Shown here one piece after another: positions 1 to 64,000 of a stretch of 64,000 bases of DNA. Source of the DNA: an uncultured Cytophagales bacterium (GTDB taxonomy: Bacteria; Bacteroidota; Bacteroidia; Cytophagales; Thermonemataceae); assembly GCA_937911505.1 (NCBI GenBank), contig CALEMF010000016.1, positions 62,001-126,000 on the forward strand. Reading direction: 5' to 3'. How positions within the stretch are numbered: position 1 is the stretch's first letter; each line of letters opens with the position of its first letter. The translations under genes were made by a program, and so were the position numbers. The notes beneath the pieces are model-generated. The model worked only from the letters and a program-made list of their open reading frames with translations, had not been told where the DNA came from and did not search any database.

Positions 1-149
1 CATAGTAGCCACTTCCAGCGTCGGTTTTTTTTTGGCGTATTAGAGGCGTCCAGCTTGCTTTCTACACGTTCCCAAAGGTCTCTTTGAGGGGTCTTTTCGC
101 CCTCAAAGAGCTGCTCTTGAAATAATTTATCTATAGGATGCTTCTCCAT
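1..149 (-). CDS. Probable anti-sigma factor, N-terminal part (cut by window edge)
   Basis: The reading frame opens with ATG at 149-147 and stays open to base 1, giving about 49 residues that begin MEKHPIDKLFQEQLFEG and end in a basic stretch (KKNRRWKW) just where a membrane helix would be expected. It overlaps the 3' end of the ECF sigma gene by 23 bases, so the two are translationally coupled. In Bacteroidota the gene that overlaps or follows an ECF sigma gene is commonly a membrane anti-sigma factor with a short cytoplasmic N-terminus, a DLWxRVExKL-like helix and one transmembrane segment; the visible part fits that. No membrane segment is visible because the window ends, so the function is inferred from position. 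Confidence 0.6.
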   Translation of the reverse strand, partial: MEKHPIDKLFQEQLFEGEKTPQRDLWERVESKLDASNTPKKNRRWKWLL

Positions 150-705
150 TTTTTGAGTTTTTTTGCACGTTTTCTTGACTTTCTACATAGTCTTGTAATA
201 ATCTTCTTGCTCTTGAAAGTTGCGACTTGGAGGTACCCTCACTGATGCCTAGTTGTGCGGCAATTTCTTGATGTGAATAACCCTCTATCGCATAGAGGTT
301 GAAGATTGTACGGTAGCCTTCTGGCAATCGATGAATACAGGCTAGTAGTTCTTCGATGCTTAGGTTACTTTCTGCTTCGTTCTCTACAGGACGACGACTG
401 AGATGTTTTGCTTCTACTTCTACAAAAAGTAGTTTTTTCTTTCTAAGTTGGGTTAAGCACTCATTGACCATAATTTTTCTGATCCAGCCTTCAAAGCTTC
501 CTTCATTTTTGAATTGTGTAATTTTGTCAAATACCCTTAGGAAGCCATTAACCATCACCTCTTCTGCATCTTCTTCTTGCTTCATATAGCGTAGACACAC
601 GAAGAACATCTTTCTATGAAAATACTCATAGACTTCTCTTTGTACTTTTCGATCCTGTGCTTTACAGGCCTTAATCCACTTATTTTCTCTTTTTTTATGC
701 AACAT
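127..705 (-). CDS. ECF-type RNA polymerase sigma factor (sigma-70 family)
   Basis: 192 residues, the usual length for an ECF sigma factor. Region sigma-2 covers about residues 20-95 (aromatic and acidic helix with YMKQEEDAEEV, then GSFEGWIRKIMVNE, the typical 2.3-2.4 promoter-melting stretch), followed by a variable linker and region sigma-4 at about 120-178 with LPEGYRTIFNLYAIEGYSH and the helix-turn-helix IAAQLGISEGTSKSQLSRAR that reads the -35 element. It directs core polymerase to a small regulon. The ATG at 705 gives a full sigma-2 domain. The next gene overlaps its 3' end by 23 bases and looks like its anti-sigma partner, so activity is probably controlled by sequestration at the membrane. 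The signal sensed cannot be told. Confidence 0.93.
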   Translation of the reverse strand: MLHKKRENKWIKACKAQDRKVQREVYEYFHRKMFFVCLRYMKQEEDAEEVMVNGFLRVFDKITQFKNEGSFEGWIRKIMVNECLTQLRKKKLLFVEVEAKHLSRRPVENEAESNLSIEELLACIHRLPEGYRTIFNLYAIEGYSHQEIAAQLGISEGTSKSQLSRARRLLQDYVESQENVQKNSKNGEASYR

Positions 706-862
706 ACGATAGCAAATCAGTAGGCTATGTTTGTTATTTAATAGGTAAGATGCACTTTCTTATAAAAGGGTTGCATAGATTTTCTTATCGAACAACATTT
801 CCTTCATACACACAGTTTTAGGCATAGTATTAAGAAATAGAATTTACAAAATTATTATATAT

Positions 863-1567
863 ATGTCGCTCACTTTTTCACAAGGGAAAACTCACTTCGA
901 GCAAGCCAATTACCAGGAAGCCATTGCTTGCTTTACACAAGTACTAACAGAAAACCCTTTACACGTTGATGGGCTCTATTGGCGCGGGCTGTGTAGGTAT
1001 AAGCTACAAGAGTACCAAAAAGCCATTAAAGATTACGATGATGCGCTTAACATAAGTACGCACAATGCCAACCTCTACTACGAGCGTGGTCTTGCACAAC
1101 ATATGCTTAACCACCGAGAAGAAGCACTTCAAGATTTTGACAAAGCACTTGTGCTCGATCCACAAAATCCTTTTCGCTACGCGAGTAGAGCTTTCGTGAA
1201 AGCAGCTTACAATATGATACAAGAGGCTATTGAAGATTATATCCGTGCTTTAGAACTAGATCCTGAAGATGCGATTACACAGAATAATCTTGGACTCCTT
1301 TACGAAAGAATAGGCTATAAAGCTGAGGCGCAAGCACTCTTTGCAAAGGCCGATAAGGTAAGTGGTTTGGAGAATAACGGAGGAAAAGTATATTACGAAG
1401 AAAATTTATCCGCCTCCAAAAAGGAAGCCAACACTTCTTCTGTTGCTTCATCACCAACTATTAATCATCAATCCACTACACGATGGCAGATTGTAAAACA
1501 GGTATTTACTACTAAAGCTACTTTCAAAGCTTTTATTGATTATTGGAAGAAAAGACTGAAGGCTTAG
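863..1567 (+). CDS. Tetratricopeptide-repeat protein
   Basis: 234 residues. Residues 5-170 form about five consecutive 34-residue TPR units, seen from repeated pattern elements such as YQEAIACFTQVL, YQKAIKDYDDAL, REEALQDFDKAL, IQEAIEDYIRAL and a Pro at each repeat end (ENPLH, LDPQN, LDPED). TPR arrays form a superhelix that binds partner proteins. No signal peptide or membrane segment is present, so it is probably cytoplasmic. The last 60 residues are Ser/Thr/Lys-rich and then basic (WKKRLKA). It is divergent from the sigma factor gene and is closed by a strong hairpin shared with the convergent neighbour. The partner and pathway are unknown. Confidence 0.8.
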   Translation: MSLTFSQGKTHFEQANYQEAIACFTQVLTENPLHVDGLYWRGLCRYKLQEYQKAIKDYDDALNISTHNANLYYERGLAQHMLNHREEALQDFDKALVLDPQNPFRYASRAFVKAAYNMIQEAIEDYIRALELDPEDAITQNNLGLLYERIGYKAEAQALFAKADKVSGLENNGGKVYYEENLSASKKEANTSSVASSPTINHQSTTRWQIVKQVFTTKATFKAFIDYWKKRLKA

Positions 1568-1583
1568 ATAGCTATTAAAGAGA

Positions 1584-1613
1584 AAGACTCACAACTTTAT
1601 GGTTGTGAGTCTT
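1584..1613. terminator. Bidirectional intrinsic terminator between TPR gene and convergent 503-aa gene
   Basis: A perfect 12-bp stem (1584-1595 paired with 1602-1613) with a 6-base loop lies in the 51-base gap between two convergent genes. The arm core is GACTCACAAC. It is flanked by AAA on the left and a T-rich run on the right, so it can serve both strands. Confidence 0.8.
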
Positions 1614-1618
1614 CTTAC

Positions 1619-3130
1619 TTATGCCTTCATTTTTTTTACTTTCTTTTTTCTAGGAGGTCTCTTTTCTTTATAGTCACTTTTGAGCAGGTCTAGTGCCCAT
1701 TCCCAAATTACCTCATAGGGAATTACCTCTACTTCAGCTTTTTCTTCTTCATTAATAGGCTGTTCTAATAAATTATTATAGAGGTAACGGCTCCTGTCTT
1801 TTACCAATGCCCAATTGTACTTGTATTTAGGAATACAGGTAAGGAGATTGATAATATTTTTAAGCCGTTTATTTTCTTTAATTCTCAGGTGTTTTGTAGA
1901 GTAGTTAGTGAGTTTCTCTGCTAGCACCTCGAGGTTTTTGGTATCTTTTTCCTGTAAGAAGAAGATATAGTAAAGCAGATTAATATCTATACGTACTTCC
2001 ATTTCTTCTTCTGGTAGGTGTTTGAAGTTCTCAAACATCTCTTCAGTAGGTTGCTGGCGGGTTACGATATCCATATACCCTTGTAAAAGTGCATATTTTT
2101 CTAGAAGTTCTTGAGATTGTTTATTGAAACTTTTATGTCTTGTAGCATTTTCCAGCACCCTATAGGCTTTAATAAAGTTCAGATCGTGGTTCTCTAATAT
2201 TACCATATTATAAGAGAAAATAAACCAGTTCTCATCCCCTTCTTTGAAGTAGGGAAGGTACTTCTCTGCGAGCTTTACCCCTTTTCTTACTTCATTAGAT
2301 TTGATGTGCGATTGAATAGCTAAAATCTTGTTCTTTTCGTGATCAAATTGTTTTTCATTGATTTTTCCTTTACGCCAACGTTCCTCTGCCTCTTCAGTCA
2401 ATTCAATCAATTTATCGTACCGAGCTGTCAACTCAAACAAGCGCTTGTTGAGTCCATAGTAGGATTCGAAGATAGAATGCGACTGTGATTTTTTTAGTAA
2501 CTCTTCTATTCTTCCAAGGCTCTTCTTTATGTTGCTCACTACTGTACGTTGCTTGGTAAGCGGCATAGTAAGCTGCATTTCAATCTTCGAGTGTAGACGA
2601 TGTGCCTCCATCTCGTCCATAAGGATTTTTTCGTATTTTGCCAGTTGTTTCTCGTACTCTTCAAACTCCTTTACTTGTCTCAACGTAAGCGCGTTGTTGA
2701 GCAGATAACGTAGGTTAATTACTCTCAGCTCAGTAAGATCAAGCTTCTCAGCAATTCGATACGATTTATAGAAAAACTCGCTCGCTTCGGTATAATGTTT
2801 TAATTTCTGAAGGATCACTGCCTTCAAATAATAATCGGCTGCTTTAATTTCTTCTTGATGGTGCAGGCGGTCTATGTTTTCCAGATCGATAAAATACAAA
2901 TGATTGTAAAGGCGCTGCACCAAGCGGTACTTTAACGCACTAAAGCTGTCATTAGGGTATTCTCCGTAGAGCACTACACAGGCCGCTTTATCATCAGGTA
3001 CTTCCTCTTGCGCGATTAACTCATGAAGGCGATCCTCTAGTGTGGGTGTTTGATCGGGGATGCCTATGAGAGGAAGCCGTTTATTAGTTCCTTCTTTTAT
3101 AAAGTCAATTACGTCTTTAATTTCTCTCAT
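1619..3130 (-). CDS. Conserved helical protein of unknown function (TPR-like)
   Basis: 503 residues with no signal peptide or membrane segment. Nearly the whole chain after residue 60 is amphipathic helix; stretches such as AADYYLKAVILQKLKHYTEA and EFFYKSYRIAEKLDLTELRV resemble degenerate TPR pairs, and residues 190-270 look like coiled coil rich in E and K. The C-terminus is strongly basic (RPPRKKKVKKMKA), which could contact nucleic acid or membrane phosphates. Proteins of this plan are frequent in Bacteroidota and usually carry no assigned role. It converges on the TPR gene with a shared terminator. I do not recognise a specific family; helical-repeat scaffold is a description of fold, not function. 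Confidence 0.7.
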   Translation of the reverse strand: MREIKDVIDFIKEGTNKRLPLIGIPDQTPTLEDRLHELIAQEEVPDDKAACVVLYGEYPNDSFSALKYRLVQRLYNHLYFIDLENIDRLHHQEEIKAADYYLKAVILQKLKHYTEASEFFYKSYRIAEKLDLTELRVINLRYLLNNALTLRQVKEFEEYEKQLAKYEKILMDEMEAHRLHSKIEMQLTMPLTKQRTVVSNIKKSLGRIEELLKKSQSHSIFESYYGLNKRLFELTARYDKLIELTEEAEERWRKGKINEKQFDHEKNKILAIQSHIKSNEVRKGVKLAEKYLPYFKEGDENWFIFSYNMVILENHDLNFIKAYRVLENATRHKSFNKQSQELLEKYALLQGYMDIVTRQQPTEEMFENFKHLPEEEMEVRIDINLLYYIFFLQEKDTKNLEVLAEKLTNYSTKHLRIKENKRLKNIINLLTCIPKYKYNWALVKDRSRYLYNNLLEQPINEEEKAEVEVIPYEVIWEWALDLLKSDYKEKRPPRKKKVKKMKA

Positions 3131-3355
3131 GACTAAAAAATAAAAATTTATAAGACAATAAATAGCAAACTATAACTATTCAAAACTATTAATTTAATAG
3201 ATAAATTCCTATTTTTTTAACATCAAAAATACCGAGAAAAAGAGACCTTTTCAAAAAGAAAGAGAAAGCGGTAGGTTTTTATATTTCCCTAATATACAAG
3301 CGTGTCTACCTGAATGCACAAGGTACGCTTATTAACTAGTATATTTTTTTTATGA

Positions 3356-4060
3356 TTAAGGCTTTAACGTACCTAAGCCACCATCTACACCGATCGTTTG
3401 TCCGGTAATCCAAGTAGCTTCTTCAGAAAGTAGAAAAGATGCAATATTAGCTAAGTCTTCTGGCTGCCCTACTCGCCCAATAGGATGCCGCTTATCAGCA
3501 CTTTCTATCTTTTCCTCAGTAGAAAGTAGGCGCGCTGCTAGCGGGGTTTGTGTAAGGGAAGGTGCTACGATATTTACTCGAATTTTTTGTGAGGCCCATT
3601 CTGCCGCCAATGATCTTCCCAGCCCTTCTACAGCAGACTTGGCGGTAGCTACTGAAGCGTGAAAGTTCATCCCCAACGTAGAGGCTACTGTACTGAAGAG
3701 TACTACGCTGGCCCCTTTAGCTTTTTTAAGTTTTTTATAATTTTCTTGTAAAACGCGGATTGCTCCTAATACATTTACGGAAAAATCTTGTTGAAAATCA
3801 TCTAAATTAAGACGGTGAAATGGCTTTAGGTTAATCGTACCTACGCTGTATACAAGACCGTGTAGCTCATCAGGAAGAGCATCAAACTTTCCCTCAACAT
3901 CTTGGGTAACGTCTACGTCAATATGTGTAACTCCTAATTCTTTTAAGGCCTCTGTAGGTTTACGAGAGGCTACCCAGAGGGTATTTTCTTTTGCTAGTTG
4001 TTCTGTCAAGGCGAGTCCTATACCAGAAGTACCGCCTACTACAAGTATATTCTTTTGCAT
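3356..4060 (-). CDS. SDR-family oxidoreductase lacking the catalytic tyrosine
   Basis: 234 residues, standard for a classical short-chain dehydrogenase/reductase. The Rossmann dinucleotide motif GGTSGIG is at 9-15, the adenine-binding Asp region DVDV at 48-51, a serine-containing strand (FSTVAS) at 122-127, and the C-terminal GQTIGVDGGLG near 220. In the active-site helix the usual YxxxK reads V137-A-T-A-K141: lysine is kept but tyrosine is replaced by valine, with His134 just before it. A subgroup of SDRs with an HASVA-AK motif shares this change. It lies downstream of GTP cyclohydrolase I and a PTPS, so a pterin substrate (sepiapterin-reductase-like role) is a reasonable but unproven guess. 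A terminator separates it from folE, so it may have its own promoter. Confidence 0.85.
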   Translation of the reverse strand: MQKNILVVGGTSGIGLALTEQLAKENTLWVASRKPTEALKELGVTHIDVDVTQDVEGKFDALPDELHGLVYSVGTINLKPFHRLNLDDFQQDFSVNVLGAIRVLQENYKKLKKAKGASVVLFSTVASTLGMNFHASVATAKSAVEGLGRSLAAEWASQKIRVNIVAPSLTQTPLAARLLSTEEKIESADKRHPIGRVGQPEDLANIASFLLSEEATWITGQTIGVDGGLGTLKP

Positions 4061-4158
4061 GGTCTGATGTTGATTAATGTTTGAGTACTAGATTATCTCT
4101 GGATTGCTTAGTACCTGTTACAGTACTCGTACTGAGGATTTTCTAGCAATTGTAGAAA

Positions 4159-4174
4159 AGTGAGATATCTCACT
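4159..4174. promoter_or_regulatory. 16-bp perfect palindrome upstream of the SDR gene
   Basis: AGTGAGATATCTCACT is fully self-complementary and lies about 100 bases upstream of the SDR start and just beyond the folE terminator. Its length and symmetry fit a dimeric-regulator operator; it has no loop, so it is a poor RNA hairpin. No regulator gene is adjacent. Confidence 0.35.
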
Positions 4175-4182
4175 AAAAAATA

Positions 4183-4220
4183 AAGAGGAATAGCGTCCTA
4201 TTCAAAGTGCTATTCCTCTT
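4183..4220 (-). terminator. Intrinsic terminator after folE
   Basis: A perfect 12-bp stem (4183-4194 with 4209-4220; arm AAGAGGAATAGC) and a 14-base loop sit 8 bases past the folE stop. On the minus strand the stem is followed by TTATTTTTTAG, a good U-tract. It should end transcription of the ptpS-folE pair before the SDR gene. Confidence 0.75.
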
Positions 4221-4227
4221 GGTTGGT

Positions 4228-4929
4228 CTATTCGTTAGACGCTAGGGAAATATAGTTTAAGAACTCCTTCTTTGTGTCTGCCTCTTTAAATTTTCCGTGA
4301 TACTGCGCGGTGATGGTAGCGCTATTAACATCTTGCACACCTCTAGCCGCTACACACATGTGCTTAGCGTCTAGTACAACTGCAATATCTTCTGTCTCCA
4401 AAGTCTCTTTCAGATCATTCGCTATTTGTACGGTCATACGTTCTTGTACTTGCGGCCTTTTGGCGTAGTACTGTACGATACGATTCAGCTTAGATAAGCC
4501 TATTACCTTACCATTAGAGATATAAGCCACGTGTGCTTTACCATAGATAGGTACAAAATGATGCTCACAAAAGGAGAAAAAAGTAATGTCCTTTTCAAGG
4601 AGTATTTCTCCATACTGGTACTTATTCTCAAAGAGTGTTGGATTCGGTCGATTTTTAGGGTTAAGCCCGCTAAAAATCTCTTTCACATACATTTTAGCAA
4701 CGCGTTTAGGCGTACCGTTAAGGCTATCATCTGTAAGATCTAAACCCAAGATATTCATAATTTCTCTAAAGTGCTTTTCAATGAGCTCGATCTTCAAGTC
4801 ATCATCAGTTTCAAAAGCATCTTCGCGAAGCGGCGTATCGTATGAAGTACCGATATGCTCTTCTCCAATTTCTTCTACTGTGTATCCGTTAATCTGCGGG
4901 GTACTCAACAAAGTTTCTTTCTGTTTCAT
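4228..4929 (-). CDS. folE: GTP cyclohydrolase I
   Basis: 233 residues; hydrolyses GTP to 7,8-dihydroneopterin triphosphate and formate, the entry step to folate and tetrahydrobiopterin. The zinc-site segment SFCEHHFVPIYGKAHVAYI lies around residue 120 and the second zinc cysteine in HMCVAARGV around 192; KLNRIVQYYAKRPQVQER is the conserved pterin-binding stretch between them. An N-terminal extension of about 45 acidic residues precedes the catalytic domain. The ATG at 4929 overlaps the upstream PTPS gene by 41 bases; no other methionine occurs before the domain, so the overlap seems real and implies coupled translation. Cytoplasmic, toroidal decamer in the family. Confidence 0.96.
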   Translation of the reverse strand: MKQKETLLSTPQINGYTVEEIGEEHIGTSYDTPLREDAFETDDDLKIELIEKHFREIMNILGLDLTDDSLNGTPKRVAKMYVKEIFSGLNPKNRPNPTLFENKYQYGEILLEKDITFFSFCEHHFVPIYGKAHVAYISNGKVIGLSKLNRIVQYYAKRPQVQERMTVQIANDLKETLETEDIAVVLDAKHMCVAARGVQDVNSATITAQYHGKFKEADTKKEFLNYISLASNE

Positions 4930-5299
4930 AGAGCTTGATTTTTAAGTCTAGTTCATGGTCTATCTTTTCTCTCAATAGTTGCCAAATAATCACAGCTATG
5001 TTTTCTGCTGTTGGGTTGAGATTAGCAAACTCTAGTGTATCGAGGTTGAGATTTTTATGATCAAATTTATTTAAAACGTTTTCTTTAATAATATCACTGA
5101 GGACTTTCATGTCCATTACGTATCCTGTTTCAGGTTGAATTTCTCCCTTTACTTCTACGATCAACTCATAGTTATGACCGTGGTAATGGGCATTATTGCA
5201 TTTCCCAAATACGCGTTGGTTTTTTTCATCACTCCATTCAGGATTGTGCAGGCGATGCGCTGCGTTGAAGTGTTCTTTCCTAAAAACTTTAACTTTCAT
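4889..5299 (-). CDS. 6-pyruvoyl-tetrahydropterin synthase (PTPS type, QueD superfamily)
   Basis: 136 residues. Zinc ligands H15, H40 and H42 (HGH), catalytic Cys34, the Asp80-His81 pair (FDHKNL) and pterin-anchoring Glu125 (YETERN) are all present. The cysteine region reads KCNNAHYHGHNY; the CNN-xxx-HGH spacing and neighbouring segments (TAENIAVIIW, DHKNLNLD) resemble animal PTPS rather than bacterial QueD. This supports conversion of dihydroneopterin triphosphate to 6-pyruvoyl-tetrahydropterin for tetrahydrobiopterin. It is the first gene of a pair with folE (41-base overlap). A QueD (queuosine) role cannot be ruled out by sequence reading alone, because the fold and much of the active site are shared; no queC, queE or queF lies nearby. 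Confidence 0.88.
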   Translation of the reverse strand: MKVKVFRKEHFNAAHRLHNPEWSDEKNQRVFGKCNNAHYHGHNYELIVEVKGEIQPETGYVMDMKVLSDIIKENVLNKFDHKNLNLDTLEFANLNPTAENIAVIIWQLLREKIDHELDLKIKLYETERNFVEYPAD

Positions 5300-5455
5300 T
5301 TACTGGGTGGTCGGTTCAACTGGGTTGTGACATTTATAATAACTGGAACTGTCTCACTTTGTTTAACCTTACAGAAAAAATATTAAACAAAAAATAATGT
5401 ACTCGTTAATTATATTAACAAGAAGAGGCGTATTAAGGTTTCGCCTTTACAAAAG

Positions 5456-5486
5456 TATACCTCACAGTAAACGACTGTGAGGTATA
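5456..5486 (-). terminator. Hairpin terminator after the 132-aa gene
   Basis: Perfect 12-bp stem (5456-5467 with 5475-5486; arm TATACCTCACAG) and 7-base loop, 26 bases beyond the stop of the minus-strand gene at 5512. The U-tract on the minus side is short (CTTTTG), so termination may be partial. Confidence 0.6.
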
Positions 5487-5511
5487 ATAATATAATGGGT
5501 AAATGTAATGT

Positions 5512-5910
5512 TTAGTGTACGTCTATGCCGTTGGTTAGCTCTCGCTCTAGCTTATCGGCACTGTGCCCTATCTCAAGAATAATGTCCTTAAGAATGTCTT
5601 CTGTGATATGCTTTACGATAATAGCGGCAGCGAGCTGTAAGAAACCTTCGAAAATAACTACCTTCGAATAGGTAAGTTGTTGGTTTACTTCTAGCGCATG
5701 CTTAAAATTAATGTTAGGAAGTTCGGCGTCACACACTCTGGAGGTAAATTCAATTACTTCGTTTCCATCTCTTTCTATGAGGTAAGTCGTTACCCCTTGA
5801 AACCTACCATCACCAATAGGTACTGTGATGATTAGATTTTTTGGTGAATACTCTGTAAAGCTACCGTCTATCTCTTCGGCTATGTTTTCTATAGCTTTTG
5901 CTAATTCCAT
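5512..5910 (-). CDS. Small conserved protein of unknown function
   Basis: 132 residues, acidic, without signal peptide or membrane helix. The order is an N-terminal helix (ELAKAIENIAEEI), four or five beta strands (LIITVPIGD, GVTTYLIERD, VIEFTSRVC) and a C-terminal pair of helices (FLQLAAAIIVKHI, ILEIGHSADKLERELT). That alpha-beta-alpha order is reminiscent of the YbjN / type III chaperone-like fold, but I do not recognise a named family and assign no function. It lies upstream of yidC's 3' neighbour region with its own terminator and is probably monocistronic. Confidence 0.7.
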   Translation of the reverse strand: MELAKAIENIAEEIDGSFTEYSPKNLIITVPIGDGRFQGVTTYLIERDGNEVIEFTSRVCDAELPNINFKHALEVNQQLTYSKVVIFEGFLQLAAAIIVKHITEDILKDIILEIGHSADKLERELTNGIDVH

Positions 5911-6006
5911 TTGTATATCAAGGGTTAGGGGTTTAGAATTCTACGATTTAATATAGTAGATCTATCCTTGAAATACAAGTATTTAGGCGCAAAGTTTAGT
6001 GTAAGC

Positions 6007-7827
6007 CTATTTCTTCTTGGTAGATATCTTCGTATTTTTCTTATTCTTGTTACCCTTTTGCTGCTCTTGTTGTGCTTTTGCCTTCATCGCTTCTTCTAAA
6101 CGACGCTGAAAACCACCTGGCTTTTTATCCTTGTTCTTTTTCTTATTCTCTGCAAGCTTTTGTTCTATCTTCTCGTCGTTCACGAGCCCTCTAATAAAGA
6201 GTTGTTGTGCAATACTGACTACCGTAGAAGAAAAGTAGTAGAAAGTAAGTCCCGCAGGATAGGAATTTAATACAAACATAAAGATGAGGGGCATAAAATA
6301 CCCCACTGCTTGCATAGGCCCTTGCATCTGTACAGAGTTCTGGTTGTTATACCAAGTATAGGCAATGGACGAGATGGTCATTAAAATGGTGAATAAACTT
6401 ACGTGGTCACCGTAGAAAGGTATCTCAAAGGGTAGGCTGACGATTGAGTCGTAAGTAGAGAGATCGTGCGCCCATAAAAAGGATTCTTGTCGCAGCTCGA
6501 TGGCATTGGGAAAAAAGATGAACATCGAAAAGAGGATAGGCATTTGTAATACCATAGGAATACAACCACTCAGCGGGTTAATGCCTACTTGCCGATACAA
6601 TTCCATTTGTTCGGCCTGCATTTTCTGCATGTCGCCGTCATGTTTTTCCTTGATTTTATCGAGTTCTGGTTTCAACACCCGCATTTTTGCGGTAGATAAG
6701 TAAGAGCGATAAACAAGCGGAAAGAGAAGGGTTTTTATAATTACTACCAGTAGGAAGATAAGTAAGCCGTAATTGCTCACATAATGCTCCAGGAAATTGA
6801 AGATAGGGATAATTAATAGCTGATTTACCCAACCCAAGGCAGCGCCTCCTAACCCTACATTACGCTCAAAGCTTTCTACTTCTGTTACTTTATTAAGTAC
6901 TTTGTATTGATTAGGGCCAAAGTAAAACTTATACTGAGGTTGTGTCGCTTGTAGTTGCGAGATCGGCATTTCTAAGCGTGTTTCGTAGCTTTTCACTACC
7001 TCAGGGCGGTCTTCATCTACTTCTGTTGCTACATAGCCTTTCGGAAAATAGTAATCACTTTTTGCAATGATAGCCCCTAAGAAGAACTTCTGCTGGAAAG
7101 AAACCCAGTTGAGTCCTTGCTCTACCTCATCATCCTCTTTACTAGTGGAGGTTTCCGAAAGATAGTCGAAGCCTTCATCTTTGATGTAGTAATTGATGGT
7201 AGACTTCATACGACTCAGCTCTAGATTTTCTTCTGTTTTCTTCAGGTCTGCTTTCCAAATCCATTGTGCCTTGTCGTCTACGAGTTGCTCCTTTAGTCCT
7301 ACAACTTGTAAATTGTAATCAATTTGATGTCCTGTTTTACCAATTGTATAGGTTTGTTGAATATAATTTTGCTTGTCTAATGCTAACTTAAATATAAGCT
7401 TATTCCCTTTTCGAGTTGGGGTAAAGTGTAGCTGCGCTAGGTCGATTTCCCCTTCTTTGGTCTTGAGTAAGCATTGTATCTGGCTGCTTTGTTTATCAAG
7501 AAAAATCAGTGGTTTTTTATCGTGGGTTTTATATTTTTTCAATGACACTTTTTCTACAAAACCTCCTTTTGAAGAAAAAGTCACTTTTATATCATCGTTT
7601 TCAAGCACCTCTTTCACTACATTACCTTTCAGAGCATTGGCTAGTTTACCATATTGTTTCGCATCAGGGCTTATCTGTTGAGGTGTACGTTGTTGAACAT
7701 CTGTTTTTACTTCTTCTTGTACTTCTTTTTTCTGTATATCGGGCTGAGGCGATGGTCTAAAAAAGGTAAAATATGCAGTCAGCATTAAGAATATAAGTAC
7801 CAGTCCCGTAATTTGGTTTCTGTCCAT
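6007..7827 (-). CDS. yidC: Membrane protein insertase YidC
   Basis: 606 residues, the long Gram-negative form. Residues 6-24 are the first transmembrane helix (ITGLVLIFLMLTAYFTFF), about 30-330 form the periplasmic beta-supersandwich domain, and about 345-560 carry the conserved five-helix core with the cytoplasmic helical hairpin (STAKMRVLKPELDKIKEKH) and GCIPMVLQMPILFSMF. The arginine of the hydrophilic groove is present in YRSYLSTAKM. It inserts and folds inner-membrane proteins alone or with SecYEG. The last 45 residues are extremely Lys-rich (KKKNKDKKPGG and a KKNTKISTKKK end), as expected for a ribosome-binding tail. A minus-strand TAnnTTTG element lies about 36 bases upstream of the start. 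Confidence 0.97.
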   Translation of the reverse strand: MDRNQITGLVLIFLMLTAYFTFFRPSPQPDIQKKEVQEEVKTDVQQRTPQQISPDAKQYGKLANALKGNVVKEVLENDDIKVTFSSKGGFVEKVSLKKYKTHDKKPLIFLDKQSSQIQCLLKTKEGEIDLAQLHFTPTRKGNKLIFKLALDKQNYIQQTYTIGKTGHQIDYNLQVVGLKEQLVDDKAQWIWKADLKKTEENLELSRMKSTINYYIKDEGFDYLSETSTSKEDDEVEQGLNWVSFQQKFFLGAIIAKSDYYFPKGYVATEVDEDRPEVVKSYETRLEMPISQLQATQPQYKFYFGPNQYKVLNKVTEVESFERNVGLGGAALGWVNQLLIIPIFNFLEHYVSNYGLLIFLLVVIIKTLLFPLVYRSYLSTAKMRVLKPELDKIKEKHDGDMQKMQAEQMELYRQVGINPLSGCIPMVLQMPILFSMFIFFPNAIELRQESFLWAHDLSTYDSIVSLPFEIPFYGDHVSLFTILMTISSIAYTWYNNQNSVQMQGPMQAVGYFMPLIFMFVLNSYPAGLTFYYFSSTVVSIAQQLFIRGLVNDEKIEQKLAENKKKNKDKKPGGFQRRLEEAMKAKAQQEQQKGNKNKKNTKISTKKK

Positions 7828-7862
7828 TTTATCTACTATCCTATTTTGAAGTAACTTCTCGA

Positions 7863-7896
7863 CAAAGATAGGAAGGAATTATGAATAAAAAATAAA
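7863..7896 (-). promoter_or_regulatory. Candidate promoter of yidC
   Basis: On the minus strand TATCTTTG (7870-7863) matches the Bacteroidota -7 element TAnnTTTG; a weak -33 match TTTA (7896-7893) lies 22 bases upstream. Predicted transcript start is about 30 bases before the yidC ATG. Motif match only. Confidence 0.35.
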
Positions 7897-7911
7897 ACCT
7901 CTTGGGTTTTA
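7893..7911 (-). terminator. Intrinsic terminator after pyrG
   Basis: Stem TAAAACC/GGTTTTA (7893-7899 with 7905-7911), 5-base loop, 12 bases past the pyrG stop and followed on the minus strand by TTTTTTATTC. It should separate pyrG from yidC transcription. Confidence 0.6.
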
Positions 7912-7923
7912 CAACATCCCTCC

Positions 7924-9555
7924 TTATGCCTCTACCTGTTGTTGCTTTTTCGCGTATTCCATAGTAGCCTTTAAAAAACGCATAAATAAGGGATGTGGGT
8001 TCATGACAGTACTTTTTAACTCAGGATGAAACTGCACCCCTACGAACCAAGGATGATCGGTAATCTCTATCACTTCTACAAGTTCTTTTTCAGGATGAAT
8101 CCCAGAAGCGACCATGCCTTTCTTTTCAAACTCATTCAAGTAAGCATTATTGAACTCATACCGATGGCGGTGCCGCTCAGTGATTTTTATCTTTCCATAG
8201 GCTTGGTAGGCCTTCGTACCTTTTTTCAACTCACAGCTATAAGCGCCCAAACGCATCGTACCACCCATTTCAGTAATATCTTTTTGCTCTGCCATTAGCC
8301 CTATTACTGGTCTAGGGGTTTCTAGGTCAATCTCGGTTGAGTTAGCTTGCGCCCAACCGATTACATTGCGTGCAAACTCTACTACTGCACACTGCATTCC
8401 TAAGCAAATCCCTAAGAAAGGAACTCGCTGCTCTCTAGCATACTTCACGGCGGCGATTTTTCCTTCGATACCTCGTTCTCCAAAGCCAGGCGCTACTAAA
8501 ATTCCTTTTAATCCTTTTAGGTGGGTATGTACACTCTCCTCATTGAGGTGTTCAGATTGTATCCATTTGATAATCACCTTACAATTATTATAAGCACCAG
8601 CATGAATGAAAGATTCTGCAATAGATTTATAGGCATCGTGTAGTTCTACATACTTCCCTATTAAGCCTATTTCTACTTGTTCAGTGGGATTCTTAAGATG
8701 CCCTAAAAACTCTTTCCAAGCTTCTATATCTGGTTCTTTTTTGTAGGGATAGCGTAAGCGTGCCAATACCCGCTCATCTAGTTTTTCTTTGCGCATTAGT
8801 ACAGGTACATCGTAAATCGTCTCGGCGTCCCTAGCCTCAATTACGGAGTTAATATGTACATTACAGAATAAGGCGATTTTTTTGCGAATATCGTTAGTAA
8901 TGGGCTTCTCCGTACGACATACAATGATATCGGGCTGTACACCGGACTCAGATAAATAACGAACAGAGTGTTGCGTAGGCTTTGTTTTGAGTTCTCCAGC
9001 AGATTTCAAATAGGGAAGTAATGTAAGGTGTACTACTACCACATCGTTAGGCCCAAGCTCCCACTTCAGTTGACGTACTGCTTCGATAAAGGGAAGTGAC
9101 TCTATATCGCCTACACAGCCTCCTATTTCAGTAATGATGATGTCGTACTTTCCAGTTTCATCGAGTAATAAGAAGTTACGTTTGATTTCGTCAGTAATGT
9201 GTGGAACTACTTGTACAGTTTTTCCGAGATACTCTCCTTTTCGCTCCTTTGTAATGACGTTGTAATAGATACGTCCTGTAGTAATATTATTTGCTTGCGA
9301 GGTAGGCACATTTAGAAAGCGCTCGTAATGGCCAAGGTCTAGGTCTGTTTCTGCACCATCTTCTGTTACATAGCATTCGCCATGTTCATAGGGATTCAGT
9401 GTACCAGGATCGATGTTAATGTAGGGGTCGAACTTTTGGATAGTTACAGAAAATCCTCTTGCTTGTAGCAATTTTGCTAGAGAAGAGGCAATAATACCTT
9501 TACCCAAGGAGGATGTTACGCCTCCCGTAACGAAGATGTGTTTAGCGTGTGCCAT
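7924..9555 (-). CDS. pyrG: CTP synthase
   Basis: 543 residues; converts UTP, ATP and glutamine to CTP. The N-terminal amidoligase domain (about 1-265) carries the P-loop GGVTSSLGKG at 11-20, KFDPYINIDPGTLNPYEHGE and the Mg/ATP loop TEIGGCVGDIES. The C-terminal class I glutamine amidotransferase domain has the nucleophile Cys in GICLGMQC near residue 383 and the His/Glu pair in QFHPE near 507-511. Length and all motifs are normal, so the enzyme should be active. It precedes yidC on the same strand but a terminator lies between. A minus-strand TAATTTTG element (9604-9597) lies 42 bases upstream of the start. Confidence 0.98.
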   Translation of the reverse strand: MAHAKHIFVTGGVTSSLGKGIIASSLAKLLQARGFSVTIQKFDPYINIDPGTLNPYEHGECYVTEDGAETDLDLGHYERFLNVPTSQANNITTGRIYYNVITKERKGEYLGKTVQVVPHITDEIKRNFLLLDETGKYDIIITEIGGCVGDIESLPFIEAVRQLKWELGPNDVVVVHLTLLPYLKSAGELKTKPTQHSVRYLSESGVQPDIIVCRTEKPITNDIRKKIALFCNVHINSVIEARDAETIYDVPVLMRKEKLDERVLARLRYPYKKEPDIEAWKEFLGHLKNPTEQVEIGLIGKYVELHDAYKSIAESFIHAGAYNNCKVIIKWIQSEHLNEESVHTHLKGLKGILVAPGFGERGIEGKIAAVKYAREQRVPFLGICLGMQCAVVEFARNVIGWAQANSTEIDLETPRPVIGLMAEQKDITEMGGTMRLGAYSCELKKGTKAYQAYGKIKITERHRHRYEFNNAYLNEFEKKGMVASGIHPEKELVEVIEITDHPWFVGVQFHPELKSTVMNPHPLFMRFLKATMEYAKKQQQVEA

Positions 9556-9596
9556 AATGCTATATATTGAAGTATTGCTTTAGCGATTATGGGATT

Positions 9597-9604
9597 CAAA
9601 ATTA
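9597..9604 (-). promoter_or_regulatory. Candidate -7 element of pyrG promoter
   Basis: TAATTTTG on the minus strand matches TAnnTTTG and lies 42-49 bases upstream of the pyrG ATG. No clear TTTG is seen at the -33 position (only a TTG within TGTTGC), so the call is tentative. Confidence 0.3.
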
Positions 9605-9682
9605 GTAAAGAAACCTGAATATACGCAACAATGCCTCATAAATAATTACAAGGTCATCTGGCAGGCATACACTTATCACCTT

Positions 9683-10063
9683 TTACGGTAAGGGAATAAG
9701 CTCGAAGTCAGTCTCTATGAGGTCTTGAAAATCTTTCCCTGCTTCTTCCATATCTTCATCACGTGTGTCATAGTACCATTGTACATTCACTTGAATACCT
9801 TCTTGATGTACCGTTTCTAGCTTTCGAAGCAAGTCCAGTAAACACTTTGAAGAACTAGTGTTAAAGTACTCTAGTCGAAAAATAGCATTGATAATTTTGT
9901 GGTCGGCAGCCTGTTGGTATTCATCTATCCAGTCGAGCAAAGGCTGATAAAAGGCCAAGGCATTTTCAGGAATGGAGCGTCCAGATAGCTCTAGAATACC
10001 TGTATTAGCATCAAAGTTGACGCCTGGTGTGCGGTGTGTTTTCCCTAGTACGATACTTTCCAT
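9683..10063 (-). CDS. SiaC-family regulatory phosphoprotein (DUF1987), copy 1
   Basis: 126 residues. The fold resembles STAS/anti-anti-sigma proteins. The segment EYFNTSSSKCLLDLLRKLE places Thr69 and Ser70-72 at the position where Pseudomonas SiaC is phosphorylated (Thr68) by SiaB and dephosphorylated by SiaA. The acidic stretch YDTRDEDMEEAGKDF near 100-113 is typical of the family. It starts directly after the stop of the SiaB-like gene with no intervening base, so the two must be translated together. No phosphatase or diguanylate cyclase gene lies beside this copy. It is paralogous to the gene at 35949. In Pseudomonas, unphosphorylated SiaC activates the cyclase SiaD; the target here is unknown. 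Confidence 0.85.
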   Translation of the reverse strand: MESIVLGKTHRTPGVNFDANTGILELSGRSIPENALAFYQPLLDWIDEYQQAADHKIINAIFRLEYFNTSSSKCLLDLLRKLETVHQEGIQVNVQWYYDTRDEDMEEAGKDFQDLIETDFELIPLP

Positions 10064-10594
10064 TTAATTGGCAATGATTGTAATTTGAATTAAAAAGTGA
10101 CTAATATCTTCGTTAATTTTCCTAAATCTGTAACGAAGTTTCTGACCTGACTTACGTATCAAATCTAAAATGCCTAACCCTGCGCCGCCCTGTTCGTCTA
10201 GTTCATTTTTTGCAAGAGTAGCCAAATAAGTTTCACGAAGGCGTTCTTTAGAATATCTATTAACGCGCTCTATTTGTTCGCGTAACTGCTCAACTTTACT
10301 AAACAGCAAGTAGTTTCCTACTTTTATGGTGTAGCCTTTTTCTGATTTCTCTAGTAAGCAGGTCACGATACGTAAACGTTTGTCCTCTACATTTTCGATG
10401 CGAAGATAGTTAAAAACGTTTTGTAATGCCTCTACTAAGATACAAAAAATTCGTTTTCTTATCTTTAGTACTGGCTCTATGGAGATGAGCATCACTTCTA
10501 TTTTTTCTAGAATAGCATCTAAGGCTTCAGGGGTGAGCTCCTCCTCAAAATCAAGGAGTGTTTGCTGGTATGTAGTGTTCGGCTTTTCTTGCAC
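10064..10594 (-). CDS. SiaB-family protein kinase (DUF6272), copy 1
   Basis: 176 residues with a GHKL-type ATPase fold. The N-box lies in ILVEALQNVFNYL (Glu and Asn that bind Mg-ATP) and the glycine box in DEQGGAGLGILDLIRKSG near 135-152. In the family it phosphorylates SiaC-type partners and acts as an anti-anti-sigma-like switch kinase. The start is GTG at 10594: the same frame has a stop 15 bases upstream and no earlier ATG, and the next Met is inside the domain. The SiaC gene follows immediately. Paralogous to the gene at 36385. No phosphatase lies nearby, so this pair may use the phosphatase encoded at 37051 or one elsewhere. Confidence 0.82.
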   Translation of the reverse strand: MQEKPNTTYQQTLLDFEEELTPEALDAILEKIEVMLISIEPVLKIRKRIFCILVEALQNVFNYLRIENVEDKRLRIVTCLLEKSEKGYTIKVGNYLLFSKVEQLREQIERVNRYSKERLRETYLATLAKNELDEQGGAGLGILDLIRKSGQKLRYRFRKINEDISHFLIQITIIAN

Positions 10595-10677
10595 AGAGTG
10601 GATGCATTACGTAAGACCACTCAATTTAGTTATTTTTTTAAATTAGTAAAAACCTCATCGCTCTTCCTACTACTTAG

Positions 10678-10998
10678 CTACTCACTGTAGTGCAAGTGTG
10701 GTAACTGATACTTGGCAGGTACTACTACTACACAATCTTCTGAAAGGGTTGTTTGGCAGGCAAGTCGTTCGTCTTCCTTCAAGCGTTTTTGTGCTTGCCA
10801 ATGTTGTTCACGTGGTGTTGGTACACTCAGAGATGCTTGCCCTTCTATCACCTGCATGGCACAAGTAGTACACCTCCCTTTTCCGCCGCAAGCTTGCATC
10901 CAATCAATGTGTTGTGCTTGCAAAGCTTTCAATACATACTGGTTTATTTCTACGTAGACTTCTGTATTTTTAAGATTACGGATAATCAATCTTGGCAT
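10678..10998 (-). CDS. 2Fe-2S ferredoxin
   Basis: 106 residues from the ATG at 10998; an upstream in-frame GTG at 11031 would add 11 residues but the domain begins at PRLIIRN. Iron-sulphur ligands are Cys37, Cys43 and Cys46 in CGGKGRCTTC plus Cys81 in RLACQT, the C-x5-C-x2-C...C arrangement of plant/adrenodoxin-type ferredoxins. It transfers single electrons in the cytoplasm; the partner reductase or oxygenase is not in the vicinity. The C-terminus (PHLHYSE) is short and lacks extra domains. It is transcribed towards the SiaB gene with an 83-base gap, so co-transcription is possible but not shown. Confidence 0.88.
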   Translation of the reverse strand: MPRLIIRNLKNTEVYVEINQYVLKALQAQHIDWMQACGGKGRCTTCAMQVIEGQASLSVPTPREQHWQAQKRLKEDERLACQTTLSEDCVVVVPAKYQLPHLHYSE

Positions 10999-11107
10999 AG
11001 GCAATTTTTTACTGCAAAAATGGGATACCACCTCACTTTCAGTTACATTTGTCTTAATTTAACTTTATATTGGGTATTCAAAAAGAAACCATCTACCAAC
11101 TTAAACA

Positions 11108-12184
11108 ATGGGAAAACAGATAAACCTTACCGCCATTGAACAATATAGCCAAACACTTGCCGAGCGTACCACTGCTGACTTTTTTCCTGACAAAACGCAC
11201 ATCAAAGGTAAGGAACTTCTTAACTTCTGCTCTTTTAAGCAAATTAATCTTTTTTTAATTAAAATCCTGTTCGAAAAGTGGCAAAATTCTATAGAAGCTT
11301 CGAAGAGTCCTTATTTTGATTATGAACACCCTACCGTAAGAAAAGCCTTTCAACAATACGCCAATGTACTTTCTCAACACATATCTGTATCGAGAGATTT
11401 ACTGGTGAGCCTTGTACAACAAGCTACTTATGAAACCATCATTTTACTACTTGATCCATTTGAGTTTTACATCAATGAAATTGATAAGTTTGAGCAGGAG
11501 ACAGTTGCCATAAGTAAACTTAAAGAAATCCAGAAATACATTGTCATTAATAAGATTTTCTTTCAAGAGCTTTTGCAAGACCTTGCTAAAAGTCCTGAAG
11601 AAGAAATCCCTACTACAGAGCTTATCACTTCTTTTAAGATTGTGTTTCAAATCAACAAGGAGGAGGTAGAAGACTATACTGCTTACACCAGTACTTTCGA
11701 TATACTACACCCCGTACAACTGAGTACTTTTTTTAAAGAAGAGGCGGAGGAGACACCCTCAACACCTGAAACAAGTGAACCCATCACAGATATTCCTACC
11801 ACTACAGAAGAAGAAACTCCCACAACGACACCACTTGTCTCAGTAGAAACCGATGAGGAGGAAGAGGAAAAAGAGATAGATAGCGATACACTTAACGATC
11901 GCTTTAAACAGAATAAGTATACCCTGAACGATCACCTAAGGACGAAGAGTAATAGTATCAGAAATGACATCAACCTTAATCAGCGCTTTAGGTTTATCAA
12001 CCAACTTTTTAGAGGTAACTATACTTCCTTTAATCAGTTTATTAGTGAAATAGAGCAACTGGATGATAAAGAGGAAGTACTAAGAAAGTTTGAAGAACAG
12101 CGCGTTAAGCTAGGTTGGAACAACAATACAAAAGAAACAGAAGATTTACTCAAGATTATAGACGCTTACTTTGAGGCACAGTAA
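11108..12184 (+). CDS. Conserved Bacteroidota protein with acidic linker, unknown function
   Basis: 358 residues, cytoplasmic by lack of signal or membrane segments. Residues 1-215 are helical (seen in LFLIKILFEKW, LVSLVQQATYETIILLLDPFEFYINEID). Residues about 215-260 are a low-complexity Thr/Pro/Glu linker ending in EEEEEKEID. The C-terminal 95 residues contain INLNQRFRFINQLFRGNYTSFNQFISEIEQLDD, a segment I recognise as recurring at the C-terminus of many Bacteroidota proteins without assigned role. The gene is divergent from the ferredoxin and ends 14 bases before the convergent LuxE-like gene. No function is assigned. Confidence 0.72.
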   Translation: MGKQINLTAIEQYSQTLAERTTADFFPDKTHIKGKELLNFCSFKQINLFLIKILFEKWQNSIEASKSPYFDYEHPTVRKAFQQYANVLSQHISVSRDLLVSLVQQATYETIILLLDPFEFYINEIDKFEQETVAISKLKEIQKYIVINKIFFQELLQDLAKSPEEEIPTTELITSFKIVFQINKEEVEDYTAYTSTFDILHPVQLSTFFKEEAEETPSTPETSEPITDIPTTTEEETPTTTPLVSVETDEEEEEKEIDSDTLNDRFKQNKYTLNDHLRTKSNSIRNDINLNQRFRFINQLFRGNYTSFNQFISEIEQLDDKEEVLRKFEEQRVKLGWNNNTKETEDLLKIIDAYFEAQ

Positions 12185-12198
12185 GCGGTTGTTTTTAC

Positions 12199-13200
12199 TT
12201 AGAATGTCAATAAGCTGCATCCTCGTATATCAGTATTATCGATGCGGCCTAAGATTTCTAACGCTCCGTTGGCTGTCCACCTACCAATATCTTTCGTCTC
12301 TATAAAGGCACAAGAATCTATATTGGCCAAGTCAATCATGTTTATGCCACCACTCTGCCGTTGGGTATGTAAAGAAAAAGGATCGTTGATATCTCTCAAG
12401 TAAATGCATGTCCATTGTGGTAGATAAAAATGACCTTCTTTAGGTGCGTAGGCTTGGGAAAGCAGTTCTGTCATGCCATACTCAGAATGGACTTGCGTTA
12501 TGTTAAGATGGGTTTTCAGTATATGGTGTACTTCTTCTCTGGTTATCTCTTTTCTTCTTCCCTTCATCCCACCTGTTTCCATCACGATAACACCACGCCA
12601 GTCAGGCTGATAGGTTTGTGCTATATCGAGCAAGGCAAAGGTAACACCTATCACTAAGATTTTTGAAGTAGTATTTTTCTTTAGCAAGGCTACTTGGTCG
12701 ATCAAGGCTTGCTGATCGTGCAAGTAAAAGCCACCTTCTCCACTCTGCTTTATGAAGTGCGCAACCATGTGTACTAGCGAGGAGCTATCTCTTTCTAAAT
12801 AAGAGGGCAGAAGTGCTAGTATGTGATAATCGTGTACACTACCATATATTTCTTCAAAAAAAGCTTGGCTTACCTTGTCGTAAAGGGATAGTGCTTGTAC
12901 ATAGTGTCTGCTTGTCTGCTTTCCTGTAGTACCACTGCTTTCAAAAACTTTCTCATTAGTTGTGCGTGTACCTGTAATCACCTGATGGGACTTAAAAAAC
13001 TCAATGGGAAGAAAAGGAATCTGTGTTACTTCTTGAATAGCTTTCGTGTCTTTTCCTAAGCTAGCCATATAAGCGCTATAAATAGGGTTGTGTGTCGCTT
13101 GATATTGGAATAGCCTAAGGGCTTTCTCCTCGAAATCAACTTTGCTCGTACTGGTTAGTTTTTCTATAAATTGCGCCCTATTAAATGATGTACTTGCCAA
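12199..13200 (-). CDS. LuxE-like acyl-protein synthetase / acyltransferase
   Basis: 333 residues resembling the LuxE (fatty acyl-protein synthetase) branch of the adenylate-forming superfamily. The ATP/AMP-binding P-loop-like motif is ESSGTTG at 87-93, preceded by PFLPIEFFKSH, a family hallmark; QVHSEYGMTELLSQAY in the middle is the A5-like motif, and GRWTANGALEILGRIDNTDIRGC near the end matches the C-terminal adenylation loop. The protein should activate a carboxylic acid as acyl-AMP and pass it on; no acyl carrier or reductase partner lies beside it, so the substrate is unknown. The start is TTG at 13200; the frame stays open a further 48 bases without an ATG, so the exact start is uncertain. 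Confidence 0.8.
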   Translation of the reverse strand: MASTSFNRAQFIEKLTSTSKVDFEEKALRLFQYQATHNPIYSAYMASLGKDTKAIQEVTQIPFLPIEFFKSHQVITGTRTTNEKVFESSGTTGKQTSRHYVQALSLYDKVSQAFFEEIYGSVHDYHILALLPSYLERDSSSLVHMVAHFIKQSGEGGFYLHDQQALIDQVALLKKNTTSKILVIGVTFALLDIAQTYQPDWRGVIVMETGGMKGRRKEITREEVHHILKTHLNITQVHSEYGMTELLSQAYAPKEGHFYLPQWTCIYLRDINDPFSLHTQRQSGGINMIDLANIDSCAFIETKDIGRWTANGALEILGRIDNTDIRGCSLLTF

Positions 13201-13314
13201 CTTTAGTCGTATTTTTGCTGTTACTTCTTTATATAAAAAAGGAATATAGCATTAGATCATTGCATAAAGATAACTTTATTTGTACGATTCCCCATTATTT
13301 AAAGCCGCTAACCC

Positions 13315-13884
13315 ATGATGTTCAAAAAGACTGCACCTGTTAGCCTCTTACTTTTTATTTTGCTTTTGGCGATACAAGGCTGCTTTACTAAGCCAGACTT
13401 CCCCTTCGAAACCACTATCTCTTTTGAGGGTATCCAAAGCATAGGTGTACCCGATGGAAATGGTGGTACTATTCAAGATAGTATTTTTGTTTCTATTAAC
13501 TATAGAGATGGAAACGGTGATTTGGGTTTAGATCCAACGGATACACAGCCTCCTTTTCAGGAGTTTGAGGTAATAGATGATGACACTGTTCCTAATTTCT
13601 TCAGTAGAAATATTTACTTAAGGGTAGAGAGAAGAGTTGGCGGTAGTTATGTACCTTTTGTATTTGATAATGATAGTACAAGTCTCTCTGGGCGTTTCCC
13701 GCGTGTTTTAGAAGAAGATGACGCCAATCCAGTAGAAGGAATTATCACCTATAAAGACATCATTCCAGGTGGTGTATTTCCTCCCAACGATACAGTGCGC
13801 TTTAGGGTGATTATCATCGACCGCGACCTCAATATCAGTAATGAAATAACGACTGATTCTATCATCATTAATCAAGCTTTTTAA
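13315..13884 (+). CDS. Predicted outer-membrane lipoprotein, unknown function
   Basis: 189 residues. A basic N-terminus and hydrophobic core are followed by the lipobox LLAIQGC, so the mature protein starts at Cys23 or nearby (count from the first of two adjacent ATGs) and is lipid-anchored. The mature part is rich in D, G and P, with beta-strand pattern and the acidic loop YRDGNGDLGLDPTD that looks like a calcium-binding or turn-rich segment. Related Bacteroidota lipoproteins are annotated only as hypothetical. It ends 7 bases before rsgA and probably shares its transcript. Confidence 0.75.
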   Translation: MMFKKTAPVSLLLFILLLAIQGCFTKPDFPFETTISFEGIQSIGVPDGNGGTIQDSIFVSINYRDGNGDLGLDPTDTQPPFQEFEVIDDDTVPNFFSRNIYLRVERRVGGSYVPFVFDNDSTSLSGRFPRVLEEDDANPVEGIITYKDIIPGGVFPPNDTVRFRVIIIDRDLNISNEITTDSIIINQAF

Positions 13885-13891
13885 GTAATCT

Positions 13892-14818
13892 ATGCAGCAA
13901 GGTACGGTTGTACGCTCCACAGGCTCTTGGTACGAAGTACGAGATAAGGAAGGAGAGGTTTATCGTTGTCGTTTAAGAGGGAAATTTAAGCTTAAAGAAT
14001 TAAAAGTAACGAATCCTATCGCTGTTGGTGATTGGGTGCGTTACATCATCGAAGACCCACAGGAAAACACTGGACTTATCACGGATATTCTTCCTAGAGA
14101 TAATTATATTGTTAGAAAATCCGTACACAAAACAGGTCACGGGCACTTAATTGCTACCAACCTCGATCAAGCGCTCATATTGGCCACACTTGTGTTACCA
14201 CGTACTTCTCTAGGTTTCATAGATCGTTTTTTGGTAAGTGCAGAAACCTTCCGAATTCCTGCTATTATTATCTTTAATAAGTTAGACCTTCTCGATGAAG
14301 AACTCATTGCTTACCAAGACGCGCTTATGGAGGCCTACGAACAAATTGGTTATCCTTGTCTGGCTATTTCTGCCTTGGAAGATGAAAGCCTTGATGAGCT
14401 GAAAGCTTTACTTGCTAACAAAACTACCCTTATTTCTGGGCATTCGGGCGTAGGGAAGTCAAGTTTGATTAACACACTTGTTCCTGACCTTTCGCTAAGA
14501 ACGTCTGAAATATCTTCTTTTGCGAATAAAGGCGTACATACTACTACCTTTGCAGAGATGTTTGAAATAGCACCCGATACCTTTCTAATTGATACACCAG
14601 GCATTAAAGAGTTAGGACTCGTAGATATCGAAGCCTCTGAGCTCTCTCATTATTTTCCTGAAATGCGCCAGTTGTTAGGGCAATGTAAATTTCATGATTG
14701 CCAGCACGTACACGAGCCAAAATGTGCCATTATTGAAGCTGTAAAGAGGGAAGAGATTGCGCTGTTTCGCTACGAAAACTACCTTAGCATGCTTGCGGAC
14801 TACGATAACCGACGATAA
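13892..14818 (+). CDS. rsgA: Small ribosomal subunit biogenesis GTPase RsgA
   Basis: 308 residues. N-terminal OB-fold (about 1-70), then a circularly permuted GTPase with motif order G4-G5-G1-G2-G3: FNKLD near 130, GHSGVGKSS near 183-191, TTTF as G2 and DTPGIKELG near 232-240. The C-terminal zinc-binding module is CKFHDCQHVHEPKC around 264-277. It releases late assembly factors from the 30S subunit and its GTPase is stimulated by the ribosome. Start chosen at ATG 13892, 7 bases after the lipoprotein stop. All motifs intact. Confidence 0.96.
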   Translation: MQQGTVVRSTGSWYEVRDKEGEVYRCRLRGKFKLKELKVTNPIAVGDWVRYIIEDPQENTGLITDILPRDNYIVRKSVHKTGHGHLIATNLDQALILATLVLPRTSLGFIDRFLVSAETFRIPAIIIFNKLDLLDEELIAYQDALMEAYEQIGYPCLAISALEDESLDELKALLANKTTLISGHSGVGKSSLINTLVPDLSLRTSEISSFANKGVHTTTFAEMFEIAPDTFLIDTPGIKELGLVDIEASELSHYFPEMRQLLGQCKFHDCQHVHEPKCAIIEAVKREEIALFRYENYLSMLADYDNRR

Positions 14819-14902
14819 TACCGTCTCAGATTATTCTTGTCTCCCTACCATAATTGCTAAAATCTCTTAACTTTACCGCCACGTCAATCAAATTGTTTGT
14901 GA

Positions 14903-15895
14903 ATGAACTACCAATTAATTCTGGATAACTTCCTCAACCCACCTATTTTATTTTTTTTCTTAGGTTTTGTAGCGGTACTCATTCAATCTGACTTAGAAAT
15001 TCCTACTGCTCTTTCTCGATTTTTCTCTTTGTACTTGTTGTTAGCAATTGGTTTTAAGGGAGGGGTAGAACTAAGACATAGCGGTATTACTTTAGAGATT
15101 AGTCTTACTCTATTGGCATCTATCATAATGGCTTCTTTAGTGCCCTTATATGCTTTTTTTCTGCTTAAAAAGAGTTTCAATGTATATAACGCAGCCGCCA
15201 TCGCTGCTACTTACGGCTCGGTCAGTGCGGTGACGTTTATTACGGCAACTTCCTTTCTCAATGATGTACAACAACCCTATGGAGGGCATATGGTGGCTGC
15301 CTTAGCATTAATGGAGTCGCCTGCAATTATTGTGGGGGTAGCCTTGGCTAATTTTTACAGAGATCGTAGTGGTCAAACCAAATCAAAACGAGAGCAGCGT
15401 AGTAGTTTAAGAAATGTATTTAAAGAAGCCTTCAGTAATGGCTCTGTCGTGCTTATTTTGGGAAGTTTGTTGATAGGAATTCTTTCAGGTGAAAAAGGTG
15501 CTACGGCGCTTTCTCCCTTCACAGAAGATATTTTTAAAGGAATGCTTACCTTCTTTTTGTTAGATATGGGCCTATTAGCAGCCAAGCGTATTAAAGGTAT
15601 TCAACGGGTAGGCTCTTTCGCTATTTTATTTGGGCTGGCAGTTCCTATTTTTAATAGCATTGTAGGATTAGGGGTGGCGTGGCTCATAGGGCTCTCTGTA
15701 GGAGATGCCTTATTGTTTGTTGTTTTATGTGCAGGTGCTTCTTACATTGCTGTACCGGCTGCTATGCGTATGGCACTTCCTCGCGCCAACCCAGGGGTAT
15801 ATGTTCCTATGGCGCTAGCGATTACCTTTCCCTTTAATATTGTGATAGGAATACCTATTTACTACTATGCAGCAGGCTGGTTATTAGGTTCCTAA
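14903..15895 (+). CDS. sbtA: SbtA-family sodium-dependent bicarbonate transporter
   Basis: 330 residues, almost entirely hydrophobic with about ten membrane helices arranged as two inverted halves of five, separated by a hydrophilic stretch (DRSGQTKSKREQRSS) near 155-170. Motifs of the SbtA/DUF897 family include ATYGSVSAVTFITA, LMESPAIIVG in the first half and GASYIAVPAAMRMALP in the second. In cyanobacteria SbtA is a high-affinity Na+/HCO3- symporter gated by the PII-like SbtB; the sbtB gene follows here after 24 bases, supporting the same pairing. In a likely heterotroph the imported bicarbonate would serve anaplerotic and biosynthetic carboxylations (inference). Confidence 0.9.
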   Translation: MNYQLILDNFLNPPILFFFLGFVAVLIQSDLEIPTALSRFFSLYLLLAIGFKGGVELRHSGITLEISLTLLASIIMASLVPLYAFFLLKKSFNVYNAAAIAATYGSVSAVTFITATSFLNDVQQPYGGHMVAALALMESPAIIVGVALANFYRDRSGQTKSKREQRSSLRNVFKEAFSNGSVVLILGSLLIGILSGEKGATALSPFTEDIFKGMLTFFLLDMGLLAAKRIKGIQRVGSFAILFGLAVPIFNSIVGLGVAWLIGLSVGDALLFVVLCAGASYIAVPAAMRMALPRANPGVYVPMALAITFPFNIVIGIPIYYYAAGWLLGS

Positions 15896-15919
15896 GCTTT
15901 TCAATTTTAATACTTGTTT

Positions 15920-16213
15920 ATGAAAGCAGTTAAAAGACTAGAGATCATTGTCAATTCACCAGATTTGGAAGAGGTGATAGAAGTACTAGAGCAACTTAAG
16001 ATAGCAGGCTATACCATTATCAAAGAGGTAGTGGGTAAGGGAGAGCGAGGCATACAAGATGGTGACGGGCTCACCAATGTTTTTACAAATGCTTACATTC
16101 TTGTTGCTTGTGAAGAAAAGCAACTCGCTACATTACTCACGCCACTTCAAGAGCTTTTAGAAGAGGTAGGAGGTGTATGCCTAGTGAGCGATGCATATTG
16201 GCTGATTAACTAA
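15920..16213 (+). CDS. sbtB: SbtB, PII-like regulator of the bicarbonate transporter
   Basis: 97 residues from the ATG at 15920 (an in-frame TTG six bases earlier is less likely). Ferredoxin-like beta-alpha-beta-beta-alpha-beta order typical of PII trimers: KRLEIIVNSPDLEEVIEVLEQL, then GYTIIKEVVGKGERG leading into the T-loop, then NAYILVACEEKQLATLLTPLQELLEEVGG. In cyanobacteria SbtB binds adenine nucleotides, including cAMP and AMP, and inserts its T-loop into SbtA. The C-terminus (VCLVSDAYWLIN) is short and lacks the CGPxGC-type redox loop of some cyanobacterial SbtB proteins. Tightly linked to sbtA. Confidence 0.88.
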   Translation: MKAVKRLEIIVNSPDLEEVIEVLEQLKIAGYTIIKEVVGKGERGIQDGDGLTNVFTNAYILVACEEKQLATLLTPLQELLEEVGGVCLVSDAYWLIN

Positions 16214-16226
16214 TAGGCTATAAACG

Positions 16227-16256
16227 AAAAGAGATGCCCCGTAAGGCACCTCCTCT
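16227..16256 (-). terminator. Terminator hairpin after clpC
   Basis: On the minus strand a 12-pair stem (16256-16245 with 16238-16227, including four G-T wobbles) closes a 6-base loop and is followed by TTTTCG. On the plus strand the wobbles become A-C mismatches, so the element favours the clpC transcript. Confidence 0.5.
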
Positions 16257-16282
16257 CTAATTTTATAATTATCAACTACTTA

Positions 16283-18799
16283 CTAAGACTTGGTAGTCTT
16301 CTTTGCTTTCACTGAAAGTTGTAGTTCATCACTTTTTCCGTCGTGGTCAGCTACAATGATATCGCCATCTGACATCTCTCCCTTCAAGATTTCTTCTGCT
16401 ACGGCATCTTCCAAGTACTTCTGAATCGCTCTGTTGAGCGGTCTAGCACCATACTGTGGATCATACCCTTTGTCTGCTAAGAAGTCTTTGGCTTTCTCAG
16501 TAAGCTCTACTTTATAGCCTAGCGTTTCGATGCGTTTGAAGACTTTCGTAAGTGTAATATCGATGATTTGGTGGATGTGCTCTCTTTCAAGCGCATTAAA
16601 TACAATTACATCATCTACACGATTCAAGAACTCAGGTGAGAAAGCTTTCTTCAAAGCATTTTGTATAGTAGACTTCATGGCTTCATCTACAGTTTCTCGC
16701 TTAGTTTGTGTTTCAAAACCGATTCCTGTGCCAAAATCTTTCAAATCTCTCACCCCAATGTTGGAGGTCATAATGATGATGGTATTCTTGAAATCTACTT
16801 TTCTGCCTAAGCCGTCTGTCAGTACGCCATCGTCTAGTACTTGCAGGAGTATATTGAACACATCAGGGTGTGCCTTTTCGATCTCATCAAGTAATACTAC
16901 ACTGTAAGGCTTTCTACGAATTTTTTCAGTAAGTTGTCCACCCTCTTCGTAGCCTACATAACCTGGAGGCGCTCCTACTAAGCGAGACACGGAGAATTTC
17001 TCCATATACTCACTCATATCTATTCTTACCAATGCTTCGTCTTTATCGAAGAGATAAGTAGCCAGTACTTTCGCTAGCTCTGTCTTACCTACTCCCGTAG
17101 GGCCTAAGAAGATGAAAGAACCAATCGGTTTCTTAGGGTCTTTCAGGCCTACTCTTGTTCGCTGAATCGCTTTCACTAACTTACTGATCGCAGAGTCTTG
17201 ACCAATCACTTTTCCTTTCAAGCTTTCGCCCATGCCGAGTAGCTTTTCGCTCTCTGTTTGCGCAACACGCGTTACAGGAATACCAGTCATCATCGCTACT
17301 ACATCGGCCACGTTCTCTTCAGTAACAGTGTAGCGTTTTTTCTTGGTTTCTTCTTCCCAAGCCAGTTTTGCTTTTTCAAGTTGATCGATCAAGCGTTTCT
17401 CTTTGTCACGCAGTTGTGCCGCTTCTTCGTACTTTTGGCTTTTCACTACCTGATTTTTTTCTTTCTTCACATTTTCGATCTGCTCTTCTAACTTCAAAAT
17501 ATCATCAGGTACGTGTATGTTATTGATGTGTACCCTTGCTCCTGCCTCGTCTAGCACGTCTATGGCCTTATCAGGTAAGAAGCGATCTGAGATATAACGA
17601 TCTGAGAGTTTCACACAGGCTTTTACCGCTTCTTCTGTATAGATCACGTGATGATGATCCTCATACTTCTCTTTAATGTTATTCAAAATCTGCTCTGTTT
17701 CCTCAGGGGTGGTGGCATCTACCATAACCACTTGGAAACGACGCGCTAAAGCACCGTCTTTTTCTATATATTGACGGTATTCGTCTAGCGTGGTAGCCCC
17801 AATACATTGTATATCGCCTCTTGCTAAGGCTGGCTTGAACATGTTGGAGGCATCTAGAGAACCTGATGCACCGCCTGCTCCTACGATGGTATGTAGCTCG
17901 TCGATGAAGAGAATTACTTCTGGCGACTTCTCCAGTTCATTCATCACGGCTTTCATACGCTCTTCGAACTGTCCTCTGTACTTCGTACCTGCTACTAAAG
18001 AAGCCAGATCAAGTGTCACGACACGTTTATTAAACAATACACGTGATACTTTCTTCTGTACAATGCGTAACGCTAATCCTTCAGCAATGGCTGTCTTACC
18101 TACCCCTGGTTCTCCAATGAGAATGGGATTATTTTTCTTTCTACGGCTTAGGATTTGTGCTACTCGCTCGATTTCTTTCTCACGTCCTACAATGGGGTCT
18201 AGCTTTCCTAGTTCAGCCATTTTGGTGAGGTCTCTTCCGAAGTTGTCAAGTACGGGAGTCTTGGACTTTTCTGATCCACGGATGTCGCGTTGGCTTCCAC
18301 CAAACATGCGCGCATCGTCATCGGGATCGTCTGCATCGGTAGAACTTGTAGGAGTTGTTTGACGAAGGTGGTACTCCAACATCTCTTTCACAGAGTCGTA
18401 GTTGACATCAAACTTACTCAAAATTTGCGTAGCGATGTTGTCTTCTTCTCTTAGTATAGAAAGTAAAAGATGTTCTGTACCTATAAGTTGACTTTTAAAA
18501 ATCTTTGCTTCTAGATAAGTGATTTTCAATACTTTTTCTGACTGGCGCGTAAGCGGTATGTTCGCTAAATTCTTGACATTGTTAGTAGCTGTTCCTTTCG
18601 TAACTTGCTCTATGGTTTGCTTTAGTTCATCTATAACAACGCCTAGTTTTTTCAATATAATAATCGCCACGCCTTCCCCTTCTCTAATCATTCCTAGTAG
18701 CAAGTGTTCTGTGCCTATGTAGTCATGCCCAAGTCGCAAGGCCTCCTCTCTACTGAGAGAAATGACTTCTTTCACACGGTTAGAAAATTTTGCTTCCAT
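16283..18799 (-). CDS. clpC: ATP-dependent Clp protease ATP-binding subunit ClpC
   Basis: 838 residues. Two Clp-N repeats (about 1-140) bind adaptors, the first AAA+ module has Walker A GEPGVGKTA near 231 and Walker B VILFIDELHT, a UVR-like coiled segment (about 440-475; KYEEAAQLRDKEKRL) marks ClpC rather than ClpA or ClpB, and the second AAA+ module has Walker A GPTGVGKTE near 568 and VVLLDEIEKAHP. It unfolds substrates for ClpP; the ClpP-docking loop tripeptide is expected in module 2 (a VGF-like IGF occurs in GTGIGFETQ near residue 690). It is single-gene, with a promoter match upstream and a terminator downstream. Confidence 0.97.
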   Translation of the reverse strand: MEAKFSNRVKEVISLSREEALRLGHDYIGTEHLLLGMIREGEGVAIIILKKLGVVIDELKQTIEQVTKGTATNNVKNLANIPLTRQSEKVLKITYLEAKIFKSQLIGTEHLLLSILREEDNIATQILSKFDVNYDSVKEMLEYHLRQTTPTSSTDADDPDDDARMFGGSQRDIRGSEKSKTPVLDNFGRDLTKMAELGKLDPIVGREKEIERVAQILSRRKKNNPILIGEPGVGKTAIAEGLALRIVQKKVSRVLFNKRVVTLDLASLVAGTKYRGQFEERMKAVMNELEKSPEVILFIDELHTIVGAGGASGSLDASNMFKPALARGDIQCIGATTLDEYRQYIEKDGALARRFQVVMVDATTPEETEQILNNIKEKYEDHHHVIYTEEAVKACVKLSDRYISDRFLPDKAIDVLDEAGARVHINNIHVPDDILKLEEQIENVKKEKNQVVKSQKYEEAAQLRDKEKRLIDQLEKAKLAWEEETKKKRYTVTEENVADVVAMMTGIPVTRVAQTESEKLLGMGESLKGKVIGQDSAISKLVKAIQRTRVGLKDPKKPIGSFIFLGPTGVGKTELAKVLATYLFDKDEALVRIDMSEYMEKFSVSRLVGAPPGYVGYEEGGQLTEKIRRKPYSVVLLDEIEKAHPDVFNILLQVLDDGVLTDGLGRKVDFKNTIIIMTSNIGVRDLKDFGTGIGFETQTKRETVDEAMKSTIQNALKKAFSPEFLNRVDDVIVFNALEREHIHQIIDITLTKVFKRIETLGYKVELTEKAKDFLADKGYDPQYGARPLNRAIQKYLEDAVAEEILKGEMSDGDIIVADHDGKSDELQLSVKAKKTTKS

Positions 18800-18888
18800 T
18801 ATTATGTTATCCTTTCTAAAATGAGGTCTTATTAGTGAATATTCTGTAAGCCGGACTACACTAAAGGTAGTGTAAATTTTGTAAATCT

Positions 18889-18923
18889 CAAAACTATTTG
18901 ATCCCTATCATGCCTGAAACAAA
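18889..18923 (-). promoter_or_regulatory. Candidate clpC promoter (Bacteroidota type)
   Basis: On the minus strand TTTG (18923-18920) and TAGTTTTG (18896-18889) are separated by 23 bases, matching TTTG-N(17-23)-TAnnTTTG. The predicted transcript begins about 80 bases before the clpC ATG. This is the best match in the window. Confidence 0.5.
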
Positions 18924-18924
18924 G

Positions 18925-19554
18925 CTAGCTATGTAATGATTCACACAGTATATATTTGGCATTATTCCCTTCGCAAAATAGGAGATCAAGAATGCTCATA
19001 TTAGGGACAAATTCACTGCCAAAGTGCTGTTCATAACTTTTTGGCATATAAAACAAGTTTTGTCTGTATGACTTCTTGGGATGAATGGCAGCACGTGCGT
19101 CTGTCATATCCGTAAATTCTCCCTTCTCTATGTATTTTTCGGTATATACTACCGGTATTTGTATATCTATCAATCTCAGACATAATGTCAGTAAAGACTG
19201 GTTAAGGTCTGTGAGAAAGGTAGGCTTCTTGAAAAAGATATCGTAAAAGAAATCAATATAGTATTCAAAGAAGGGTGCTTTCCCATAGGAAGAAGTGATG
19301 GTACGCCAGTGAACTTGTAGCCATTTCTGGGTATAGTCTATCCTCACGTCCTTCATCTTCTGCTTTGTGTTTCCTTTCACTACAGGGATGGAGAGTGCTT
19401 GTACCCCATGTGTAGTGCAAAGATAACAACGATTGCGGTAGCTTTGTTTTTGATAGTTTTCGTGAATATCTATCAGACATTGGCTATGTTTTAGCAGCGC
19501 CGTGAAATATTCTAAAGGGGGTAAATATTGTAGTTCTATGAGCAAAGAAGCCAT
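18925..19554 (-). CDS. WbqC-family protein
   Basis: 209 residues. The family signature is seen in LIELQYLPPLEYFTALL at the N-terminus, HENYQKQSYRNRC, IPVVKGNTKQKMKDVRIDYTQKWLQVHWRTITSSYGKAPFFEYY (segment 60-105) and the C-terminal SYRQNLFYMPKSYEQHFGSEFVPNMSILDLLF. WbqC-like proteins occur in O-antigen and other polysaccharide loci and are thought to take part in sugar-lipid assembly, but the biochemical step is not established. No signal peptide. It lies divergent from the LpxL-type acyltransferase gene, which fits an envelope role. Confidence 0.85.
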   Translation of the reverse strand: MASLLIELQYLPPLEYFTALLKHSQCLIDIHENYQKQSYRNRCYLCTTHGVQALSIPVVKGNTKQKMKDVRIDYTQKWLQVHWRTITSSYGKAPFFEYYIDFFYDIFFKKPTFLTDLNQSLLTLCLRLIDIQIPVVYTEKYIEKGEFTDMTDARAAIHPKKSYRQNLFYMPKSYEQHFGSEFVPNMSILDLLFCEGNNAKYILCESLHS

Positions 19555-19561
19555 ACCTATG

Positions 19562-19592
19562 CTTGAAAGCGATTTTATAATAACTATTTTTG
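19562..19592 (+). promoter_or_regulatory. Candidate promoter of the LpxL-type acyltransferase gene
   Basis: CTTG (19562-19565), 19 bases, then TATTTTTG (19585-19592): the -7 element matches TAnnTTTG exactly and the -33 box differs by one base. Predicted 5' leader about 25 bases. Confidence 0.42.
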
Positions 19593-19623
19593 ATGCACTA
19601 AACTTAAGAAGAAGGTTTCAATT

Positions 19624-20469
19624 ATGATATTCTTTACGCTTATTTCAAAACTTCCTTTTTGGTGTTTGTATCTCGTGGCAGATGTCATTTATTTTTTGGC
19701 ATACTATGTAGTTGGGTATCGTAAAAAGGTAGTTGAAGAAAATCTACGAAAAGCTTTTCCAGAAAAATCTGCCGCAGAACGTAGCGTTATTAGCAAGAAG
19801 TTTTATCGACACTTGGCTGATGTAGTTGTAGAAACCCTTAAAATACCAAATCTTTCTGCTGCTGCTATCCAACAGCGGATTACTACCAAGCGGCTTTCGC
19901 TCTTAAAAAATCACTTGGATGCTGGTACTTCAGTCATTGTGCTTACTTCTCATCAAGGTAATTGGGAATGGCTTTCGCTTATTTCCAGCATTGGTACGGG
20001 CTACCCTCTGGATGCGGTTTATCAACCCCTTCGTAATACCTTTTTTGATCAGTTAATGCTTAAAATACGTCAACGCTTCACCATCAAGGCGGTTAAGATG
20101 AAGCATACTTTACGTCATGTAATCGCGCACAGGCAAGAAGCACGTATCATTGCGCTTATTGCAGATCAGAGCCCTATAGGAAGTGAAAAAGACTACTGGA
20201 CGCACTTTCTTCACCAAGAGACTTGTTTCTTTACAGGAGGCGAAAAAATAGCACGTAAGCTGGGCTATCCTGTTCTTTTTGGAGGGGTTGTCAAAACAGC
20301 AAGAGGGCACTACGAGCTTTACTTCGAAGAAATTGCTACCCCTCCTTACGCTCATAAACAAGAAGGCACTATCACAGCACGTTATGTAAAGCTCTTAGCA
20401 CAACAAATTGAATACAATCCGCCCTACTGGCTTTGGTCACATAAACGTTGGAAAAGACAGCGAGGATAA
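19624..20469 (+). CDS. LpxL/HtrB-family lipid A acyltransferase
   Basis: 281 residues. An N-terminal hydrophobic helix (about 5-30, LPFWCLYLVADVIYFLAYYVVGY) anchors it to the inner membrane. The catalytic H-x4-E is in TSHQGNWEWL near residue 103. Further family features are the RxxEAxIIALIADQSP segment and FFTGGEKIARKLGYPVLFGGV. It should transfer a secondary acyl chain from acyl-ACP onto the Kdo2-lipid IVA precursor. The C-terminus PYWLWSHKRWKRQR is the conserved ending of the family. Divergent from the WbqC-family gene. Confidence 0.92.
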   Translation: MIFFTLISKLPFWCLYLVADVIYFLAYYVVGYRKKVVEENLRKAFPEKSAAERSVISKKFYRHLADVVVETLKIPNLSAAAIQQRITTKRLSLLKNHLDAGTSVIVLTSHQGNWEWLSLISSIGTGYPLDAVYQPLRNTFFDQLMLKIRQRFTIKAVKMKHTLRHVIAHRQEARIIALIADQSPIGSEKDYWTHFLHQETCFFTGGEKIARKLGYPVLFGGVVKTARGHYELYFEEIATPPYAHKQEGTITARYVKLLAQQIEYNPPYWLWSHKRWKRQRG

Positions 20470-20595
20470 GCTTCCTCTTCCTAAAAATGAAGCTGGCTAA
20501 AATTTTCTTGAAAAAATTAATCTTTTTTGGAATATTCTTTGTTCGATGTCTGTTAAAAAATAGTTATAGCATTTACTCATATAATCATTATACTC

Positions 20596-21006
20596 ATGAA
20601 AAAAGCTTACTTATTCACACTGATGATCGCCGTATTAGGTATGTTTCATAGTGTGCAAGCACAGCAAGCCAACGCACAAGCTTCTTCAATGAAGTTTGAG
20701 AAAGCAAAACACGATTTCGGAACAATCCCACAGGGAACACCTGTTACTACTGAATTTTCGTTCAAGAATACAGGCAAAACACCCGTTGTTATCTCTGAAG
20801 TAAAAACTTCTTGTGGTTGTACTACACCTTTCTATACGAAAGATCCTGTTCCTCCTGGACAGTCAGGTGTTATCAAAGCTAGCTACAATGCAGCAAAATC
20901 TGGAGACTTTAATAAATCTATTACTGTAAAGACTAATGCAGGCGATACAGTTCTCTTCATTAAAGGTTCTGTAGTAGCTAAAGATCAGCCTGCTCCAAAC
21001 AAGTAG
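20596..21006 (+). CDS. Secreted DUF1573 protein
   Basis: 136 residues. Signal peptide 1-22 (KKAYLFTLMIAVLGMFHSVQAQ, cleaved near AQ-QA). The remainder is one DUF1573 domain, an ASH/MSP-like immunoglobulin fold: FEKAKHDFGTIPQGTPVTTEF, TGKTPVVISEVKTSCGCTTP with the characteristic SCGCT cysteine pair, PPGQSGVIKASYN and SGDFNKSITVKTNA. These proteins are periplasmic or surface-exposed and very common in Bacteroidota; no biochemical role is established. Closed by a strong hairpin. Confidence 0.92.
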   Translation: MKKAYLFTLMIAVLGMFHSVQAQQANAQASSMKFEKAKHDFGTIPQGTPVTTEFSFKNTGKTPVVISEVKTSCGCTTPFYTKDPVPPGQSGVIKASYNAAKSGDFNKSITVKTNAGDTVLFIKGSVVAKDQPAPNK

Positions 21007-21031
21007 TTCGGTCTACGAGCCCACATTTTAG

Positions 21032-21067
21032 ATAAAAGCGATGTGAATAATTTCATATCGCTTTTAT
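21032..21067. terminator. Bidirectional terminator between DUF1573 gene and nucleoside phosphorylase gene
   Basis: A 16-pair stem (21032-21047 with 21052-21067, one G-T pair) and 4-base loop fills the 61-base gap between convergent genes; the arms start ATAAAAGCGAT. A-rich and T-rich flanks serve both strands. Confidence 0.8.
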
Positions 21068-21937
21068 TTATTTCAGAGCTACAAGTCTTTCTAATACTGT
21101 TCTAATCAATCGATCGACGGTTGCTTCTGCTTGCTGAGAGAATGCCGCTGTAATCCGATTGGCTAAAATGGCACTTACAGAGAGTATTTCGTGTCCTAAT
21201 AGCCTACAAAGTGCATAGTAACCCGCTGTTTCCATTTCGAAATTCATCAACCAAAAATCTTGTGCTTCGTAGCTGCTTAGCTGCTCTACTAGGTCTGGAT
21301 ATTTGATAGCAAGTTGTAGTTGCCTTCCTTGTGGGGCGTAAAAGCCAGGTGTTGTCACCGTGTTTCCTATAATCATGTCAGTGGTTAGTTGTGTAAGAAG
21401 GTGTTCAGAACCCATTACGCAGTAAGGACGAAAGGGTAGCGATAATAATGTCTGTAAGTTTTCTCCAGTGCTTGCTTCAAGAGGTGTTTGTGGTAAGTCG
21501 TAAAAACTCATCAAAGTATCTAAGCCTACTGCATACTGTGAGGCTACAAAGCTATCTATACTAGCGGCTGCCTGTAAGGCTCCCGAAGTACCAATTCGGA
21601 TCAGTTGAAGTACTTGGCGCTTCTCTTTAGGGAGGCGCTTTTCTAAATCTATGTTAAAAAGCGCATCTAGTTCTAATAGTAGAATTTCTACATTACCTGT
21701 ACCAATACCTGAAGAAATCACTGATAAGGGTTTTCCTTTATAAGTACCCGTATGGGTCACGAACTCTCTTTTTTGTGTTTTGAAGGTTACCTCATCGAAG
21801 TATTGGGTTACTTTTGGTACTCTTTCTGGGTCACCTACTACAATAATGGTATCAGCGACTTGCCCTGGTAGTAGATTGAGATGATACACCGCTCCTTGTT
21901 GGTTGAGGATGAGCTGATCTCGTGTAAATACGTTCAT
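21068..21937 (-). CDS. Nucleoside phosphorylase (uridine phosphorylase-like, PNP/UDP family)
   Basis: 289 residues. Phosphate-binding VVGDPERVPKV near 32-42, GTYKGKPLSVISSGIGTGNVEI (the second phosphate/ribose loop), LIRIGTSGALQ near 112-122, and NFEMETAGYYALCRLLGHE near 228-246 that contacts ribose and base. The reaction is reversible phosphorolysis of a nucleoside to base and ribose-1-phosphate. The FEMETAG motif and the absence of a purine-specific Asn/Asp pattern favour uridine-type enzymes, but base choice cannot be settled by eye. Cytoplasmic nucleotide salvage. Single gene, converging on the DUF1573 gene. Confidence 0.88.
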   Translation of the reverse strand: MNVFTRDQLILNQQGAVYHLNLLPGQVADTIIVVGDPERVPKVTQYFDEVTFKTQKREFVTHTGTYKGKPLSVISSGIGTGNVEILLLELDALFNIDLEKRLPKEKRQVLQLIRIGTSGALQAAASIDSFVASQYAVGLDTLMSFYDLPQTPLEASTGENLQTLLSLPFRPYCVMGSEHLLTQLTTDMIIGNTVTTPGFYAPQGRQLQLAIKYPDLVEQLSSYEAQDFWLMNFEMETAGYYALCRLLGHEILSVSAILANRITAAFSQQAEATVDRLIRTVLERLVALK

Positions 21938-22081
21938 AGAGGTTTGGGTGAAGTGCGAAAAATGGACAAATTATATTTTTTTAGGGCCCTATCAATTTTA
22001 TGGTAATAAGATAGGCAAATAAGAAATTTATTGGTAGATTGCTCGAGGTATTTTTATTATTTAACTTAAATTATTAAGAAA

Positions 22082-22435
22082 ATGAAATTAAAAAACTTAC
22101 TCTTAGCAGCAGGTTTTATGTGTATAGTTATGCTTCCCTCTTGCAACAATGCCAGTCCTGAGGCAGATGTAAAAAAACTCGCAGGTTTTATGTGTGAAAG
22201 TGCCGAGCTAAGTAAAAAATTACTCTCTGAGCAAGACGAAGCCAAGCAGAAAGAGATTCAAGCGCAAATGGAAAAAGTACAGAAAGAAGCAGAGGAGTTC
22301 TCTAAGTCTATGGAAGAGAAATACAAAGACATCGAAGAAGATAAAGAGATGCAAGAAAAAATCCAGAGCATTATGAAAGAAGAAATGAAAAAATGTGATG
22401 CATTAAAGGATATGGTCGATAGTATGCCTGAATAG
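22082..22435 (+). CDS. Small predicted lipoprotein, unknown function
   Basis: 117 residues. A signal peptide ends in the lipobox MLPSC (Cys21), so the mature part is lipid-anchored. The remainder is highly charged helix (EEFSKSMEEKYKDIEEDKEMQEKIQSI) likely to be a coiled coil, with two further cysteines (FMCES and KKCDAL) that could form a disulphide. I do not recognise a family. It is followed after 147 bases by fabH on the same strand. Confidence 0.7.
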   Translation: MKLKNLLLAAGFMCIVMLPSCNNASPEADVKKLAGFMCESAELSKKLLSEQDEAKQKEIQAQMEKVQKEAEEFSKSMEEKYKDIEEDKEMQEKIQSIMKEEMKKCDALKDMVDSMPE

Positions 22436-22582
22436 GTTGTTTTTGATTACTTTCTTTAGAAGAAGTAAGCTATGTATTAGGCATTGTTTACTTCTTCTTT
22501 TTATTTACTTTTTACTTTCAATTCTTGGAGCTTACTTTTATGCGGATGTTTTAGTAAATTTGATGCTCAATCGCTTAGCAAT

Positions 22583-23575
22583 ATGATAGATATATCCGCT
22601 TGTATCACCGCAGTAGCCGGCTACGTACCTCCTGATAAACTCACCAATGCAGACTTAGAGACGCTTGTTAATACCACCCACGAATGGATTGTGGAAAGGA
22701 CAGGTATTCACGAACGTCGTATACTTAAAGGGGAAAAAGGTACTTCTACTATGGCTATAGAAGCGGTAAAGTGTTTATGTGAAAAAAGAGGCATTACGCC
22801 TCAGGAAATAGATGCTGTTATATGTGCTACCATTACACCAGACATGCTATTTCCTTGTACAGCTAACTTAGTGTGCGATGCCTTACAAATATCTTCACTT
22901 AGCTTTGATTTATTAGCAGCTTGTACAGGTTTTCTTTATGGGCTAGAGATTGCCTCCAATTTTATTAAGTCGGGTAATTATAAAAAAGTAGTAGTGATTG
23001 GAGCAGACAAAATGACTTCTATTACCGATTATGAAGATAGAACTTCTTGTATTCTATTTGGAGATGGTGCTGGAGCTGTCTTATTAGAGCCCAACTACGA
23101 AGGAGTTGGGATACTTGATACGCTGCTACAAACAGATGGTAAAGGGAAAGAAATTTTATATAAAAAAGCGGGTGGCTCTGCCTTCCCTATCACCCCTCAA
23201 CGGCTTGAACAAAAGGAACATCTCTTTCACCAAGAAGGCAGACAAGTGTACAAGCACGCCGTCAGCAGGGTTTCTTCTACTGCCAATACGCTACTAACGC
23301 GTAACCAGCTTAAAGGAGAAGAAATTGACTTTGTAGTCCCTCATCAAGCGAATGAGCGTATCCTTGCCTCTATTGGTAAGAGAATCAATATTCCTTACGA
23401 GCGTTTTACCATCAACATTGATCATTTTGGCAATACGGCGGGCGCTACGATTCCACTATGTCTATGGGAATGGGAGAAGCAGTTTAAGCCACATCACAAG
23501 CTACTACTTACTGCTTTTGGCGCAGGACTTACTTGGGGTGCTATGTATCTTACTTGGGGGTACGCTGCTATATAG
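22583..23575 (+). CDS. fabH: 3-oxoacyl-ACP synthase III (KAS III)
   Basis: 330 residues from the ATG at 22583. The frame is open upstream to a TTG at 22484, but the extra 33 residues are hydrophobic, unlike FabH, so the later ATG is taken. The catalytic triad is Cys114 (LAACTGFLYGLE), His254 (VPHQANERI) and Asn284 (FGNTAGATIP). It condenses acetyl-CoA or a branched primer with malonyl-ACP to start fatty-acid synthesis. Length is normal. No other fab genes are adjacent, so this may be one of several KAS III paralogues. Its 3' end lies 8 bases from the convergent ychF. Confidence 0.94.
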   Translation: MIDISACITAVAGYVPPDKLTNADLETLVNTTHEWIVERTGIHERRILKGEKGTSTMAIEAVKCLCEKRGITPQEIDAVICATITPDMLFPCTANLVCDALQISSLSFDLLAACTGFLYGLEIASNFIKSGNYKKVVVIGADKMTSITDYEDRTSCILFGDGAGAVLLEPNYEGVGILDTLLQTDGKGKEILYKKAGGSAFPITPQRLEQKEHLFHQEGRQVYKHAVSRVSSTANTLLTRNQLKGEEIDFVVPHQANERILASIGKRINIPYERFTINIDHFGNTAGATIPLCLWEWEKQFKPHHKLLLTAFGAGLTWGAMYLTWGYAAI

Positions 23576-23583
23576 CTACTTGT

Positions 23584-24681
23584 TTACACATTGAACCTAA
23601 AGTGCATAATATCTCCATCTTCCACAACGTAGTCTTTTCCTTGAATCGCCACTTTTCCAGCTTCTCTACAAGCGTGTTCGCTCTGGTACTGCTGGTAATC
23701 TGCAAGCTTGATCACTTCTGCTTTGATAAACCCTCGTTCAAAGTCTGTATGGATTACTCCAGCAGCAGCAGGTGCTTTCCATCCCTTAGTGATGGTCCAA
23801 GCACGTACTTCTTTCTCCCCCGCAGTAAAGTAAGTAATGAGATCGAGCAGTGAATAGGAAGCGCGTATCATTTTAGATAAGCCCGACTCTTCTAGTCCAT
23901 ATTCCTCTAGAAAGAGCTTTCTTTCTTCGGGTTCCTCTATCTCAGCGATTTGTGCCTCTAGTGCAGCGCATATCTTGAGCATTTGTTTTCCTTCTGCCTC
24001 TACGGCTGCTTGTAAAGCCCTCACGTGGTCGTTATCTTCGTGCAAGTGCGCTTCATCTACATTGGCTACATAGAGGATAGGCTTCATAGTTAGCAGAAAT
24101 AAGTCTGCGACTGCTTTCTGCTCTTCTTCTGATACCTCTAATGTATTGGCATTTTTACCTTGCTCTAATACGCTTTTGTATTGTTGTAAAATAGCTACCT
24201 CTGCTTTCACTTTAGCGTCTCCTGACTTGGCTACTCGCTCCATACGTTTTATCTTTTTCTCTACAGAATCTAAGTCCTTTAATTGTAGCTCCATCTCTAT
24301 GACTTCTTTATCAGAGACAGGATTTACAGGGCCAATGGAGCGAACGACATTGGGGTCTTCAAAGCAGCGGATCACTTGTACAATGGCATCTACTTCTCTA
24401 ATATTTGCTAAGAAGCCATTACCACGTCCTCCTCCTTTACTAGCGCCTTTTACTAAACCTGCGATGTCTACAAACTCAATGGTAGTAGGAATCACTTTTT
24501 GCGGATTTACGATCTCTTCTAAAACCCCAAGACGGTTATCGGGTACATCTACAATACCTATGTTGGGATCGATGGTAGCAAACTCGTAATTAGCTGCTAC
24601 ATTTTGAATACTAGTTAATGCTGAAAATAGGGTTGATTTTCCTACGTTGGGTAGGCCTACAATTCCACATTTTAATGCCAT
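23584..24681 (-). CDS. ychF: Redox-regulated ATPase YchF (OLA1 type)
   Basis: 365 residues. Walker A GLPNVGKSTLF at 8-18, G3-like DIAGLVKGASKGGGRGNGF, and the G4 position reading NVDE instead of NKxD, the known change that makes YchF/OLA1 proteins prefer ATP. A helical domain is inserted around 130-200 and a TGS domain closes the chain (ITYFTAGEKEVRAWTITKGWKAPAAAGVIHTDFERGF). The family binds ribosomes and modulates oxidative-stress responses. Standard length, no oddities. Confidence 0.97.
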   Translation of the reverse strand: MALKCGIVGLPNVGKSTLFSALTSIQNVAANYEFATIDPNIGIVDVPDNRLGVLEEIVNPQKVIPTTIEFVDIAGLVKGASKGGGRGNGFLANIREVDAIVQVIRCFEDPNVVRSIGPVNPVSDKEVIEMELQLKDLDSVEKKIKRMERVAKSGDAKVKAEVAILQQYKSVLEQGKNANTLEVSEEEQKAVADLFLLTMKPILYVANVDEAHLHEDNDHVRALQAAVEAEGKQMLKICAALEAQIAEIEEPEERKLFLEEYGLEESGLSKMIRASYSLLDLITYFTAGEKEVRAWTITKGWKAPAAAGVIHTDFERGFIKAEVIKLADYQQYQSEHACREAGKVAIQGKDYVVEDGDIMHFRFNV

Positions 24682-24706
24682 TGACTTATTACTTTATACT
24701 GATGCT

Positions 24707-25852
24707 TTATTTACCTTGCTTGAATACATGATACTGGCGGTAGCCGATTCTAAACTCTCGAAAAATCACCCTAAGTATGGTGTAAGAAGGAATGGCGAGT
24801 ATCATTCCTAATGGCCCTGCCAGCGTAGCTCCTGCAAATATAGCTAAAAAAACTTCTAACGGATGTGCTTTGATACTTTTTGAAAAAATAACAGGTTGTA
24901 AGATGAGGTCGTCGATCAATCTGGCAGTAAGGTATACACTAGATATTTTAATAAAAATAATCGTACTATCTACATACTGCATACTTAAATTGGCAGTAGA
25001 CAAGCCTACAAATAAGCCGAAAAGATAGCCTGAAAGAGGACCGATATAAGGAATAAAATTGACTAGAGCAGCAAAAACACCAATCGTAATGGCATATTGT
25101 ATGTCTAGTAAAGTAAGCCCCAGCGCTATGATGCTAAAGATAGAGATGGTTTCTAGCAAGATACCTAGTAGGTAATTGGAGAGCAGGCGTTCTATCTTGT
25201 AAATAGTAGTAATCATTACTTCAAAGTAAGGATTAGGAATGACTTCTATAATTCTATTACGTATAATACCTTTTTCGTAGAGTAGAAAAAAGGTAATAAA
25301 AGTAATAGCCAATAGCGCTACAGAGATAGAACCTGTGATAGATATGAGATTGTTGATCAGCTTAGCAAACTGAAAACGTTCGATCAGTGAAACCCCTACT
25401 TTACTAATCTCTTCCATCAAGAAACCCTTGGGTGCATCTATTTGAAAAGTATTTCTCAGGAATGTCTCAAAATTCTCGATAGGAATGGTAACGCTTTCGA
25501 TAATGTCGCCGTAGTCAACGGCGCTTAGCAGTTGTACCTGATCGTAAATAAGCGGAACAAATAAAGTAGCAAATAATGACCCTACCAGTATAAGCAGGCT
25601 AAACGCCAGTAATACAGCCAATAAGCGTGGTATCTTTACCTTAAAGACTTGTAGTTCGCTAAGGTAATTGACAATAGGACTTAAGATGGCTGATAGAATT
25701 AAAGAAATGATGATATAAGTAACAATATTGGAAAAGACCCAAGCCAATAAAACTAACAAAGCGAAACCTGCTCCCCACTGCCAGAAAAAATTTTTGTTGT
25801 GTTTATTCTGGGTGTATCGCTTTTGGAAAAGGGCTGTTTGTTCTTTATTCAT
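24707..25852 (-). CDS. AI-2E family transporter (YdiK/PerM type permease)
   Basis: 381 residues. About eight membrane helices: two near the N-terminus (WGAGFALLVLLAWVFSNIVTYIIISLILS), one around 60-80, a long soluble segment with SLIERFQFAKLINNL, then a helix-rich C-terminal half. The family motif region is ITIGVFAALVNFIPYIGPLSGYLFG (about 240-265) and GATLAGPLGMILAIPSYTILRV near the end. Members export small molecules or act as sodium/proton exchangers; the original AI-2 link is not general. It begins 63 bases downstream of the PUR-family gene and lies 25 bases upstream of ychF on the same strand, so operon membership is possible. Confidence 0.9.
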   Translation of the reverse strand: MNKEQTALFQKRYTQNKHNKNFFWQWGAGFALLVLLAWVFSNIVTYIIISLILSAILSPIVNYLSELQVFKVKIPRLLAVLLAFSLLILVGSLFATLFVPLIYDQVQLLSAVDYGDIIESVTIPIENFETFLRNTFQIDAPKGFLMEEISKVGVSLIERFQFAKLINNLISITGSISVALLAITFITFFLLYEKGIIRNRIIEVIPNPYFEVMITTIYKIERLLSNYLLGILLETISIFSIIALGLTLLDIQYAITIGVFAALVNFIPYIGPLSGYLFGLFVGLSTANLSMQYVDSTIIFIKISSVYLTARLIDDLILQPVIFSKSIKAHPLEVFLAIFAGATLAGPLGMILAIPSYTILRVIFREFRIGYRQYHVFKQGK

Positions 25853-25915
25853 CTTTTTTGCAAGAAAAAAGCCCTTGTGTTACAAGAGCTTCTTTTTATT
25901 ATACATCTGTTGTTG

Positions 25916-26269
25916 TTAGTCCCACTTTAGCTCAGAGTCTTCAGAAGTAGTAGTAGGCAGTGTATCGTCGTCGTTGTTCTCAAATTGAGAGAAATCAACC
26001 TCTGGCATAAGCTCCTCTTGGATGTGGGTTACAGTGTCTTTGAGCGCATCTACGAACTTAGCGAAATCTTCTTTGTATAAGAAGATTTTATGCTTCTCAT
26101 AGAAGTAGCCATCATCTTTGAAGCGTTTCTTACTTTCCGTAATTGTAAGGTAGTAATCGTTGCCTCTAGTAGACTTTACGTCGAAGAAGTAAGTTCTTTT
26201 ACCTGCTCTTACTCTTTTGGAATAAATTTCTGTTTTATCTTTGTTTTGAAGCTCTTTGTTCTCTTCCAC
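25916..26269 (-). CDS. PUR-family nucleic-acid-binding protein (DUF3276)
   Basis: 117 residues. The PUR-alpha-like repeat is seen in EIYSKRVRAGKRTYFFDVKSTRGNDYYLTITESKKRF and YEKHKIFLYKEDFAKFVDAL; the family binds single-stranded DNA/RNA. The acidic tail (FSQFENNDDDTLPTT) is typical of Bacteroidota members. The start is GTG at 26269: the frame has a stop nine bases upstream and no ATG, and a rare good Shine-Dalgarno-like AAGGA lies four bases before the GTG. Gene is divergent from rlpA. Confidence 0.9.
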   Translation of the reverse strand: MEENKELQNKDKTEIYSKRVRAGKRTYFFDVKSTRGNDYYLTITESKKRFKDDGYFYEKHKIFLYKEDFAKFVDALKDTVTHIQEELMPEVDFSQFENNDDDTLPTTTSEDSELKWD

Positions 26270-26410
26270 AAATCCTTAGTTTATAGTTAAACAGTAACAA
26301 TCGTGTGTAAAATTATAACTTTATTCCTAAGTTACAAAAAAGTTCTGGCAATAAAATTGTCAGAAAAACGTGATATCTTTACATAAGATTATTTAAAACC
26401 ATTGAAATAT

Positions 26411-27121
26411 ATGAAATATTATAATAAGTGGGTGCTATTTATTCTTTTACTTTTTCTCGTGCACCAAGCTTACCCACAAGCTGGCTTTCAGCAAAAAGGA
26501 AAAGCTTCCTACTATGCCGATAAATTTAATGGGAGAAAGACTGCCAGTGGAGAGATATTCAGCAATAATAAAATGACGGCGGCGCATCGTACCTTAGCCT
26601 TTAATACAGTAGTACGTGTAACCAACTTGACCAATAGTAAATCTGTTGTAGTACGTATTAACGATAGGGGTCCTTACGCACACAATCGCATCATAGACCT
26701 TTCTAAAGTAGCTGCCCGTAAGCTAGACATGATTCGTACTGGAACTGCTAAGGTAAAAGTGGAGGTAATCAAGGAAGACGAACCTAATAGCGACCCTGTA
26801 GAGACAACGACTACAAGTAACCCTGATGCACAAGAGGCTTTCTTTACGGGGAAATCTTACAGTATGTGGGGAACACAGCGTTTTCCAAAGGGGTATGGTA
26901 TCCAAGTAGGTTCTTATGAAGATATAGATAACGCCAAAGACATTTGTAAAAGCTTGGTAAAGGAAGGAATAGAAGAAATCTACATACAAGTAGGTTGGAG
27001 TGGCAGGCGCGTATACCGTGTGCTGGTTGGGGCTTTTGAAGATAAGTCTCAAGGAGGCAATTACCTAAATACGATCAGAGAGGCAGGTTTTGATGGTTTT
27101 ATCAAGAAGCATTTCGATTGA
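26411..27121 (+). CDS. RlpA-family septal ring lytic transglycosylase-like protein with SPOR domain
   Basis: 236 residues from the ATG at 26411 (an in-frame TTG nine bases earlier is less likely). Signal peptide about 1-23 ending in AYPQA. The double-psi beta-barrel domain (about 25-115) has GKASYYADKFNGRKTASGE, MTAAHRTLAFNTVVRVTNL and RINDRGPYAHNRIIDLS with the catalytic-type Asp and His. After a Thr/Pro-rich linker a C-terminal SPOR domain (about 160-236; YGIQVGSYEDIDNAKDICKSL, VYRVLVGAFED) binds denuded septal peptidoglycan. Role: cleavage of naked glycan during daughter-cell separation. Confidence 0.93.
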   Translation: MKYYNKWVLFILLLFLVHQAYPQAGFQQKGKASYYADKFNGRKTASGEIFSNNKMTAAHRTLAFNTVVRVTNLTNSKSVVVRINDRGPYAHNRIIDLSKVAARKLDMIRTGTAKVKVEVIKEDEPNSDPVETTTTSNPDAQEAFFTGKSYSMWGTQRFPKGYGIQVGSYEDIDNAKDICKSLVKEGIEEIYIQVGWSGRRVYRVLVGAFEDKSQGGNYLNTIREAGFDGFIKKHFD

Positions 27122-27122
27122 A

Positions 27123-27165
27123 GGAACTGACACTTTATGAGTAAGTCTTTCGTAAAGTCAGTTCC
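27123..27165. terminator. Hairpin after rlpA
   Basis: The arms GGAACTGA (27123-27130) and TCAGTTCC (27158-27165) pair, continuing inward with CTTTA (27133-27137) against TAAAG (27153-27157) after a two-base bulge. It lies directly behind the rlpA stop. No clean U-tract follows, so termination strength is uncertain. Confidence 0.4.
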
Positions 27166-27340
27166 TCACACGTTTCTCTTCATTATCTACTTCCTGATTT
27201 GTACTGAAAATTGCCTCAACCACCACAAGTGGGATGTAGCTTATTTTCTCATCTACTCTATATCTGTAGCCTCTATCTTCTACAATCATAGATGACTTCC
27301 TCCCATTCATGTGCAAAGGAGTCATTAGCAAGATGATGCC
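27158..27340 (-). pseudogene. Decayed partial duplicate of the adjacent 216-aa lipoprotein gene
   Basis: The minus-strand reading KSSMIVEDRGYRYRVDEKISYIP matches KSAMIVEGKSYSYEVDEKISFIP of the lipoprotein encoded just upstream (27351-28001). DNA similarity is visible by eye between about 27217-27325 and 27697-27805, including an identical run covering GCTTATTTTCTCATCTAC. No signal peptide, start or conserved C-terminus accompanies the copy, and the frame after the match becomes unrelated. It is therefore a fragment left from tandem duplication or recombination, not a working gene. Confidence 0.65.
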
Positions 27341-27350
27341 AATCATCCAC

Positions 27351-28001
27351 TCACCATTTTGTGATTTTAAAGGTATGATCGGTAGGATTAATAGCACTGT
27401 TCTTTTCTTTGGTTTGGATGGCGTTCGTCAGGATAGCAGAGTTATCACTGGACTCCAGCACCTCTGACACCCAAAAATCGTGTGATAGTTTGATCTCGTC
27501 TATCGATAAGGCATCTAAAGAGAGTGTTAAATAGTTACTGAATTTGAAGAGGGAGTTTTCTTCATCAAAAGTATACTTACGCACTGTAATGCTATAGGGT
27601 GCTCGTTGTACTGTTACTTTTTCAAATTTATCTTCAGGATAATGCGGATAAGGAACCTTAACCCTTACGCTACAAGTTTTAGATACATACGCTTTGGGTG
27701 GGATAAAGCTTATTTTCTCATCTACCTCGTAAGAATAGCTTTTTCCTTCTACGATCATTGCCGACTTGCTCCAATTGACGTACAGTGGATCATCTCCTTT
27801 ATTTTCTACAGTGGCTACGAAGGCCTTCTTGCCGTTCAGTGAAAGCCCTTCAAAATCGTAGGCTACGCTAAACATTTCATTGTTTACCACATATTTCCCT
27901 TTTGCTTCTTGCTGGCTAGAATGCTGCATAGAAAAAAAGTAATACTTGGTACAACTGCTTAGTAATAAGCATACAAAAATGAAAGGTAGGATCTTATTCA
28001 T
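27351..28001 (-). CDS. Predicted lipoprotein, unknown function
   Basis: 216 residues with signal peptide and lipobox LLLSSC (Cys17), so lipid-anchored in the envelope. The mature part is beta-rich and has a central segment (about 60-120: KKAFVATVENKGDDPLYVNWSKSAMIVEG) that looks like an immunoglobulin-like or DUF-type domain describing accessory strands; YSITVRKYTFDEENSLFKFSNYLTLSLD follows. I recognise no named family. A truncated copy of its middle lies directly downstream. Divergent from the DUF58 gene. Confidence 0.72.
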   Translation of the reverse strand: MNKILPFIFVCLLLSSCTKYYFFSMQHSSQQEAKGKYVVNNEMFSVAYDFEGLSLNGKKAFVATVENKGDDPLYVNWSKSAMIVEGKSYSYEVDEKISFIPPKAYVSKTCSVRVKVPYPHYPEDKFEKVTVQRAPYSITVRKYTFDEENSLFKFSNYLTLSLDALSIDEIKLSHDFWVSEVLESSDNSAILTNAIQTKEKNSAINPTDHTFKITKW

Positions 28002-28161
28002 AGGTGTTTAAATTTTACGTTTTGTCTTAATAGGTGATCTGCTTACTCATCCTTTCCTCAAAAAAAGCGCCGCTTCTTCTCTTCATTCAGTAAAAAAGCC
28101 ACTTGCTATAATTCGCTGGAATATTGTATCTTTAAATGATCGCTTAAATGTATACAAAAGT

Positions 28162-29061
28162 ATGAACTTAAAAGATGTAAAGGAATTTGGAAGTATAGAG
28201 ATTTTAGCTAAGCAAATGGTAGAGGGCTTTATTACCGGCCTACATCGTTCGCCTTTTCATGGATTTTCAGTAGAGTTTGCTGAACATAGATTATACAATA
28301 CAGGAGAAAGTACTCGTCATATTGACTGGAAGGTATACGCTAAGACAGATAAACTTTTTATTAAGACCTATGAGGAAGAGACAAATCTCCGTTGTCAAAT
28401 TGTGTTGGATGTTTCGTCTTCTATGTATTATCCGCTCAAAACGAAAGGAAAGCTTATGTTCAGTACGTTGGCAGCAGCAGCACTTACCTACATGTTGCAA
28501 AAGCAGCGTGATGCGATCAGCCTATGTACTTTCGATAACGAAATTCTGGAACATACGCCTTGTAAATCGACTTCTGTACATATACATAAGCTATTTCTTT
28601 TACTTGATGAGCTGCTACAAAAGGAGCATACCCTGCAGGCTACCAATGCCTCAGAGGTACTTCACCAAGTCGCTGAAAAAATACAGAGAAGGTCGCTGGT
28701 AATCATCTTTAGTGATATGTTTGAGAATCTTAACGATACACAAGCACTTTTTGCTGCCTTGCAGCACCTTAAGCATAATAAACACGAAGTACTCCTCTTT
28801 CACGTAGTCGATAAAGCTACAGAAGAGGCATTTTTGTTTGAAGAGCGTCCTTATGAGTTCATTGATTTAGAAAGTGGAGAGAAGCTCAAGCTACAACCCA
28901 ATCAGGTAAGGGCACAGTACCAAAAGCATATGCGGCAATTTAGTAAGGAGCTAAAATTGAAGTGCGGACAGTATAAAATAGATTTTATTGAAGTGGACAT
29001 CAACGAGTCGTTCGATCAAGTGCTATACGCTTACCTAATCAAGCGGCGTAAAATGCATTAA
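28162..29061 (+). CDS. DUF58 domain protein (vWA-like)
   Basis: 299 residues. The DUF58 hallmark is GESTRHIDWKVYAKTDKLFIK near 50-70, followed by a von Willebrand A-like fold with the MIDAS-type D-x-S-x-S in LDVSSSMYY (about 89-97). No membrane segments, matching the shorter DUF58 proteins. Such proteins normally sit beside a MoxR AAA+ ATPase and act with it in chaperone-like complex assembly; no MoxR gene is adjacent here. An imperfect promoter (CTTG, 21 bases, TATCTTTA at 28127-28134) lies upstream. The 3' end overlaps the convergent esterase gene by 27 bases. Confidence 0.88.
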   Translation: MNLKDVKEFGSIEILAKQMVEGFITGLHRSPFHGFSVEFAEHRLYNTGESTRHIDWKVYAKTDKLFIKTYEEETNLRCQIVLDVSSSMYYPLKTKGKLMFSTLAAAALTYMLQKQRDAISLCTFDNEILEHTPCKSTSVHIHKLFLLLDELLQKEHTLQATNASEVLHQVAEKIQRRSLVIIFSDMFENLNDTQALFAALQHLKHNKHEVLLFHVVDKATEEAFLFEERPYEFIDLESGEKLKLQPNQVRAQYQKHMRQFSKELKLKCGQYKIDFIEVDINESFDQVLYAYLIKRRKMH

Positions 29062-29703
29062 CTGCTCAACCAACAGTGCATTCAATTCGTGCTTCCCCTC
29101 AAATTTCTTTACGTCAAAAGTAAGGCCTTTTTCTCTTATTTCGGCTAGGTGCTGCTGGAAATTGGCTTCTGTAAAGAATTCGTCTTGTGTGCCATACACT
29201 ACAGTAACACGTGTCTCTTTCAAAAGAGAAACAAAAGTGGGATAATCTAAATCGTGTGGGAAAGTCCCTGCCCACAGTACCAGTGTTGCCGGACGAGTAC
29301 TCGTTGCAGTAAGCCACCTACAGATAGTAGCGCATCCTTGAGAAAAGCCCAAGATATGCCAGCGGGGAGCTTTACTTGCTGCAGTATTAGTTACTTGTTG
29401 CTTTACCGTTTCTATGTAGTTTACGTAATCTTCGATTTCTTCTTCTCTTAAGTCTTTGGTCATCCACGAGGCTCCTACCCTACCTGAAAAGCCATTCCAG
29501 TAAAAGCGAGAAAGCGCCTCTGGAGCTACAACAAGTTGATGTGCTTGCCTGGCAGCGGTAAAGTGTTTCATAAAGTACTGTGCTAACTGACCGTACCCAT
29601 GGCATACCAGCCAAATATCTGTAATCGCTTCATCCTCTATATCGCCTAGGGTATAATAGCGTGCTGTACGTTGTACGGTTATTTTATTTTCTTTAGCCTC
29701 CAT
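29035..29703 (-). CDS. Predicted alpha/beta-hydrolase (phospholipase/carboxylesterase family)
   Basis: 222 residues. WLVCHGYGQLAQYF near 32-45 supplies the oxyanion region, GFSQGCATICRW holds the nucleophile Ser (G-F-S-Q-G, near residue 119), VVYGTQDEFF the acid Asp and FEGKHELN the His. This is the order of small esterases related to acyl-protein thioesterase. No signal peptide, so cytoplasmic; substrate unknown. Its last 27 bases overlap the convergent DUF58 gene, which limits independent drift of both C-termini. Confidence 0.85.
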   Translation of the reverse strand: MEAKENKITVQRTARYYTLGDIEDEAITDIWLVCHGYGQLAQYFMKHFTAARQAHQLVVAPEALSRFYWNGFSGRVGASWMTKDLREEEIEDYVNYIETVKQQVTNTAASKAPRWHILGFSQGCATICRWLTATSTRPATLVLWAGTFPHDLDYPTFVSLLKETRVTVVYGTQDEFFTEANFQQHLAEIREKGLTFDVKKFEGKHELNALLVEQLMHFTPLD

Positions 29704-29725
29704 ATTTATTTATATAAAATAACAA

Positions 29726-29753
29726 AGGCTGCCCAGTTGATGTTGAGCAGCCT
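29726..29753 (-). terminator. Terminator at the end of the lipoprotein/secreted-protein array
   Basis: Arms AGGCTGC (29726-29732) and GCAGCCT (29747-29753), with three more inner pairs, 21 bases past the stop of the gene at 29775; on the minus strand TTTGTTATTTTAT follows. It closes the second copy of the two-gene unit. Confidence 0.65.
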
Positions 29754-29774
29754 ATATTTATAGAAAGGATCGTT

Positions 29775-30224
29775 CTATCTTTTAAATCCTAAAACAGCGC
29801 CTCCACAAAACTCTTTCGTATCGACGAAGGAAAAAGAAATATAATAAATACCCGTCTTCTTACATTCTAATTGAATCGCAGGATAGTAAACCTTCTTATC
29901 TTCTATGAAGCTAGAAGCCACCTTATTACGTTGTGCGTCAAAAAGCGTAATGGCAAGCCCCTTGTTTTCTGCATGCGCATTCGCTACAGCAATGACGTAG
30001 GTAGTACCCGTACTAAATACATAAGAAACCTCTATTACTCTTTTATTCCCTCCTTGCCCGTCCAATTTGTAATTTTTTAGAAAATTAAAGCCAAGAGGCT
30101 TTATCTTTTCTAAGCATTGGGTATTATAGGCTTCTATCACACTGGCTTCGCATTGTGCTTGTACTCTCCAGCTTAATGTGTTCAATATCAATAATAAAAC
30201 AATAAATATACTTCTTCTTTCCAT
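29775..30224 (-). CDS. Small secreted cysteine-containing protein, copy A
   Basis: 149 residues. Signal peptide 1-23 ending VQAQ with cleavage probably before Cys24. Clear paralogue of the protein encoded at 31245-31685: both have a Cys just after the cleavage site, CLEKIKPLGFNFLKNYKLDG / CVQFLKPKGFQFLKSYKIDG, a shared YVFSxGTTY strand, LxCxxTGIYY and an identical ending VLGFKR. Four conserved cysteines suggest two disulphides in the periplasm or outside. It lies 21 bases downstream of a lipoprotein gene and forms a two-gene unit with it. No named family recognised. Confidence 0.75.
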   Translation of the reverse strand: MERRSIFIVLLLILNTLSWRVQAQCEASVIEAYNTQCLEKIKPLGFNFLKNYKLDGQGGNKRVIEVSYVFSTGTTYVIAVANAHAENKGLAITLFDAQRNKVASSFIEDKKVYYPAIQLECKKTGIYYISFSFVDTKEFCGGAVLGFKR

Positions 30225-30245
30225 CCTCTAATGCGCCAATAAACT

Positions 30246-31148
30246 TTATTTGATGATCTCTTTGCGAACTTCTACGATTGTATCGTACAGTGTATTAAAG
30301 TCTGCATCAGAGAAGTTAAGTTTTACATCTGTTGCTTGCTCTACAACAATTTCGTCTCCTTGTTTATTTTCTGTATCTTCTACTTCTCCATATACTAAGC
30401 TAATAGGCTCGTAGGCAGTAGCTATCTTTGAGAACTGCTCGTGGAGATTAGCAATGTGCGTTGACTTATCTTTGTTGTTAGAAAGTAGATTAACAATTTG
30501 TGCCAAAATAATTTTTTGATCTGCAATGTATTCTTTTAGCTCTGTACTATTTTGTGCCTCTTTAGCTACGTAGCAGCTCAGATAAAGTGCTTCGAGCCAA
30601 CCACCCGATACAATATAGACAGTCATCTCACCGCGTTGTTCCTTTTGTAGCTCTTCGTTTACTTGATGTAAATTACTTAAGGTTACTTTCAGGAGCTCTT
30701 CTAGGTCTGTTCCTTCAGAAGTCATTTGTTTAATCTTCTCAAAATCAAAATATTGAGAGATATTAATCCCATCGGCCATTTCTTTAATAGCAGTCAGATA
30801 GTCAATGGCATCTTGATTTTGACTGTATATGTTGGCATACGCTAAATCTGCACTATATACACCTAGATTAAGTGCTTGTTCGTGTGATTTAGAGTAAGAA
30901 GACTTTTTGTTTACATCATTAAGCGCCGATTTGTCGTACCGGATACCTAAATCTTTAATCAGTGCGGCTGTTTCTACGGGGTCTGGGATAGAATTGAGTA
31001 CTTCTATTCCTTTAAAAACACCCCCTGCATTTTCAGTTGTTTCTTCAGTTGTTGTTTCATCGTTTTCTTTTGTTTCGCTAGTCTCTTCTTTACCACCACA
31101 AGCAGTAAAGAGCGTTCCTATCAATACAGCTAAGAATATTTTTTTCAT
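30246..31148 (-). CDS. Lipoprotein of a three-member paralogous family, copy A
   Basis: 300 residues. Lipobox LFTACGG (Cys17), then a Glu/Thr-rich linker and a helical domain. Conserved with the genes at 31781 and 58820: SIPDPVETAALIKDLG, a YDxxxLN segment, then ALNLGVYSADLAYANIYSQNQDAIDYLTAIKEMADG, MTVYIVSGGWLEALYLSCYVAKEAQ, and a C-terminal EVRKEII. The near-invariant N-L-G-V-Y-S-x-D-L-x-Y-A core is the family mark. Lipid-anchored, probably facing the periplasm. It pairs with the small secreted protein downstream. I do not recognise a named domain and give no function. Confidence 0.75.
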   Translation of the reverse strand: MKKIFLAVLIGTLFTACGGKEETSETKENDETTTEETTENAGGVFKGIEVLNSIPDPVETAALIKDLGIRYDKSALNDVNKKSSYSKSHEQALNLGVYSADLAYANIYSQNQDAIDYLTAIKEMADGINISQYFDFEKIKQMTSEGTDLEELLKVTLSNLHQVNEELQKEQRGEMTVYIVSGGWLEALYLSCYVAKEAQNSTELKEYIADQKIILAQIVNLLSNNKDKSTHIANLHEQFSKIATAYEPISLVYGEVEDTENKQGDEIVVEQATDVKLNFSDADFNTLYDTIVEVRKEIIK

Positions 31149-31190
31149 AAGAGGCCTATAGTTTTTACGCTTTGAATAATTAATTGAATA

Positions 31191-31224
31191 ATAAAAGCAG
31201 AAATACGTTTATTTCTGCTTTTAT
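31191..31224 (-). terminator. Terminator between the two copies of the lipoprotein/secreted-protein unit
   Basis: Perfect 15-bp stem (31191-31205 with 31210-31224; arm starts ATAAAAGCAG) with a 4-base loop, 20 bases past the stop of the gene at 31245. Moderately U-rich on the minus side. It separates copy B from copy A. Confidence 0.75.
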
Positions 31225-31244
31225 GTGTTATTACTTTATCATGA

Positions 31245-31685
31245 TTACCTTTTAAATCCTAATACGCTCGCAGCGCAGTAATCACTTCCTTGGTCAAATT
31301 CAAAATTGAGATAATATATCCCTGTTCTTTGGCATTTGAGCTGAATAGGGAAATTTTTCTTGGCTACTGAGCTGTAGCTAGAAGTCATCACCTGCTTACT
31401 TGGTGACAATAAGGTAAGTTTCACTCCTTTGGTGTCCTGTTCGGCATTGGCTAAAGTAATGAGGTAGGTAGTTCCTCTACTAAATACATATGAGTATCGT
31501 ACCGTCTCACGATTACCATTTTTGCCATCGATCTTGTAGCTCTTTAAGAATTGAAAGCCCTTGGGCTTTAAGAACTGAACACATTTTCTTGTATAAGCTG
31601 AAACATCACATTGTGCTTGTACGTTAGTAGCCATTAATAACGTAAACACTGCACCTAGCGCAAGAATTTTTGTAACACTTTTCAT
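31245..31685 (-). CDS. Small secreted cysteine-containing protein, copy B
   Basis: 146 residues with signal peptide ending NVQAQ (cleavage before Cys26). Paralogue of the protein at 29775, sharing the paired cysteines, CVQFLKPKGFQFLKSYKIDG, YVFSRGTTYLITLANAE, CQRTGIYYLNFEFDQG and the ending VLGFKR. The strand pattern suggests a compact beta-sandwich. It lies 95 bases downstream of lipoprotein copy B and is followed by a strong hairpin. Function unknown. Confidence 0.75.
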   Translation of the reverse strand: MKSVTKILALGAVFTLLMATNVQAQCDVSAYTRKCVQFLKPKGFQFLKSYKIDGKNGNRETVRYSYVFSRGTTYLITLANAEQDTKGVKLTLLSPSKQVMTSSYSSVAKKNFPIQLKCQRTGIYYLNFEFDQGSDYCAASVLGFKR

Positions 31686-31780
31686 TTTATCAAATTTTTT
31701 AAATAAACAACCTTCATTTCAATAGGTATCTTCACACTGTTTGTGACAACTCAAAAAACCTGCCAACACTCAAACAAGCA

Positions 31781-32692
31781 TTAGCTTATTATCTGCGATC
31801 GAATGTCGCTTATTTTCTGATAAATGTTGTCAAGATCCTCCTGTGTCATATTAATTACAGGTACTTCTGTTTGTTGTATTGTCAGGATACCATCTTCTAT
31901 TACTTCCTTAGACTCTCCTTTTTCGTATTTTACATCAATATTTTTATAAGCTTGGTCTAGCTCCTCTAGCTCTGCCTTTAACTTCTTCATCTTAGGGCTA
32001 GTCTCGTAATGTCCTAATAACAATGATAACTGATCTAGTGTTACTTTTTGCTCAGCAATACGAATATTAAGTTGATCGTTACTTTGCTTCTGTGCTACAC
32101 TCGTAGTAAGATACACTGCTTCTACCCACGCGCCTGTTAAGATAAGCACGGTCATATCTGAACGATCTTCTTGTTGTAGATATTCGTTCATTCTTTCTAG
32201 GTTGGTAGTAGTCTCTTGAATGAGTTCATCTAGTTTATCGCTGTTAGAGGCTAGTGTCTTGATGGTTTCGTAGTCGAAAAACTTTCCGATATTTAGTCCA
32301 TCGGCCATTTCCTTTACACCTTGTAAAAAGTTGATGGCATCCTGAGACTGGCCGTAAATATTGGCGTAACCTAGATCAGTACTGTATACACCTAAATTGA
32401 GTGCCTTACGATAATCTGTATTGTAGTCAGAAATTTTATCGATACTATTAAGTATGGTAGGATCATACTTAAGTCCTGTCTCTTTGATGAGAAAAGAAAT
32501 CTCTATTGGATTCGGTATGGATTCGATGATACCCTTGATCACATCAGGTGAGAGTTTAGCTCTTCTGGAGTCATCTGTACTCGTCGTATCTTGTGTAGTA
32601 TTGTCGTCATCGTCTGGATCGGCATCTTCTCCACAAGAAAAGAGAAAGAGTATTAAAGTTAAGCTTAGTAATAACTTCTTCATATGATTCAT
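31781..32692 (-). CDS. Lipoprotein of a three-member paralogous family, copy B
   Basis: 303 residues from the first of two in-frame ATGs (the second, at 32683, gives the more usual MKKLLLSLTLILFLFSC start). Lipobox FLFSCGED, acidic Asp-rich linker (DPDDDDNTTQDT), then the helical domain shared with copies at 30246 and 58820: SIPNPIEISFLIKETGLKYD, ALNLGVYSTDLGYANIYGQSQDAINFLQGVKEMADGLNI, MTVLILTGAWVEAVYLTTSVAQ and an ending KISDIRSQIIS. It starts 71 bases downstream of the ABC transporter gene on the same strand. Confidence 0.75.
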   Translation of the reverse strand: MNHMKKLLLSLTLILFLFSCGEDADPDDDDNTTQDTTSTDDSRRAKLSPDVIKGIIESIPNPIEISFLIKETGLKYDPTILNSIDKISDYNTDYRKALNLGVYSTDLGYANIYGQSQDAINFLQGVKEMADGLNIGKFFDYETIKTLASNSDKLDELIQETTTNLERMNEYLQQEDRSDMTVLILTGAWVEAVYLTTSVAQKQSNDQLNIRIAEQKVTLDQLSLLLGHYETSPKMKKLKAELEELDQAYKNIDVKYEKGESKEVIEDGILTIQQTEVPVINMTQEDLDNIYQKISDIRSQIIS

Positions 32693-32763
32693 ACCTAATT
32701 TGAATAGTGTATTGTATATAATATGGTTTTATACTCAATAATAAAAATTTTTTTACAATCGAG

Positions 32764-35700
32764 CTATTTTTTCTTCAAAAAGTTCAATCCGCCAAGTCCA
32801 GCAAATATTTTTCTGAAAGCATCTACGTAAAGTGTAAAATAGAGGAATAGTGTCATTAGCCAAATCACCACAATATTAAACAAATAGGTATCTAAATACC
32901 TCCCAAAGAAGTGTTTACGAGGCGCAAGGAAATGCGTACGATAGTCCAACGCAAAGGTATAGCTATGCGGATCGTGATAAATAGGATCCATCTGTTGCAA
33001 TAGCTTTTCTTCATAGATCACTATTTTCTTGCTTTCGTTAGCACCAGTCATCAAATCGTTCAAGCTCTCGTTAAAGTATTCATTCATAGTTTCAGACAGA
33101 TCAGGATCTTGGTCTTTCTGTACTTGCATTGCTCGGTTAGCAGCATTGAACCTATCTCTGTAGTAAATACCTAGCGAATCATAATAGCTATACAGCTCTT
33201 CCGACATCTGTTTGTCAAAGGTGGCCGTAGTTAGCTTCACGGGTAAGTCTTGATAACGGGTAAACTCAGGGCGTATTTTACGCGCGTTTTGGTATTTTCT
33301 GTCTATTCTTTGTTCTCTTACCAACTCTGTTTTGATTAGAGATAAATCTTCTTCTAAGAGCACTTTTGTAGAATCATTGAGATTTCGGGTGTAATTCATA
33401 CAGCGTACTGTCGCACTTTTCATTTCATCTAACCAGTAGCTTCTTCGGTACTCTGCAATACTTTTCTCTTTCTCAAATATATAGTAGGGAGCCATGTAGC
33501 GATTGTCTTTGAACTGATTGACAGCAATAGATTCAAATCCCCATCGAGAAACCATTAAGTCTGCTAAAAGAGGCACTTCTCCTTTGTCGCTAATGGCACT
33601 ATTAAGTTTATCGAAATTAAAAATGATACCACTTAAAATCATTTGTGGAATCAGTATCAAAGGGATGGTAATATAAACGGTTACTACTGAATTGAATGTG
33701 GACGAAATATTAAGTCCTAAAACATTGGCAAAACAAGAGACAGAAAAGAGCACTAACCAATAGGTCAGGTTCATTCCGTCGACGTCCAAAATAGAGTTTC
33801 CAATTAGTACAAATAGGGCGGTTTGAACGGCTGAAAGTGAGAAGAGGATAATCAGCTTTGAGAAGAAATAACTGTGTCGACTCAGGTTAAGGAAAGCTTC
33901 TCTTTTACGTATTTTCCTATCTTTGATAATCTCTTCGGCACTAACCGTAAGTCCCATAAAAAGGGCTACAAGTACACTAATTAAGATATAAGCTGGTATG
34001 TTGTCATTAAAGCGATACACGTACTCGCCAGAAGGATCATTCTGAAAGCGAATAACAAAAGACAACAAGAAGGCCAATAAAGGAGCTTGCAGTAGATTGA
34101 TAAGTACGTATTGTCTGTTACTGATCTTCGAGAGAAAATCACGGGTAGTGAAGACAATCGTTTGTTTGATTTTATTAGGAAGATCAAGGGCTTTTGGTGG
34201 CTTTTCTGTTTCAGTAGGGACAGGAACAATCGATTCGCTCTGATTTTTCATAAAGCGCTCGTTCCATTGCTGGGGCTTTATTTTACGCTGATTGGTATAC
34301 TCTCCTTTTTCAGTAACTACTTGGTCTTCAAGAATGTCAAAAATCTGTTCTGGGTTAACGTTACCACAATTAAAACATTGACCTTCATCAGACTTGGCTT
34401 GATTGGTCTCCTTTTTAAAATATACTACTGCCTCTACTGGATTACCATAATACACTTGATAACCACCTGTATCTAGAATGATCAGCTTATCAAACATTTT
34501 GAAAATGTCTGAAGAGGGTTGGTGAATTACTACAAAAATGAGCTTCCCTTTCAGGGAAAGTTCTTTGAGTAAATCGACTACATTTTCAGAGTCTCTAGAA
34601 GATAACCCAGAGGTAGGTTCGTCTAGGAAAAGTACAACGGGCTCTCTGATCAGTTCTAGGGCAATATTTAGCCTTTTGCGTTGGCCACCACTAATGGTCT
34701 TAGACAGTACACTCCCTACTTTCAGATGCTTAATATGATCTAAGCCTAAATCGGTGAGCGTTTTCATAACGCGTTCCTCTAGGGCTTGTTCGGAGAGTGC
34801 TTTAAAGCAGAGTTTGGTATTATAGTATAGATTTTGGTAAACGGTTAGCTCTTCGATTAACAAATCGTCTTGTGCTACATAGCCAATAATGCCTTGTGAG
34901 TCCTCTTTATCTTCGTGAATGTCGATCCCATTGACGAGTACAGCACCCTGCGTGGGCTTTTCAATCCCTGCCATCACATTTAGGAGGGTAGTTTTACCAG
35001 CACCACTCGCCCCCATAATACCAATGAGCTTCCCAGCACCTTCTGCTACACTTACATCTCGTAAGCCTACGGTACCGTTGCGAAAGCGAAACTCTAGATT
35101 GAGGGCATTAAAAGAGAGTTTTTGTCTTTCTGACTTCGATAAGTAGGAGTTGGTAATATCGCTGTAATAGAAAGAGTCTCCGTATTGTGTTCGTAAAATA
35201 CTACCTCTTGCATACAGGTAAATGGCGTCTTGTTCCATCACGAAGTCGTCTAGCTTTACGTTATCGGTACCTGTGTACTTTACAAAGTACATATCGGCCT
35301 CCTTGATACGCAAAAAGACCAGCTTCCCGTCAAGTGACTCTACTTGTATGTGTTTCATCCCTTCTATATTGGGCATATATCCACTACTTACCGTCAGGAT
35401 TTCTGCATAGGTAAATATTTCGCTAGACTCCTTGACAACAAAATCGCGGATTACCTCGTATACGTTGCTAAGCTGTAGCTCGGCGGCGGCAGTTTCGATC
35501 ACTTCCATCCGTCTTTTGGTAGTGCGCCGATCGCAAGCTACTAGTTCCATCATTTTTACGAGGACTAGTACTTTTTGATCTAAGGTGAGTGACTTATTGA
35601 TTTTTCGACACCTTCCCAATACTTTCACAGCGAACTTTTGAAAAGCTCGGTCCTGCGCTTCTTGGGCCATTTCCTTTTCATCTCCTTTGGGTGAGAGCTT

Positions 35701-35868
35701 AGCTGAGATCTCCTCATACTTAGAAAGGTAAGTATGTACTGCTTCTTGAGCTACATTTTTATTAAAGTATCTCTCTACAAACTGCCTCTCTTTTTCGGAC
35801 GTACCGCCATCTTGCATAGTAGTCATGGCAAATAGCTCGGCGAATGCGTCTAGTATTTCCTCACTCAT
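32764..35868 (-). CDS. ABCG-like ABC transporter (ATPase and permease fused) with TerB-like N-terminal domain
   Basis: 1034 residues. Residues about 1-145 are helical and acidic like TerB/tellurite-resistance domains (DAFAELFAMTTMQDGGTSEKERQF). About 150-250 is a beta-rich segment (ESLDGKLVFLRIKEADMYFVKY). The nucleotide-binding domain has Walker A GASGAGKTT near 289, signature SGGQRKR near 393 and Walker B VVLFLDEPTSG near 411. A cysteine pair (CFNCG) follows. The permease part begins near 590; between its fifth and last helix lies an unusually large soluble loop (about 755-985). It resembles ABCG-type exporters, ATPase first then membrane domain. It sits between siaC and the lipoprotein unit on the same strand. 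Substrate unknown. Confidence 0.87.
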   Translation of the reverse strand: MSEEILDAFAELFAMTTMQDGGTSEKERQFVERYFNKNVAQEAVHTYLSKYEEISAKLSPKGDEKEMAQEAQDRAFQKFAVKVLGRCRKINKSLTLDQKVLVLVKMMELVACDRRTTKRRMEVIETAAAELQLSNVYEVIRDFVVKESSEIFTYAEILTVSSGYMPNIEGMKHIQVESLDGKLVFLRIKEADMYFVKYTGTDNVKLDDFVMEQDAIYLYARGSILRTQYGDSFYYSDITNSYLSKSERQKLSFNALNLEFRFRNGTVGLRDVSVAEGAGKLIGIMGASGAGKTTLLNVMAGIEKPTQGAVLVNGIDIHEDKEDSQGIIGYVAQDDLLIEELTVYQNLYYNTKLCFKALSEQALEERVMKTLTDLGLDHIKHLKVGSVLSKTISGGQRKRLNIALELIREPVVLFLDEPTSGLSSRDSENVVDLLKELSLKGKLIFVVIHQPSSDIFKMFDKLIILDTGGYQVYYGNPVEAVVYFKKETNQAKSDEGQCFNCGNVNPEQIFDILEDQVVTEKGEYTNQRKIKPQQWNERFMKNQSESIVPVPTETEKPPKALDLPNKIKQTIVFTTRDFLSKISNRQYVLINLLQAPLLAFLLSFVIRFQNDPSGEYVYRFNDNIPAYILISVLVALFMGLTVSAEEIIKDRKIRKREAFLNLSRHSYFFSKLIILFSLSAVQTALFVLIGNSILDVDGMNLTYWLVLFSVSCFANVLGLNISSTFNSVVTVYITIPLILIPQMILSGIIFNFDKLNSAISDKGEVPLLADLMVSRWGFESIAVNQFKDNRYMAPYYIFEKEKSIAEYRRSYWLDEMKSATVRCMNYTRNLNDSTKVLLEEDLSLIKTELVREQRIDRKYQNARKIRPEFTRYQDLPVKLTTATFDKQMSEELYSYYDSLGIYYRDRFNAANRAMQVQKDQDPDLSETMNEYFNESLNDLMTGANESKKIVIYEEKLLQQMDPIYHDPHSYTFALDYRTHFLAPRKHFFGRYLDTYLFNIVVIWLMTLFLYFTLYVDAFRKIFAGLGGLNFLKKK

Positions 35869-35948
35869 AGAAGGGTATAGTCAAATGAATGATCAGTTTG
35901 ACTAAGGTTAAGTTTTAATAAAAGCCTAAATGGCTATATGTAATAATA

Positions 35949-36311
35949 TTAGTAAGTTTTAAACTCAAAAGGAACGTCTACTAAATCAGCAAACTCAGTA
36001 CCTGCTTCTGACATATCTTCATCATCTTCGTGGTAATACCAAGAGATTTTCGTACCTGTCACGTCTTCTAACTTAGAGAGTATATCTAAAATTAGCTTGG
36101 AAGAAGCGGTATTAAAATACTCTAGCTTGAAGGTAAAGAGTGTTTCGGAATTAGGCGACTGTCCGTAGGATTCTAACCATTCCAATACAGGCTTGTAAAA
36201 TTCAGCCGCATCTTCTGGTAGGGAGCGTCCTGAGATTTCAAATATGGAGTTCTCTTTATCTAAGATAATTTTTGGACTTTCCTCAGTGCCTTCTAAATTG
36301 ATGATTTCCAT
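35949..36311 (-). CDS. SiaC-family regulatory phosphoprotein (DUF1987), copy 2
   Basis: 120 residues. The predicted phosphorylation site is Thr68 in EYFNTASSKLILDIL, the same number as in Pseudomonas SiaC; the acidic YHEDDEDMSEAGTEFADL near 95-112 is family-typical. Paralogue of the protein at 9683. Known family role: phosphorylated by SiaB, dephosphorylated by the PP2C phosphatase SiaA, and able to bind an output protein only in one state. Here kinase (36385) and a PP2C phosphatase (37051) lie directly upstream, so the full switch is encoded together; the output partner is unknown, no GGDEF protein being present in the window. Confidence 0.88.
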   Translation of the reverse strand: MEIINLEGTEESPKIILDKENSIFEISGRSLPEDAAEFYKPVLEWLESYGQSPNSETLFTFKLEYFNTASSKLILDILSKLEDVTGTKISWYYHEDDEDMSEAGTEFADLVDVPFEFKTY

Positions 36312-36384
36312 ACACTTATATAATAATTTTTTTTCCTAAAAAAACGGTAAAGGTTTAATGTAAATAAATTGTTGATCTAAGGTT

Positions 36385-36942
36385 TTAATCACCACCTGCT
36401 CTTGGAACCACAGTTCTTAGGGCAAAGAAAGAGAATTCGTCGTTGATAGGTTCAAAGTTGTATTCTAGTTTCTCACCAGATTTTCTGGCCATATCTACAA
36501 AACCCAATCCAGCTCCCCCTTTATCCGATAGCTCTCCTCCTTTTAGGATTTCTTTATAAAGTCCTTTTAGGCCATCTTTATCTAGAGAGTTCACCTTGTC
36601 GAGTTTAGTTTGGATACGTTCTATAACGGGATTACGAACAGGATTACCCGAAGTGATAATGTATTCGTTTGCTTGCTTACCCAACATAAAGATTGCGTTG
36701 TTTCTGAGTCCATCATCGTCTTTTTCATTGAGGTCTTCCGCATGTTTTACAATATTTTGTAAGCACTCTACCATCACGTTAAAAACTTTTCGCTTTGTAC
36801 TAGCTGACTCCCCAATGGAGTCCATGTTTCTTTCTGCCATGGCTAGCACAGATTTGGTAATCTCTTGGGTAAACTCTCCTTCATAAACAATGATGAGATT
36901 ATGCGCCAACATGGTTTTGTGCAACTCATAAACATACTTCAT
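36385..36942 (-). CDS. SiaB-family protein kinase (DUF6272), copy 2
   Basis: 185 residues, GHKL ATPase fold. N-box in VMVECLQNIVKHAED (Glu, Asn) and glycine box SDKGGAGLGFVDMARKSG near 137-154. Expected to phosphorylate the SiaC protein encoded 73 bases downstream. It is paralogous to the gene at 10064. It lies between the PP2C phosphatase gene and siaC, in the order phosphatase-kinase-target. Confidence 0.86.
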   Translation of the reverse strand: MKYVYELHKTMLAHNLIIVYEGEFTQEITKSVLAMAERNMDSIGESASTKRKVFNVMVECLQNIVKHAEDLNEKDDDGLRNNAIFMLGKQANEYIITSGNPVRNPVIERIQTKLDKVNSLDKDGLKGLYKEILKGGELSDKGGAGLGFVDMARKSGEKLEYNFEPINDEFSFFALRTVVPRAGGD

Positions 36943-36974
36943 AATATCTTGTTCTTTTTAATGAATTGTAAGGG

Positions 36975-36993
36975 GCTTAATTAAGGATTAAGC
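36975..36993. repeat. Small inverted repeat between phosphatase and siaB genes
   Basis: GCTTAAT (36975-36981) and ATTAAGC (36987-36993) with a 5-base spacer. The minus-strand side lacks a U-tract, so it is more likely an operator or a leader hairpin than a terminator. Confidence 0.3.
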
Positions 36994-37050
36994 GTAATTT
37001 TGGGCGTTAAATTAGTACTATTTTCTTAAAATTAAAATTTTGCTCAAGAT

Positions 37051-40000
37051 TTAAAATTTAATACCAATCGCAAGAATATCGTCGATTTGTTTTACTTCTC
37101 CCCCTTTTGTCCAATCACTTAGTTGGTCTTCAAATGTACGATTCAAGTCTGACATAGTAGCATTCAAATGACTTTTCATGATTTCTCTGATCCTTTTAGG
37201 GGAGAATTTTCGGTTATCAGGTCCTCCAAACTGATCAGGTAAGCCATCTGAGAACAGCAAAGCAAAATCGCCTTCTTTGTATTGGATAGTTATATTATCA
37301 AAATTAGTACGGTTACGGTACTGCGCACCTCCAATAGGGAATTTATTTCCTTTCACTTCTTCTAGCTCAGCTTTATCGAGATGTAAGTAGTACAGTGGTC
37401 GATGCGCCCCAGCGTATTCTAGTTGTTTTGCCTTTAAGTCTACCTTACAAAGAGAAATATCCATTCCATCTTTCGTAGCAGAGTCGCCCGTATCTTGCCG
37501 CAGTGTTCTTGTTACTTGTTCGTCCAGCGTATCCAAAATTTCTCCTGCTGTGGGATTTTTGCGCGTATCAATAATATTATTTAATAGGAAGTAGCCAATC
37601 AGTGACATCAAGGCACCTGGTACACCATGTCCAGTACAGTCTACACAAGCAACATATACGTTGCCGTTCTTCTCCACTAGCCAAGGGAAGTCACCACTTA
37701 CTACATCTTTAGGTTTAAACATAATGAAAGAGTCACTAAAGAAGCGTTGCAGAATATCAGTATCAGGCATGATGGCCTCTTGAATACGCTTGGCGTAGTT
37801 GATACTGTCTGTGATTTTCTTGTTGGTATCTTGAAGTTGTTGTTCTTGAAGTTTACGTTCTGTAATATCGTGTGCTACGATCAAAACTGATTCCATAGAA
37901 CCATCTTCGTTGAACTCAGGGATACCATTTACCTGCATAATCCGCTCTCCAATCACAGAGGGGAATTCCATTTCGTAAGAGTGCTTGCTTGTTCTTCTCT
38001 CTACAATCTGTATGGTACTTAGCCAGCTATTAATTACTGGTTCGGGGAGTAAATCGGTACTCAAAGATTTTTGTAGGAACTGATCTTTGTTCTTTCCAGT
38101 GTAGTTTTCAATCGTTGGATTAATGTAGAAAACTTTTCCTTCTTTATTCATCCGTGTGATCAAGTCAGGCGAATTCTCTGAAAGAGCCTGCATTTGACCT
38201 CTCATCCGCTCTTCTTTCTCTGCACGTCTTCTTTCTGTAATATCTCGGATATTCAATACAATACCATTGATGACCGGGTCAGCGAGTAGGTTGGTTCCAG
38301 TGGCTTCTAGCCAGATGCTTTCGCCTGACTTCTTCCGATAGCTAAACTGAATGGTAATACGCTCGTCTGGATACCTACGTAGGTCTTCAAACATCTTCTT
38401 ATAGGCTTCTACGCCTTGCTCGATGTGTACAATGTCGTCTGTACCGATCATTTCTTCTGCTTCGTACCCCAAGATTTTCTCTACCGAAGGGGAGATATAG
38501 CGAATCGTACCATCTTCTTCATAAATGGTAATTACCTCAGAGGCATTCTCTAGTAGAATCTGTGTTTTACGCTGCTCGTTTTCCACCTGTTGAATTTGGA
38601 ACTCTAGTTCCTTGTTGGATTTTTCTAGCTGTTCCTGCGTCATGGCCATCTCACGGGCATTTTGCTGCAGTGTTACCTCACGTTCTTTTAGATCTTGGTT
38701 GAGCTGCTCTGATTCAGTCAGTAGCTTTCTAGTACGTGTAGTTACCCGAATATTAAAGATGGTACGCGCGATAATCTCACTAATTTCTTCTACGAATTTT
38801 ACTTCACGAGCGCTAAATCGCTCAAAGCCTGCTAGCTCTATCACCCCGTATACTTCTGTGTCGTTTGTTACTAGTGGTGTGATGAGGATACACTCTGGTT
38901 TATTTTCACCCAAAAGCCCAGAGGTGATGGTCATATAGTCTTCTGGAATTTCTGTTCTCAGGATAGTATCCCGTTCAATGGCCGCTTGTCCTACCAGTCC
39001 TTCAGCAAACTTAAATTTAGCTTCAAGGTATTTCTTTTTGTTATAGGCATGGCTCGCTACCATTTCGATGGTAAGTTCATCCATCTTCCTAAAATCTTCT
39101 CCCATCACTACATAGAAGGCTCCCTGTACGGCATTGACTTTTTTGACTACATAAGCTAAGATTTGCTCTCCTAGTTCTGCCAGTTCGTTGGTAGAGCGAA
39201 GGATGTCACCTATTTCTGCTACCCCTGTTACAATCCAGTTACGTTCATCGTCGGCCTGTGCCGAATTCAAGATACTATTCCGCATCGAAATAAGTGCATT
39301 TCCTAGAATGTCTTTTTCACTGGCTGGTTTAAACTCAGCATCAAAGTCTTTATCTCCAATACGGCGCGCAAAACTAGCGGTATTGTACAGGTTTTGTACC
39401 AAGTCGTTGATTTGCTTGGTCATCTGGCCTATTTCATCTTCAGAAGACTGATCCAAGCGTGGCGGCAGCTCTCCTCTTCCTAGTGCACTCACTGTCTCTT
39501 TCAGTGCACCCAACGGACGGGTAAGGAACTGAGAAAATATAATCCCTATGATAAAGGCCGCTAAGATGGTAATTCCTCCTGCTACTAAGAATCTAAAGAG
39601 GAGTCCATCCATAGGAGCATAAATCTCTGAGGTATCTATTTTTACCACTACGCCCCAGTCAAGCGAAGGAATATACCTGGTAACGGCAAGGGTGTTTTCG
39701 TTACGATAGTCGGATGCTTCTACTACGACACGTTCTCCAGTTACCGCTTGCTCAATGGCATAGTTAAGTTTGGTATCTCCAACAATACCTGCCTCTCTAA
39801 GTCCTTTTACTTGTGCGCTATCAGGGCTATGTCGAAGTGTGCTGAGGTATTTTACTTTATTGTTTTCTTGGGTTTGTACAATTAGAATCTCTCCAGAGTT
39901 TCCTAGCCCTGTTCTGTCTTGTGACAGACTATCAATTTTACGCATATCAATCTCATAGACTAATACGCCAATATTATCTAGGGAAGTAGTCTCTGGATCG

Positions 40001-40680
40001 ATACGCTTTACTGGTGCATAGGCGAGAATTACAGCCTTGTTACTTTGTATGAACACCTTACTAAAGTAGGTAGAATCTACCTTACCTTTCGCAACAACGT
40101 TGAAGTCGGTAGCATTTTCCTTAAATAGGCTGCCAGCTTCTTGAGGGGTATTACTTGTATCGGCAATCTCTACTACTTTTCCCTCTGTATCCAAGAGGTA
40201 GATATTGCTAAGCCCATATACAGATTGTATTGTTTGAATAGCGTTGTCTATCTCTTCTTTGCGCTCGTTGAAGGTAAGTTGCTCTAACTGGTTGGTGAAG
40301 GCTTCACTAAGACTATCTTCAGAGCCAAACCCTATTTCTTCTGCTACGTTGTCAGTTGTATCTAACTCTAATGCATACAAGTCATACTCATCTTGGTTGT
40401 AATTATCATAAGGGGAAACAATAGCTTCTAAATCTTCTAGCTTATTCTTGATTACATTGAGTTGCTGCCCCATTTCTATACCCGACTGTATCTCACTAAA
40501 AAACGTTTTAATCTTTTGCACTTTTACATCTGCAATGGCTTGCATTTGGCCTACGTAACGTTCCTTAATGGTTCCTTTACTTTCTTCAAAAGCAATTATA
40601 CTGACGGCTGCTACTGAAATGAGTACCAACAACAGTACGATAAGGGTAATCTTTGTTCCTATCTTCGCTCTATTAAACAT
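37051..40680 (-). CDS. Membrane sensor PP2C/SpoIIE phosphatase (Cache-HAMP-GAF-PAS-PAS-SpoIIE), SiaA-like
   Basis: 1209 residues. Membrane helix at 10-30, extracytoplasmic dCache-like sensor about 31-355, second helix about 361-385, HAMP about 386-440 (TRPLGALKETVSALGRGELPP), GAF about 490-650, coiled coil about 655-705, two PAS domains about 708-825 and 828-955, and a C-terminal SpoIIE/PP2C phosphatase about 965-1209. Metal-binding aspartates are kept: SGDF, VDCTGHGVPGALMS, FSDGLPDQFGG and the final DDILAIGI; the usual SGDFYW reads SGDFPW. It should dephosphorylate a Ser/Thr phosphoprotein, most simply the SiaC encoded two genes downstream, in response to an external ligand. First of the phosphatase-kinase-target trio. 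Confidence 0.92.
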   Translation of the reverse strand: MFNRAKIGTKITLIVLLLVLISVAAVSIIAFEESKGTIKERYVGQMQAIADVKVQKIKTFFSEIQSGIEMGQQLNVIKNKLEDLEAIVSPYDNYNQDEYDLYALELDTTDNVAEEIGFGSEDSLSEAFTNQLEQLTFNERKEEIDNAIQTIQSVYGLSNIYLLDTEGKVVEIADTSNTPQEAGSLFKENATDFNVVAKGKVDSTYFSKVFIQSNKAVILAYAPVKRIDPETTSLDNIGVLVYEIDMRKIDSLSQDRTGLGNSGEILIVQTQENNKVKYLSTLRHSPDSAQVKGLREAGIVGDTKLNYAIEQAVTGERVVVEASDYRNENTLAVTRYIPSLDWGVVVKIDTSEIYAPMDGLLFRFLVAGGITILAAFIIGIIFSQFLTRPLGALKETVSALGRGELPPRLDQSSEDEIGQMTKQINDLVQNLYNTASFARRIGDKDFDAEFKPASEKDILGNALISMRNSILNSAQADDERNWIVTGVAEIGDILRSTNELAELGEQILAYVVKKVNAVQGAFYVVMGEDFRKMDELTIEMVASHAYNKKKYLEAKFKFAEGLVGQAAIERDTILRTEIPEDYMTITSGLLGENKPECILITPLVTNDTEVYGVIELAGFERFSAREVKFVEEISEIIARTIFNIRVTTRTRKLLTESEQLNQDLKEREVTLQQNAREMAMTQEQLEKSNKELEFQIQQVENEQRKTQILLENASEVITIYEEDGTIRYISPSVEKILGYEAEEMIGTDDIVHIEQGVEAYKKMFEDLRRYPDERITIQFSYRKKSGESIWLEATGTNLLADPVINGIVLNIRDITERRRAEKEERMRGQMQALSENSPDLITRMNKEGKVFYINPTIENYTGKNKDQFLQKSLSTDLLPEPVINSWLSTIQIVERRTSKHSYEMEFPSVIGERIMQVNGIPEFNEDGSMESVLIVAHDITERKLQEQQLQDTNKKITDSINYAKRIQEAIMPDTDILQRFFSDSFIMFKPKDVVSGDFPWLVEKNGNVYVACVDCTGHGVPGALMSLIGYFLLNNIIDTRKNPTAGEILDTLDEQVTRTLRQDTGDSATKDGMDISLCKVDLKAKQLEYAGAHRPLYYLHLDKAELEEVKGNKFPIGGAQYRNRTNFDNITIQYKEGDFALLFSDGLPDQFGGPDNRKFSPKRIREIMKSHLNATMSDLNRTFEDQLSDWTKGGEVKQIDDILAIGIKF

Positions 40681-40691
40681 AGCTACAAGCT

Positions 40692-41522
40692 TTATTCTTC
40701 TACATTAATTGGGTGGGTAGCTAGATGTGCTGCTAGCAAATCAGCCACTTTTTCAATGTATAATTTATGATTTTCTTTGATCTTTTCAAAAGAAGCCACT
40801 TCTATCACTCCCAGTGTTTCTTTTTCTTCCCTTCTAATGGGCGCAATAATTAAGTAACGCGGGGAAGTATTGCCCAGCCCTGATACGACTGTCATATACC
40901 CTTCTGGTATGCTATTAATGAGTACTGTTTTACCATCCTTGGCTACTTGGCCAGCCAATCCTTCTCCAAACTCATACATGACCTTCTGGCTATCTGGGGT
41001 ATGGTAAGCATAGCCCGCCTCTAACTCTATAAACTGGAGTCCATGCTTAGAAGTAGCAACATAGATGGCTCCTTGGGCTGCTTGTATATGGCTACAAATA
41101 TGTGAGAGGGTTTCATTGAGTACTTTCTTGGTATTAAAGGCGTGGCTTTCAATCAAATCCTTTACTTTTCGCACCTCTTTTTCTGCTACATTTTCGCTTT
41201 CTTCATCTACCTCTACTTCTCTGGTAGTACCATCTTCATTTCTTTCTACATATACTACTTTGGCCTTATTTCCCTTTACAAAATAGCGTGACCCAAGTAT
41301 TTGGAACATCACTGCTAGCAATCCCATAGAAAAACCTATTCCTACGAATACGCTTATGTTAACGGCTACGGGAGTTACTTTTGCTTTTTGGTTAATGTCT
41401 AAAATACCAAGGGCTTGTGCGATATCTTCTTCTAGTGTATAAAGGTCGTAAGCGACTTTTGCCATCGCTACGATGAAAAGTATAATGAAGACAATGCTTA
41501 AGGTTTTATAGAGTACTCTCAT
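40692..41522 (-). CDS. Membrane-anchored GAF-domain protein
   Basis: 276 residues. Two membrane helices (about 7-25 and 55-80; VFVGIGFSMGLLAVMFQIL), then a short acidic segment and a GAF domain (about 130-265). The GAF resembles that of the adjacent phosphatase: EFGEGLAGQVAKDGKTVLINSIPEGYMTVVSGLG against KFAEGLVGQAAIERDTILRTEIPEDYMTITSGLL, so the two probably share an ancestor or ligand class. No catalytic output domain. It lies 11 bases upstream of the phosphatase gene and 3 bases downstream of cheB-like, within one transcript. Confidence 0.82.
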   Translation of the reverse strand: MRVLYKTLSIVFIILFIVAMAKVAYDLYTLEEDIAQALGILDINQKAKVTPVAVNISVFVGIGFSMGLLAVMFQILGSRYFVKGNKAKVVYVERNEDGTTREVEVDEESENVAEKEVRKVKDLIESHAFNTKKVLNETLSHICSHIQAAQGAIYVATSKHGLQFIELEAGYAYHTPDSQKVMYEFGEGLAGQVAKDGKTVLINSIPEGYMTVVSGLGNTSPRYLIIAPIRREEKETLGVIEVASFEKIKENHKLYIEKVADLLAAHLATHPINVEE

Positions 41523-41525
41523 GGT

Positions 41526-42122
41526 TTATGCCACGTATTGTTTATGTAAGGTAAGTAAAAAATTGATAATTTGATTAGTTTTATAAGTATAGTCTACAGA
41601 AGTAATATCTAAGGCAGCCTTGGGCATGGTATCGATAAGGCATTCGGCAGGGTCTTGAATTAAGGTGATTCCTCCTCGCTCGTGGATGTATTTCATCCCT
41701 ATTGCTCCATCTTTATTGGCGCCTGACAATAGTACACCAATGAGCTTGTTTCTAAATACATAAGCAGCCGTCTGAAAGGTAATGTCTATCGCAGGGCGAG
41801 AGTTGTTGACCATTTCTTCGGTAGACATCGTAAAGGTATTCCCCAGCTCTACAGCCAAGTGATAGTTGGCAGGAGCCAGATAGATCCCTCCTCTTCTGAT
41901 ACTTTCTTTGTCTTCTGGCTCTTCTATTACTTTAGCACTTTTAATATTCAACGCTTCTACGAAGCCTGTTCGTACATGCTTAAGTCGATGTAAGCACATA
42001 ATGATGGGGATGGGAAATTTCTCAGGAAGTGCTTGTAAAATAGCACTGATCACTTGAAAGCTCCCGGCTGAACCACCTATTACAATGGCTTTGTACTGAC
42101 TATGTAGATGTTCTTGGTTCAT
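41526..42122 (-). CDS. CheB-type methylesterase domain protein without receiver domain
   Basis: 198 residues, corresponding only to the CheB catalytic domain. The triad is Ser18 (GGSAGS), His45 (CLHR) and Asp138 (GANKDGA). The response-regulator domain that normally gates CheB is missing, and no methyl-accepting chemoreceptor or CheA is encoded nearby. Such stand-alone CheB proteins occur with CheR in Bacteroidota signalling loci. It may demethylate or deamidate glutamyl residues of a non-chemotaxis target, perhaps the neighbouring sensor. 51 bases from cheR, 3 bases from the GAF gene. Confidence 0.88.
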   Translation of the reverse strand: MNQEHLHSQYKAIVIGGSAGSFQVISAILQALPEKFPIPIIMCLHRLKHVRTGFVEALNIKSAKVIEEPEDKESIRRGGIYLAPANYHLAVELGNTFTMSTEEMVNNSRPAIDITFQTAAYVFRNKLIGVLLSGANKDGAIGMKYIHERGGITLIQDPAECLIDTMPKAALDITSVDYTYKTNQIINFLLTLHKQYVA

Positions 42123-42173
42123 TCAAATTTACTCGAAAAAAAGCTTAAAGATTGAGACATTTGTACAGGTGTT

Positions 42174-42998
42174 TTAATCTTTAATTTTCTTATAAATTTT
42201 TTCTTCGTTATTAACTACTATAAATTTATTCGCTATTTCACACCATATCAATGATTCTTTTGCACCTATCGCCAAGTAAGCATATTTGTGCATACTAGCG
42301 TGAAAAAGCTTTAAAACTTGATTTTGTAGTGTCTGATTAAAGTAGATCATCACGTTACGACACAGTACTAAATCGAACTTTGAAAAAGGATCTCCAATGA
42401 CAAGATTATGCTCTCGGAATTCTACATTTTCTACTAAATCCTTGTTCATAATGGCTTTCCCTCCCTCTTCTCGATAGTAGTCGGTCAAGGAGCTTTTTCC
42501 TTGAAACTGAATATAGTTCTTACCATTCAGCTCCATATTTTTCATACTGTACATGCCTTGGCGTGCCCGGTATAGGATGACGTGGTCTATATCAGTAGCA
42601 ACGATCTTTACCCTATCCAGAATGCCCATCTCTTTCAAAAGAATTGCTATAGAGAAAACTTCTTCTCCAGAAGAACAGCCTGCATGCCAAATACTGAAAG
42701 TATCGTTGTTGAGTAAGATATTTGGAATGATATCATCGCGAAGCTCTCTCCAGAAGGTTGGATCACGAAACATTTCTGTTACGTTCACCGTAATTTCAGA
42801 GAGAAATTCTTTGAAAAAATTTTGGTCAGCCTCTAGCCTTTTAACGAGCGCATCAACAGAGCTAAGTTTGTAGAGTTCAATGACGCGCTGAATACGGCGC
42901 TTGAAGGATGACATGGCATAGTTGGTAAAATCATAATCGTGACTACTTTGAATAATCTCAGTTATTTTTCGTAGATCCGCTATTTCAATTTCTTGCAT
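42174..42998 (-). CDS. CheR-type protein-glutamate O-methyltransferase
   Basis: 274 residues. N-terminal helical CheR domain (about 5-65; NYAMSSFKRRIQRVIELY), SAM-binding segment IWHAGCSSGEEVFSIAILL near 98-116, and the C-terminal DLVLCRNVMIYF motif. Uses S-adenosylmethionine to methylate glutamates of chemoreceptor-like proteins. There is no TPR extension. First gene of the long minus-strand cluster; no chemoreceptor is encoded in the window, so its substrate is unknown. Confidence 0.9.
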   Translation of the reverse strand: MQEIEIADLRKITEIIQSSHDYDFTNYAMSSFKRRIQRVIELYKLSSVDALVKRLEADQNFFKEFLSEITVNVTEMFRDPTFWRELRDDIIPNILLNNDTFSIWHAGCSSGEEVFSIAILLKEMGILDRVKIVATDIDHVILYRARQGMYSMKNMELNGKNYIQFQGKSSLTDYYREEGGKAIMNKDLVENVEFREHNLVIGDPFSKFDLVLCRNVMIYFNQTLQNQVLKLFHASMHKYAYLAIGAKESLIWCEIANKFIVVNNEEKIYKKIKD

Positions 42999-43297
42999 AC
43001 ATGATAGCTTTTTACTAATAGCCCTTCAAGTTAAGTGGGTTTTGCTACGATACCAAAGCATTTTACTTAAAATACTTACCTGAAACAATATTAAAGGTTT
43101 TATTTTAAAAAATAAACCTCTTGATAATAAAATAATTGTTTCTGTAATGGCTCCTTATCAACAAAAAGGTAGCTCTCAGAAAGAACTACCTTTTTTACTA
43201 TCTTTAAACTTTTACTAAAACTTACTGACTATATAATAGTCAAATACCTTGCCACTTCCCCGCTATTAAGGGAACTGTGTTCAGAGAAGCATTTGAT
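42999..43297. other. Intergenic region of about 300 bases upstream of the CheR cluster
   Basis: The gap holds the terminator of the upstream recF-DUF721 pair at 43163-43195 and, nearer cheR, an AT-rich stretch with an imperfect inverted repeat around AGGTTTTATTTT...AATAAACCT (about 43093-43120). No exact TAnnTTTG match to a cheR promoter was found, and no open frame of note. Confidence 0.5.
43163..43195 (-). terminator. Terminator after recF-DUF721
   Basis: Arms AAAAAGGTAG (43163-43172) and CTACCTTTTT (43186-43195) with a 13-base loop, about 100 bases past the DUF721 stop. A- and T-runs at both sides make it work in either direction. Confidence 0.7.
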
Positions 43298-43606
43298 TTA
43301 CAGAAAGATAACTTCCTTGACTACTTTTGCGTTGAGGTGTTTATTGAGTAAGGCTACAATCTTACTTTTTGACATACACAACTCACTCTTCAGGGCTGCT
43401 GAGCTAAGTTTTACATAAAGCGTATCCGTTTTTACAAATACACTTACTGTTTGGCTAACAATGGGAGCGCCCATCAGCTTTTCCCAAGCATTAATGATTT
43501 GTGCTTCATTGTACTTTCCTTTGATGCGGTAAGTCTCTAGCAGGCTGTCTATGGCTTCCTTCAGTGTAGATACTTCTGCTTTTCTGGATGATCTCTTATA
43601 CTTCAT
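43298..43606 (-). CDS. DUF721 / DciA-like protein
   Basis: 102 residues from the ATG at 43606; the frame is open further upstream but that part lies inside recF. DUF721 pattern: TLKEAIDSLLETYRIKGKYNEAQIINAWEKLMGAPIVSQTVSVFVKTDTLYVKL then SSAALKSELCMSKSKIVALLN. DciA proteins load or help the replicative helicase DnaB; the recF partnership (recF upstream, 11-base overlap) fits a replication or repair role. Cytoplasmic. Bacteroidota members are short like this one; whether they load DnaB is inferred from the family. Confidence 0.85.
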   Translation of the reverse strand: MKYKRSSRKAEVSTLKEAIDSLLETYRIKGKYNEAQIINAWEKLMGAPIVSQTVSVFVKTDTLYVKLSSAALKSELCMSKSKIVALLNKHLNAKVVKEVIFL

Positions 43607-44711
43607 ATGTTCGTTCGATTCCCCCTTGTTGTATATGAAAAATTCTAGCACGCAATGAGAGTGCTTTCATAAGCTGCTCCATCCTTTCTGGGTTAGTATC
43701 TGTGATAAATAATTGACCAAGTTTTCGACGGGTCACTATTTTTAGTAGTTGTAGTATTCTAGATTGATCGAGTTTATCAAATATATCGTCCATTAATAGG
43801 ATAGGTATTACTGGCTTATGCTGACAAAGCATTTCAAATTTAGCTAATTTCAATGCAATTACAAAGGATTTTTGTTGTCCTTGCGAAGCAAATTTCTTCA
43901 AGGACTTTTGATGGATTTTAAAAAGGAAGTCATCTTTGTGTATCCCTACAGTAGTTCGTTGCAAAACACTATCTTTGGGAAGCGCCTCTTTGAACTGAAC
44001 AGGGTAATCTTCTGCGCGTTGCCATTGTGTCTGGTACGATAGGCTTACTTCTTCTTGGTGTTGTGTCAATTGTTGGTATGCCTGTTCAAAAAGAGGGATG
44101 TAAGCCGTCAGTTGCTTTTCTCTTTCCTTGTAAATGGCTATACCTTTCTCCACTAGTGGTTCGTCATAAGACTCAAGCAGTGGTTTATCAAAAAATCTAC
44201 GTTCATAAAACTGTTTCAGTAAAGTATTGCGTCGCTTTAGTAATTGATTGTAAATAAGTAAATCTTCTAGATATGTTTGGCTTATTTGTGCAAGTAGACC
44301 ATCGAAAAATTTGCGACGTACTTCACTTCCTTCCCTCACTAAATCTGTATCATTGGGCGACATCAATACACATGGATATTTTCCTATGTGTTGTGCTATC
44401 TTTTCATAAGCTTGTTGATTTACTTTTACTACCTTACGCTCTCCTATCTGTACGGCACACATTACTTTTTGTACGCCCGTGGGTAGTTCAAAACTTCCCT
44501 CGATGACAAAATGAGGCTGCTCGTAGCGAATATTTTGTAAGTCTACCGGATTGAAAGCGCTTTTTGTAAGTGATAAATAGTAAATGGCATCGAGTAAATT
44601 CGTTTTACCGCTACCGTTATTTCCTACAAAGCAGTTGATAGTGGGGTGTAGTGCTAGCTGCGCCGATTCGTAGTTTTTGAAATTGTACAGCGTGAGTTCT
44701 TTCAGAAACAT
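43596..44711 (-). CDS. recF: DNA replication and repair protein RecF
   Basis: 371 residues. Walker A GNNGSGKTN at about 30-38, ABC-type signature ASQGQQKS near 267 and Walker B LLMDDIFDKLD near 303-313, all as in RecF. N-terminus LKELTLYNFKNYE is the conserved opening of the SMC-like fold. RecF binds dsDNA at ssDNA gaps and helps RecOR load RecA. DUF721 follows with an 11-base overlap. Divergent from pdhA. Confidence 0.96.
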   Translation of the reverse strand: MFLKELTLYNFKNYESAQLALHPTINCFVGNNGSGKTNLLDAIYYLSLTKSAFNPVDLQNIRYEQPHFVIEGSFELPTGVQKVMCAVQIGERKVVKVNQQAYEKIAQHIGKYPCVLMSPNDTDLVREGSEVRRKFFDGLLAQISQTYLEDLLIYNQLLKRRNTLLKQFYERRFFDKPLLESYDEPLVEKGIAIYKEREKQLTAYIPLFEQAYQQLTQHQEEVSLSYQTQWQRAEDYPVQFKEALPKDSVLQRTTVGIHKDDFLFKIHQKSLKKFASQGQQKSFVIALKLAKFEMLCQHKPVIPILLMDDIFDKLDQSRILQLLKIVTRRKLGQLFITDTNPERMEQLMKALSLRARIFHIQQGGIERTYEV

Positions 44712-44713
44712 AG

Positions 44714-44742
44714 TTTACAAAAAGGATACTTTAGTACTTTTG
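44714..44742 (+). promoter_or_regulatory. Candidate promoter of pdhA
   Basis: TTTA (44714-44717), 17 bases, then TACTTTTG (44735-44742), an exact TAnnTTTG. Predicted leader of about 90 bases before the ATG. Confidence 0.4.
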
Positions 44743-44841
44743 GGTTATAAAGTTGGATCAATTCATTTTTTTATAGCAGGTTTTTTCTATCTTCGTAGGT
44801 AGATGCCTGTGTTATTTTTAAACTGAAGATTCCCTACAGCT

Positions 44842-45921
44842 ATGGCCAAAACGAATTCAAAGTCTACCAATACTACTACCAAAAAGAGTAAGACCACTAA
44901 TAGTAAATCTAGTAGCAAGGCAAAAGTAGCCTCTAAATACAACTTCCCCAAAGAAACCTATCAATTTTGGTATGAACGCATGTTGCTTATCCGCCGCTTT
45001 GAAGAAAAATGCGGACAGCTTTACGGACGTCAGAAAATAAAGGGTTTTTGTCATTTGTATATCGGACAAGAGGCTTGTGTAGTAGGTGCGGTGACGGCCT
45101 TGAAAAAAGAAGATAAATGGATTACAGCGTATAGAGATCATGGCCATCCATTAGCATTGGGCACCTCTCCTAATGCCGTAATGGCAGAGCTTTTTGCCAA
45201 AGCGACTGGTTGTACTAAGGGTAAAGGAGGTTCTATGCACCTTTTTGACAAAGAAGTGAACTTTATGGGCGGTCATGGGATTGTGGGCGCACAAATTCCC
45301 TTGGGAGCGGGCATTGCCTTTGCAGAGAAATACAACAAAACTGATAATTTATGCATTTGCTTTATGGGAGATGGAGCAGTGAGACAAGGTGCCTTTCACG
45401 AAGCATTGAATATGGCCATGACTTGGAAGCTCCCTGTTATATTTGTTATTGAAAATAACGGTTATGCGATGGGAACCTCCGTAGAGCGTACTTCTAATGT
45501 GGTAGAATTATACACTTTAGGTGAGGCTTACGATATTCCTTCAGAGCCTGTAGATGCGATGAAGGTCGAGGAAGTTCATTTGTCGCTAGAGCGAGCGGCT
45601 GAGCGTGCCCGAAAAGGTGATGGGCCTACCCTATTAGAATTTAGAACCTACCGCTATAGAGGACACTCTATGTCAGATCCAGCTAAGTACCGTACCAAAG
45701 AAGAGCTTGCTTCTTACAAGGAGCTAGACCCAATCGAAATGGTAAAGGAGGCATTACTAAGCAATAAGATGGCTGATGAAGGCTACTTTGAGGAAATAGA
45801 AAAGAAAACTAAGAAGATTGTGAGCGATGCCGTTGACTTCGCCGAAGAGTCACCTTATCCTGACGTAGAAGAGATCTACAAAGATGTGTATGTTGAGTCT
45901 TACCCTTTCTTGAAAGATTAG
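44842..45921 (+). CDS. pdhA: Pyruvate dehydrogenase E1 component, alpha subunit
   Basis: 359 residues. The thiamine diphosphate motif is GDGAVRQGAFHEALNMA...ENN (about 170-200). YGRQKIKGFCHLYIGQEACVVGA and KGKGGSMHLFDKE are typical of E1 alpha of pyruvate or branched-chain dehydrogenases, and the YRYRGHSMSDPAKYRTKEE loop matches the pyruvate-type phosphorylation-loop region. With an E1 beta chain it decarboxylates pyruvate and acetylates the lipoyl E2. The first 33 residues are a K/S/T/N low-complexity extension not needed for catalysis. No E1 beta or E2 gene is adjacent, an unusual separation. Confidence 0.93.
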   Translation: MAKTNSKSTNTTTKKSKTTNSKSSSKAKVASKYNFPKETYQFWYERMLLIRRFEEKCGQLYGRQKIKGFCHLYIGQEACVVGAVTALKKEDKWITAYRDHGHPLALGTSPNAVMAELFAKATGCTKGKGGSMHLFDKEVNFMGGHGIVGAQIPLGAGIAFAEKYNKTDNLCICFMGDGAVRQGAFHEALNMAMTWKLPVIFVIENNGYAMGTSVERTSNVVELYTLGEAYDIPSEPVDAMKVEEVHLSLERAAERARKGDGPTLLEFRTYRYRGHSMSDPAKYRTKEELASYKELDPIEMVKEALLSNKMADEGYFEEIEKKTKKIVSDAVDFAEESPYPDVEEIYKDVYVESYPFLKD

Positions 45922-45935
45922 TGGGTAGATATTAG

Positions 45936-46835
45936 TTAAATACTCATTTCTCTATTCAAACGGTATTGGTGCTTCTCTACCAATGCTTCCATAATACCAT
46001 CTTTTAGGCCTAGGCCAGGTGCTACTATTTTACCTATTTTGGCCCATTTCATAACTGATAGATAGATGGTAGAGGCAGGAATGATAACATCTGCACGATC
46101 AGGATTCAATCCTAACTCATTGATACGCTCTTCTAGACTAAAGCTCTCCAACTTCCTACGTAGTGAGTCAATGTCCTTTGCTGCCATAGGTTTCGTTTTA
46201 CTCTTTAGTAAAGAAGCGATCTTATTTATATTTCCCCCTATACCAACAGCCGTAATTTTAGGGAATTGCCCTCTTACATAGGTCTCTACCCAATGTTGCA
46301 TGTCTTGCCAAGTGTCAGCAGAAACGGTATTCTCTAGGAGTCGTATAGAACCTATTGGAAAAGACTTGGCAACTACTTCTTGCTTACAGGTAAACACGGT
46401 GAGTTCTGTACTTCCACCGCCCACATCAATATGCAGATAGCTTTCTTCATCCATATAGCGCCTAAACGCCTTATTTACATACACGCTTTCTTGATCACCC
46501 GAAATGATCTGTAGTTCTAGGCCAAATTTTTCTTTTACTTTTTGAGCGATGGCTTCTCCGTTGTTGGCTTCTCGCATAGCAGAAGTAGCGAGCATGAGGT
46601 AGTCGTCTACGTCATGTAGCTCCATCAAAAGTTTGTAGCTATGTAGCAGCTTTAGTAAGTTGGCTTCTCGTAGCGGCGTAATGGCCTTGCTAGTGAATAC
46701 ATCGAGCCCTAAACGAAGCGGAAAACGTACATATTCTACTTTCTTGAAAGAAATTTCTTGGTTGTAGTGGTATAAAACGCTGCTTATTTGTAGTCGAGCG
46801 GCATTAGAACCTATATCGATGGCTGCAAACTTCAA
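45936..46835 (-). CDS. Ppx/GppA-family phosphatase (exopolyphosphatase)
   Basis: 299 residues, the short one-domain form. ASKHA-fold phosphate motifs: AAIDIGSNAARLQ at 4-16 and HIDVGGGSTELTVF near 134-147, with GGNINKIASLL in the third element. It hydrolyses polyphosphate ends or pppGpp. The start is TTG at 46835: MKFAAIDIGSN is the standard beginning of the family and no ATG lies upstream in frame for at least 18 codons. Converges on pdhA with 14 bases between. A TACCTTTG element (46872-46865) lies 30 bases upstream. Confidence 0.9.
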   Translation of the reverse strand: MKFAAIDIGSNAARLQISSVLYHYNQEISFKKVEYVRFPLRLGLDVFTSKAITPLREANLLKLLHSYKLLMELHDVDDYLMLATSAMREANNGEAIAQKVKEKFGLELQIISGDQESVYVNKAFRRYMDEESYLHIDVGGGSTELTVFTCKQEVVAKSFPIGSIRLLENTVSADTWQDMQHWVETYVRGQFPKITAVGIGGNINKIASLLKSKTKPMAAKDIDSLRRKLESFSLEERINELGLNPDRADVIIPASTIYLSVMKWAKIGKIVAPGLGLKDGIMEALVEKHQYRLNREMSI

Positions 46836-46864
46836 AGTAGTATCGTTTCTAACAGTTATCTTTA

Positions 46865-46899
46865 CAAAGGTACCACGAATTTCGTAAATCTCTTTGAAA
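46865..46899 (-). promoter_or_regulatory. Candidate promoter of ppx
   Basis: Minus-strand TTTC (46899-46896), 23 bases, TACCTTTG (46872-46865). The -7 element is exact, the -33 box differs by one base. Predicted leader about 23 bases. Confidence 0.4.
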
Positions 46900-47010
46900 G
46901 TAGCTATAAGATGGATAAATCTATCTTAAAAAATTGCGCCAATGTTGAAAAAAAATTAACATTGTGAAATTTCAACTTCATAAAGTACAGTCTTAAGAAG
47001 TTTCTCCTCC

Positions 47011-48267
47011 ATGGACAAGGCTTTCCACATCATATTAATTGACACAGATACGCATTTTCTAAAAAACTTTGAAGAGGCTTATCATAAGGCTAACTTTCCC
47101 ATCCACTGGCAGTTCACTTACCAAAGTCAGGTACCTGATTCATCAGCGCAAGTGCCTGTACATTGTCTGTTGCTCGATGTGCAACTTGCTGCCTCAAACA
47201 CAACTGCTTTTATAGAGAATCTGAAAAAGCTGTACTATCCAGAGGAGGTGATTCTCATTCTATTTGGTTTACCTGGGCAGGAAGACATTCTATTAGCAGG
47301 TTTGAAGGCGGGCGCGCAGGCTTTTCTCTACAAAAAACCACTCAACATGGCTTGGGTACAGTTTACCATCGAGAACGCTTACAAGCAAATTGAGCAACAA
47401 AATAACCATAATGATCAACTGCAGCTTTTGATAGAAAATAACCAAGCGCTCGAACAGTACAAGCTCTTTATAGAAAATCAGCTTACCGATAGAACTTCTG
47501 AGTTGAGTAATACCTACGAGCAACTTCTGGAAGCTTTAGCAGTGCGCAAGAAACTAGAAGAAGCACTCAATAATTCTATTAAAGAGCTCGATACCTTCGT
47601 TTATAGGGCTTCTCACGACCTCAGAGGCCCCATTGCTTCCCTCATAGGGCTTACCAACTTAGCCAAGGTGGAAATCAAAGACGAAAACGCGCAGAAATAC
47701 CTGAAGATGATCACTGAAAACTCCAATAAGCTTAATAACATTCTTACTACGCTACTGGAAGTAACAAAGATTAAGTACATAGATATCGAGGTAGGGGTAG
47801 TAGATTTCTATGAAATTACCAAACGACTACGCTATACGTATATGAAGGACTTCATGCGTTTAAGCATAGCTTTCGACATTCATATTGATATACCTATTGA
47901 TTTTTATAGTGATGCAGCGCTCATCAAGAGTATTTTACAACACCTTATTGATAACTCGATTCAATATGCAGACGTAGAACGTGCTAGCTGGATTAAATTA
48001 AGGTTCACCTTGGAGGAAGATGCCTTGTGTATGATGGTAAGTGATAATGGACAAGGAATTGCCAAGCGAGTACAACCAAAAATATTTAGTATGTTTTTCA
48101 AACACAATGCTACTGGTAAAGGCGCTGGCATTGGTCTGTATGTTGTCAAAAATTGTGTAGAGAAATTGGAGGGACGTATCACTTTTACGAGTGAATCTGA
48201 TAAAGGAACAGCGTTTAAGATTATTTTACCTAATCTTACAACCCGAGAGAAGTCCAGTATTACTTAG
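47011..48267 (+). CDS. Response-receiver histidine kinase
   Basis: 418 residues, no membrane segment. An N-terminal receiver domain (about 1-125) has the phospho-acceptor Asp56 in LLLDVQLA and the YKKPL lysine near 111; the residue usually Thr/Ser after beta4 is replaced (LFGLPGQ). A coiled coil about 128-185 leads to the HisKA domain with His202 in ASHDLRGPIASLIGLTNL and an HATPase domain with N-box HLIDNSIQYAD, G1 VSDNGQGI and GKGAGIGLYVVKNC. The order receiver-kinase means it is itself controlled by a phosphorelay. Glycosyltransferase gene follows after 3 bases. Confidence 0.92.
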   Translation: MDKAFHIILIDTDTHFLKNFEEAYHKANFPIHWQFTYQSQVPDSSAQVPVHCLLLDVQLAASNTTAFIENLKKLYYPEEVILILFGLPGQEDILLAGLKAGAQAFLYKKPLNMAWVQFTIENAYKQIEQQNNHNDQLQLLIENNQALEQYKLFIENQLTDRTSELSNTYEQLLEALAVRKKLEEALNNSIKELDTFVYRASHDLRGPIASLIGLTNLAKVEIKDENAQKYLKMITENSNKLNNILTTLLEVTKIKYIDIEVGVVDFYEITKRLRYTYMKDFMRLSIAFDIHIDIPIDFYSDAALIKSILQHLIDNSIQYADVERASWIKLRFTLEEDALCMMVSDNGQGIAKRVQPKIFSMFFKHNATGKGAGIGLYVVKNCVEKLEGRITFTSESDKGTAFKIILPNLTTREKSSIT

Positions 48268-48270
48268 CTT

Positions 48271-49440
48271 ATGATGGATTTTACTTTGCAACAACATCCC
48301 GCCCTTTATGCGGCTTTCGATACTTATCCCTCTGCCAAGGGAGCGAGTACACATATTTATCACTTTTCACAAACGCTTTTCAATCATACAGCAGGTGGAC
48401 TACTATATGTATTGGGCGGTAAAAAGCTGCTTAGTTACCAGAAAGAAGTCGAGGTAGAAATTCTACGTTTTGATGCGGCCATTCCTAATTACTTGGAAAG
48501 AGCACAACTGTATAGCCAGCATTTAATGGAGGTTATTACTACCCAACACCAGTTAAAGATTTGCCATTTCAGAGATATTTGGGGAGGGCAGCCTATTCTG
48601 TTACTACAAGAAGAAAAAGGCTATAAGAGCGTTTTTGAAGTAAATGGCCTTCCTTCTATTGAGTTGCCTTATCGCTATCCTCTCCTGACGGAAAGCACCT
48701 TAAAAAAACTGCGAGAACGAGAGCAGCTTTGTTTACGAAAGGCCGATTATATTGTTGTACCCTCTGAAGTGATCCAGTCTCATTTGAGGCAAAGAGGCAT
48801 AGCAGCCGAAAAGATCACTGTGATTACCAATGGTGCAGACCTCCCCCAAACCTTAGAAAAGCCTGTGGAGGCTCCCGAGAAATACATCATTTACTTTGGT
48901 GCGTTGCAATCTTGGCAAGGGGTAGATACCCTCCTGAAAGCTTTCCGCCTCATTGGTGATTTCAGTGATGTAAAACTAGTGATTTGTGCCTCTACCAAGC
49001 CGCGTAAATTGAAGGAGTACTTTAAATTTATTGACAAACAAGGCCTCTCCGATCGTATTATCTGGCAATATCAACTCAAGAAGCGGCCCTTGTACAACTG
49101 GATCAGCGGAGCGCTTTTCTCTGTTGCACCTCTAAGTGCTTGTAGTCGTAATGTAGAACAAGGGTGCAGCCCACTTAAAATTTTGGAATCTATGGCGCTC
49201 GGTATACCTGTAGTGGCTTCCGACTTGCCCGTAGTACGAGAGATTGTTAGCAACGATCGTATCGGTAAGCTTGTACGTCCTGATCGCCCTGCCGAACTAG
49301 CACGGGCGATGCGGCTTCTGCTTGACTACCCTGACTTGACCAAGAAAATGGGTAAAAATGCTAAAAGACATATTCAAGAAAACTTTACTTGGGAAAGTAA
49401 AAAACAACAACTTATCCGTCTTTACCAGAAAGCTTGCTAG
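48271..49440 (+). CDS. Glycosyltransferase family 4 (GT-B fold)
   Basis: 389 residues. N-terminal acceptor domain with YPSAKGASTHIYHFSQTL, and a C-terminal nucleotide-sugar domain with IIYFGALQSWQGVDTLLKAFRLI, VAPLSACSRNVEQGCSPLKILESMALGIPVVASDLPVVREIV (the EX7E donor site is represented by E...E around this stretch) and LVRPDRPAELARAM. Retaining GT4 enzymes build envelope polysaccharides or lipid sugars. It starts 3 bases after the kinase stop, so both are on one transcript; a link between the kinase and polysaccharide synthesis is plausible but inferred. Confidence 0.87.
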   Translation: MMDFTLQQHPALYAAFDTYPSAKGASTHIYHFSQTLFNHTAGGLLYVLGGKKLLSYQKEVEVEILRFDAAIPNYLERAQLYSQHLMEVITTQHQLKICHFRDIWGGQPILLLQEEKGYKSVFEVNGLPSIELPYRYPLLTESTLKKLREREQLCLRKADYIVVPSEVIQSHLRQRGIAAEKITVITNGADLPQTLEKPVEAPEKYIIYFGALQSWQGVDTLLKAFRLIGDFSDVKLVICASTKPRKLKEYFKFIDKQGLSDRIIWQYQLKKRPLYNWISGALFSVAPLSACSRNVEQGCSPLKILESMALGIPVVASDLPVVREIVSNDRIGKLVRPDRPAELARAMRLLLDYPDLTKKMGKNAKRHIQENFTWESKKQQLIRLYQKAC

Positions 49441-49441
49441 T

Positions 49442-49476
49442 CTTTTCTTTAGAAGTATTGTAGATACAAAGAAAAG
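49442..49476 (+). terminator. Weak hairpin after the glycosyltransferase gene
   Basis: Arms CTTTTCTTT (49442-49450) and AAAGAAAAG (49468-49476), loop 17 bases, right after the stop; no U-tract follows, so termination is doubtful. Confidence 0.3.
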
Positions 49477-49586
49477 CCAAGTTTGAAATCACATTTACAA
49501 AGAATGGCAAAAGGAAAGTTTTATTTAAGCTGGAATTTTTCCAAATTAAATACTTAGTACAACATCACTGCATTTAAGGTATTGAT

Positions 49587-50909
49587 ATGATCCCTACCAA
49601 AAAAGAACCTATCTCTCGAGGGTATGCCTTTATCAAAGCAATCCAAATGCTTTTTATGCTTACACCAAGACAATGGTGGTGGTTGTTTCGCAAACAAATA
49701 GCTGGCGAACAGACGCCACAAACTTGGATAAAGCTGCTAAGGCCTTTGGCAGCGTACAACCAATACAACAATGCTTTTAGAGGGAAAGTAAAACGAGTAG
49801 CTTGGGTGAGCCTATGGATTACACTTATACTTTATTTCTTTGGATCTCGGCTACCTACCTGGCTTCCAGCGTTGATTGAATATTTGTCGCTCGATGGCCT
49901 TCTCGAGCCTTCTTGGTTTTCCAGCCTTTCTTGGCTTTCAGACCTGCATCAGGTTATGTTAGCTCTAGCTGTCGCTGCTTGGGTACTTTTCTTCTTTCTC
50001 AAGCAAGCAGACATTTCTGATCACTTGCGTAATTTCCTGTTACCCCTTATTCGCATTCTGTCACAGGAGGCTACAGTTGATAGTCAGATGAACCTTCGAG
50101 TAGCCCTTCATCGTAGAACGCATCGCAGATTTCATAATTATACTGAAAGAGGAGACGCCCACTGGAAATACTTACTCAGTCAAATACTACAATATACGGT
50201 AGTTGGTCTTGGTATTGTAGCTGCGCTGACGCTCTTTAATTTACAAGTACGTGACCTAGTGGTAGCCCTACTACCGGATATGGTAAAGACTGTCTTAATC
50301 GACTCGATAAATCAACTCAGACCCAGCCTCCCTGATTCAATAGTACAAATCTTGGACAATCCAACCAGTATCCCTCCGCTGGATAGGTTGCTTATTGTGG
50401 CAGAGGTCGTTGCCTTTATTGGCGCGCTCGGGTATATTTTCTTCAGAGTCCTCTCACTTCTTTCTATCAAGAGGCATAGTGATGCACGGGTACGCACTAG
50501 TACAAAGCACTATTTTTACCCCTGGCTCACTTTCAGCCTGTACTTGGCTGATGATACCCTCTTAGAAAGTACGCTTACAGAGCGTATTCGCTTAAGAAAA
50601 AGAGTGAAGAGAAATACTAGTGGAAAAATAAAAGCTAAAGAGAAGGTTTCTATACAAATGATTTATGGAATTACGTTACGCTTTCCTCTAAGAGATTATG
50701 CTTTTCAGCCCTTAGAAGAAGATAAGCTCCCCACTCGACTGTCGGTAGAAGTAAAAACGAGTGAAAAAAGGCAAGCTTTTAAAATGAAAGCCAAAACTAA
50801 GCAAAATCAACTGGATACCTATCCAGATGTTAACCTTTTTCTACGATACGTGACTACCATCTATCAACATACTATTCGAAAAGATGCTAGTAGTGGAGCC
50901 CATCACTAA
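49587..50909 (+). CDS. Unrecognised membrane protein, full-length member of a local paralogous family
   Basis: 440 residues. A soluble N-terminus (about 1-70, LTPRQWWWLFRKQIAGEQTPQTW), two membrane helices about 72-92 and 122-140, a DISDHLRNFLLPLIRIL segment, two more helices about 200-220 and 268-292, then a basic cytoplasmic C-terminal domain. The gene at 51161 encodes a shorter relative: LTPEQ...HTAEEWLELL matches the N-terminus, LPNLLRFYIFPLINVL the middle, and RKRRITKRNPRGKIKTK matches RLRKRVKRNTSGKIKAK. A remnant of a third copy lies between them. Compared with 51161 it has an extra membrane pair inserted around 200-292. I know no named family for it. Flanked by glycosyltransferase genes. 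Confidence 0.72.
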   Translation: MIPTKKEPISRGYAFIKAIQMLFMLTPRQWWWLFRKQIAGEQTPQTWIKLLRPLAAYNQYNNAFRGKVKRVAWVSLWITLILYFFGSRLPTWLPALIEYLSLDGLLEPSWFSSLSWLSDLHQVMLALAVAAWVLFFFLKQADISDHLRNFLLPLIRILSQEATVDSQMNLRVALHRRTHRRFHNYTERGDAHWKYLLSQILQYTVVGLGIVAALTLFNLQVRDLVVALLPDMVKTVLIDSINQLRPSLPDSIVQILDNPTSIPPLDRLLIVAEVVAFIGALGYIFFRVLSLLSIKRHSDARVRTSTKHYFYPWLTFSLYLADDTLLESTLTERIRLRKRVKRNTSGKIKAKEKVSIQMIYGITLRFPLRDYAFQPLEEDKLPTRLSVEVKTSEKRQAFKMKAKTKQNQLDTYPDVNLFLRYVTTIYQHTIRKDASSGAHH

Positions 50910-50930
50910 CTTACTGCGCTTTATAAGTAA

Positions 50931-51158
50931 ATTCCCCAATCCTTTCCTTTGAAAAAGAATTTTCGTAGTTTAAAAAGAAAGATTTGGAAAACTTCTAGAC
51001 AGACCATTTATGAAATAATGATGCGTTTTTCTTCAAAAAACTATACCTTTAGTGAGATAAAGGTGAAAAGCAAGCCCACCAACGTTTATGCTGACTGGTC
51101 AGCTTTCTTAACTTGTATAGCTACTATCTATTGGCATGTGAAACAAAAAGTTGTTTAA
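50931..51158 (+). pseudogene. Remnant of a third copy of the membrane-protein family
   Basis: An open frame of 75 codons after a stop at 50928, with no ATG except internally; the best start is TTG at 50949. Its reading (RKIWKTSRQTIYEIMMRFSSKNYTF, then LTCIATIYWHVKQK) matches the C-terminal domain of the neighbours (VSIQMIYGITLRFPLRDYAF and LRYVTTIYQHTIRK). Membrane helices and N-terminal domain are missing, so it is a truncated copy; a short functional protein cannot be excluded. Confidence 0.55.
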
Positions 51159-51160
51159 CT

Positions 51161-52072
51161 ATGAGTAATAAAATAAAAGGAGATAAACCAACGGCAGGTT
51201 TATTTAAGACTTTAGGGATGCTCAGTGAGCTTACCCCTGAACAGCAAGCGCTCATCAAAAAACTTAGAATAGAAGGGACACATACAGCCGAAGAATGGTT
51301 AGAACTCTTGCAGGAGATTGTTTTGTATGATACTAATAATGATGCGGCCAGAAAGAAGCTCACTAATACTATGACGCTTACTGGTATTTTAGCTTTTATA
51401 AGTCTCTTCATTATAGGCGGCTTTCCTCCTATATTGTTTCTTACACTTTTATTACTTCTTGTTTTAATAGTTGCTGCTGTTTTGTATTATCGTCTTAAAG
51501 GCTCCGACCTTCCTAATCTACTTCGATTTTACATCTTTCCACTAATTAACGTACTGAAGGAAGAAAGTCAGGCCCAAGCGCCTCTTACAATTCACGCCTA
51601 TTTAGGTAAGAAAGTGAGTGAAGAATTTCTAGTAAAAGAAGAAGCCAATAGCAACCGCGGTTATCCTAAAGTGAGAACTTCTCACTACGAAGTGCCTTTC
51701 TTATTTGTCGATACTCGCTTAAGTGACGGCTCTCTACTTTCTATTGAAATGCGTGACCTGATTAGAAAAAGAAGAATCACCAAGCGTAATCCTAGAGGAA
51801 AGATAAAAACAAAAACGAAGTATAAAATCAAAGTCAATTACGAAGTACGTATTGGCTTTCCTAAGAAAACCTACGAACTTACTAGTACGCAAGCTGAGCT
51901 AGTAGGTAACGTAGCCGACAAAGCGAAGGTAAAATTTAAGGAGAACGAAAAGCGTAATATTCTTAATATTCGTAAAAGGCAAATCTACACGAATATCAGT
52001 TACGTACCTGACATTACCTTTTTATTGAGTGTGATTGCAGATGGCTATGAAAAAATGAGGCAAAGTGCTTAG
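51161..52072 (+). CDS. Unrecognised membrane protein, second full-length member of the local family
   Basis: 303 residues from the ATG at 51161 (a TTG at 51113 lies inside the remnant copy and is disfavoured). Soluble N-terminus (about 1-68), two adjacent membrane helices about 70-115 (ILAFISLFIIGGFPPILFLTLLLLLVLIVAAVLYY), then DLPNLLRFYIFPLINVLKEE and a basic C-terminal domain with HYEVPFLFVDTRLSDGSLLSIEMRD, RKRRITKRNPRGKIK and a beta-strand series. Clear relative of the protein at 49587. The C-terminal part probably faces the cytoplasm because of the charge. Function unknown. It is followed by a zinc-binding protein gene after 42 bases. Confidence 0.74.
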   Translation: MSNKIKGDKPTAGLFKTLGMLSELTPEQQALIKKLRIEGTHTAEEWLELLQEIVLYDTNNDAARKKLTNTMTLTGILAFISLFIIGGFPPILFLTLLLLLVLIVAAVLYYRLKGSDLPNLLRFYIFPLINVLKEESQAQAPLTIHAYLGKKVSEEFLVKEEANSNRGYPKVRTSHYEVPFLFVDTRLSDGSLLSIEMRDLIRKRRITKRNPRGKIKTKTKYKIKVNYEVRIGFPKKTYELTSTQAELVGNVADKAKVKFKENEKRNILNIRKRQIYTNISYVPDITFLLSVIADGYEKMRQSA

Positions 52073-52114
52073 TTTTCTATCAATTCAAACTTTTATCTTA
52101 AAGAGAATCCATTT

Positions 52115-52546
52115 ATGAAACGCTGCCAAATAAAAACAGGCTTCTTTGTATTAAAAGAATGTGGGGCTATCGCTACAGCGCGTTGCCGTAGCTGTAAAAA
52201 GTATGTTTGTGAAGCACATATTGCTGAGCAAGGTAAGCCACAAGACGATATGGCGGTACTTACCAATACAACAACTGAGACAGGCACTTCTTCCCTACGA
52301 AAGGATGTATTATGTATAGAGTGCTATACAAAAATGAATAAAGAAAAGCTATCTGAGAAGTACCATAAGGGTTATAGAAGCAGTACTACCAACGATATAT
52401 TTTGGTATTTTTATATGCGTGATAGTTTCTACCGTAATCACCACTATCAACCTTTCGACGATTACGATACTGATAGCTTCAATACTACCAGCTATGGTAG
52501 CGACTTTGACGACGACGATGGGTCTGCTAGTTTTTATGATAGCTAA
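52115..52546 (+). CDS. Zinc-ribbon/B-box-like small protein
   Basis: 143 residues. Cysteine and histidine pairs CRSCKKYVCEAHI (about 29-41) and CIECY (about 76-80), with C6 and C17, are spaced like a B-box or treble-clef zinc site. The C-terminus is very rich in D, Y, S and T (FDDYDTDSFNTTSYGSDFDDDDGSAS) and likely disordered. No signal peptide. It follows the membrane-protein pair on the same strand and precedes a glycosyltransferase, so it may belong to the same transcript. No named family recognised. Confidence 0.7.
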   Translation: MKRCQIKTGFFVLKECGAIATARCRSCKKYVCEAHIAEQGKPQDDMAVLTNTTTETGTSSLRKDVLCIECYTKMNKEKLSEKYHKGYRSSTTNDIFWYFYMRDSFYRNHHYQPFDDYDTDSFNTTSYGSDFDDDDGSASFYDS

Positions 52547-52586
52547 ACCTTTCTCTTAGATTGGATAAATAGTACAACATTACTTT

Positions 52587-53723
52587 ATGAAAATACTGTG
52601 GCTAACAGAGAACTACCCACCCAATAGGGGTGGTATGGCGCAATCGTGTGACCGTATTGTGTATAATTTGAGACAACAGGGCCTTGAGATACACGTTTTG
52701 CACCTCACCCAACGGGTAAAACAGATTAAGTACAAGCAAGTACAGGGTGGGCAAGACATTTTCTACCCGACCCACGTAGATTTGGCCCACACACTTAACT
52801 GCATGTGGCATTTCTTAACTTCGCAGCACGAACAAGCACCCTATACCCATTTAGTAGTTTTTGGTGGGCATTTCCCTATGTTTGCTGGGCCTACTTTTGC
52901 GCGTCTACTTGGTATTCCCCTTATTACCTTACTGAGAGGAAATGACTTTGATGCGGGTCTTTTTACACCACGTAAACGAAAGATACTGGAAGATTGTCTG
53001 CGCAACTCTTCTCTTGTATGCGCTGTCAGCAAGGATAAGCTCGAGAAGATGGCGGCACTTTTTCCTGAAGTGCGTACTGCCTACATTCCCAACGGTATTG
53101 ATACCAGCGACTGGCAACCACTTGCTTCTGATCTATCGTTTAGCAAGCTTTGGCGTACAGAGCATTTGCAAGGAGGACAAAAAGTGATTGGTCTTTTTGG
53201 GCATCTCAAAGAAAAGAAAGGGGTTACCTTCTTCTTACAACAACTCTGTAAGCTACAACTCCAAACGGCTTTTCATTTATTAATCGTAGGCGATCTAAGC
53301 CAAGAGGTTGCTGATTTTTTCGAAGAAAACGCACAGCTCCCTACAACAGAGCAGTTACAATATACCTTGTACCCTTTTATGGACAGGTTTGAGCTGCTGG
53401 CCTATTACCCCATTTGTGATATAGTAGCCATTCCTTCTTTCTATGATGGCTTACCTAATGTGTTACTAGAAGTAGGGGCGCTAGGCATACCATTGATTGC
53501 CTCACGCGTAGCGGGTATGGCAGATGTACTGGAACCCTCAACGCACGGTTTTTTGTTTCATCCTACCGATGAGGCTTCCTGTAGAGAAGCCATTTACCAA
53601 TTATACCAGACTTCCTCAGTACAACTTCAGGAGATGGGGCAGGCTTGCCAAGCGTTGATTTGTGAACAACTTAATCACCATCAAGAGGCAGCACGATATA
53701 AAGAAGTTTTTGAGCAGCTTTAA
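52587..53723 (+). CDS. Glycosyltransferase family 4 (GT-B fold)
   Basis: 378 residues. Starts MKILWLTENYPPNRGGMAQSCDRI, the classic GT4 opening with the Gly-rich loop; the donor domain has VIGLFGHLKEKKGVTFFLQQL, IPSFYDGLPNVLLEVGALGIPLIASRVAGMADVL (E/E donor-site pattern) and THGFLFHPTDEASC. It differs from the GT at 48271 in sequence and probably in donor. Likely envelope glycan synthesis. Forty bases from the upstream zinc-protein gene. Confidence 0.9.
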   Translation: MKILWLTENYPPNRGGMAQSCDRIVYNLRQQGLEIHVLHLTQRVKQIKYKQVQGGQDIFYPTHVDLAHTLNCMWHFLTSQHEQAPYTHLVVFGGHFPMFAGPTFARLLGIPLITLLRGNDFDAGLFTPRKRKILEDCLRNSSLVCAVSKDKLEKMAALFPEVRTAYIPNGIDTSDWQPLASDLSFSKLWRTEHLQGGQKVIGLFGHLKEKKGVTFFLQQLCKLQLQTAFHLLIVGDLSQEVADFFEENAQLPTTEQLQYTLYPFMDRFELLAYYPICDIVAIPSFYDGLPNVLLEVGALGIPLIASRVAGMADVLEPSTHGFLFHPTDEASCREAIYQLYQTSSVQLQEMGQACQALICEQLNHHQEAARYKEVFEQL

Positions 53724-53792
53724 GGGCAACATTTTGATTACTTTCACGGTATACTACATGATAGTTTTTAATAGAAAATGTATTAATACATT

Positions 53793-54263
53793 ATGAAAAG
53801 TTTATTATTCATACTTTCCCTTCTTCTCACCTCTGCTGTACAGGCACAAGAGGCTATTCAAGTAATCAAATTTAATGAGTTGGAAAGCTTACTAGCACAA
53901 AAGCAAGAAAAAGTAATCGTAGCTAACTTTTGGGCAAGTTGGTGTGCACCTTGTGTGAAAGAATTACCTGCTTTTGAGCAGCTCCATCAGCACCAAAAAG
54001 ATGTAGAGGTGGTGCTTATCAGCCTTGACTTCGTAGAGGATATGGCAAAAGCGCAAAAAATATTACAAAAGAAGGGGATTACCGCCAAGGTTGTCTTGCT
54101 TGACGAGACGGACTACGACACATGGATAGACCAAGTGGAGCCTTCTTGGCAAGGAGCTATTCCTGCTACACTTTTGGTTAGCAATCAGACGGATAAACGT
54201 ATTTTCCTCAATGAAGCGGTAAGTTATGAAACGTTACTTAAGCAATTACAACAATTAAAATAA
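53793..54263 (+). CDS. Secreted thioredoxin-like protein (TlpA/ResA type)
   Basis: 156 residues. Signal peptide 1-18 ending AVQAQ. Thioredoxin fold with the redox centre Cys51-A-P-Cys54 in FWASWCAPCVKELPAF; cis-proline region is GAIPATLLV. Periplasmic thiol-disulphide exchange, as TlpA and ResA do in cytochrome maturation or protein reduction. The partner is unknown. The redoxin gene 32 bases downstream suggests a two-gene unit handling envelope redox. Confidence 0.92.
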   Translation: MKSLLFILSLLLTSAVQAQEAIQVIKFNELESLLAQKQEKVIVANFWASWCAPCVKELPAFEQLHQHQKDVEVVLISLDFVEDMAKAQKILQKKGITAKVVLLDETDYDTWIDQVEPSWQGAIPATLLVSNQTDKRIFLNEAVSYETLLKQLQQLK

Positions 54264-54295
54264 TTTTATTTTCACTTACTAAACTTATCTCTCAC

Positions 54296-54907
54296 ATGAA
54301 AAATCTAAGTAAACTAGGCGTACTTCTTTGCCTTCTCTTGATATCAACAAGTGCTACTTTATTAGAAGAAGGCTACCAACCTGGCGACAAGGCACGGGAT
54401 TTCAACCTAAAAAACATTGATGATAAGATGGTATCTTTGAAAGACTTTCCTGATGCGAAAGGCTTTATCGTGATCTTTACTTGCAATCACTGTCCTTTTT
54501 CGAAAATGTACGAAGATAGAATCATCGCCTTAGATGCTGCCTACAAGGAAAAAGGCTATCCGGTAATTGCTATTAATCCAAACGATCCCGTAAAGCAGCC
54601 AGAAGATAGCTTTGACAAAATGATTGTAAGAGCCAAAGATAAAGGATTTACGTTCCCTTACCTCTTCGATGAAACACAAGAAATTGCTAAAACCTACGGC
54701 GCTACTAATACGCCTCATACCTTTGTGTTAGAAAAAGAAAGCAATGACCTCATTGTGCGTTATATAGGTGCTATTGACAACAATGCGAAAGCAGCCAATG
54801 AGGTTTCTACCAAGTATGTAGAGAGTGCTGTAGACGCCTTACTAGCTGACAAAGAAATTGAGAAGAAGCGCGCCAAGGCTATTGGCTGCACGATCAAGTG
54901 GAAGTAA
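54296..54907 (+). CDS. Secreted redoxin / AhpC-TSA-like protein
   Basis: 203 residues. Signal peptide about 1-23 (LGVLLCLLLISTSATLLEE). Thioredoxin/redoxin fold with FTCNHCPFSKMYEDR placing Cys63 and Cys66 as a CxxC in the peroxiredoxin-like position, GATNTPHTFVLEK as the cis-Pro loop and IGAIDNN near 155. The TCNHCP motif is common in a redoxin subfamily of uncertain substrate. It is the second gene of the envelope redox pair and ends before a strong hairpin. Confidence 0.9.
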   Translation: MKNLSKLGVLLCLLLISTSATLLEEGYQPGDKARDFNLKNIDDKMVSLKDFPDAKGFIVIFTCNHCPFSKMYEDRIIALDAAYKEKGYPVIAINPNDPVKQPEDSFDKMIVRAKDKGFTFPYLFDETQEIAKTYGATNTPHTFVLEKESNDLIVRYIGAIDNNAKAANEVSTKYVESAVDALLADKEIEKKRAKAIGCTIKWK

Positions 54908-54923
54908 TCGCTGGTTTTCTATT

Positions 54924-54968
54924 AAAAAAGCTTGTCGCCCAAAATTATATCGAGCGACAAGCTTTTTT
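54924..54968. terminator. Bidirectional terminator between redoxin and M16 genes
   Basis: Fifteen-pair stem (54924-54938 with 54954-54968; arm core AAGCTTGTCGC) and 15-base loop with A-runs left and T-runs right, in the 78-base gap of two convergent genes. Confidence 0.8.
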
Positions 54969-54985
54969 TGTATAGACCTACTAGA

Positions 54986-56257
54986 CTACTTTCCGCCCAC
55001 TATTACTTCTACCATGGTAGCGGTGTCTAAGTATTTTTGAGCCGTATTCATCACATCCTCTGCCGTTATCTTACGTACTTGAGCGATGTACTGATGGTAA
55101 AATTTATAATCCAGATTATAATAGTAAATAGCCTTGAACATATCAGCCTGCGCGAAAGGGGTGGTGAATTCACCTGCAAAAGAGCCAGCCATATAATTCT
55201 GTACTCTTTCTAATTCTTCCTTTCCAACTGGTTCTGTTTGTAAACGCTCTATTTCTTTGTAGATTTCGTCGATAGTGTTTTGGGTATATTCTTTATTGAC
55301 GTCTGTACCAATTACAAAGAAGCCCTGCTCAGCCAAGTAGGTTACTTGTGCGCGTATACCGTAGGTATAGCCTTTTTCTTCCCTTATATTTTGCATAAGG
55401 CGAGAGCCAAAGTATCCTCCTAGTAGTTCGTTGGTAACCAATATTTTGAAGTAATCTGGATGATGCTTAGGAGGCATTACCTTTCCTATTCGTATAGAAG
55501 ATTGTAGGCTTTCGCTTTTCTCTATGAGTTCTTTTTTGAACTGTGTTCTAATGTCTCTAGGACTCTCTTCTGTTTGAATATGTTTTGCTAGCTCTTCGCC
55601 AAAGATTTCTTCCAACGTTTTAATGGTGGTATCCTCTACTTTTCCAGCGATAATGATGTCACAATTGCCAAAGTGTATGTAACGCTTGAAGAAAGGAGTG
55701 ATGTCGTTCCGCTCTAAACTGGCCAAGTCTTCTTCTACCAAATTTCTACCGTAAGGATGTGCACCAAAAATAAGCTCTCTGTAGCGGCGTGCGGCTACAT
55801 AAGCATTTTTTTCGTTGTTTACTTGAATCTGTTGTATGGTTCTTTTCTTAAGTAAATCAAGCTCTTCTTCAGGAAATGATGCCTCTAAAATCAGTGTTTT
55901 CACAAGTATAAGTACTTCTCTTAGGTACTTATTAAGGGTATATACTCTGATACCCACTCTATCAAAACCTGTATAAAAATCTATGAAAGCCCCGTAGGCA
56001 TCTATTTGTTCATTGATTTGTAAGGCGTTTAGTTGAGTAGTGCCTTGCCCAAGCATTTTAACTGTAGCAAAGGACTGCCCTGGGTTCAGATCGTACCGAC
56101 TTCCCGCTTGGAAAATCCATTCAACCGAAACTACCTCCTGCTCCCCTGCCTTAATCACTTTTAAAGGTAGCTGATTAGCAAGTGTCAGGTTCTCTGCTTC
56201 TAGGATATGTATCTGTTCTATAGGGTGATAAGCCGGTGGGCGTGTTCTATCAATCAT
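54986..56257 (-). CDS. M16-family (insulinase/processing-peptidase) protein lacking the zinc-binding motif
   Basis: 423 residues from the ATG at 56257; a GTG 66 bases upstream is possible but the extra residues are unlike the family. Two homologous halves of the M16 fold are evident: KTLILEASFPEEELDLLKKRTIQQIQV, FGAHPYGR, then IRIGKVMPPKHHPDYFKILVTNELLGGYFGSRLMQNIREEKGYTYGI and MFKAIYYYNLDYKFY. The HxxEH zinc motif expected after QAGSRYD reads SFATVKML, so the metal ligands are absent. In the family, inactive chains pair with an active sister. No such gene is adjacent. No signal peptide, so location is uncertain. Confidence 0.88.
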   Translation of the reverse strand: MIDRTRPPAYHPIEQIHILEAENLTLANQLPLKVIKAGEQEVVSVEWIFQAGSRYDLNPGQSFATVKMLGQGTTQLNALQINEQIDAYGAFIDFYTGFDRVGIRVYTLNKYLREVLILVKTLILEASFPEEELDLLKKRTIQQIQVNNEKNAYVAARRYRELIFGAHPYGRNLVEEDLASLERNDITPFFKRYIHFGNCDIIIAGKVEDTTIKTLEEIFGEELAKHIQTEESPRDIRTQFKKELIEKSESLQSSIRIGKVMPPKHHPDYFKILVTNELLGGYFGSRLMQNIREEKGYTYGIRAQVTYLAEQGFFVIGTDVNKEYTQNTIDEIYKEIERLQTEPVGKEELERVQNYMAGSFAGEFTTPFAQADMFKAIYYYNLDYKFYHQYIAQVRKITAEDVMNTAQKYLDTATMVEVIVGGK

Positions 56258-56391
56258 ACAGTTTTGTTCTGGTCTCCAGAAATAGACGGTGCAAATATAG
56301 TCAGAAAAGGCACTTACTTGCACAATCTCTCAAAAAAATTGCAAGTCTACAATTGTGTATTAGTATAACACATTTTTATACTTTTTAAAAG

Positions 56392-57330
56392 CTAGATATT
56401 CATAAGCGACTCTCGCTTACGCATTTTACCAGCCGGTATACCAAACATCATTTTAAAACGACGACAAAAGTAAGCAGTATCTTTATATCCTACGTCTTGG
56501 CCAATCTCTCGAATACTTTTCTTGGTGGTGCGTAGTAAATCTACAGCCTTTTCCATACGCTGATATTCAATATAGTCTTGAGGGTTGATACCCGTTAGCA
56601 TTTTGAAATATTGCCCTACGTAATCTTCAGATACATTTGCTACGCCGGCCAATACCTTATTAGAGAGGTCTCCGCTCAGATATTCTTTAATATAATTAAA
56701 GATATCGATTAAGCGAGGGTCTTTAAAGTAGGTGCTGTTGGTGGCCAATTTCTCTACAAACATATTATGTATAAGAATGTAGCGGATCATTTCTATGACA
56801 ATCTCCTCTGTCTTGTTCATGATGACCTTCTCTTTACCAGGAAGATTCTGTAAGTTCTCTATGGTAATATCTGTAATCAACTCGGCTAGCACCTCATTTT
56901 TGGGAATAATAAAAGGCGGAATGTCTAAAGAGGTAAAGAAGTTGACAGAATCGAACACTTTGGCCGCAAAGGTGACATAGCTGAAAGAATTGTCGGTCGC
57001 CCCTACTTTATTCTTATCGTAATTAGACTCAAAGTACTTATCCCTTCCTAGCACAAACTGCTCGTTGGTAAGTTTTTGTGATTCTTCAGAATTACCTACC
57101 CCATATCCTATGCAGGCTTGTTTTCCTCCAGGCACAAATAATATATCTCCCTCCTTCACTTTCACATCTTCATTTTCGAGCCGTAGTACGATGTCTCCGT
57201 CATGTAGGAGAAAAACAGAGTTATCTACATCGTAAAAGTTGGTGATAACGAAAGGTTGAATCATTTTTATATTCTTGGCTTTCAAGAATTTAGCATTCAA
57301 TGACTCAATAATTTTATTATAATCCTCCAT
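56392..57330 (-). CDS. AraC-family transcriptional regulator
   Basis: 312 residues from the ATG at 57330 (an earlier TTG or ATG series would add 26 residues that do not belong to the family). The N-terminal part includes a cupin-like segment (MIQPFVITNFYDVDNSVFLLHDGDIVLRLENEDVKVKEGDILFVPGG) with a ligand pocket. The C-terminal AraC double helix-turn-helix covers about 210-310: DLSNKVLAGVANVSEDYVGQYFKMLTGINPQDYIEYQRMEKAVDLL and IGQDVGYKDTAYFCRRFKMMFGIPAGKMRK. It binds direct-repeat operators as a dimer. Its target is unknown; the acyl-CoA dehydrogenase gene upstream on the same strand is a candidate. Confidence 0.9.
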   Translation of the reverse strand: MEDYNKIIESLNAKFLKAKNIKMIQPFVITNFYDVDNSVFLLHDGDIVLRLENEDVKVKEGDILFVPGGKQACIGYGVGNSEESQKLTNEQFVLGRDKYFESNYDKNKVGATDNSFSYVTFAAKVFDSVNFFTSLDIPPFIIPKNEVLAELITDITIENLQNLPGKEKVIMNKTEEIVIEMIRYILIHNMFVEKLATNSTYFKDPRLIDIFNYIKEYLSGDLSNKVLAGVANVSEDYVGQYFKMLTGINPQDYIEYQRMEKAVDLLRTTKKSIREIGQDVGYKDTAYFCRRFKMMFGIPAGKMRKRESLMNI

Positions 57331-57400
57331 AACTGACAGCTTTCTTGGAAATGTTCTATTTTTACCATAACAAATGTAACGAATATCACACATAAAAACA

Positions 57401-57440
57401 AAAACCAAAGTAGATATTTTAAAGAAACTACTTTGGTTTT
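57401..57440 (-). terminator. Terminator after acyl-CoA dehydrogenase gene
   Basis: Thirteen-pair stem (57401-57413 with 57428-57440; arm AAAACCAAAGTAG) and a 14-base loop, 26 bases after the stop; minus strand continues TGTTTTTATG. It lies 71 bases before the AraC gene start. Confidence 0.72.
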
Positions 57441-57466
57441 ATGACTTAAAATAAGTTATTATATAA

Positions 57467-58630
57467 CTATTTTAATATATTTCTTGCGATTACTATTTTT
57501 TGTACTTCTGACGTACCTTCATAGATTTGTGTAATTTTAGCATCACGCATAAGGCGCTCTACGTGATACTCCTTCACGTAGCCGTATCCACCGTGTACCT
57601 GTACGGCTTCTGTGGTGACCTCTTGGGCAATTTGAGAAGTATACAGTTTAGCTGCTGCTGCGGCAATGGCGAAGTCTTCACCAGCATCTTTCAAGGCGGC
57701 TGCTTTAAGTGTCATGAGGCGTGCTGCTTCAATTTTAGTATACATATCGGCCAGCTTAAATTGAATAGCTTGGTGTTCTGAAATTAACTTTCCAAAGGCC
57801 TTTCTCTCTTTACTATACTGTACAGCTAGTTCATAAGCACCAGAAGCAATGCCAAGCGCTTGAGCAGCAATACCGATACGTCCTCCGTTAAGTGTCTGCA
57901 TGGCGAACTTGAAGCCAAATCCGTCCTCACCTATTCTATTTTCCTTAGGGACTTTCACGTTGGTGAACATCAGCGAGTGCGTATCTGAACCGCGAATGCC
58001 CATTTTGTCTTCTTTTTTTCCTACTTCAAAGCCTTCCATGCCTCGTTCCACAATCAAGCAGTTAATGCCTTTATGCTTCTTTTCTATATCTGTTTGCGCA
58101 ATGACAAGGTATACAGAAGCGGTACCACCATTGGTAATCCAGTTTTTAATACCATTTAGTAGGTAGTAATCGCCTTTGTCTTCGGCGATAGTGCGTTGCG
58201 AAGTAGCGTCAGAACCTGCCTCGGGCTCTGATAAGCAAAAAGCACCAATAATTTCTCCTGTAGCTAAGGGCTTAAGGTACTTTTGTTTCTGTGCTTCTGT
58301 ACCAAATTTTTCAATTCCCCAACATACAAGCGAGTTGTTGACAGACATACATACGGAAGCAGAGGCATCTACTTTCGAGATTTCCTCCATAGCAAGTACA
58401 TAGGAGATGGTATCCATCCCTCCACCGTTGTATATGGTGTCTACCATCATCCCCATAAAGCCTAGCTCTCCCATCTTCTTTATCTGTTCGGTAGGGAAGG
58501 TTTGATGTGTATCACGTTCAATCACGCCCGGTAGCAATTCTTTCTGTGCGAATTCGCGGGCAGCTCTTTGTACTTCTGTATGTTCTTCCGATAATTGGAA
58601 GTTTAATGTTCCTGAGGTGGCTACGTTCAT
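57467..58630 (-). CDS. Acyl-CoA dehydrogenase
   Basis: 387 residues. FAD-dependent desaturation of acyl-CoA to trans-2-enoyl-CoA. N-terminal all-helical domain, middle beta domain with FCLSEPEAGSDATSQRT and NGIKNWITNGGTA, C-terminal helices with RKAFGKLISEHQAIQFKLADM and the catalytic base Glu371 in IYEGTSEVQ. The position of the base fits the short/butyryl-type enzymes. It passes electrons to electron-transfer flavoprotein, whose genes are not here. Length and motifs are normal. Ends before a terminator; the AraC regulator lies downstream. Confidence 0.96.
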   Translation of the reverse strand: MNVATSGTLNFQLSEEHTEVQRAAREFAQKELLPGVIERDTHQTFPTEQIKKMGELGFMGMMVDTIYNGGGMDTISYVLAMEEISKVDASASVCMSVNNSLVCWGIEKFGTEAQKQKYLKPLATGEIIGAFCLSEPEAGSDATSQRTIAEDKGDYYLLNGIKNWITNGGTASVYLVIAQTDIEKKHKGINCLIVERGMEGFEVGKKEDKMGIRGSDTHSLMFTNVKVPKENRIGEDGFGFKFAMQTLNGGRIGIAAQALGIASGAYELAVQYSKERKAFGKLISEHQAIQFKLADMYTKIEAARLMTLKAAALKDAGEDFAIAAAAAKLYTSQIAQEVTTEAVQVHGGYGYVKEYHVERLMRDAKITQIYEGTSEVQKIVIARNILK

Positions 58631-58819
58631 ATTTGTATCTATTTTAGAATGGTTGATATATAATATGCAGGTATAAATAGAGGTGTTTGCTCGTAATAAC
58701 CTTTCTTTATTCCTGACCAGATAAAATTACGCTTTTTTTCCTTTTTGATAAAGCATTTTGTCTAAAAGGTATGTTTTATCATTATTTTTATAAATGCACA
58801 AAGATGTCCTTCTATTGTC

Positions 58820-59734
58820 CTATACTTTTTCAGGGTGTATAATTAACGCACGTATCTTTTCTATCTCTTCAGTAATGAGTTGAAGTTGCTCTTCTGTGAT
58901 GGTAAGGTCTACGATATCGTGCTGGATGGTCACAATCATATCATCTACTATTTCGGTAGTCGGCTCCTGGTATTGGTAAGTAATGGTAATGTCTTCGTAA
59001 ACGCCTAATAGTTTCTCAAAATCATCTCTAAAAGTATTGATTACGGCGTTGTCATCGTAAAAGGAGATGTACATCGAAAGGTTGGACAAGTAAATTTTTT
59101 GCTCGGCTATTTGTTTACGTAGTTCTTCAGAAGGGCTAATTGCATAGACCTGACAGCAGATATGTAAAAACTCTACCCAAGCGCCCATAGACACTAAGAA
59201 GCTGTATTCTACCTTATCTTTTTCGACCGCAAAGTATTGATGGTATTGGTCGTGGCTAAGTTGCTGAATAATATCGTAGAGTAGGGAGTCGGCATCGGGA
59301 TTAAAGTGGATTAGACGCTCCTCTTCAGGCACTACTTCTAGCTGTCTTGCAAAAGCATTAATGGTTTTTACGTAACGTTCGTTATAGAGTGTATCTCTAT
59401 TTATGCAAGCATACATCAAGTCTGTACTGTACACACCTAGGTTCATCGCTTTCTTGATGTTGGATGTGTAAATGTTGATATTGATGGTGGTATCTAGTAA
59501 CTCTTGGTGATAGGTTTGGTCTATTTCTTCTAGCAGTACAATTACCTCGGGTAAGAAATCTGAAACCAACGGGATGAGTTCTTCTATAGGCTCTTCATCA
59601 GCAAAGGTATAGCCTGTAGTATCTTCTGAGGTTTCCTCTTGTGATAGGTTGGAAGAAGACTCCTTACAGCCATAAAGCCAACTAATACTTACCAATAAAT
59701 ATACGTATATGCTTTTCCTCATGATAGTGATCAT
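58820..59734 (-). CDS. Lipoprotein of the three-member paralogous family, copy C
   Basis: 304 residues from the first ATG; a second ATG four codons on (59722) gives the usual MRKSIYVYLLVSISWLYGC signal with lipobox Cys. The mature part has the family core AMNLGVYSTDLMYACINRDTL, a LLDTTINI segment, FLVSMGAWVEFLHICCQVYAIS matching the MTVYIVSGGWLEALYL of copies A and B, and the ending EEIEKIRALIIHPEKV. More divergent than A and B are from each other, and without the small secreted partner. The DUF3109 gene lies 16 bases upstream on the same strand, so it may share a transcript. Function unknown. Confidence 0.74.
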   Translation of the reverse strand: MITIMRKSIYVYLLVSISWLYGCKESSSNLSQEETSEDTTGYTFADEEPIEELIPLVSDFLPEVIVLLEEIDQTYHQELLDTTININIYTSNIKKAMNLGVYSTDLMYACINRDTLYNERYVKTINAFARQLEVVPEEERLIHFNPDADSLLYDIIQQLSHDQYHQYFAVEKDKVEYSFLVSMGAWVEFLHICCQVYAISPSEELRKQIAEQKIYLSNLSMYISFYDDNAVINTFRDDFEKLLGVYEDITITYQYQEPTTEIVDDMIVTIQHDIVDLTITEEQLQLITEEIEKIRALIIHPEKV

Positions 59735-59750
59735 TGAATAGTGTTCTCTG

Positions 59751-60329
59751 TTATTCTTTTGAAAGAGAGGCTTCTTCTATTTTTTCTACCAGTGTTTGAT
59801 ACCAGTCTTTCCCGTACTTTCTCACAAGCGGCTCTTTCAAAAATTTGTATAAAGGCGTATGCAATGCCTTTCCTAGTTGACAAGCAGGTTGGCATATCTC
59901 CCATCGGTCATAGTTGACAGCATCATACAGGTCATATTTCGTAATGCGAATAGGATATAAATGACAAGAAATGGGTTTCTGAAAGTCAATTTTTTTATCG
60001 TTGTAGGCGCGTTCTATGCTACAAGCAAGTACACCGTTTTCGTCGTATACGGCAAAAGCACACTCTTTATCCTCCACCGTAGTGGTGGTTAAGTCTCCCT
60101 CATTGTCAATAACCGCTACCCCTTTCTCAGCAATGGCTTTACGTCCTGCTTGGCTCATGTAAGGGGCTACTTTTTCTAGTATCTCTTCTAGTATAGCTTC
60201 TTCTTCTTGCTCCAATGGAGCACCAGCATCACCCTCTACACAACAGGCTCCCTTGCATTTTTGTAGGTTACAAACAAAAAACTGATCTGCTACATCATCA
60301 CTGATGTAGGCATTTCCGACGATAATCAT
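59751..60329 (-). CDS. DUF3109 cysteine-rich protein
   Basis: 192 residues. Metal-binding cysteines: C20, C25, C29 and C30 in [13 protein letters not shown], then [20 protein letters not shown] and [10 protein letters not shown]. The arrangement resembles YkgJ-type zinc/iron-chelating domains, and the SCHLYPIRI segment is the DUF3109 mark. Cytoplasmic. Family members occur widely in Bacteroidota without proven function; a metal-chelating role is inferred from the cysteines. A promoter match (TTTA, 19 bases, TAGTTTTG at 60370-60363) lies 34 bases upstream. Confidence 0.88.
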
Positions 60330-60362
60330 TTAAATTCACTTTATTAATAACAAAAGCCGAAG

Positions 60363-60393
60363 CAAAACTATAGATAGTTTACGTGATTTTAAA
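60363..60393 (-). promoter_or_regulatory. Candidate promoter of the DUF3109 gene
   Basis: Minus-strand TTTA (60393-60390), 19 bases, TAGTTTTG (60370-60363). The -7 element is exact. Predicted leader about 27 bases. Confidence 0.42.
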
Positions 60394-60616
60394 ATATTTT
60401 CTTTACGAAATTATTGTTCATGGATACTGAGATTGGTAGATTACAAACATTTGAGTGAGTGTTACCTTACTCTTTGTTAGAACAGTATTATATATTTTAC
60501 GTATTTTTTGAAAGGAGGGTTGTAGTCGTATTTATTTTTACACAAATATTAAATCGAGCAACGTTTTACTTAGAAATTTAGTATAAATAATGATGTGTTT
60601 AATCGAGAAGTCTTAC

Positions 60617-60624
60617 TAAATTTG
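60617..60624 (+). promoter_or_regulatory. Candidate promoter -7 element of the propeller-sensor gene
   Basis: TAAATTTG is an exact TAnnTTTG, about 44 bases before the TTG start. The -33 box is weak (GTTT at 60597-60600, 16 bases upstream). Confidence 0.38.
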
Positions 60625-60667
60625 GTTAAGAAATCATTTTATTATTTATATAAATCAGCCAGCAATC

Positions 60668-63361
60668 TTGAAAGCATTACTCATTAAATTAATAGTATCT
60701 TTTGGATACTGTATCATCACTTTTTCTAGCTTGTGGGCACAAGAAGGTGCTGTTTTTTTACATCACTACGGCAATCCAGCCCCTCGCTTCACTACACAGA
60801 ACAATGCCATCATTCAGACATTACAGGGCACTATGATGGTAGCCAATGAACAAGGTATTTTGCATTATAATGGGCAAAATTGGAAAAGGATTAATACGCA
60901 ATCTTCTGTATACAGCCTCCTTAGGGACGAGGCACAAATTTATGTTGGCGGGAGAGCCGACGTAGGTTATTTAGCGCTTCGGTCAGATGGTCAGTATACA
61001 TACAACAGTCTTGTAGACGACTATAAAGAAATTCGACAGCATAGTAGTAGTTTTCTCTTTGTAGCACAGACGAAACGCTTTGTATACTTTATGAGTGACC
61101 TCTTTTTGGTAAGGGTAAATAAAGAAGACAAGCGCATCAACAAGGTTTGGCCTAGTTTGCCTAAGCAACGTTATCAAGGGTTGGCAGTAGCGAACAATGT
61201 CTTGTATGTTAATGTAAGAGGTATAGGTTTGCACCAACTTACAGAGAGTAGCGATCAGCTCGTTCTCACCCAACAAGGAGCACAGTTCAAAAATCTATCT
61301 TTAAGCTCTCATTTTGTTGTCGCTTCAAAAGCCTATTTTACCGCCAATAATAATCAATTGTATCGCTACGAAAATGATCGTTGGCAAAAGATTTCCTTAG
61401 CATCACAAAGCTATATAAATGTACACACCCTTACACAAGGAATAGCACTTAGCGAAACATCTTTTGCCTTAGGTACACTTAATGGAGGGGTGTTGATTGT
61501 TCAATCCGTCACGGGAGAAACGCTCCATACGATTAACAATCCAACAGGGCTCCCCGACGACGAAATACTGGCACTTGGTAAGGATAATCAAGGTGGTTTA
61601 TGGATTGCACATCCCTTGGGGCTCTCTAGGGCAGCGCTTAAAATACCTATCACAGACTTTAGCTACTTTCCGGGATTGGTAGGTAACCTGACGACTCTTT
61701 TACGATGGCAGGGTAATTTATACGTGGCCACTAGTGAAGGCCTCTTCTCTCTCCAAAAAACCCAACAATATAAAGATATCATTCAATCAGTAGAAGTAGT
61801 CAATACTGTACAAGAAGTACCCGTTGCTACCAAGGTTATTTCTAAACAAGGAGGCGGCACCGCCATCGGTAACCTCATTAACAAGACTTTTGGTAAGAAA
61901 GCACGCACCGTAGTGACCTATCAAGGCCCTAAAACCACACGTACTATCGAAACTACCCAGTGGAGAACGCCTGCTCAACTAGAACTTTATAGACTACAGT
62001 CTTATCCTTATTTCTTCCAGAAACTGAAAGGGTTCAACAAAAAGGTAACGCAGCTACTAAGCTTACCGCAAGAACTGATTGTTGGGAGTAATGATGGTCT
62101 TTACACCTATGATAAACAAGAATTTACGAGCATTCTGGCTAATATAGATGTGCAAAAGATACACTTGCTAGATCGGTTTCTTTATGTAGGCTCAGACTCA
62201 GGATTGGTTAGCCTTGTAAAACGGGAAGGTAAGTGGCAAATATACGAGCGCTTTCCTGCCATTAGAACACCTATCTATTCTATTATTGATACAAAAGATG
62301 ATCGCCTGTGGCTAGGCAGTGAAAATCAAGTAATTCAAGTAAATATAGATCCTAACGGCCGCTATATTAGGCATACCACTTTCGAATTGGCTCAAAACTA
62401 CTTGGAGCGTGTAAAGGTAGTCAACATAAAAGGGAAGCCTGTCTTGTTTCTCTCTAACGGAGTATACAGCTATAATGATTTACAGAATCAGTTTTTTCCA
62501 GACCCTGCGTTGTATGTTTCTCAGTTTCCTTATAAACTCATAGAGCACCCACAACAGCTCTGGAGTAACTACCAGTCTGAATGGAAGAATTTGGTAGACA
62601 ATGCTACGGTAGTCTATGCCTCCCTGTTCGAAGATATTACTGATATGTACAGAGATGAACAAAAACAACTCTGGGCAATTCACGAGAATGCTCTCTATCG
62701 TATAGATACGGAGGTACCAAAAACTGATCAATCTTTTTCTGTACTTATCAGCCGGGTTTTGAACTATCAAAATGAGCGCTTACCACTAGAAAATATTGAG
62801 GTGCATCAAGGAACTGAGTCTTTTGGGCTCCACTTTATACTAAGCGTACCCTATTATCTGCAAGAGCAGCCAGTTGCTTACCAGTATCGTATTAAAAACA
62901 TGACAGAAGAGTGGAGTAGTTGGGATCAAGATAATCATCTAAAGTTTCCCTATTTACCAAAGGGGAAGCACCTTATCGAGATTAGAGCCCGTAATTCATT
63001 AGGACAACTCAGCGAAATTAAACAAGTAAATGTGAGGATTATTCCACCCTTCTGGGAAAGATGGTGGTTTTACTTATTAGAGGTAGGCGTATTAGTGGGG
63101 CTCATTATTGTTTCTACCCTTTCTAATCGACTAGAGCGGTGGAAGCGCTACTCTCATATTCTCACGCTAGTAACCATTATTACCATCTTCGAGTTTATTG
63201 TTCTTTACTTAGAACCTTCTGTAGACGACTTTTCGGGAGGCGTTCCTATTTTTAAGTTATTTATGAATATCCTCTTGGCCATTTCCCTCAATCCCGTGGA
63301 GCGTAGGTTTACCGCTTATCTGAGTAGGAATAAGACCAAGGGCAGTTCCTCGAGTAGGTAG
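60668..63361 (+). CDS. Propeller/Y_Y_Y sensor-like membrane protein without output domain
   Basis: 897 residues. The start is TTG at 60668: MKALLIKLIVSFGYCIITFSSLWAQ is a clean signal peptide and the next Met is far inside the first propeller blade. Residues about 30-700 form two-component-regulator propeller blades (repeats such as DDEILALGKDNQGGLWIAHPLGLSRA). About 735-795 is a Y_Y_Y domain (VAYQYRIKNMTEEWSSWDQDNHLKFPYLPKGKHLIEIRARN). Then come three membrane helices (about 802-822, 832-850, 863-880) and a short basic tail. The kinase or regulator usually fused behind Y_Y_Y is absent. A low-similarity insertion (about 383-435, GGGTAIGNLINKTFGKKART) interrupts the propeller. Confidence 0.85.
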   Translation: MKALLIKLIVSFGYCIITFSSLWAQEGAVFLHHYGNPAPRFTTQNNAIIQTLQGTMMVANEQGILHYNGQNWKRINTQSSVYSLLRDEAQIYVGGRADVGYLALRSDGQYTYNSLVDDYKEIRQHSSSFLFVAQTKRFVYFMSDLFLVRVNKEDKRINKVWPSLPKQRYQGLAVANNVLYVNVRGIGLHQLTESSDQLVLTQQGAQFKNLSLSSHFVVASKAYFTANNNQLYRYENDRWQKISLASQSYINVHTLTQGIALSETSFALGTLNGGVLIVQSVTGETLHTINNPTGLPDDEILALGKDNQGGLWIAHPLGLSRAALKIPITDFSYFPGLVGNLTTLLRWQGNLYVATSEGLFSLQKTQQYKDIIQSVEVVNTVQEVPVATKVISKQGGGTAIGNLINKTFGKKARTVVTYQGPKTTRTIETTQWRTPAQLELYRLQSYPYFFQKLKGFNKKVTQLLSLPQELIVGSNDGLYTYDKQEFTSILANIDVQKIHLLDRFLYVGSDSGLVSLVKREGKWQIYERFPAIRTPIYSIIDTKDDRLWLGSENQVIQVNIDPNGRYIRHTTFELAQNYLERVKVVNIKGKPVLFLSNGVYSYNDLQNQFFPDPALYVSQFPYKLIEHPQQLWSNYQSEWKNLVDNATVVYASLFEDITDMYRDEQKQLWAIHENALYRIDTEVPKTDQSFSVLISRVLNYQNERLPLENIEVHQGTESFGLHFILSVPYYLQEQPVAYQYRIKNMTEEWSSWDQDNHLKFPYLPKGKHLIEIRARNSLGQLSEIKQVNVRIIPPFWERWWFYLLEVGVLVGLIIVSTLSNRLERWKRYSHILTLVTIITIFEFIVLYLEPSVDDFSGGVPIFKLFMNILLAISLNPVERRFTAYLSRNKTKGSSSSR

Positions 63362-63375
63362 TTTTCAAAGACTTT

Positions 63376-64000
63376 TTAATTTGCTATGGTAAATCGTGCC
63401 TTTTTAGCACGGAGCTTTCCAGTAATCAATTGAAGATTCTCTTTTTTAATAAGATCGCCTGTATTTGCGCTTACTCTTCCAGAAAAGCTTATAATTACTT
63501 CTTCTTCTGAAAACTTTTCAACGGTGGCCTTGCCATCAGCCATTTGGTAGGTCTTGGGAGTTTTTTGTGTATAGTCTGTTAGTGAAAGTACCACTGCGGG
63601 CTTTTTAGGATCTTTTTTTCCAAGAAAGTCTTCTTGCACTATCTGAAAAGGCACTTGTTCTACCTGCGCTTTTGTAGTGTTGGTAAATAATAACATCAAT
63701 ACAAATTCATTATCGCCTACTTGAGTAGTAATACCCACTCCAGCACTCGTTTGCTTTCCTACAAAAGACACTTCTGAGTAGGCATCCTTAGAGGAGATGA
63801 GTGTACTCCCTGCCAATGTTACCTCTATTTCCGTAAAAGCATTGGTGTTGGTACTATGAGTGCCGTTATTGGTAGCCAGTGGCTTTTCCTGCTCAGTACG
63901 CTCAACCTTTTTAGGACTTGCCTCCTCTGCTGAAGTGTAGTTTTCGGATGTTTTCTCTGTCTTATCACAAGCGGTAAATAAAAGTAAGCTGCTTACTAGT
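63376..64000 (-). CDS. Predicted lipoprotein, N-terminus cut by window edge
   Basis: The frame runs from the stop at 63376 without interruption to base 64000. The upstream end reads LVSSLLLFTACDKTEKTSENYT, a signal peptide with lipobox FTAC and mature Cys; only the first few residues lie outside the window. A short TTG-started version at 63816 would lose the signal, so the whole frame is taken as the gene. The mature part has an acidic linker (SAEEASPKKVERTEQEK), then a beta-rich domain (VGVGITTQ-like strands, FVLMLLFTNTTKAQVEQVPFQ, EEVIISFSGRVSANTGD). Family not recognised. Converges on the propeller sensor with 14 bases between. Confidence 0.78.
   Translation of the reverse strand, partial: LVSSLLLFTACDKTEKTSENYTSAEEASPKKVERTEQEKPLATNNGTHSTNTNAFTEIEVTLAGSTLISSKDAYSEVSFVGKQTSAGVGITTQVGDNEFVLMLLFTNTTKAQVEQVPFQIVQEDFLGKKDPKKPAVVLSLTDYTQKTPKTYQMADGKATVEKFSEEEVIISFSGRVSANTGDLIKKENLQLITGKLRAKKARFTIAN

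Follow-up and report, generated by a model that had tools for sequence, protein, structure and literature searches.

Which process does a Sia-type phospho-switch control in a bacterium without a diguanylate cyclase? This question is raised by eleven genes at positions 29775-42998 of the window, the stretch of 64,000 nucleotides from an uncultured Cytophagales bacterium that was analyzed here. All eleven open reading frames lie on the minus strand, in the order (direction of transcription) cheR, cheB, GAF, siaA, siaB, siaC, ABC, lipA, secA, lipB and secB. The intergenic gaps calculated from the coordinates are 51 (cheR-cheB), 3 (cheB-GAF) and 11 bases (GAF-siaA) in the upstream half, 108 (siaA-siaB), 73 (siaB-siaC) and 80 bases (siaC-ABC) in the middle, and 71 (ABC-lipA), 95 (lipA-secA), 96 (secA-lipB) and 21 bases (lipB-secB) in the downstream half. 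The first-pass annotation had described this run with its domains and gaps, and the recomputed coordinates and the profile matches bore it out. A terminator-like hairpin with a T-rich tail lies 22 bases past secB (29726-29753, minus strand, -19.4 kcal/mol, z -6.4). Between dciA and cheR, a second such hairpin, with a T-run (43162-43195, minus strand, -18.2 kcal/mol, z -3.9), marks the upstream edge of the unit. Since hairpins flank the block on both sides, cheR through secB are likely to form a single predicted transcription unit.

The siaA-like gene (37051-40680) encodes a sensor phosphatase. An extracytoplasmic dCache-like region (a weak match) is followed by a transmembrane segment, HAMP, GAF, a coiled coil, two PAS domains and SpoIIE/PP2C. 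For the PP2C part, P. aeruginosa SiaA (6k4e, E 1e-31) is the one solved relative, and the metal-site Asp and Gly are kept. The siaB-like GHKL kinase (36385-36942, DUF6272) matched the SiaB family model NF038262 at 2e-53, with 180 bits against a cut-off of 85, and scored under the cut-off of the narrower SiaB equivalog model. Its sole solved relative is P. aeruginosa SiaB (6kko_A, E 2e-12); the N-box residues E59 and N63 and the glycine box are conserved. The siaC-like protein (35949-36311) matched Pfam SiaC (PF09345) at 3.5e-39 and scored 76.7 against the equivalog NF038265, under its cut-off of 150. Its sole solved relatives are P. aeruginosa SiaC structures (6kko_C and 6k4f, E 4e-11). The threonine that had been noted as correctly placed does occupy position 68; across the 27 operon SiaC compared, its conservation is at least 95%. 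The assignment of phosphatase, kinase and target holds at the level of family and active site, and all three parts of a predicted Sia partner switch, with a phosphorylatable Thr68 in SiaC, are encoded.

A GGDEF (diguanylate cyclase) domain was absent from the genome itself and from all operon-bearing genomes of the order, in agreement with the earlier remark that no diguanylate cyclase is present here. Thus, control of a diguanylate cyclase was ruled out as the output in these carriers, and the claim of another output is strengthened.

The gene downstream of siaC (32764-35868) carries ABC_tran and ABC2_membrane domains with a weak TerB match. Its product comprises a TerB-like helical domain (about 1-145), a beta domain (about 150-250), an ATPase, a linker with a CxxC motif (C498/C501) and an ABC-2 membrane domain with an extracytoplasmic helical insert (about 790-985, about 195 residues). 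TerB was matched at E<=0.01 in 15 of 19 orthologues, at best with 5e-8. The AlphaFold model (pLDDT 86) has its best PDB matches in human ABCG5/G8 and ABCG2, and the protein scored 269 bits against TIGR00955, which is below the subfamily cut-off of that model. As judged from the model, the protein is an ABCG half-transporter in which the nucleotide-binding domain precedes the membrane domain, with an N-terminal TerB-like domain. A defence system was ruled out, because a PADLOC anti-phage search of the proteins other than the sensor phosphatase gave only matches to the generic ATPase domain, on the transporter.

To compare gene order, 129 loci carrying the transporter were fetched. In 70 of them, no member of the set lay closer upstream of the transporter than SiaC (median gap 88 bases). 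The run CheR-CheB-SiaA-SiaB-SiaC-ABC-lipoprotein-small secreted protein was found in 45 of the 129, and almost all of these include the GAF gene. They belong to Cytophagales, Bacteroidales and Marinilabiliales, plus one MAG labelled Chlorobiota. In many Bacteroidota from gut and water, the order of the nine-gene block is thus preserved. The immediate neighbour genes of the window recur in only 0-2 of the 70 Sia-ABC loci, except for a downstream hydrolase (19 of 70). Chance clustering was ruled out, since the order recurs in 45 loci and the immediate flanks mostly do not. Thus, by the gene-order criterion set in the first-pass annotation, the grouping proposed there is a conserved unit and no coincidence, and transporter and lipoprotein do recur beside the phosphatase-kinase-target trio. 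Among 59 genomes, 39 have both the ABC gene and SiaC, 1 and 3 have just one of them and 16 have neither (Fisher p 1.4e-10, without correction for ancestry). The transporter itself was present in 5 of 297 genomes in an even phylum-wide draw at a strict cut-off.

Based on these results, we propose a conserved Bacteroidota signalling-export operon in which the Sia switch gates the ABCG exporter through SiaC and the sensor is tuned by CheR, CheB and the GAF protein; we put the probability of this reading at about 0.5. The SiaA-like membrane sensor phosphatase would strip phosphate from Thr68 of SiaC, and the SiaB kinase would restore it. The phospho-state of SiaC would control the adjoining transporter. 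SiaC would most likely dock on the TerB-like/beta region at the cytoplasmic N terminus of that protein, and not on a diguanylate cyclase as its Pseudomonas counterpart does. At its envelope end, the pathway would comprise the transporter with its helical lipoprotein and the small secreted protein, and a hydrophobic or envelope-bound substrate is probably moved across the inner membrane. In this scheme we infer the binding of SiaC to the transporter, the direction of control, the action of CheR and CheB on SiaA and the substrate. The T68 phospho-switch is known for P. aeruginosa SiaC (PMC7647112), and a modulating effect of SiaC/DUF1987 proteins on adjacent proteins has been suggested (PMC8457831). 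The conserved adjacency and the co-occurrence back the earlier suggestion that the transporter or envelope proteins may be the output of the switch.

An unlikely explanation, although the best of the rivals, is that the genes are only co-expressed from one promoter under a shared condition, and that SiaC acts on an unlinked partner such as an anti-sigma-like or unknown effector. Stand-alone SiaB-SiaC pairs, without a transporter nearby, are common in the same genomes; therefore, SiaC proteins have other targets. Furthermore, 26 loci have the TerB-ABC transporter without Sia genes and with the lipoprotein upstream instead, and one genome (G020) has this transporter and no SiaC at all. Thus, the TerB domain is not a docking site reserved for SiaC. 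Against co-expression alone, the adjacency of SiaC and transporter persists where cheR/cheB, GAF or the lipoprotein vary. In addition, operon SiaC forms a distinct cluster in the SiaC tree, separate from the stand-alone proteins (6 label changes, compared with 32 in shuffled labels). This tree, which contains long branches, marginally rejects the origin of operon SiaC from a single clade (p-AU 0.0485). A SiaC-transporter fusion was also sought; the long SiaC frame that was inspected joins SiaB and SiaC.

Rather improbable is a role in lipoprotein sorting, in which the transporter and lipA deliver a lipoprotein or surface protein and the small secreted protein is the cargo. The product of lipA (31781-32692) is a lipoprotein of an unnamed family with a nearly invariant lipobox Cys20. 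Its model (pLDDT 88) is all-helical with a beta hairpin and gave no PDB match at E<=0.001, and no consistent Pfam match was found among 56 family members. The small secreted protein encoded by secA (31245-31685) has conserved cysteines and a sequence pattern that suggests a beta-rich fold; among 25 members of its family no consistent Pfam match was found. Second copies are lipB (30246-31148, 37% identical to lipA) and secB (29775-30224, 43% identical to secA). The duplicated pair described previously is thus present in the window, but it is confined to close relatives and is not a general trait. In favor of sorting, both families are also found with the transporter at loci that have no Sia genes. 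The lipA orthologues show, in addition, a mild acidic bias past the lipid cysteine (2.8 of 12 residues, compared with 13% overall), and acidic residues at this place are a trait of Bacteroidota surface-export signals. However, in its ABCG fold the transporter is similar to exporters of small molecules and sterols, and the cargo is putative.

CheR and CheB might act on conventional chemoreceptors encoded at other sites of the genome, their position in the operon being a historical accident; we consider this doubtful. The first gene (42174-42998) encodes a CheR-like protein-glutamate methyltransferase (Pfam CheR 5.6e-43, CheR_N 2e-8), and cheR recurs 5′ of cheB in the operon loci of relatives. 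The cheB-like gene (41526-42122) encodes the methylesterase domain alone (CheB_methylest 2e-47), without a receiver, with conserved Ser18 (in GGSAG), His45 and Asp138. The operon contains no chemoreceptor, CheA or CheW gene by Pfam. A single MCPsignal protein is encoded in the genome, on contig C102, which also carries another cheR, and Bacteroidales-type carriers without operon cheR/cheB are richer in MCPs (16-26 versus 0-20, p 0.013); these observations agree with a conventional role. However, the separate cheR is already on the MCP contig, and at least 22 genomes (9 operon-bearing genomes of the order and 13 more) keep operon cheR and cheB without any MCPsignal domain. CheR and CheB belong to the unit even where the genome has no chemoreceptor.

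In such genomes the HAMP-bearing, coiled-coil SiaA-like sensor is most likely the CheR/CheB substrate. The membrane-anchored GAF protein (40692-41522, Pfam GAF_2 2e-11) has a GAF domain homologous to that of the sensor (34% identity over 131 aa, E 1e-21, SiaA 508-638). Together with CheR and the receiver-less CheB, it would tune the sensor. Some Sia-ABC loci have no CheR/CheB, which counts against the overall scheme. A Glu-Glu-x-x-[AST][AST] motif is enriched in the sensor coiled coils (42 of 64; shuffles gave 22 at most). It was dropped as proof of methylation, because it is missing from the sensor of the window and linkers of this kind may be widespread among Bacteroidota sensors. Tentatively, a Ser/Thr partner switch that directly gates an ABCG transporter through SiaC may have borrowed chemotaxis methylation, by which the PP2C sensor would acquire an adaptation memory in chemoreceptor-free bacteria; this is possible, at well under even odds.

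That the transporter beta domain (150-250) is FHA-like and reads phospho-Thr68 of SiaC is very improbable: its profile matched a single PDB sequence, MEK1 5yyx (E 0.011, at an LNG motif, presumably in the FHA domain of MEK1), but this lone match was not confirmed by profile comparison with the FHA domains of relatives (1.7% probability, P 0.028), no Pfam FHA match was found in 16 members, and the hallmarks GR, SxxH and the first NG were not seen.

If the proposed gating is true, Bacteroidota contain a widespread branch of the Sia switch whose output is membrane transport, whereas the switch is known for activating a c-di-GMP enzyme. CheR/CheB adaptation may then act on a phosphatase sensor, not on a chemoreceptor, and two conserved unnamed envelope protein families would enter a testable pathway. 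In our literature search, no paper linking SiaC/DUF1987 to CheR/CheB or TerB-ABC was found.

Among known systems, P. aeruginosa SiaABCD likewise has a HAMP PP2C sensor phosphatase, a kinase and a DUF1987/SiaC Thr68 target in one cluster (PMC7647112, PMC8457831). In contrast, SiaD, the diguanylate cyclase, is missing here and in the carrier genomes of the order, the sensor has added GAF and PAS domains, and the operon adds cheR, cheB, GAF, the ABCG transporter, the lipoprotein and the secreted protein. The Nostoc hmp system (HmpU/V/W) is alike by description, with a phosphatase/kinase/STAS-type switch whose direct target is unknown; the review mentions no ABCG transporter (PMC8256260). ABCG5/G8 and ABCG2 share the nucleotide-binding domain before the ABC-2 membrane domain and give the best fold match, whereas the transporter here adds the N-terminal TerB-like and beta domains, the CxxC linker and the extracytoplasmic insert. 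Chemotaxis CheR and CheB share the catalytic domains and active-site residues, whereas this CheB is receiver-less and the operon, whose carriers are often MCP-free, contains neither a chemoreceptor gene nor one for CheA or CheW.

All eleven minus-strand ORFs that the first-pass annotation had placed at 29775-42998 were present, and the domains assigned to them were recovered. The cheR product possesses a CheR domain with its N-terminal domain, and the cheB product consists of the methylesterase domain only, without a receiver. They are followed by a membrane GAF protein, a long siaA-like sensor with a C-terminal SpoIIE/PP2C domain, a SiaB-family kinase and a SiaC protein. The ABC transporter (32764-35868) gave a weak N-terminal TerB match, and the lipoprotein and small secreted protein pair occurs in two copies (lipA-secA and lipB-secB). 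From cheR to secB, the intergenic gaps are 51, 3, 11, 108, 73, 80, 71, 95, 96 and 21 bases. Terminator-like hairpins were detected 22 bases 3′ of the last gene, secB, and between dciA and cheR. A third strong hairpin, a perfect 15-bp stem (z -9.1), lies within the unit in the secA-lipB interval (31224-31191) and could lower the expression of the second lipoprotein/secreted protein pair.

Genomes of the same order supplied transporter loci, which were compared together with 80 named loci from public genomes, and genes were mapped by searches and by profiles built from the order. In 70 of the 129 transporter loci, no gene of the set lay closer upstream on the transporter's strand than SiaC (median gap, 88 bases), and cheR, cheB, siaA, siaB, siaC, ABC, lipA and secA were all together in 45. 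The first-pass annotation would have called the grouping coincidental had no linkage of the transporter and lipoproteins with the Sia trio been seen in related genomes; these loci show it. The GAF gene lay between cheB and siaA in nearly all of the 45. The conserved loci belong to Cytophagales, Bacteroidales (Salinivirgaceae and others), Marinilabiliales and one MAG labelled Chlorobiota, although MAG labels may be wrong. In the Bacteroidales and Marinilabiliales copies there are often two cheR genes, together with an additional SiaA-like PP2C protein. Among the 70 Sia-ABC loci, the window's immediate neighbours recur in only 0-2, the exception being the alpha/beta hydrolase downstream of the terminator (29035-29703, minus strand), whose family was found in 19. 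The doubled lipoprotein/secreted protein pair is common mainly to the same family. Thus, the conserved unit comprises nine kinds of gene. At three loci (L155, L160 and L162), a further SiaA-like protein is encoded downstream of the operon, and an opposite-strand SiaC gene and a 366-aa SiaB-like protein adjoin it.

Among PDB sequences, the PP2C part of the sensor matched only P. aeruginosa SiaA (6k4e, E 1e-31), the kinase only SiaB (6kko_A, E 2e-12) and the phospho-target only SiaC (6kko_C/6k4f, E 4e-11). The metal-site aspartates and glycines of SiaA (PMC7647112) align with conserved residues of the sensor; the N-box and glycine box of the kinase and Thr68 of SiaC are also conserved. In P. aeruginosa, SiaA and SiaB control whether SiaC is phosphorylated at T68 (PMC7647112), and SiaC is an activator of the diguanylate cyclase SiaD (PMC8457831). 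The first-pass annotation had found no such cyclase beside the Sia genes, and this extends to the own genome and every operon-bearing relative of the order, in which no GGDEF domain was found. The sole GGDEF match in the order search came from a genome (G036) without the transporter and SiaC. Therefore, a diguanylate cyclase is ruled out as the SiaC effector in these operon-bearing genomes, and another effector must be used. DUF1987 proteins have been suggested to modulate adjacent proteins (PMC8457831).

The other SiaC proteins of these genomes are mostly encoded in SiaB-SiaC pairs. The operon SiaC group separately from these (6 label changes versus 32 in shuffles), although a strict single clade was marginally rejected. 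One such pair of directly abutting genes lies in the window at 9683-10594 (minus strand), adjoining pyrG and a 2Fe-2S ferredoxin-like gene, with no SiaA-like sensor alongside. A SiaB-like/SiaC-like fusion forms a single 347-aa frame on contig C16 of the own genome, outside the window (L131:9557-10600, plus strand), and G002, G004, G027 and G042 likewise have long SiaC frames (324-343 aa). SiaC copy number is greatly expanded in the relatives G052 (42) and G018 (19).

In our best reading, SiaA and SiaB would set the state of SiaC, SiaC would gate the ABCG transporter, the lipoprotein and secreted protein would be its envelope partners, and CheR/CheB would adapt the sensor. We give the core of this reading about even odds. 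Among 59 genomes (the own genome and relatives), the transporter was found in 40 and SiaC in 42: both in 39, the transporter only in 1, SiaC only in 3 and neither in 16 (Fisher p 1.4e-10, uncorrected for shared ancestry). A rival explanation is that the genes are co-expressed and SiaC has another target. Transporter and lipoprotein occupy an identical set of 40 genomes, and in 26 loci of alternative arrangement the lipoprotein gene lies upstream of the transporter without Sia genes. Thus, transporter and lipoprotein together form the more general core, and one part of this family is linked to the Sia block.

Another rival is a role in lipoprotein or surface-protein delivery. The lipoprotein model is of high confidence (pLDDT 88), is all-helical apart from one hairpin and had no PDB match at E 0.001; neither the lipoprotein (56 members) nor the small secreted protein family (25 members) matched Pfam consistently. 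A lone third lipA-family member (28% identity) lies at about 58820-59734 (minus strand), away from any transporter. Human ABCG5/G8 and ABCG2 were the best matches of the transporter's AlphaFold model (pLDDT 86), which has a predicted helical TerB-like N-terminus, a predicted beta domain of about 100 residues and a predicted helical extracytoplasmic insert. A CxxC (residues 498 and 501) is near-invariant in the ATPase-membrane linker of the family. An FHA-like domain reading the phosphorylation is a further rival. The beta-domain profile matched only MEK1 in PDB (E 0.011), but its match to FHA profiles from relatives was not significant; therefore, FHA identity is not claimed.

The remaining rival, that CheR and CheB are present by accident, is opposed by the repeated absence of the chemoreceptor signalling domain (MCPsignal) from carriers that keep both genes. 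Nine such genomes of the order (G010, G021, G026, G028, G030, G043, G052, G053 and G057) had no MCPsignal match, nor had thirteen further named carriers; some of the assemblies are incomplete, which makes any one absence weak evidence, but the same pattern recurs. Thus, the CheR/CheB substrate there is most likely a non-MCP protein. With its HAMP and coiled-coil linkers, the SiaA-like sensor would be the obvious candidate. A sensor-linker motif, a Glu/Gln pair followed two positions on by two small residues, was enriched in the family (42/64; at most 22 in shuffles) but is absent from the window's own sensor. Carriers without operon cheR/cheB tend to have many MCPs (p 0.013; four versus sixteen genomes), which is compatible with enzymes supplied from elsewhere. 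Since the GAF domains of the GAF protein and the sensor are homologous (34% identity), both proteins may perceive the same kind of ligand.

The first-pass annotation knew of no described system with the complete gene set, and our literature search, with most subscription journals outside its coverage, likewise found no paper describing it. The parts of the switch are of the already known Sia kind; its proposed output is new, and so is the addition of adaptation enzymes.
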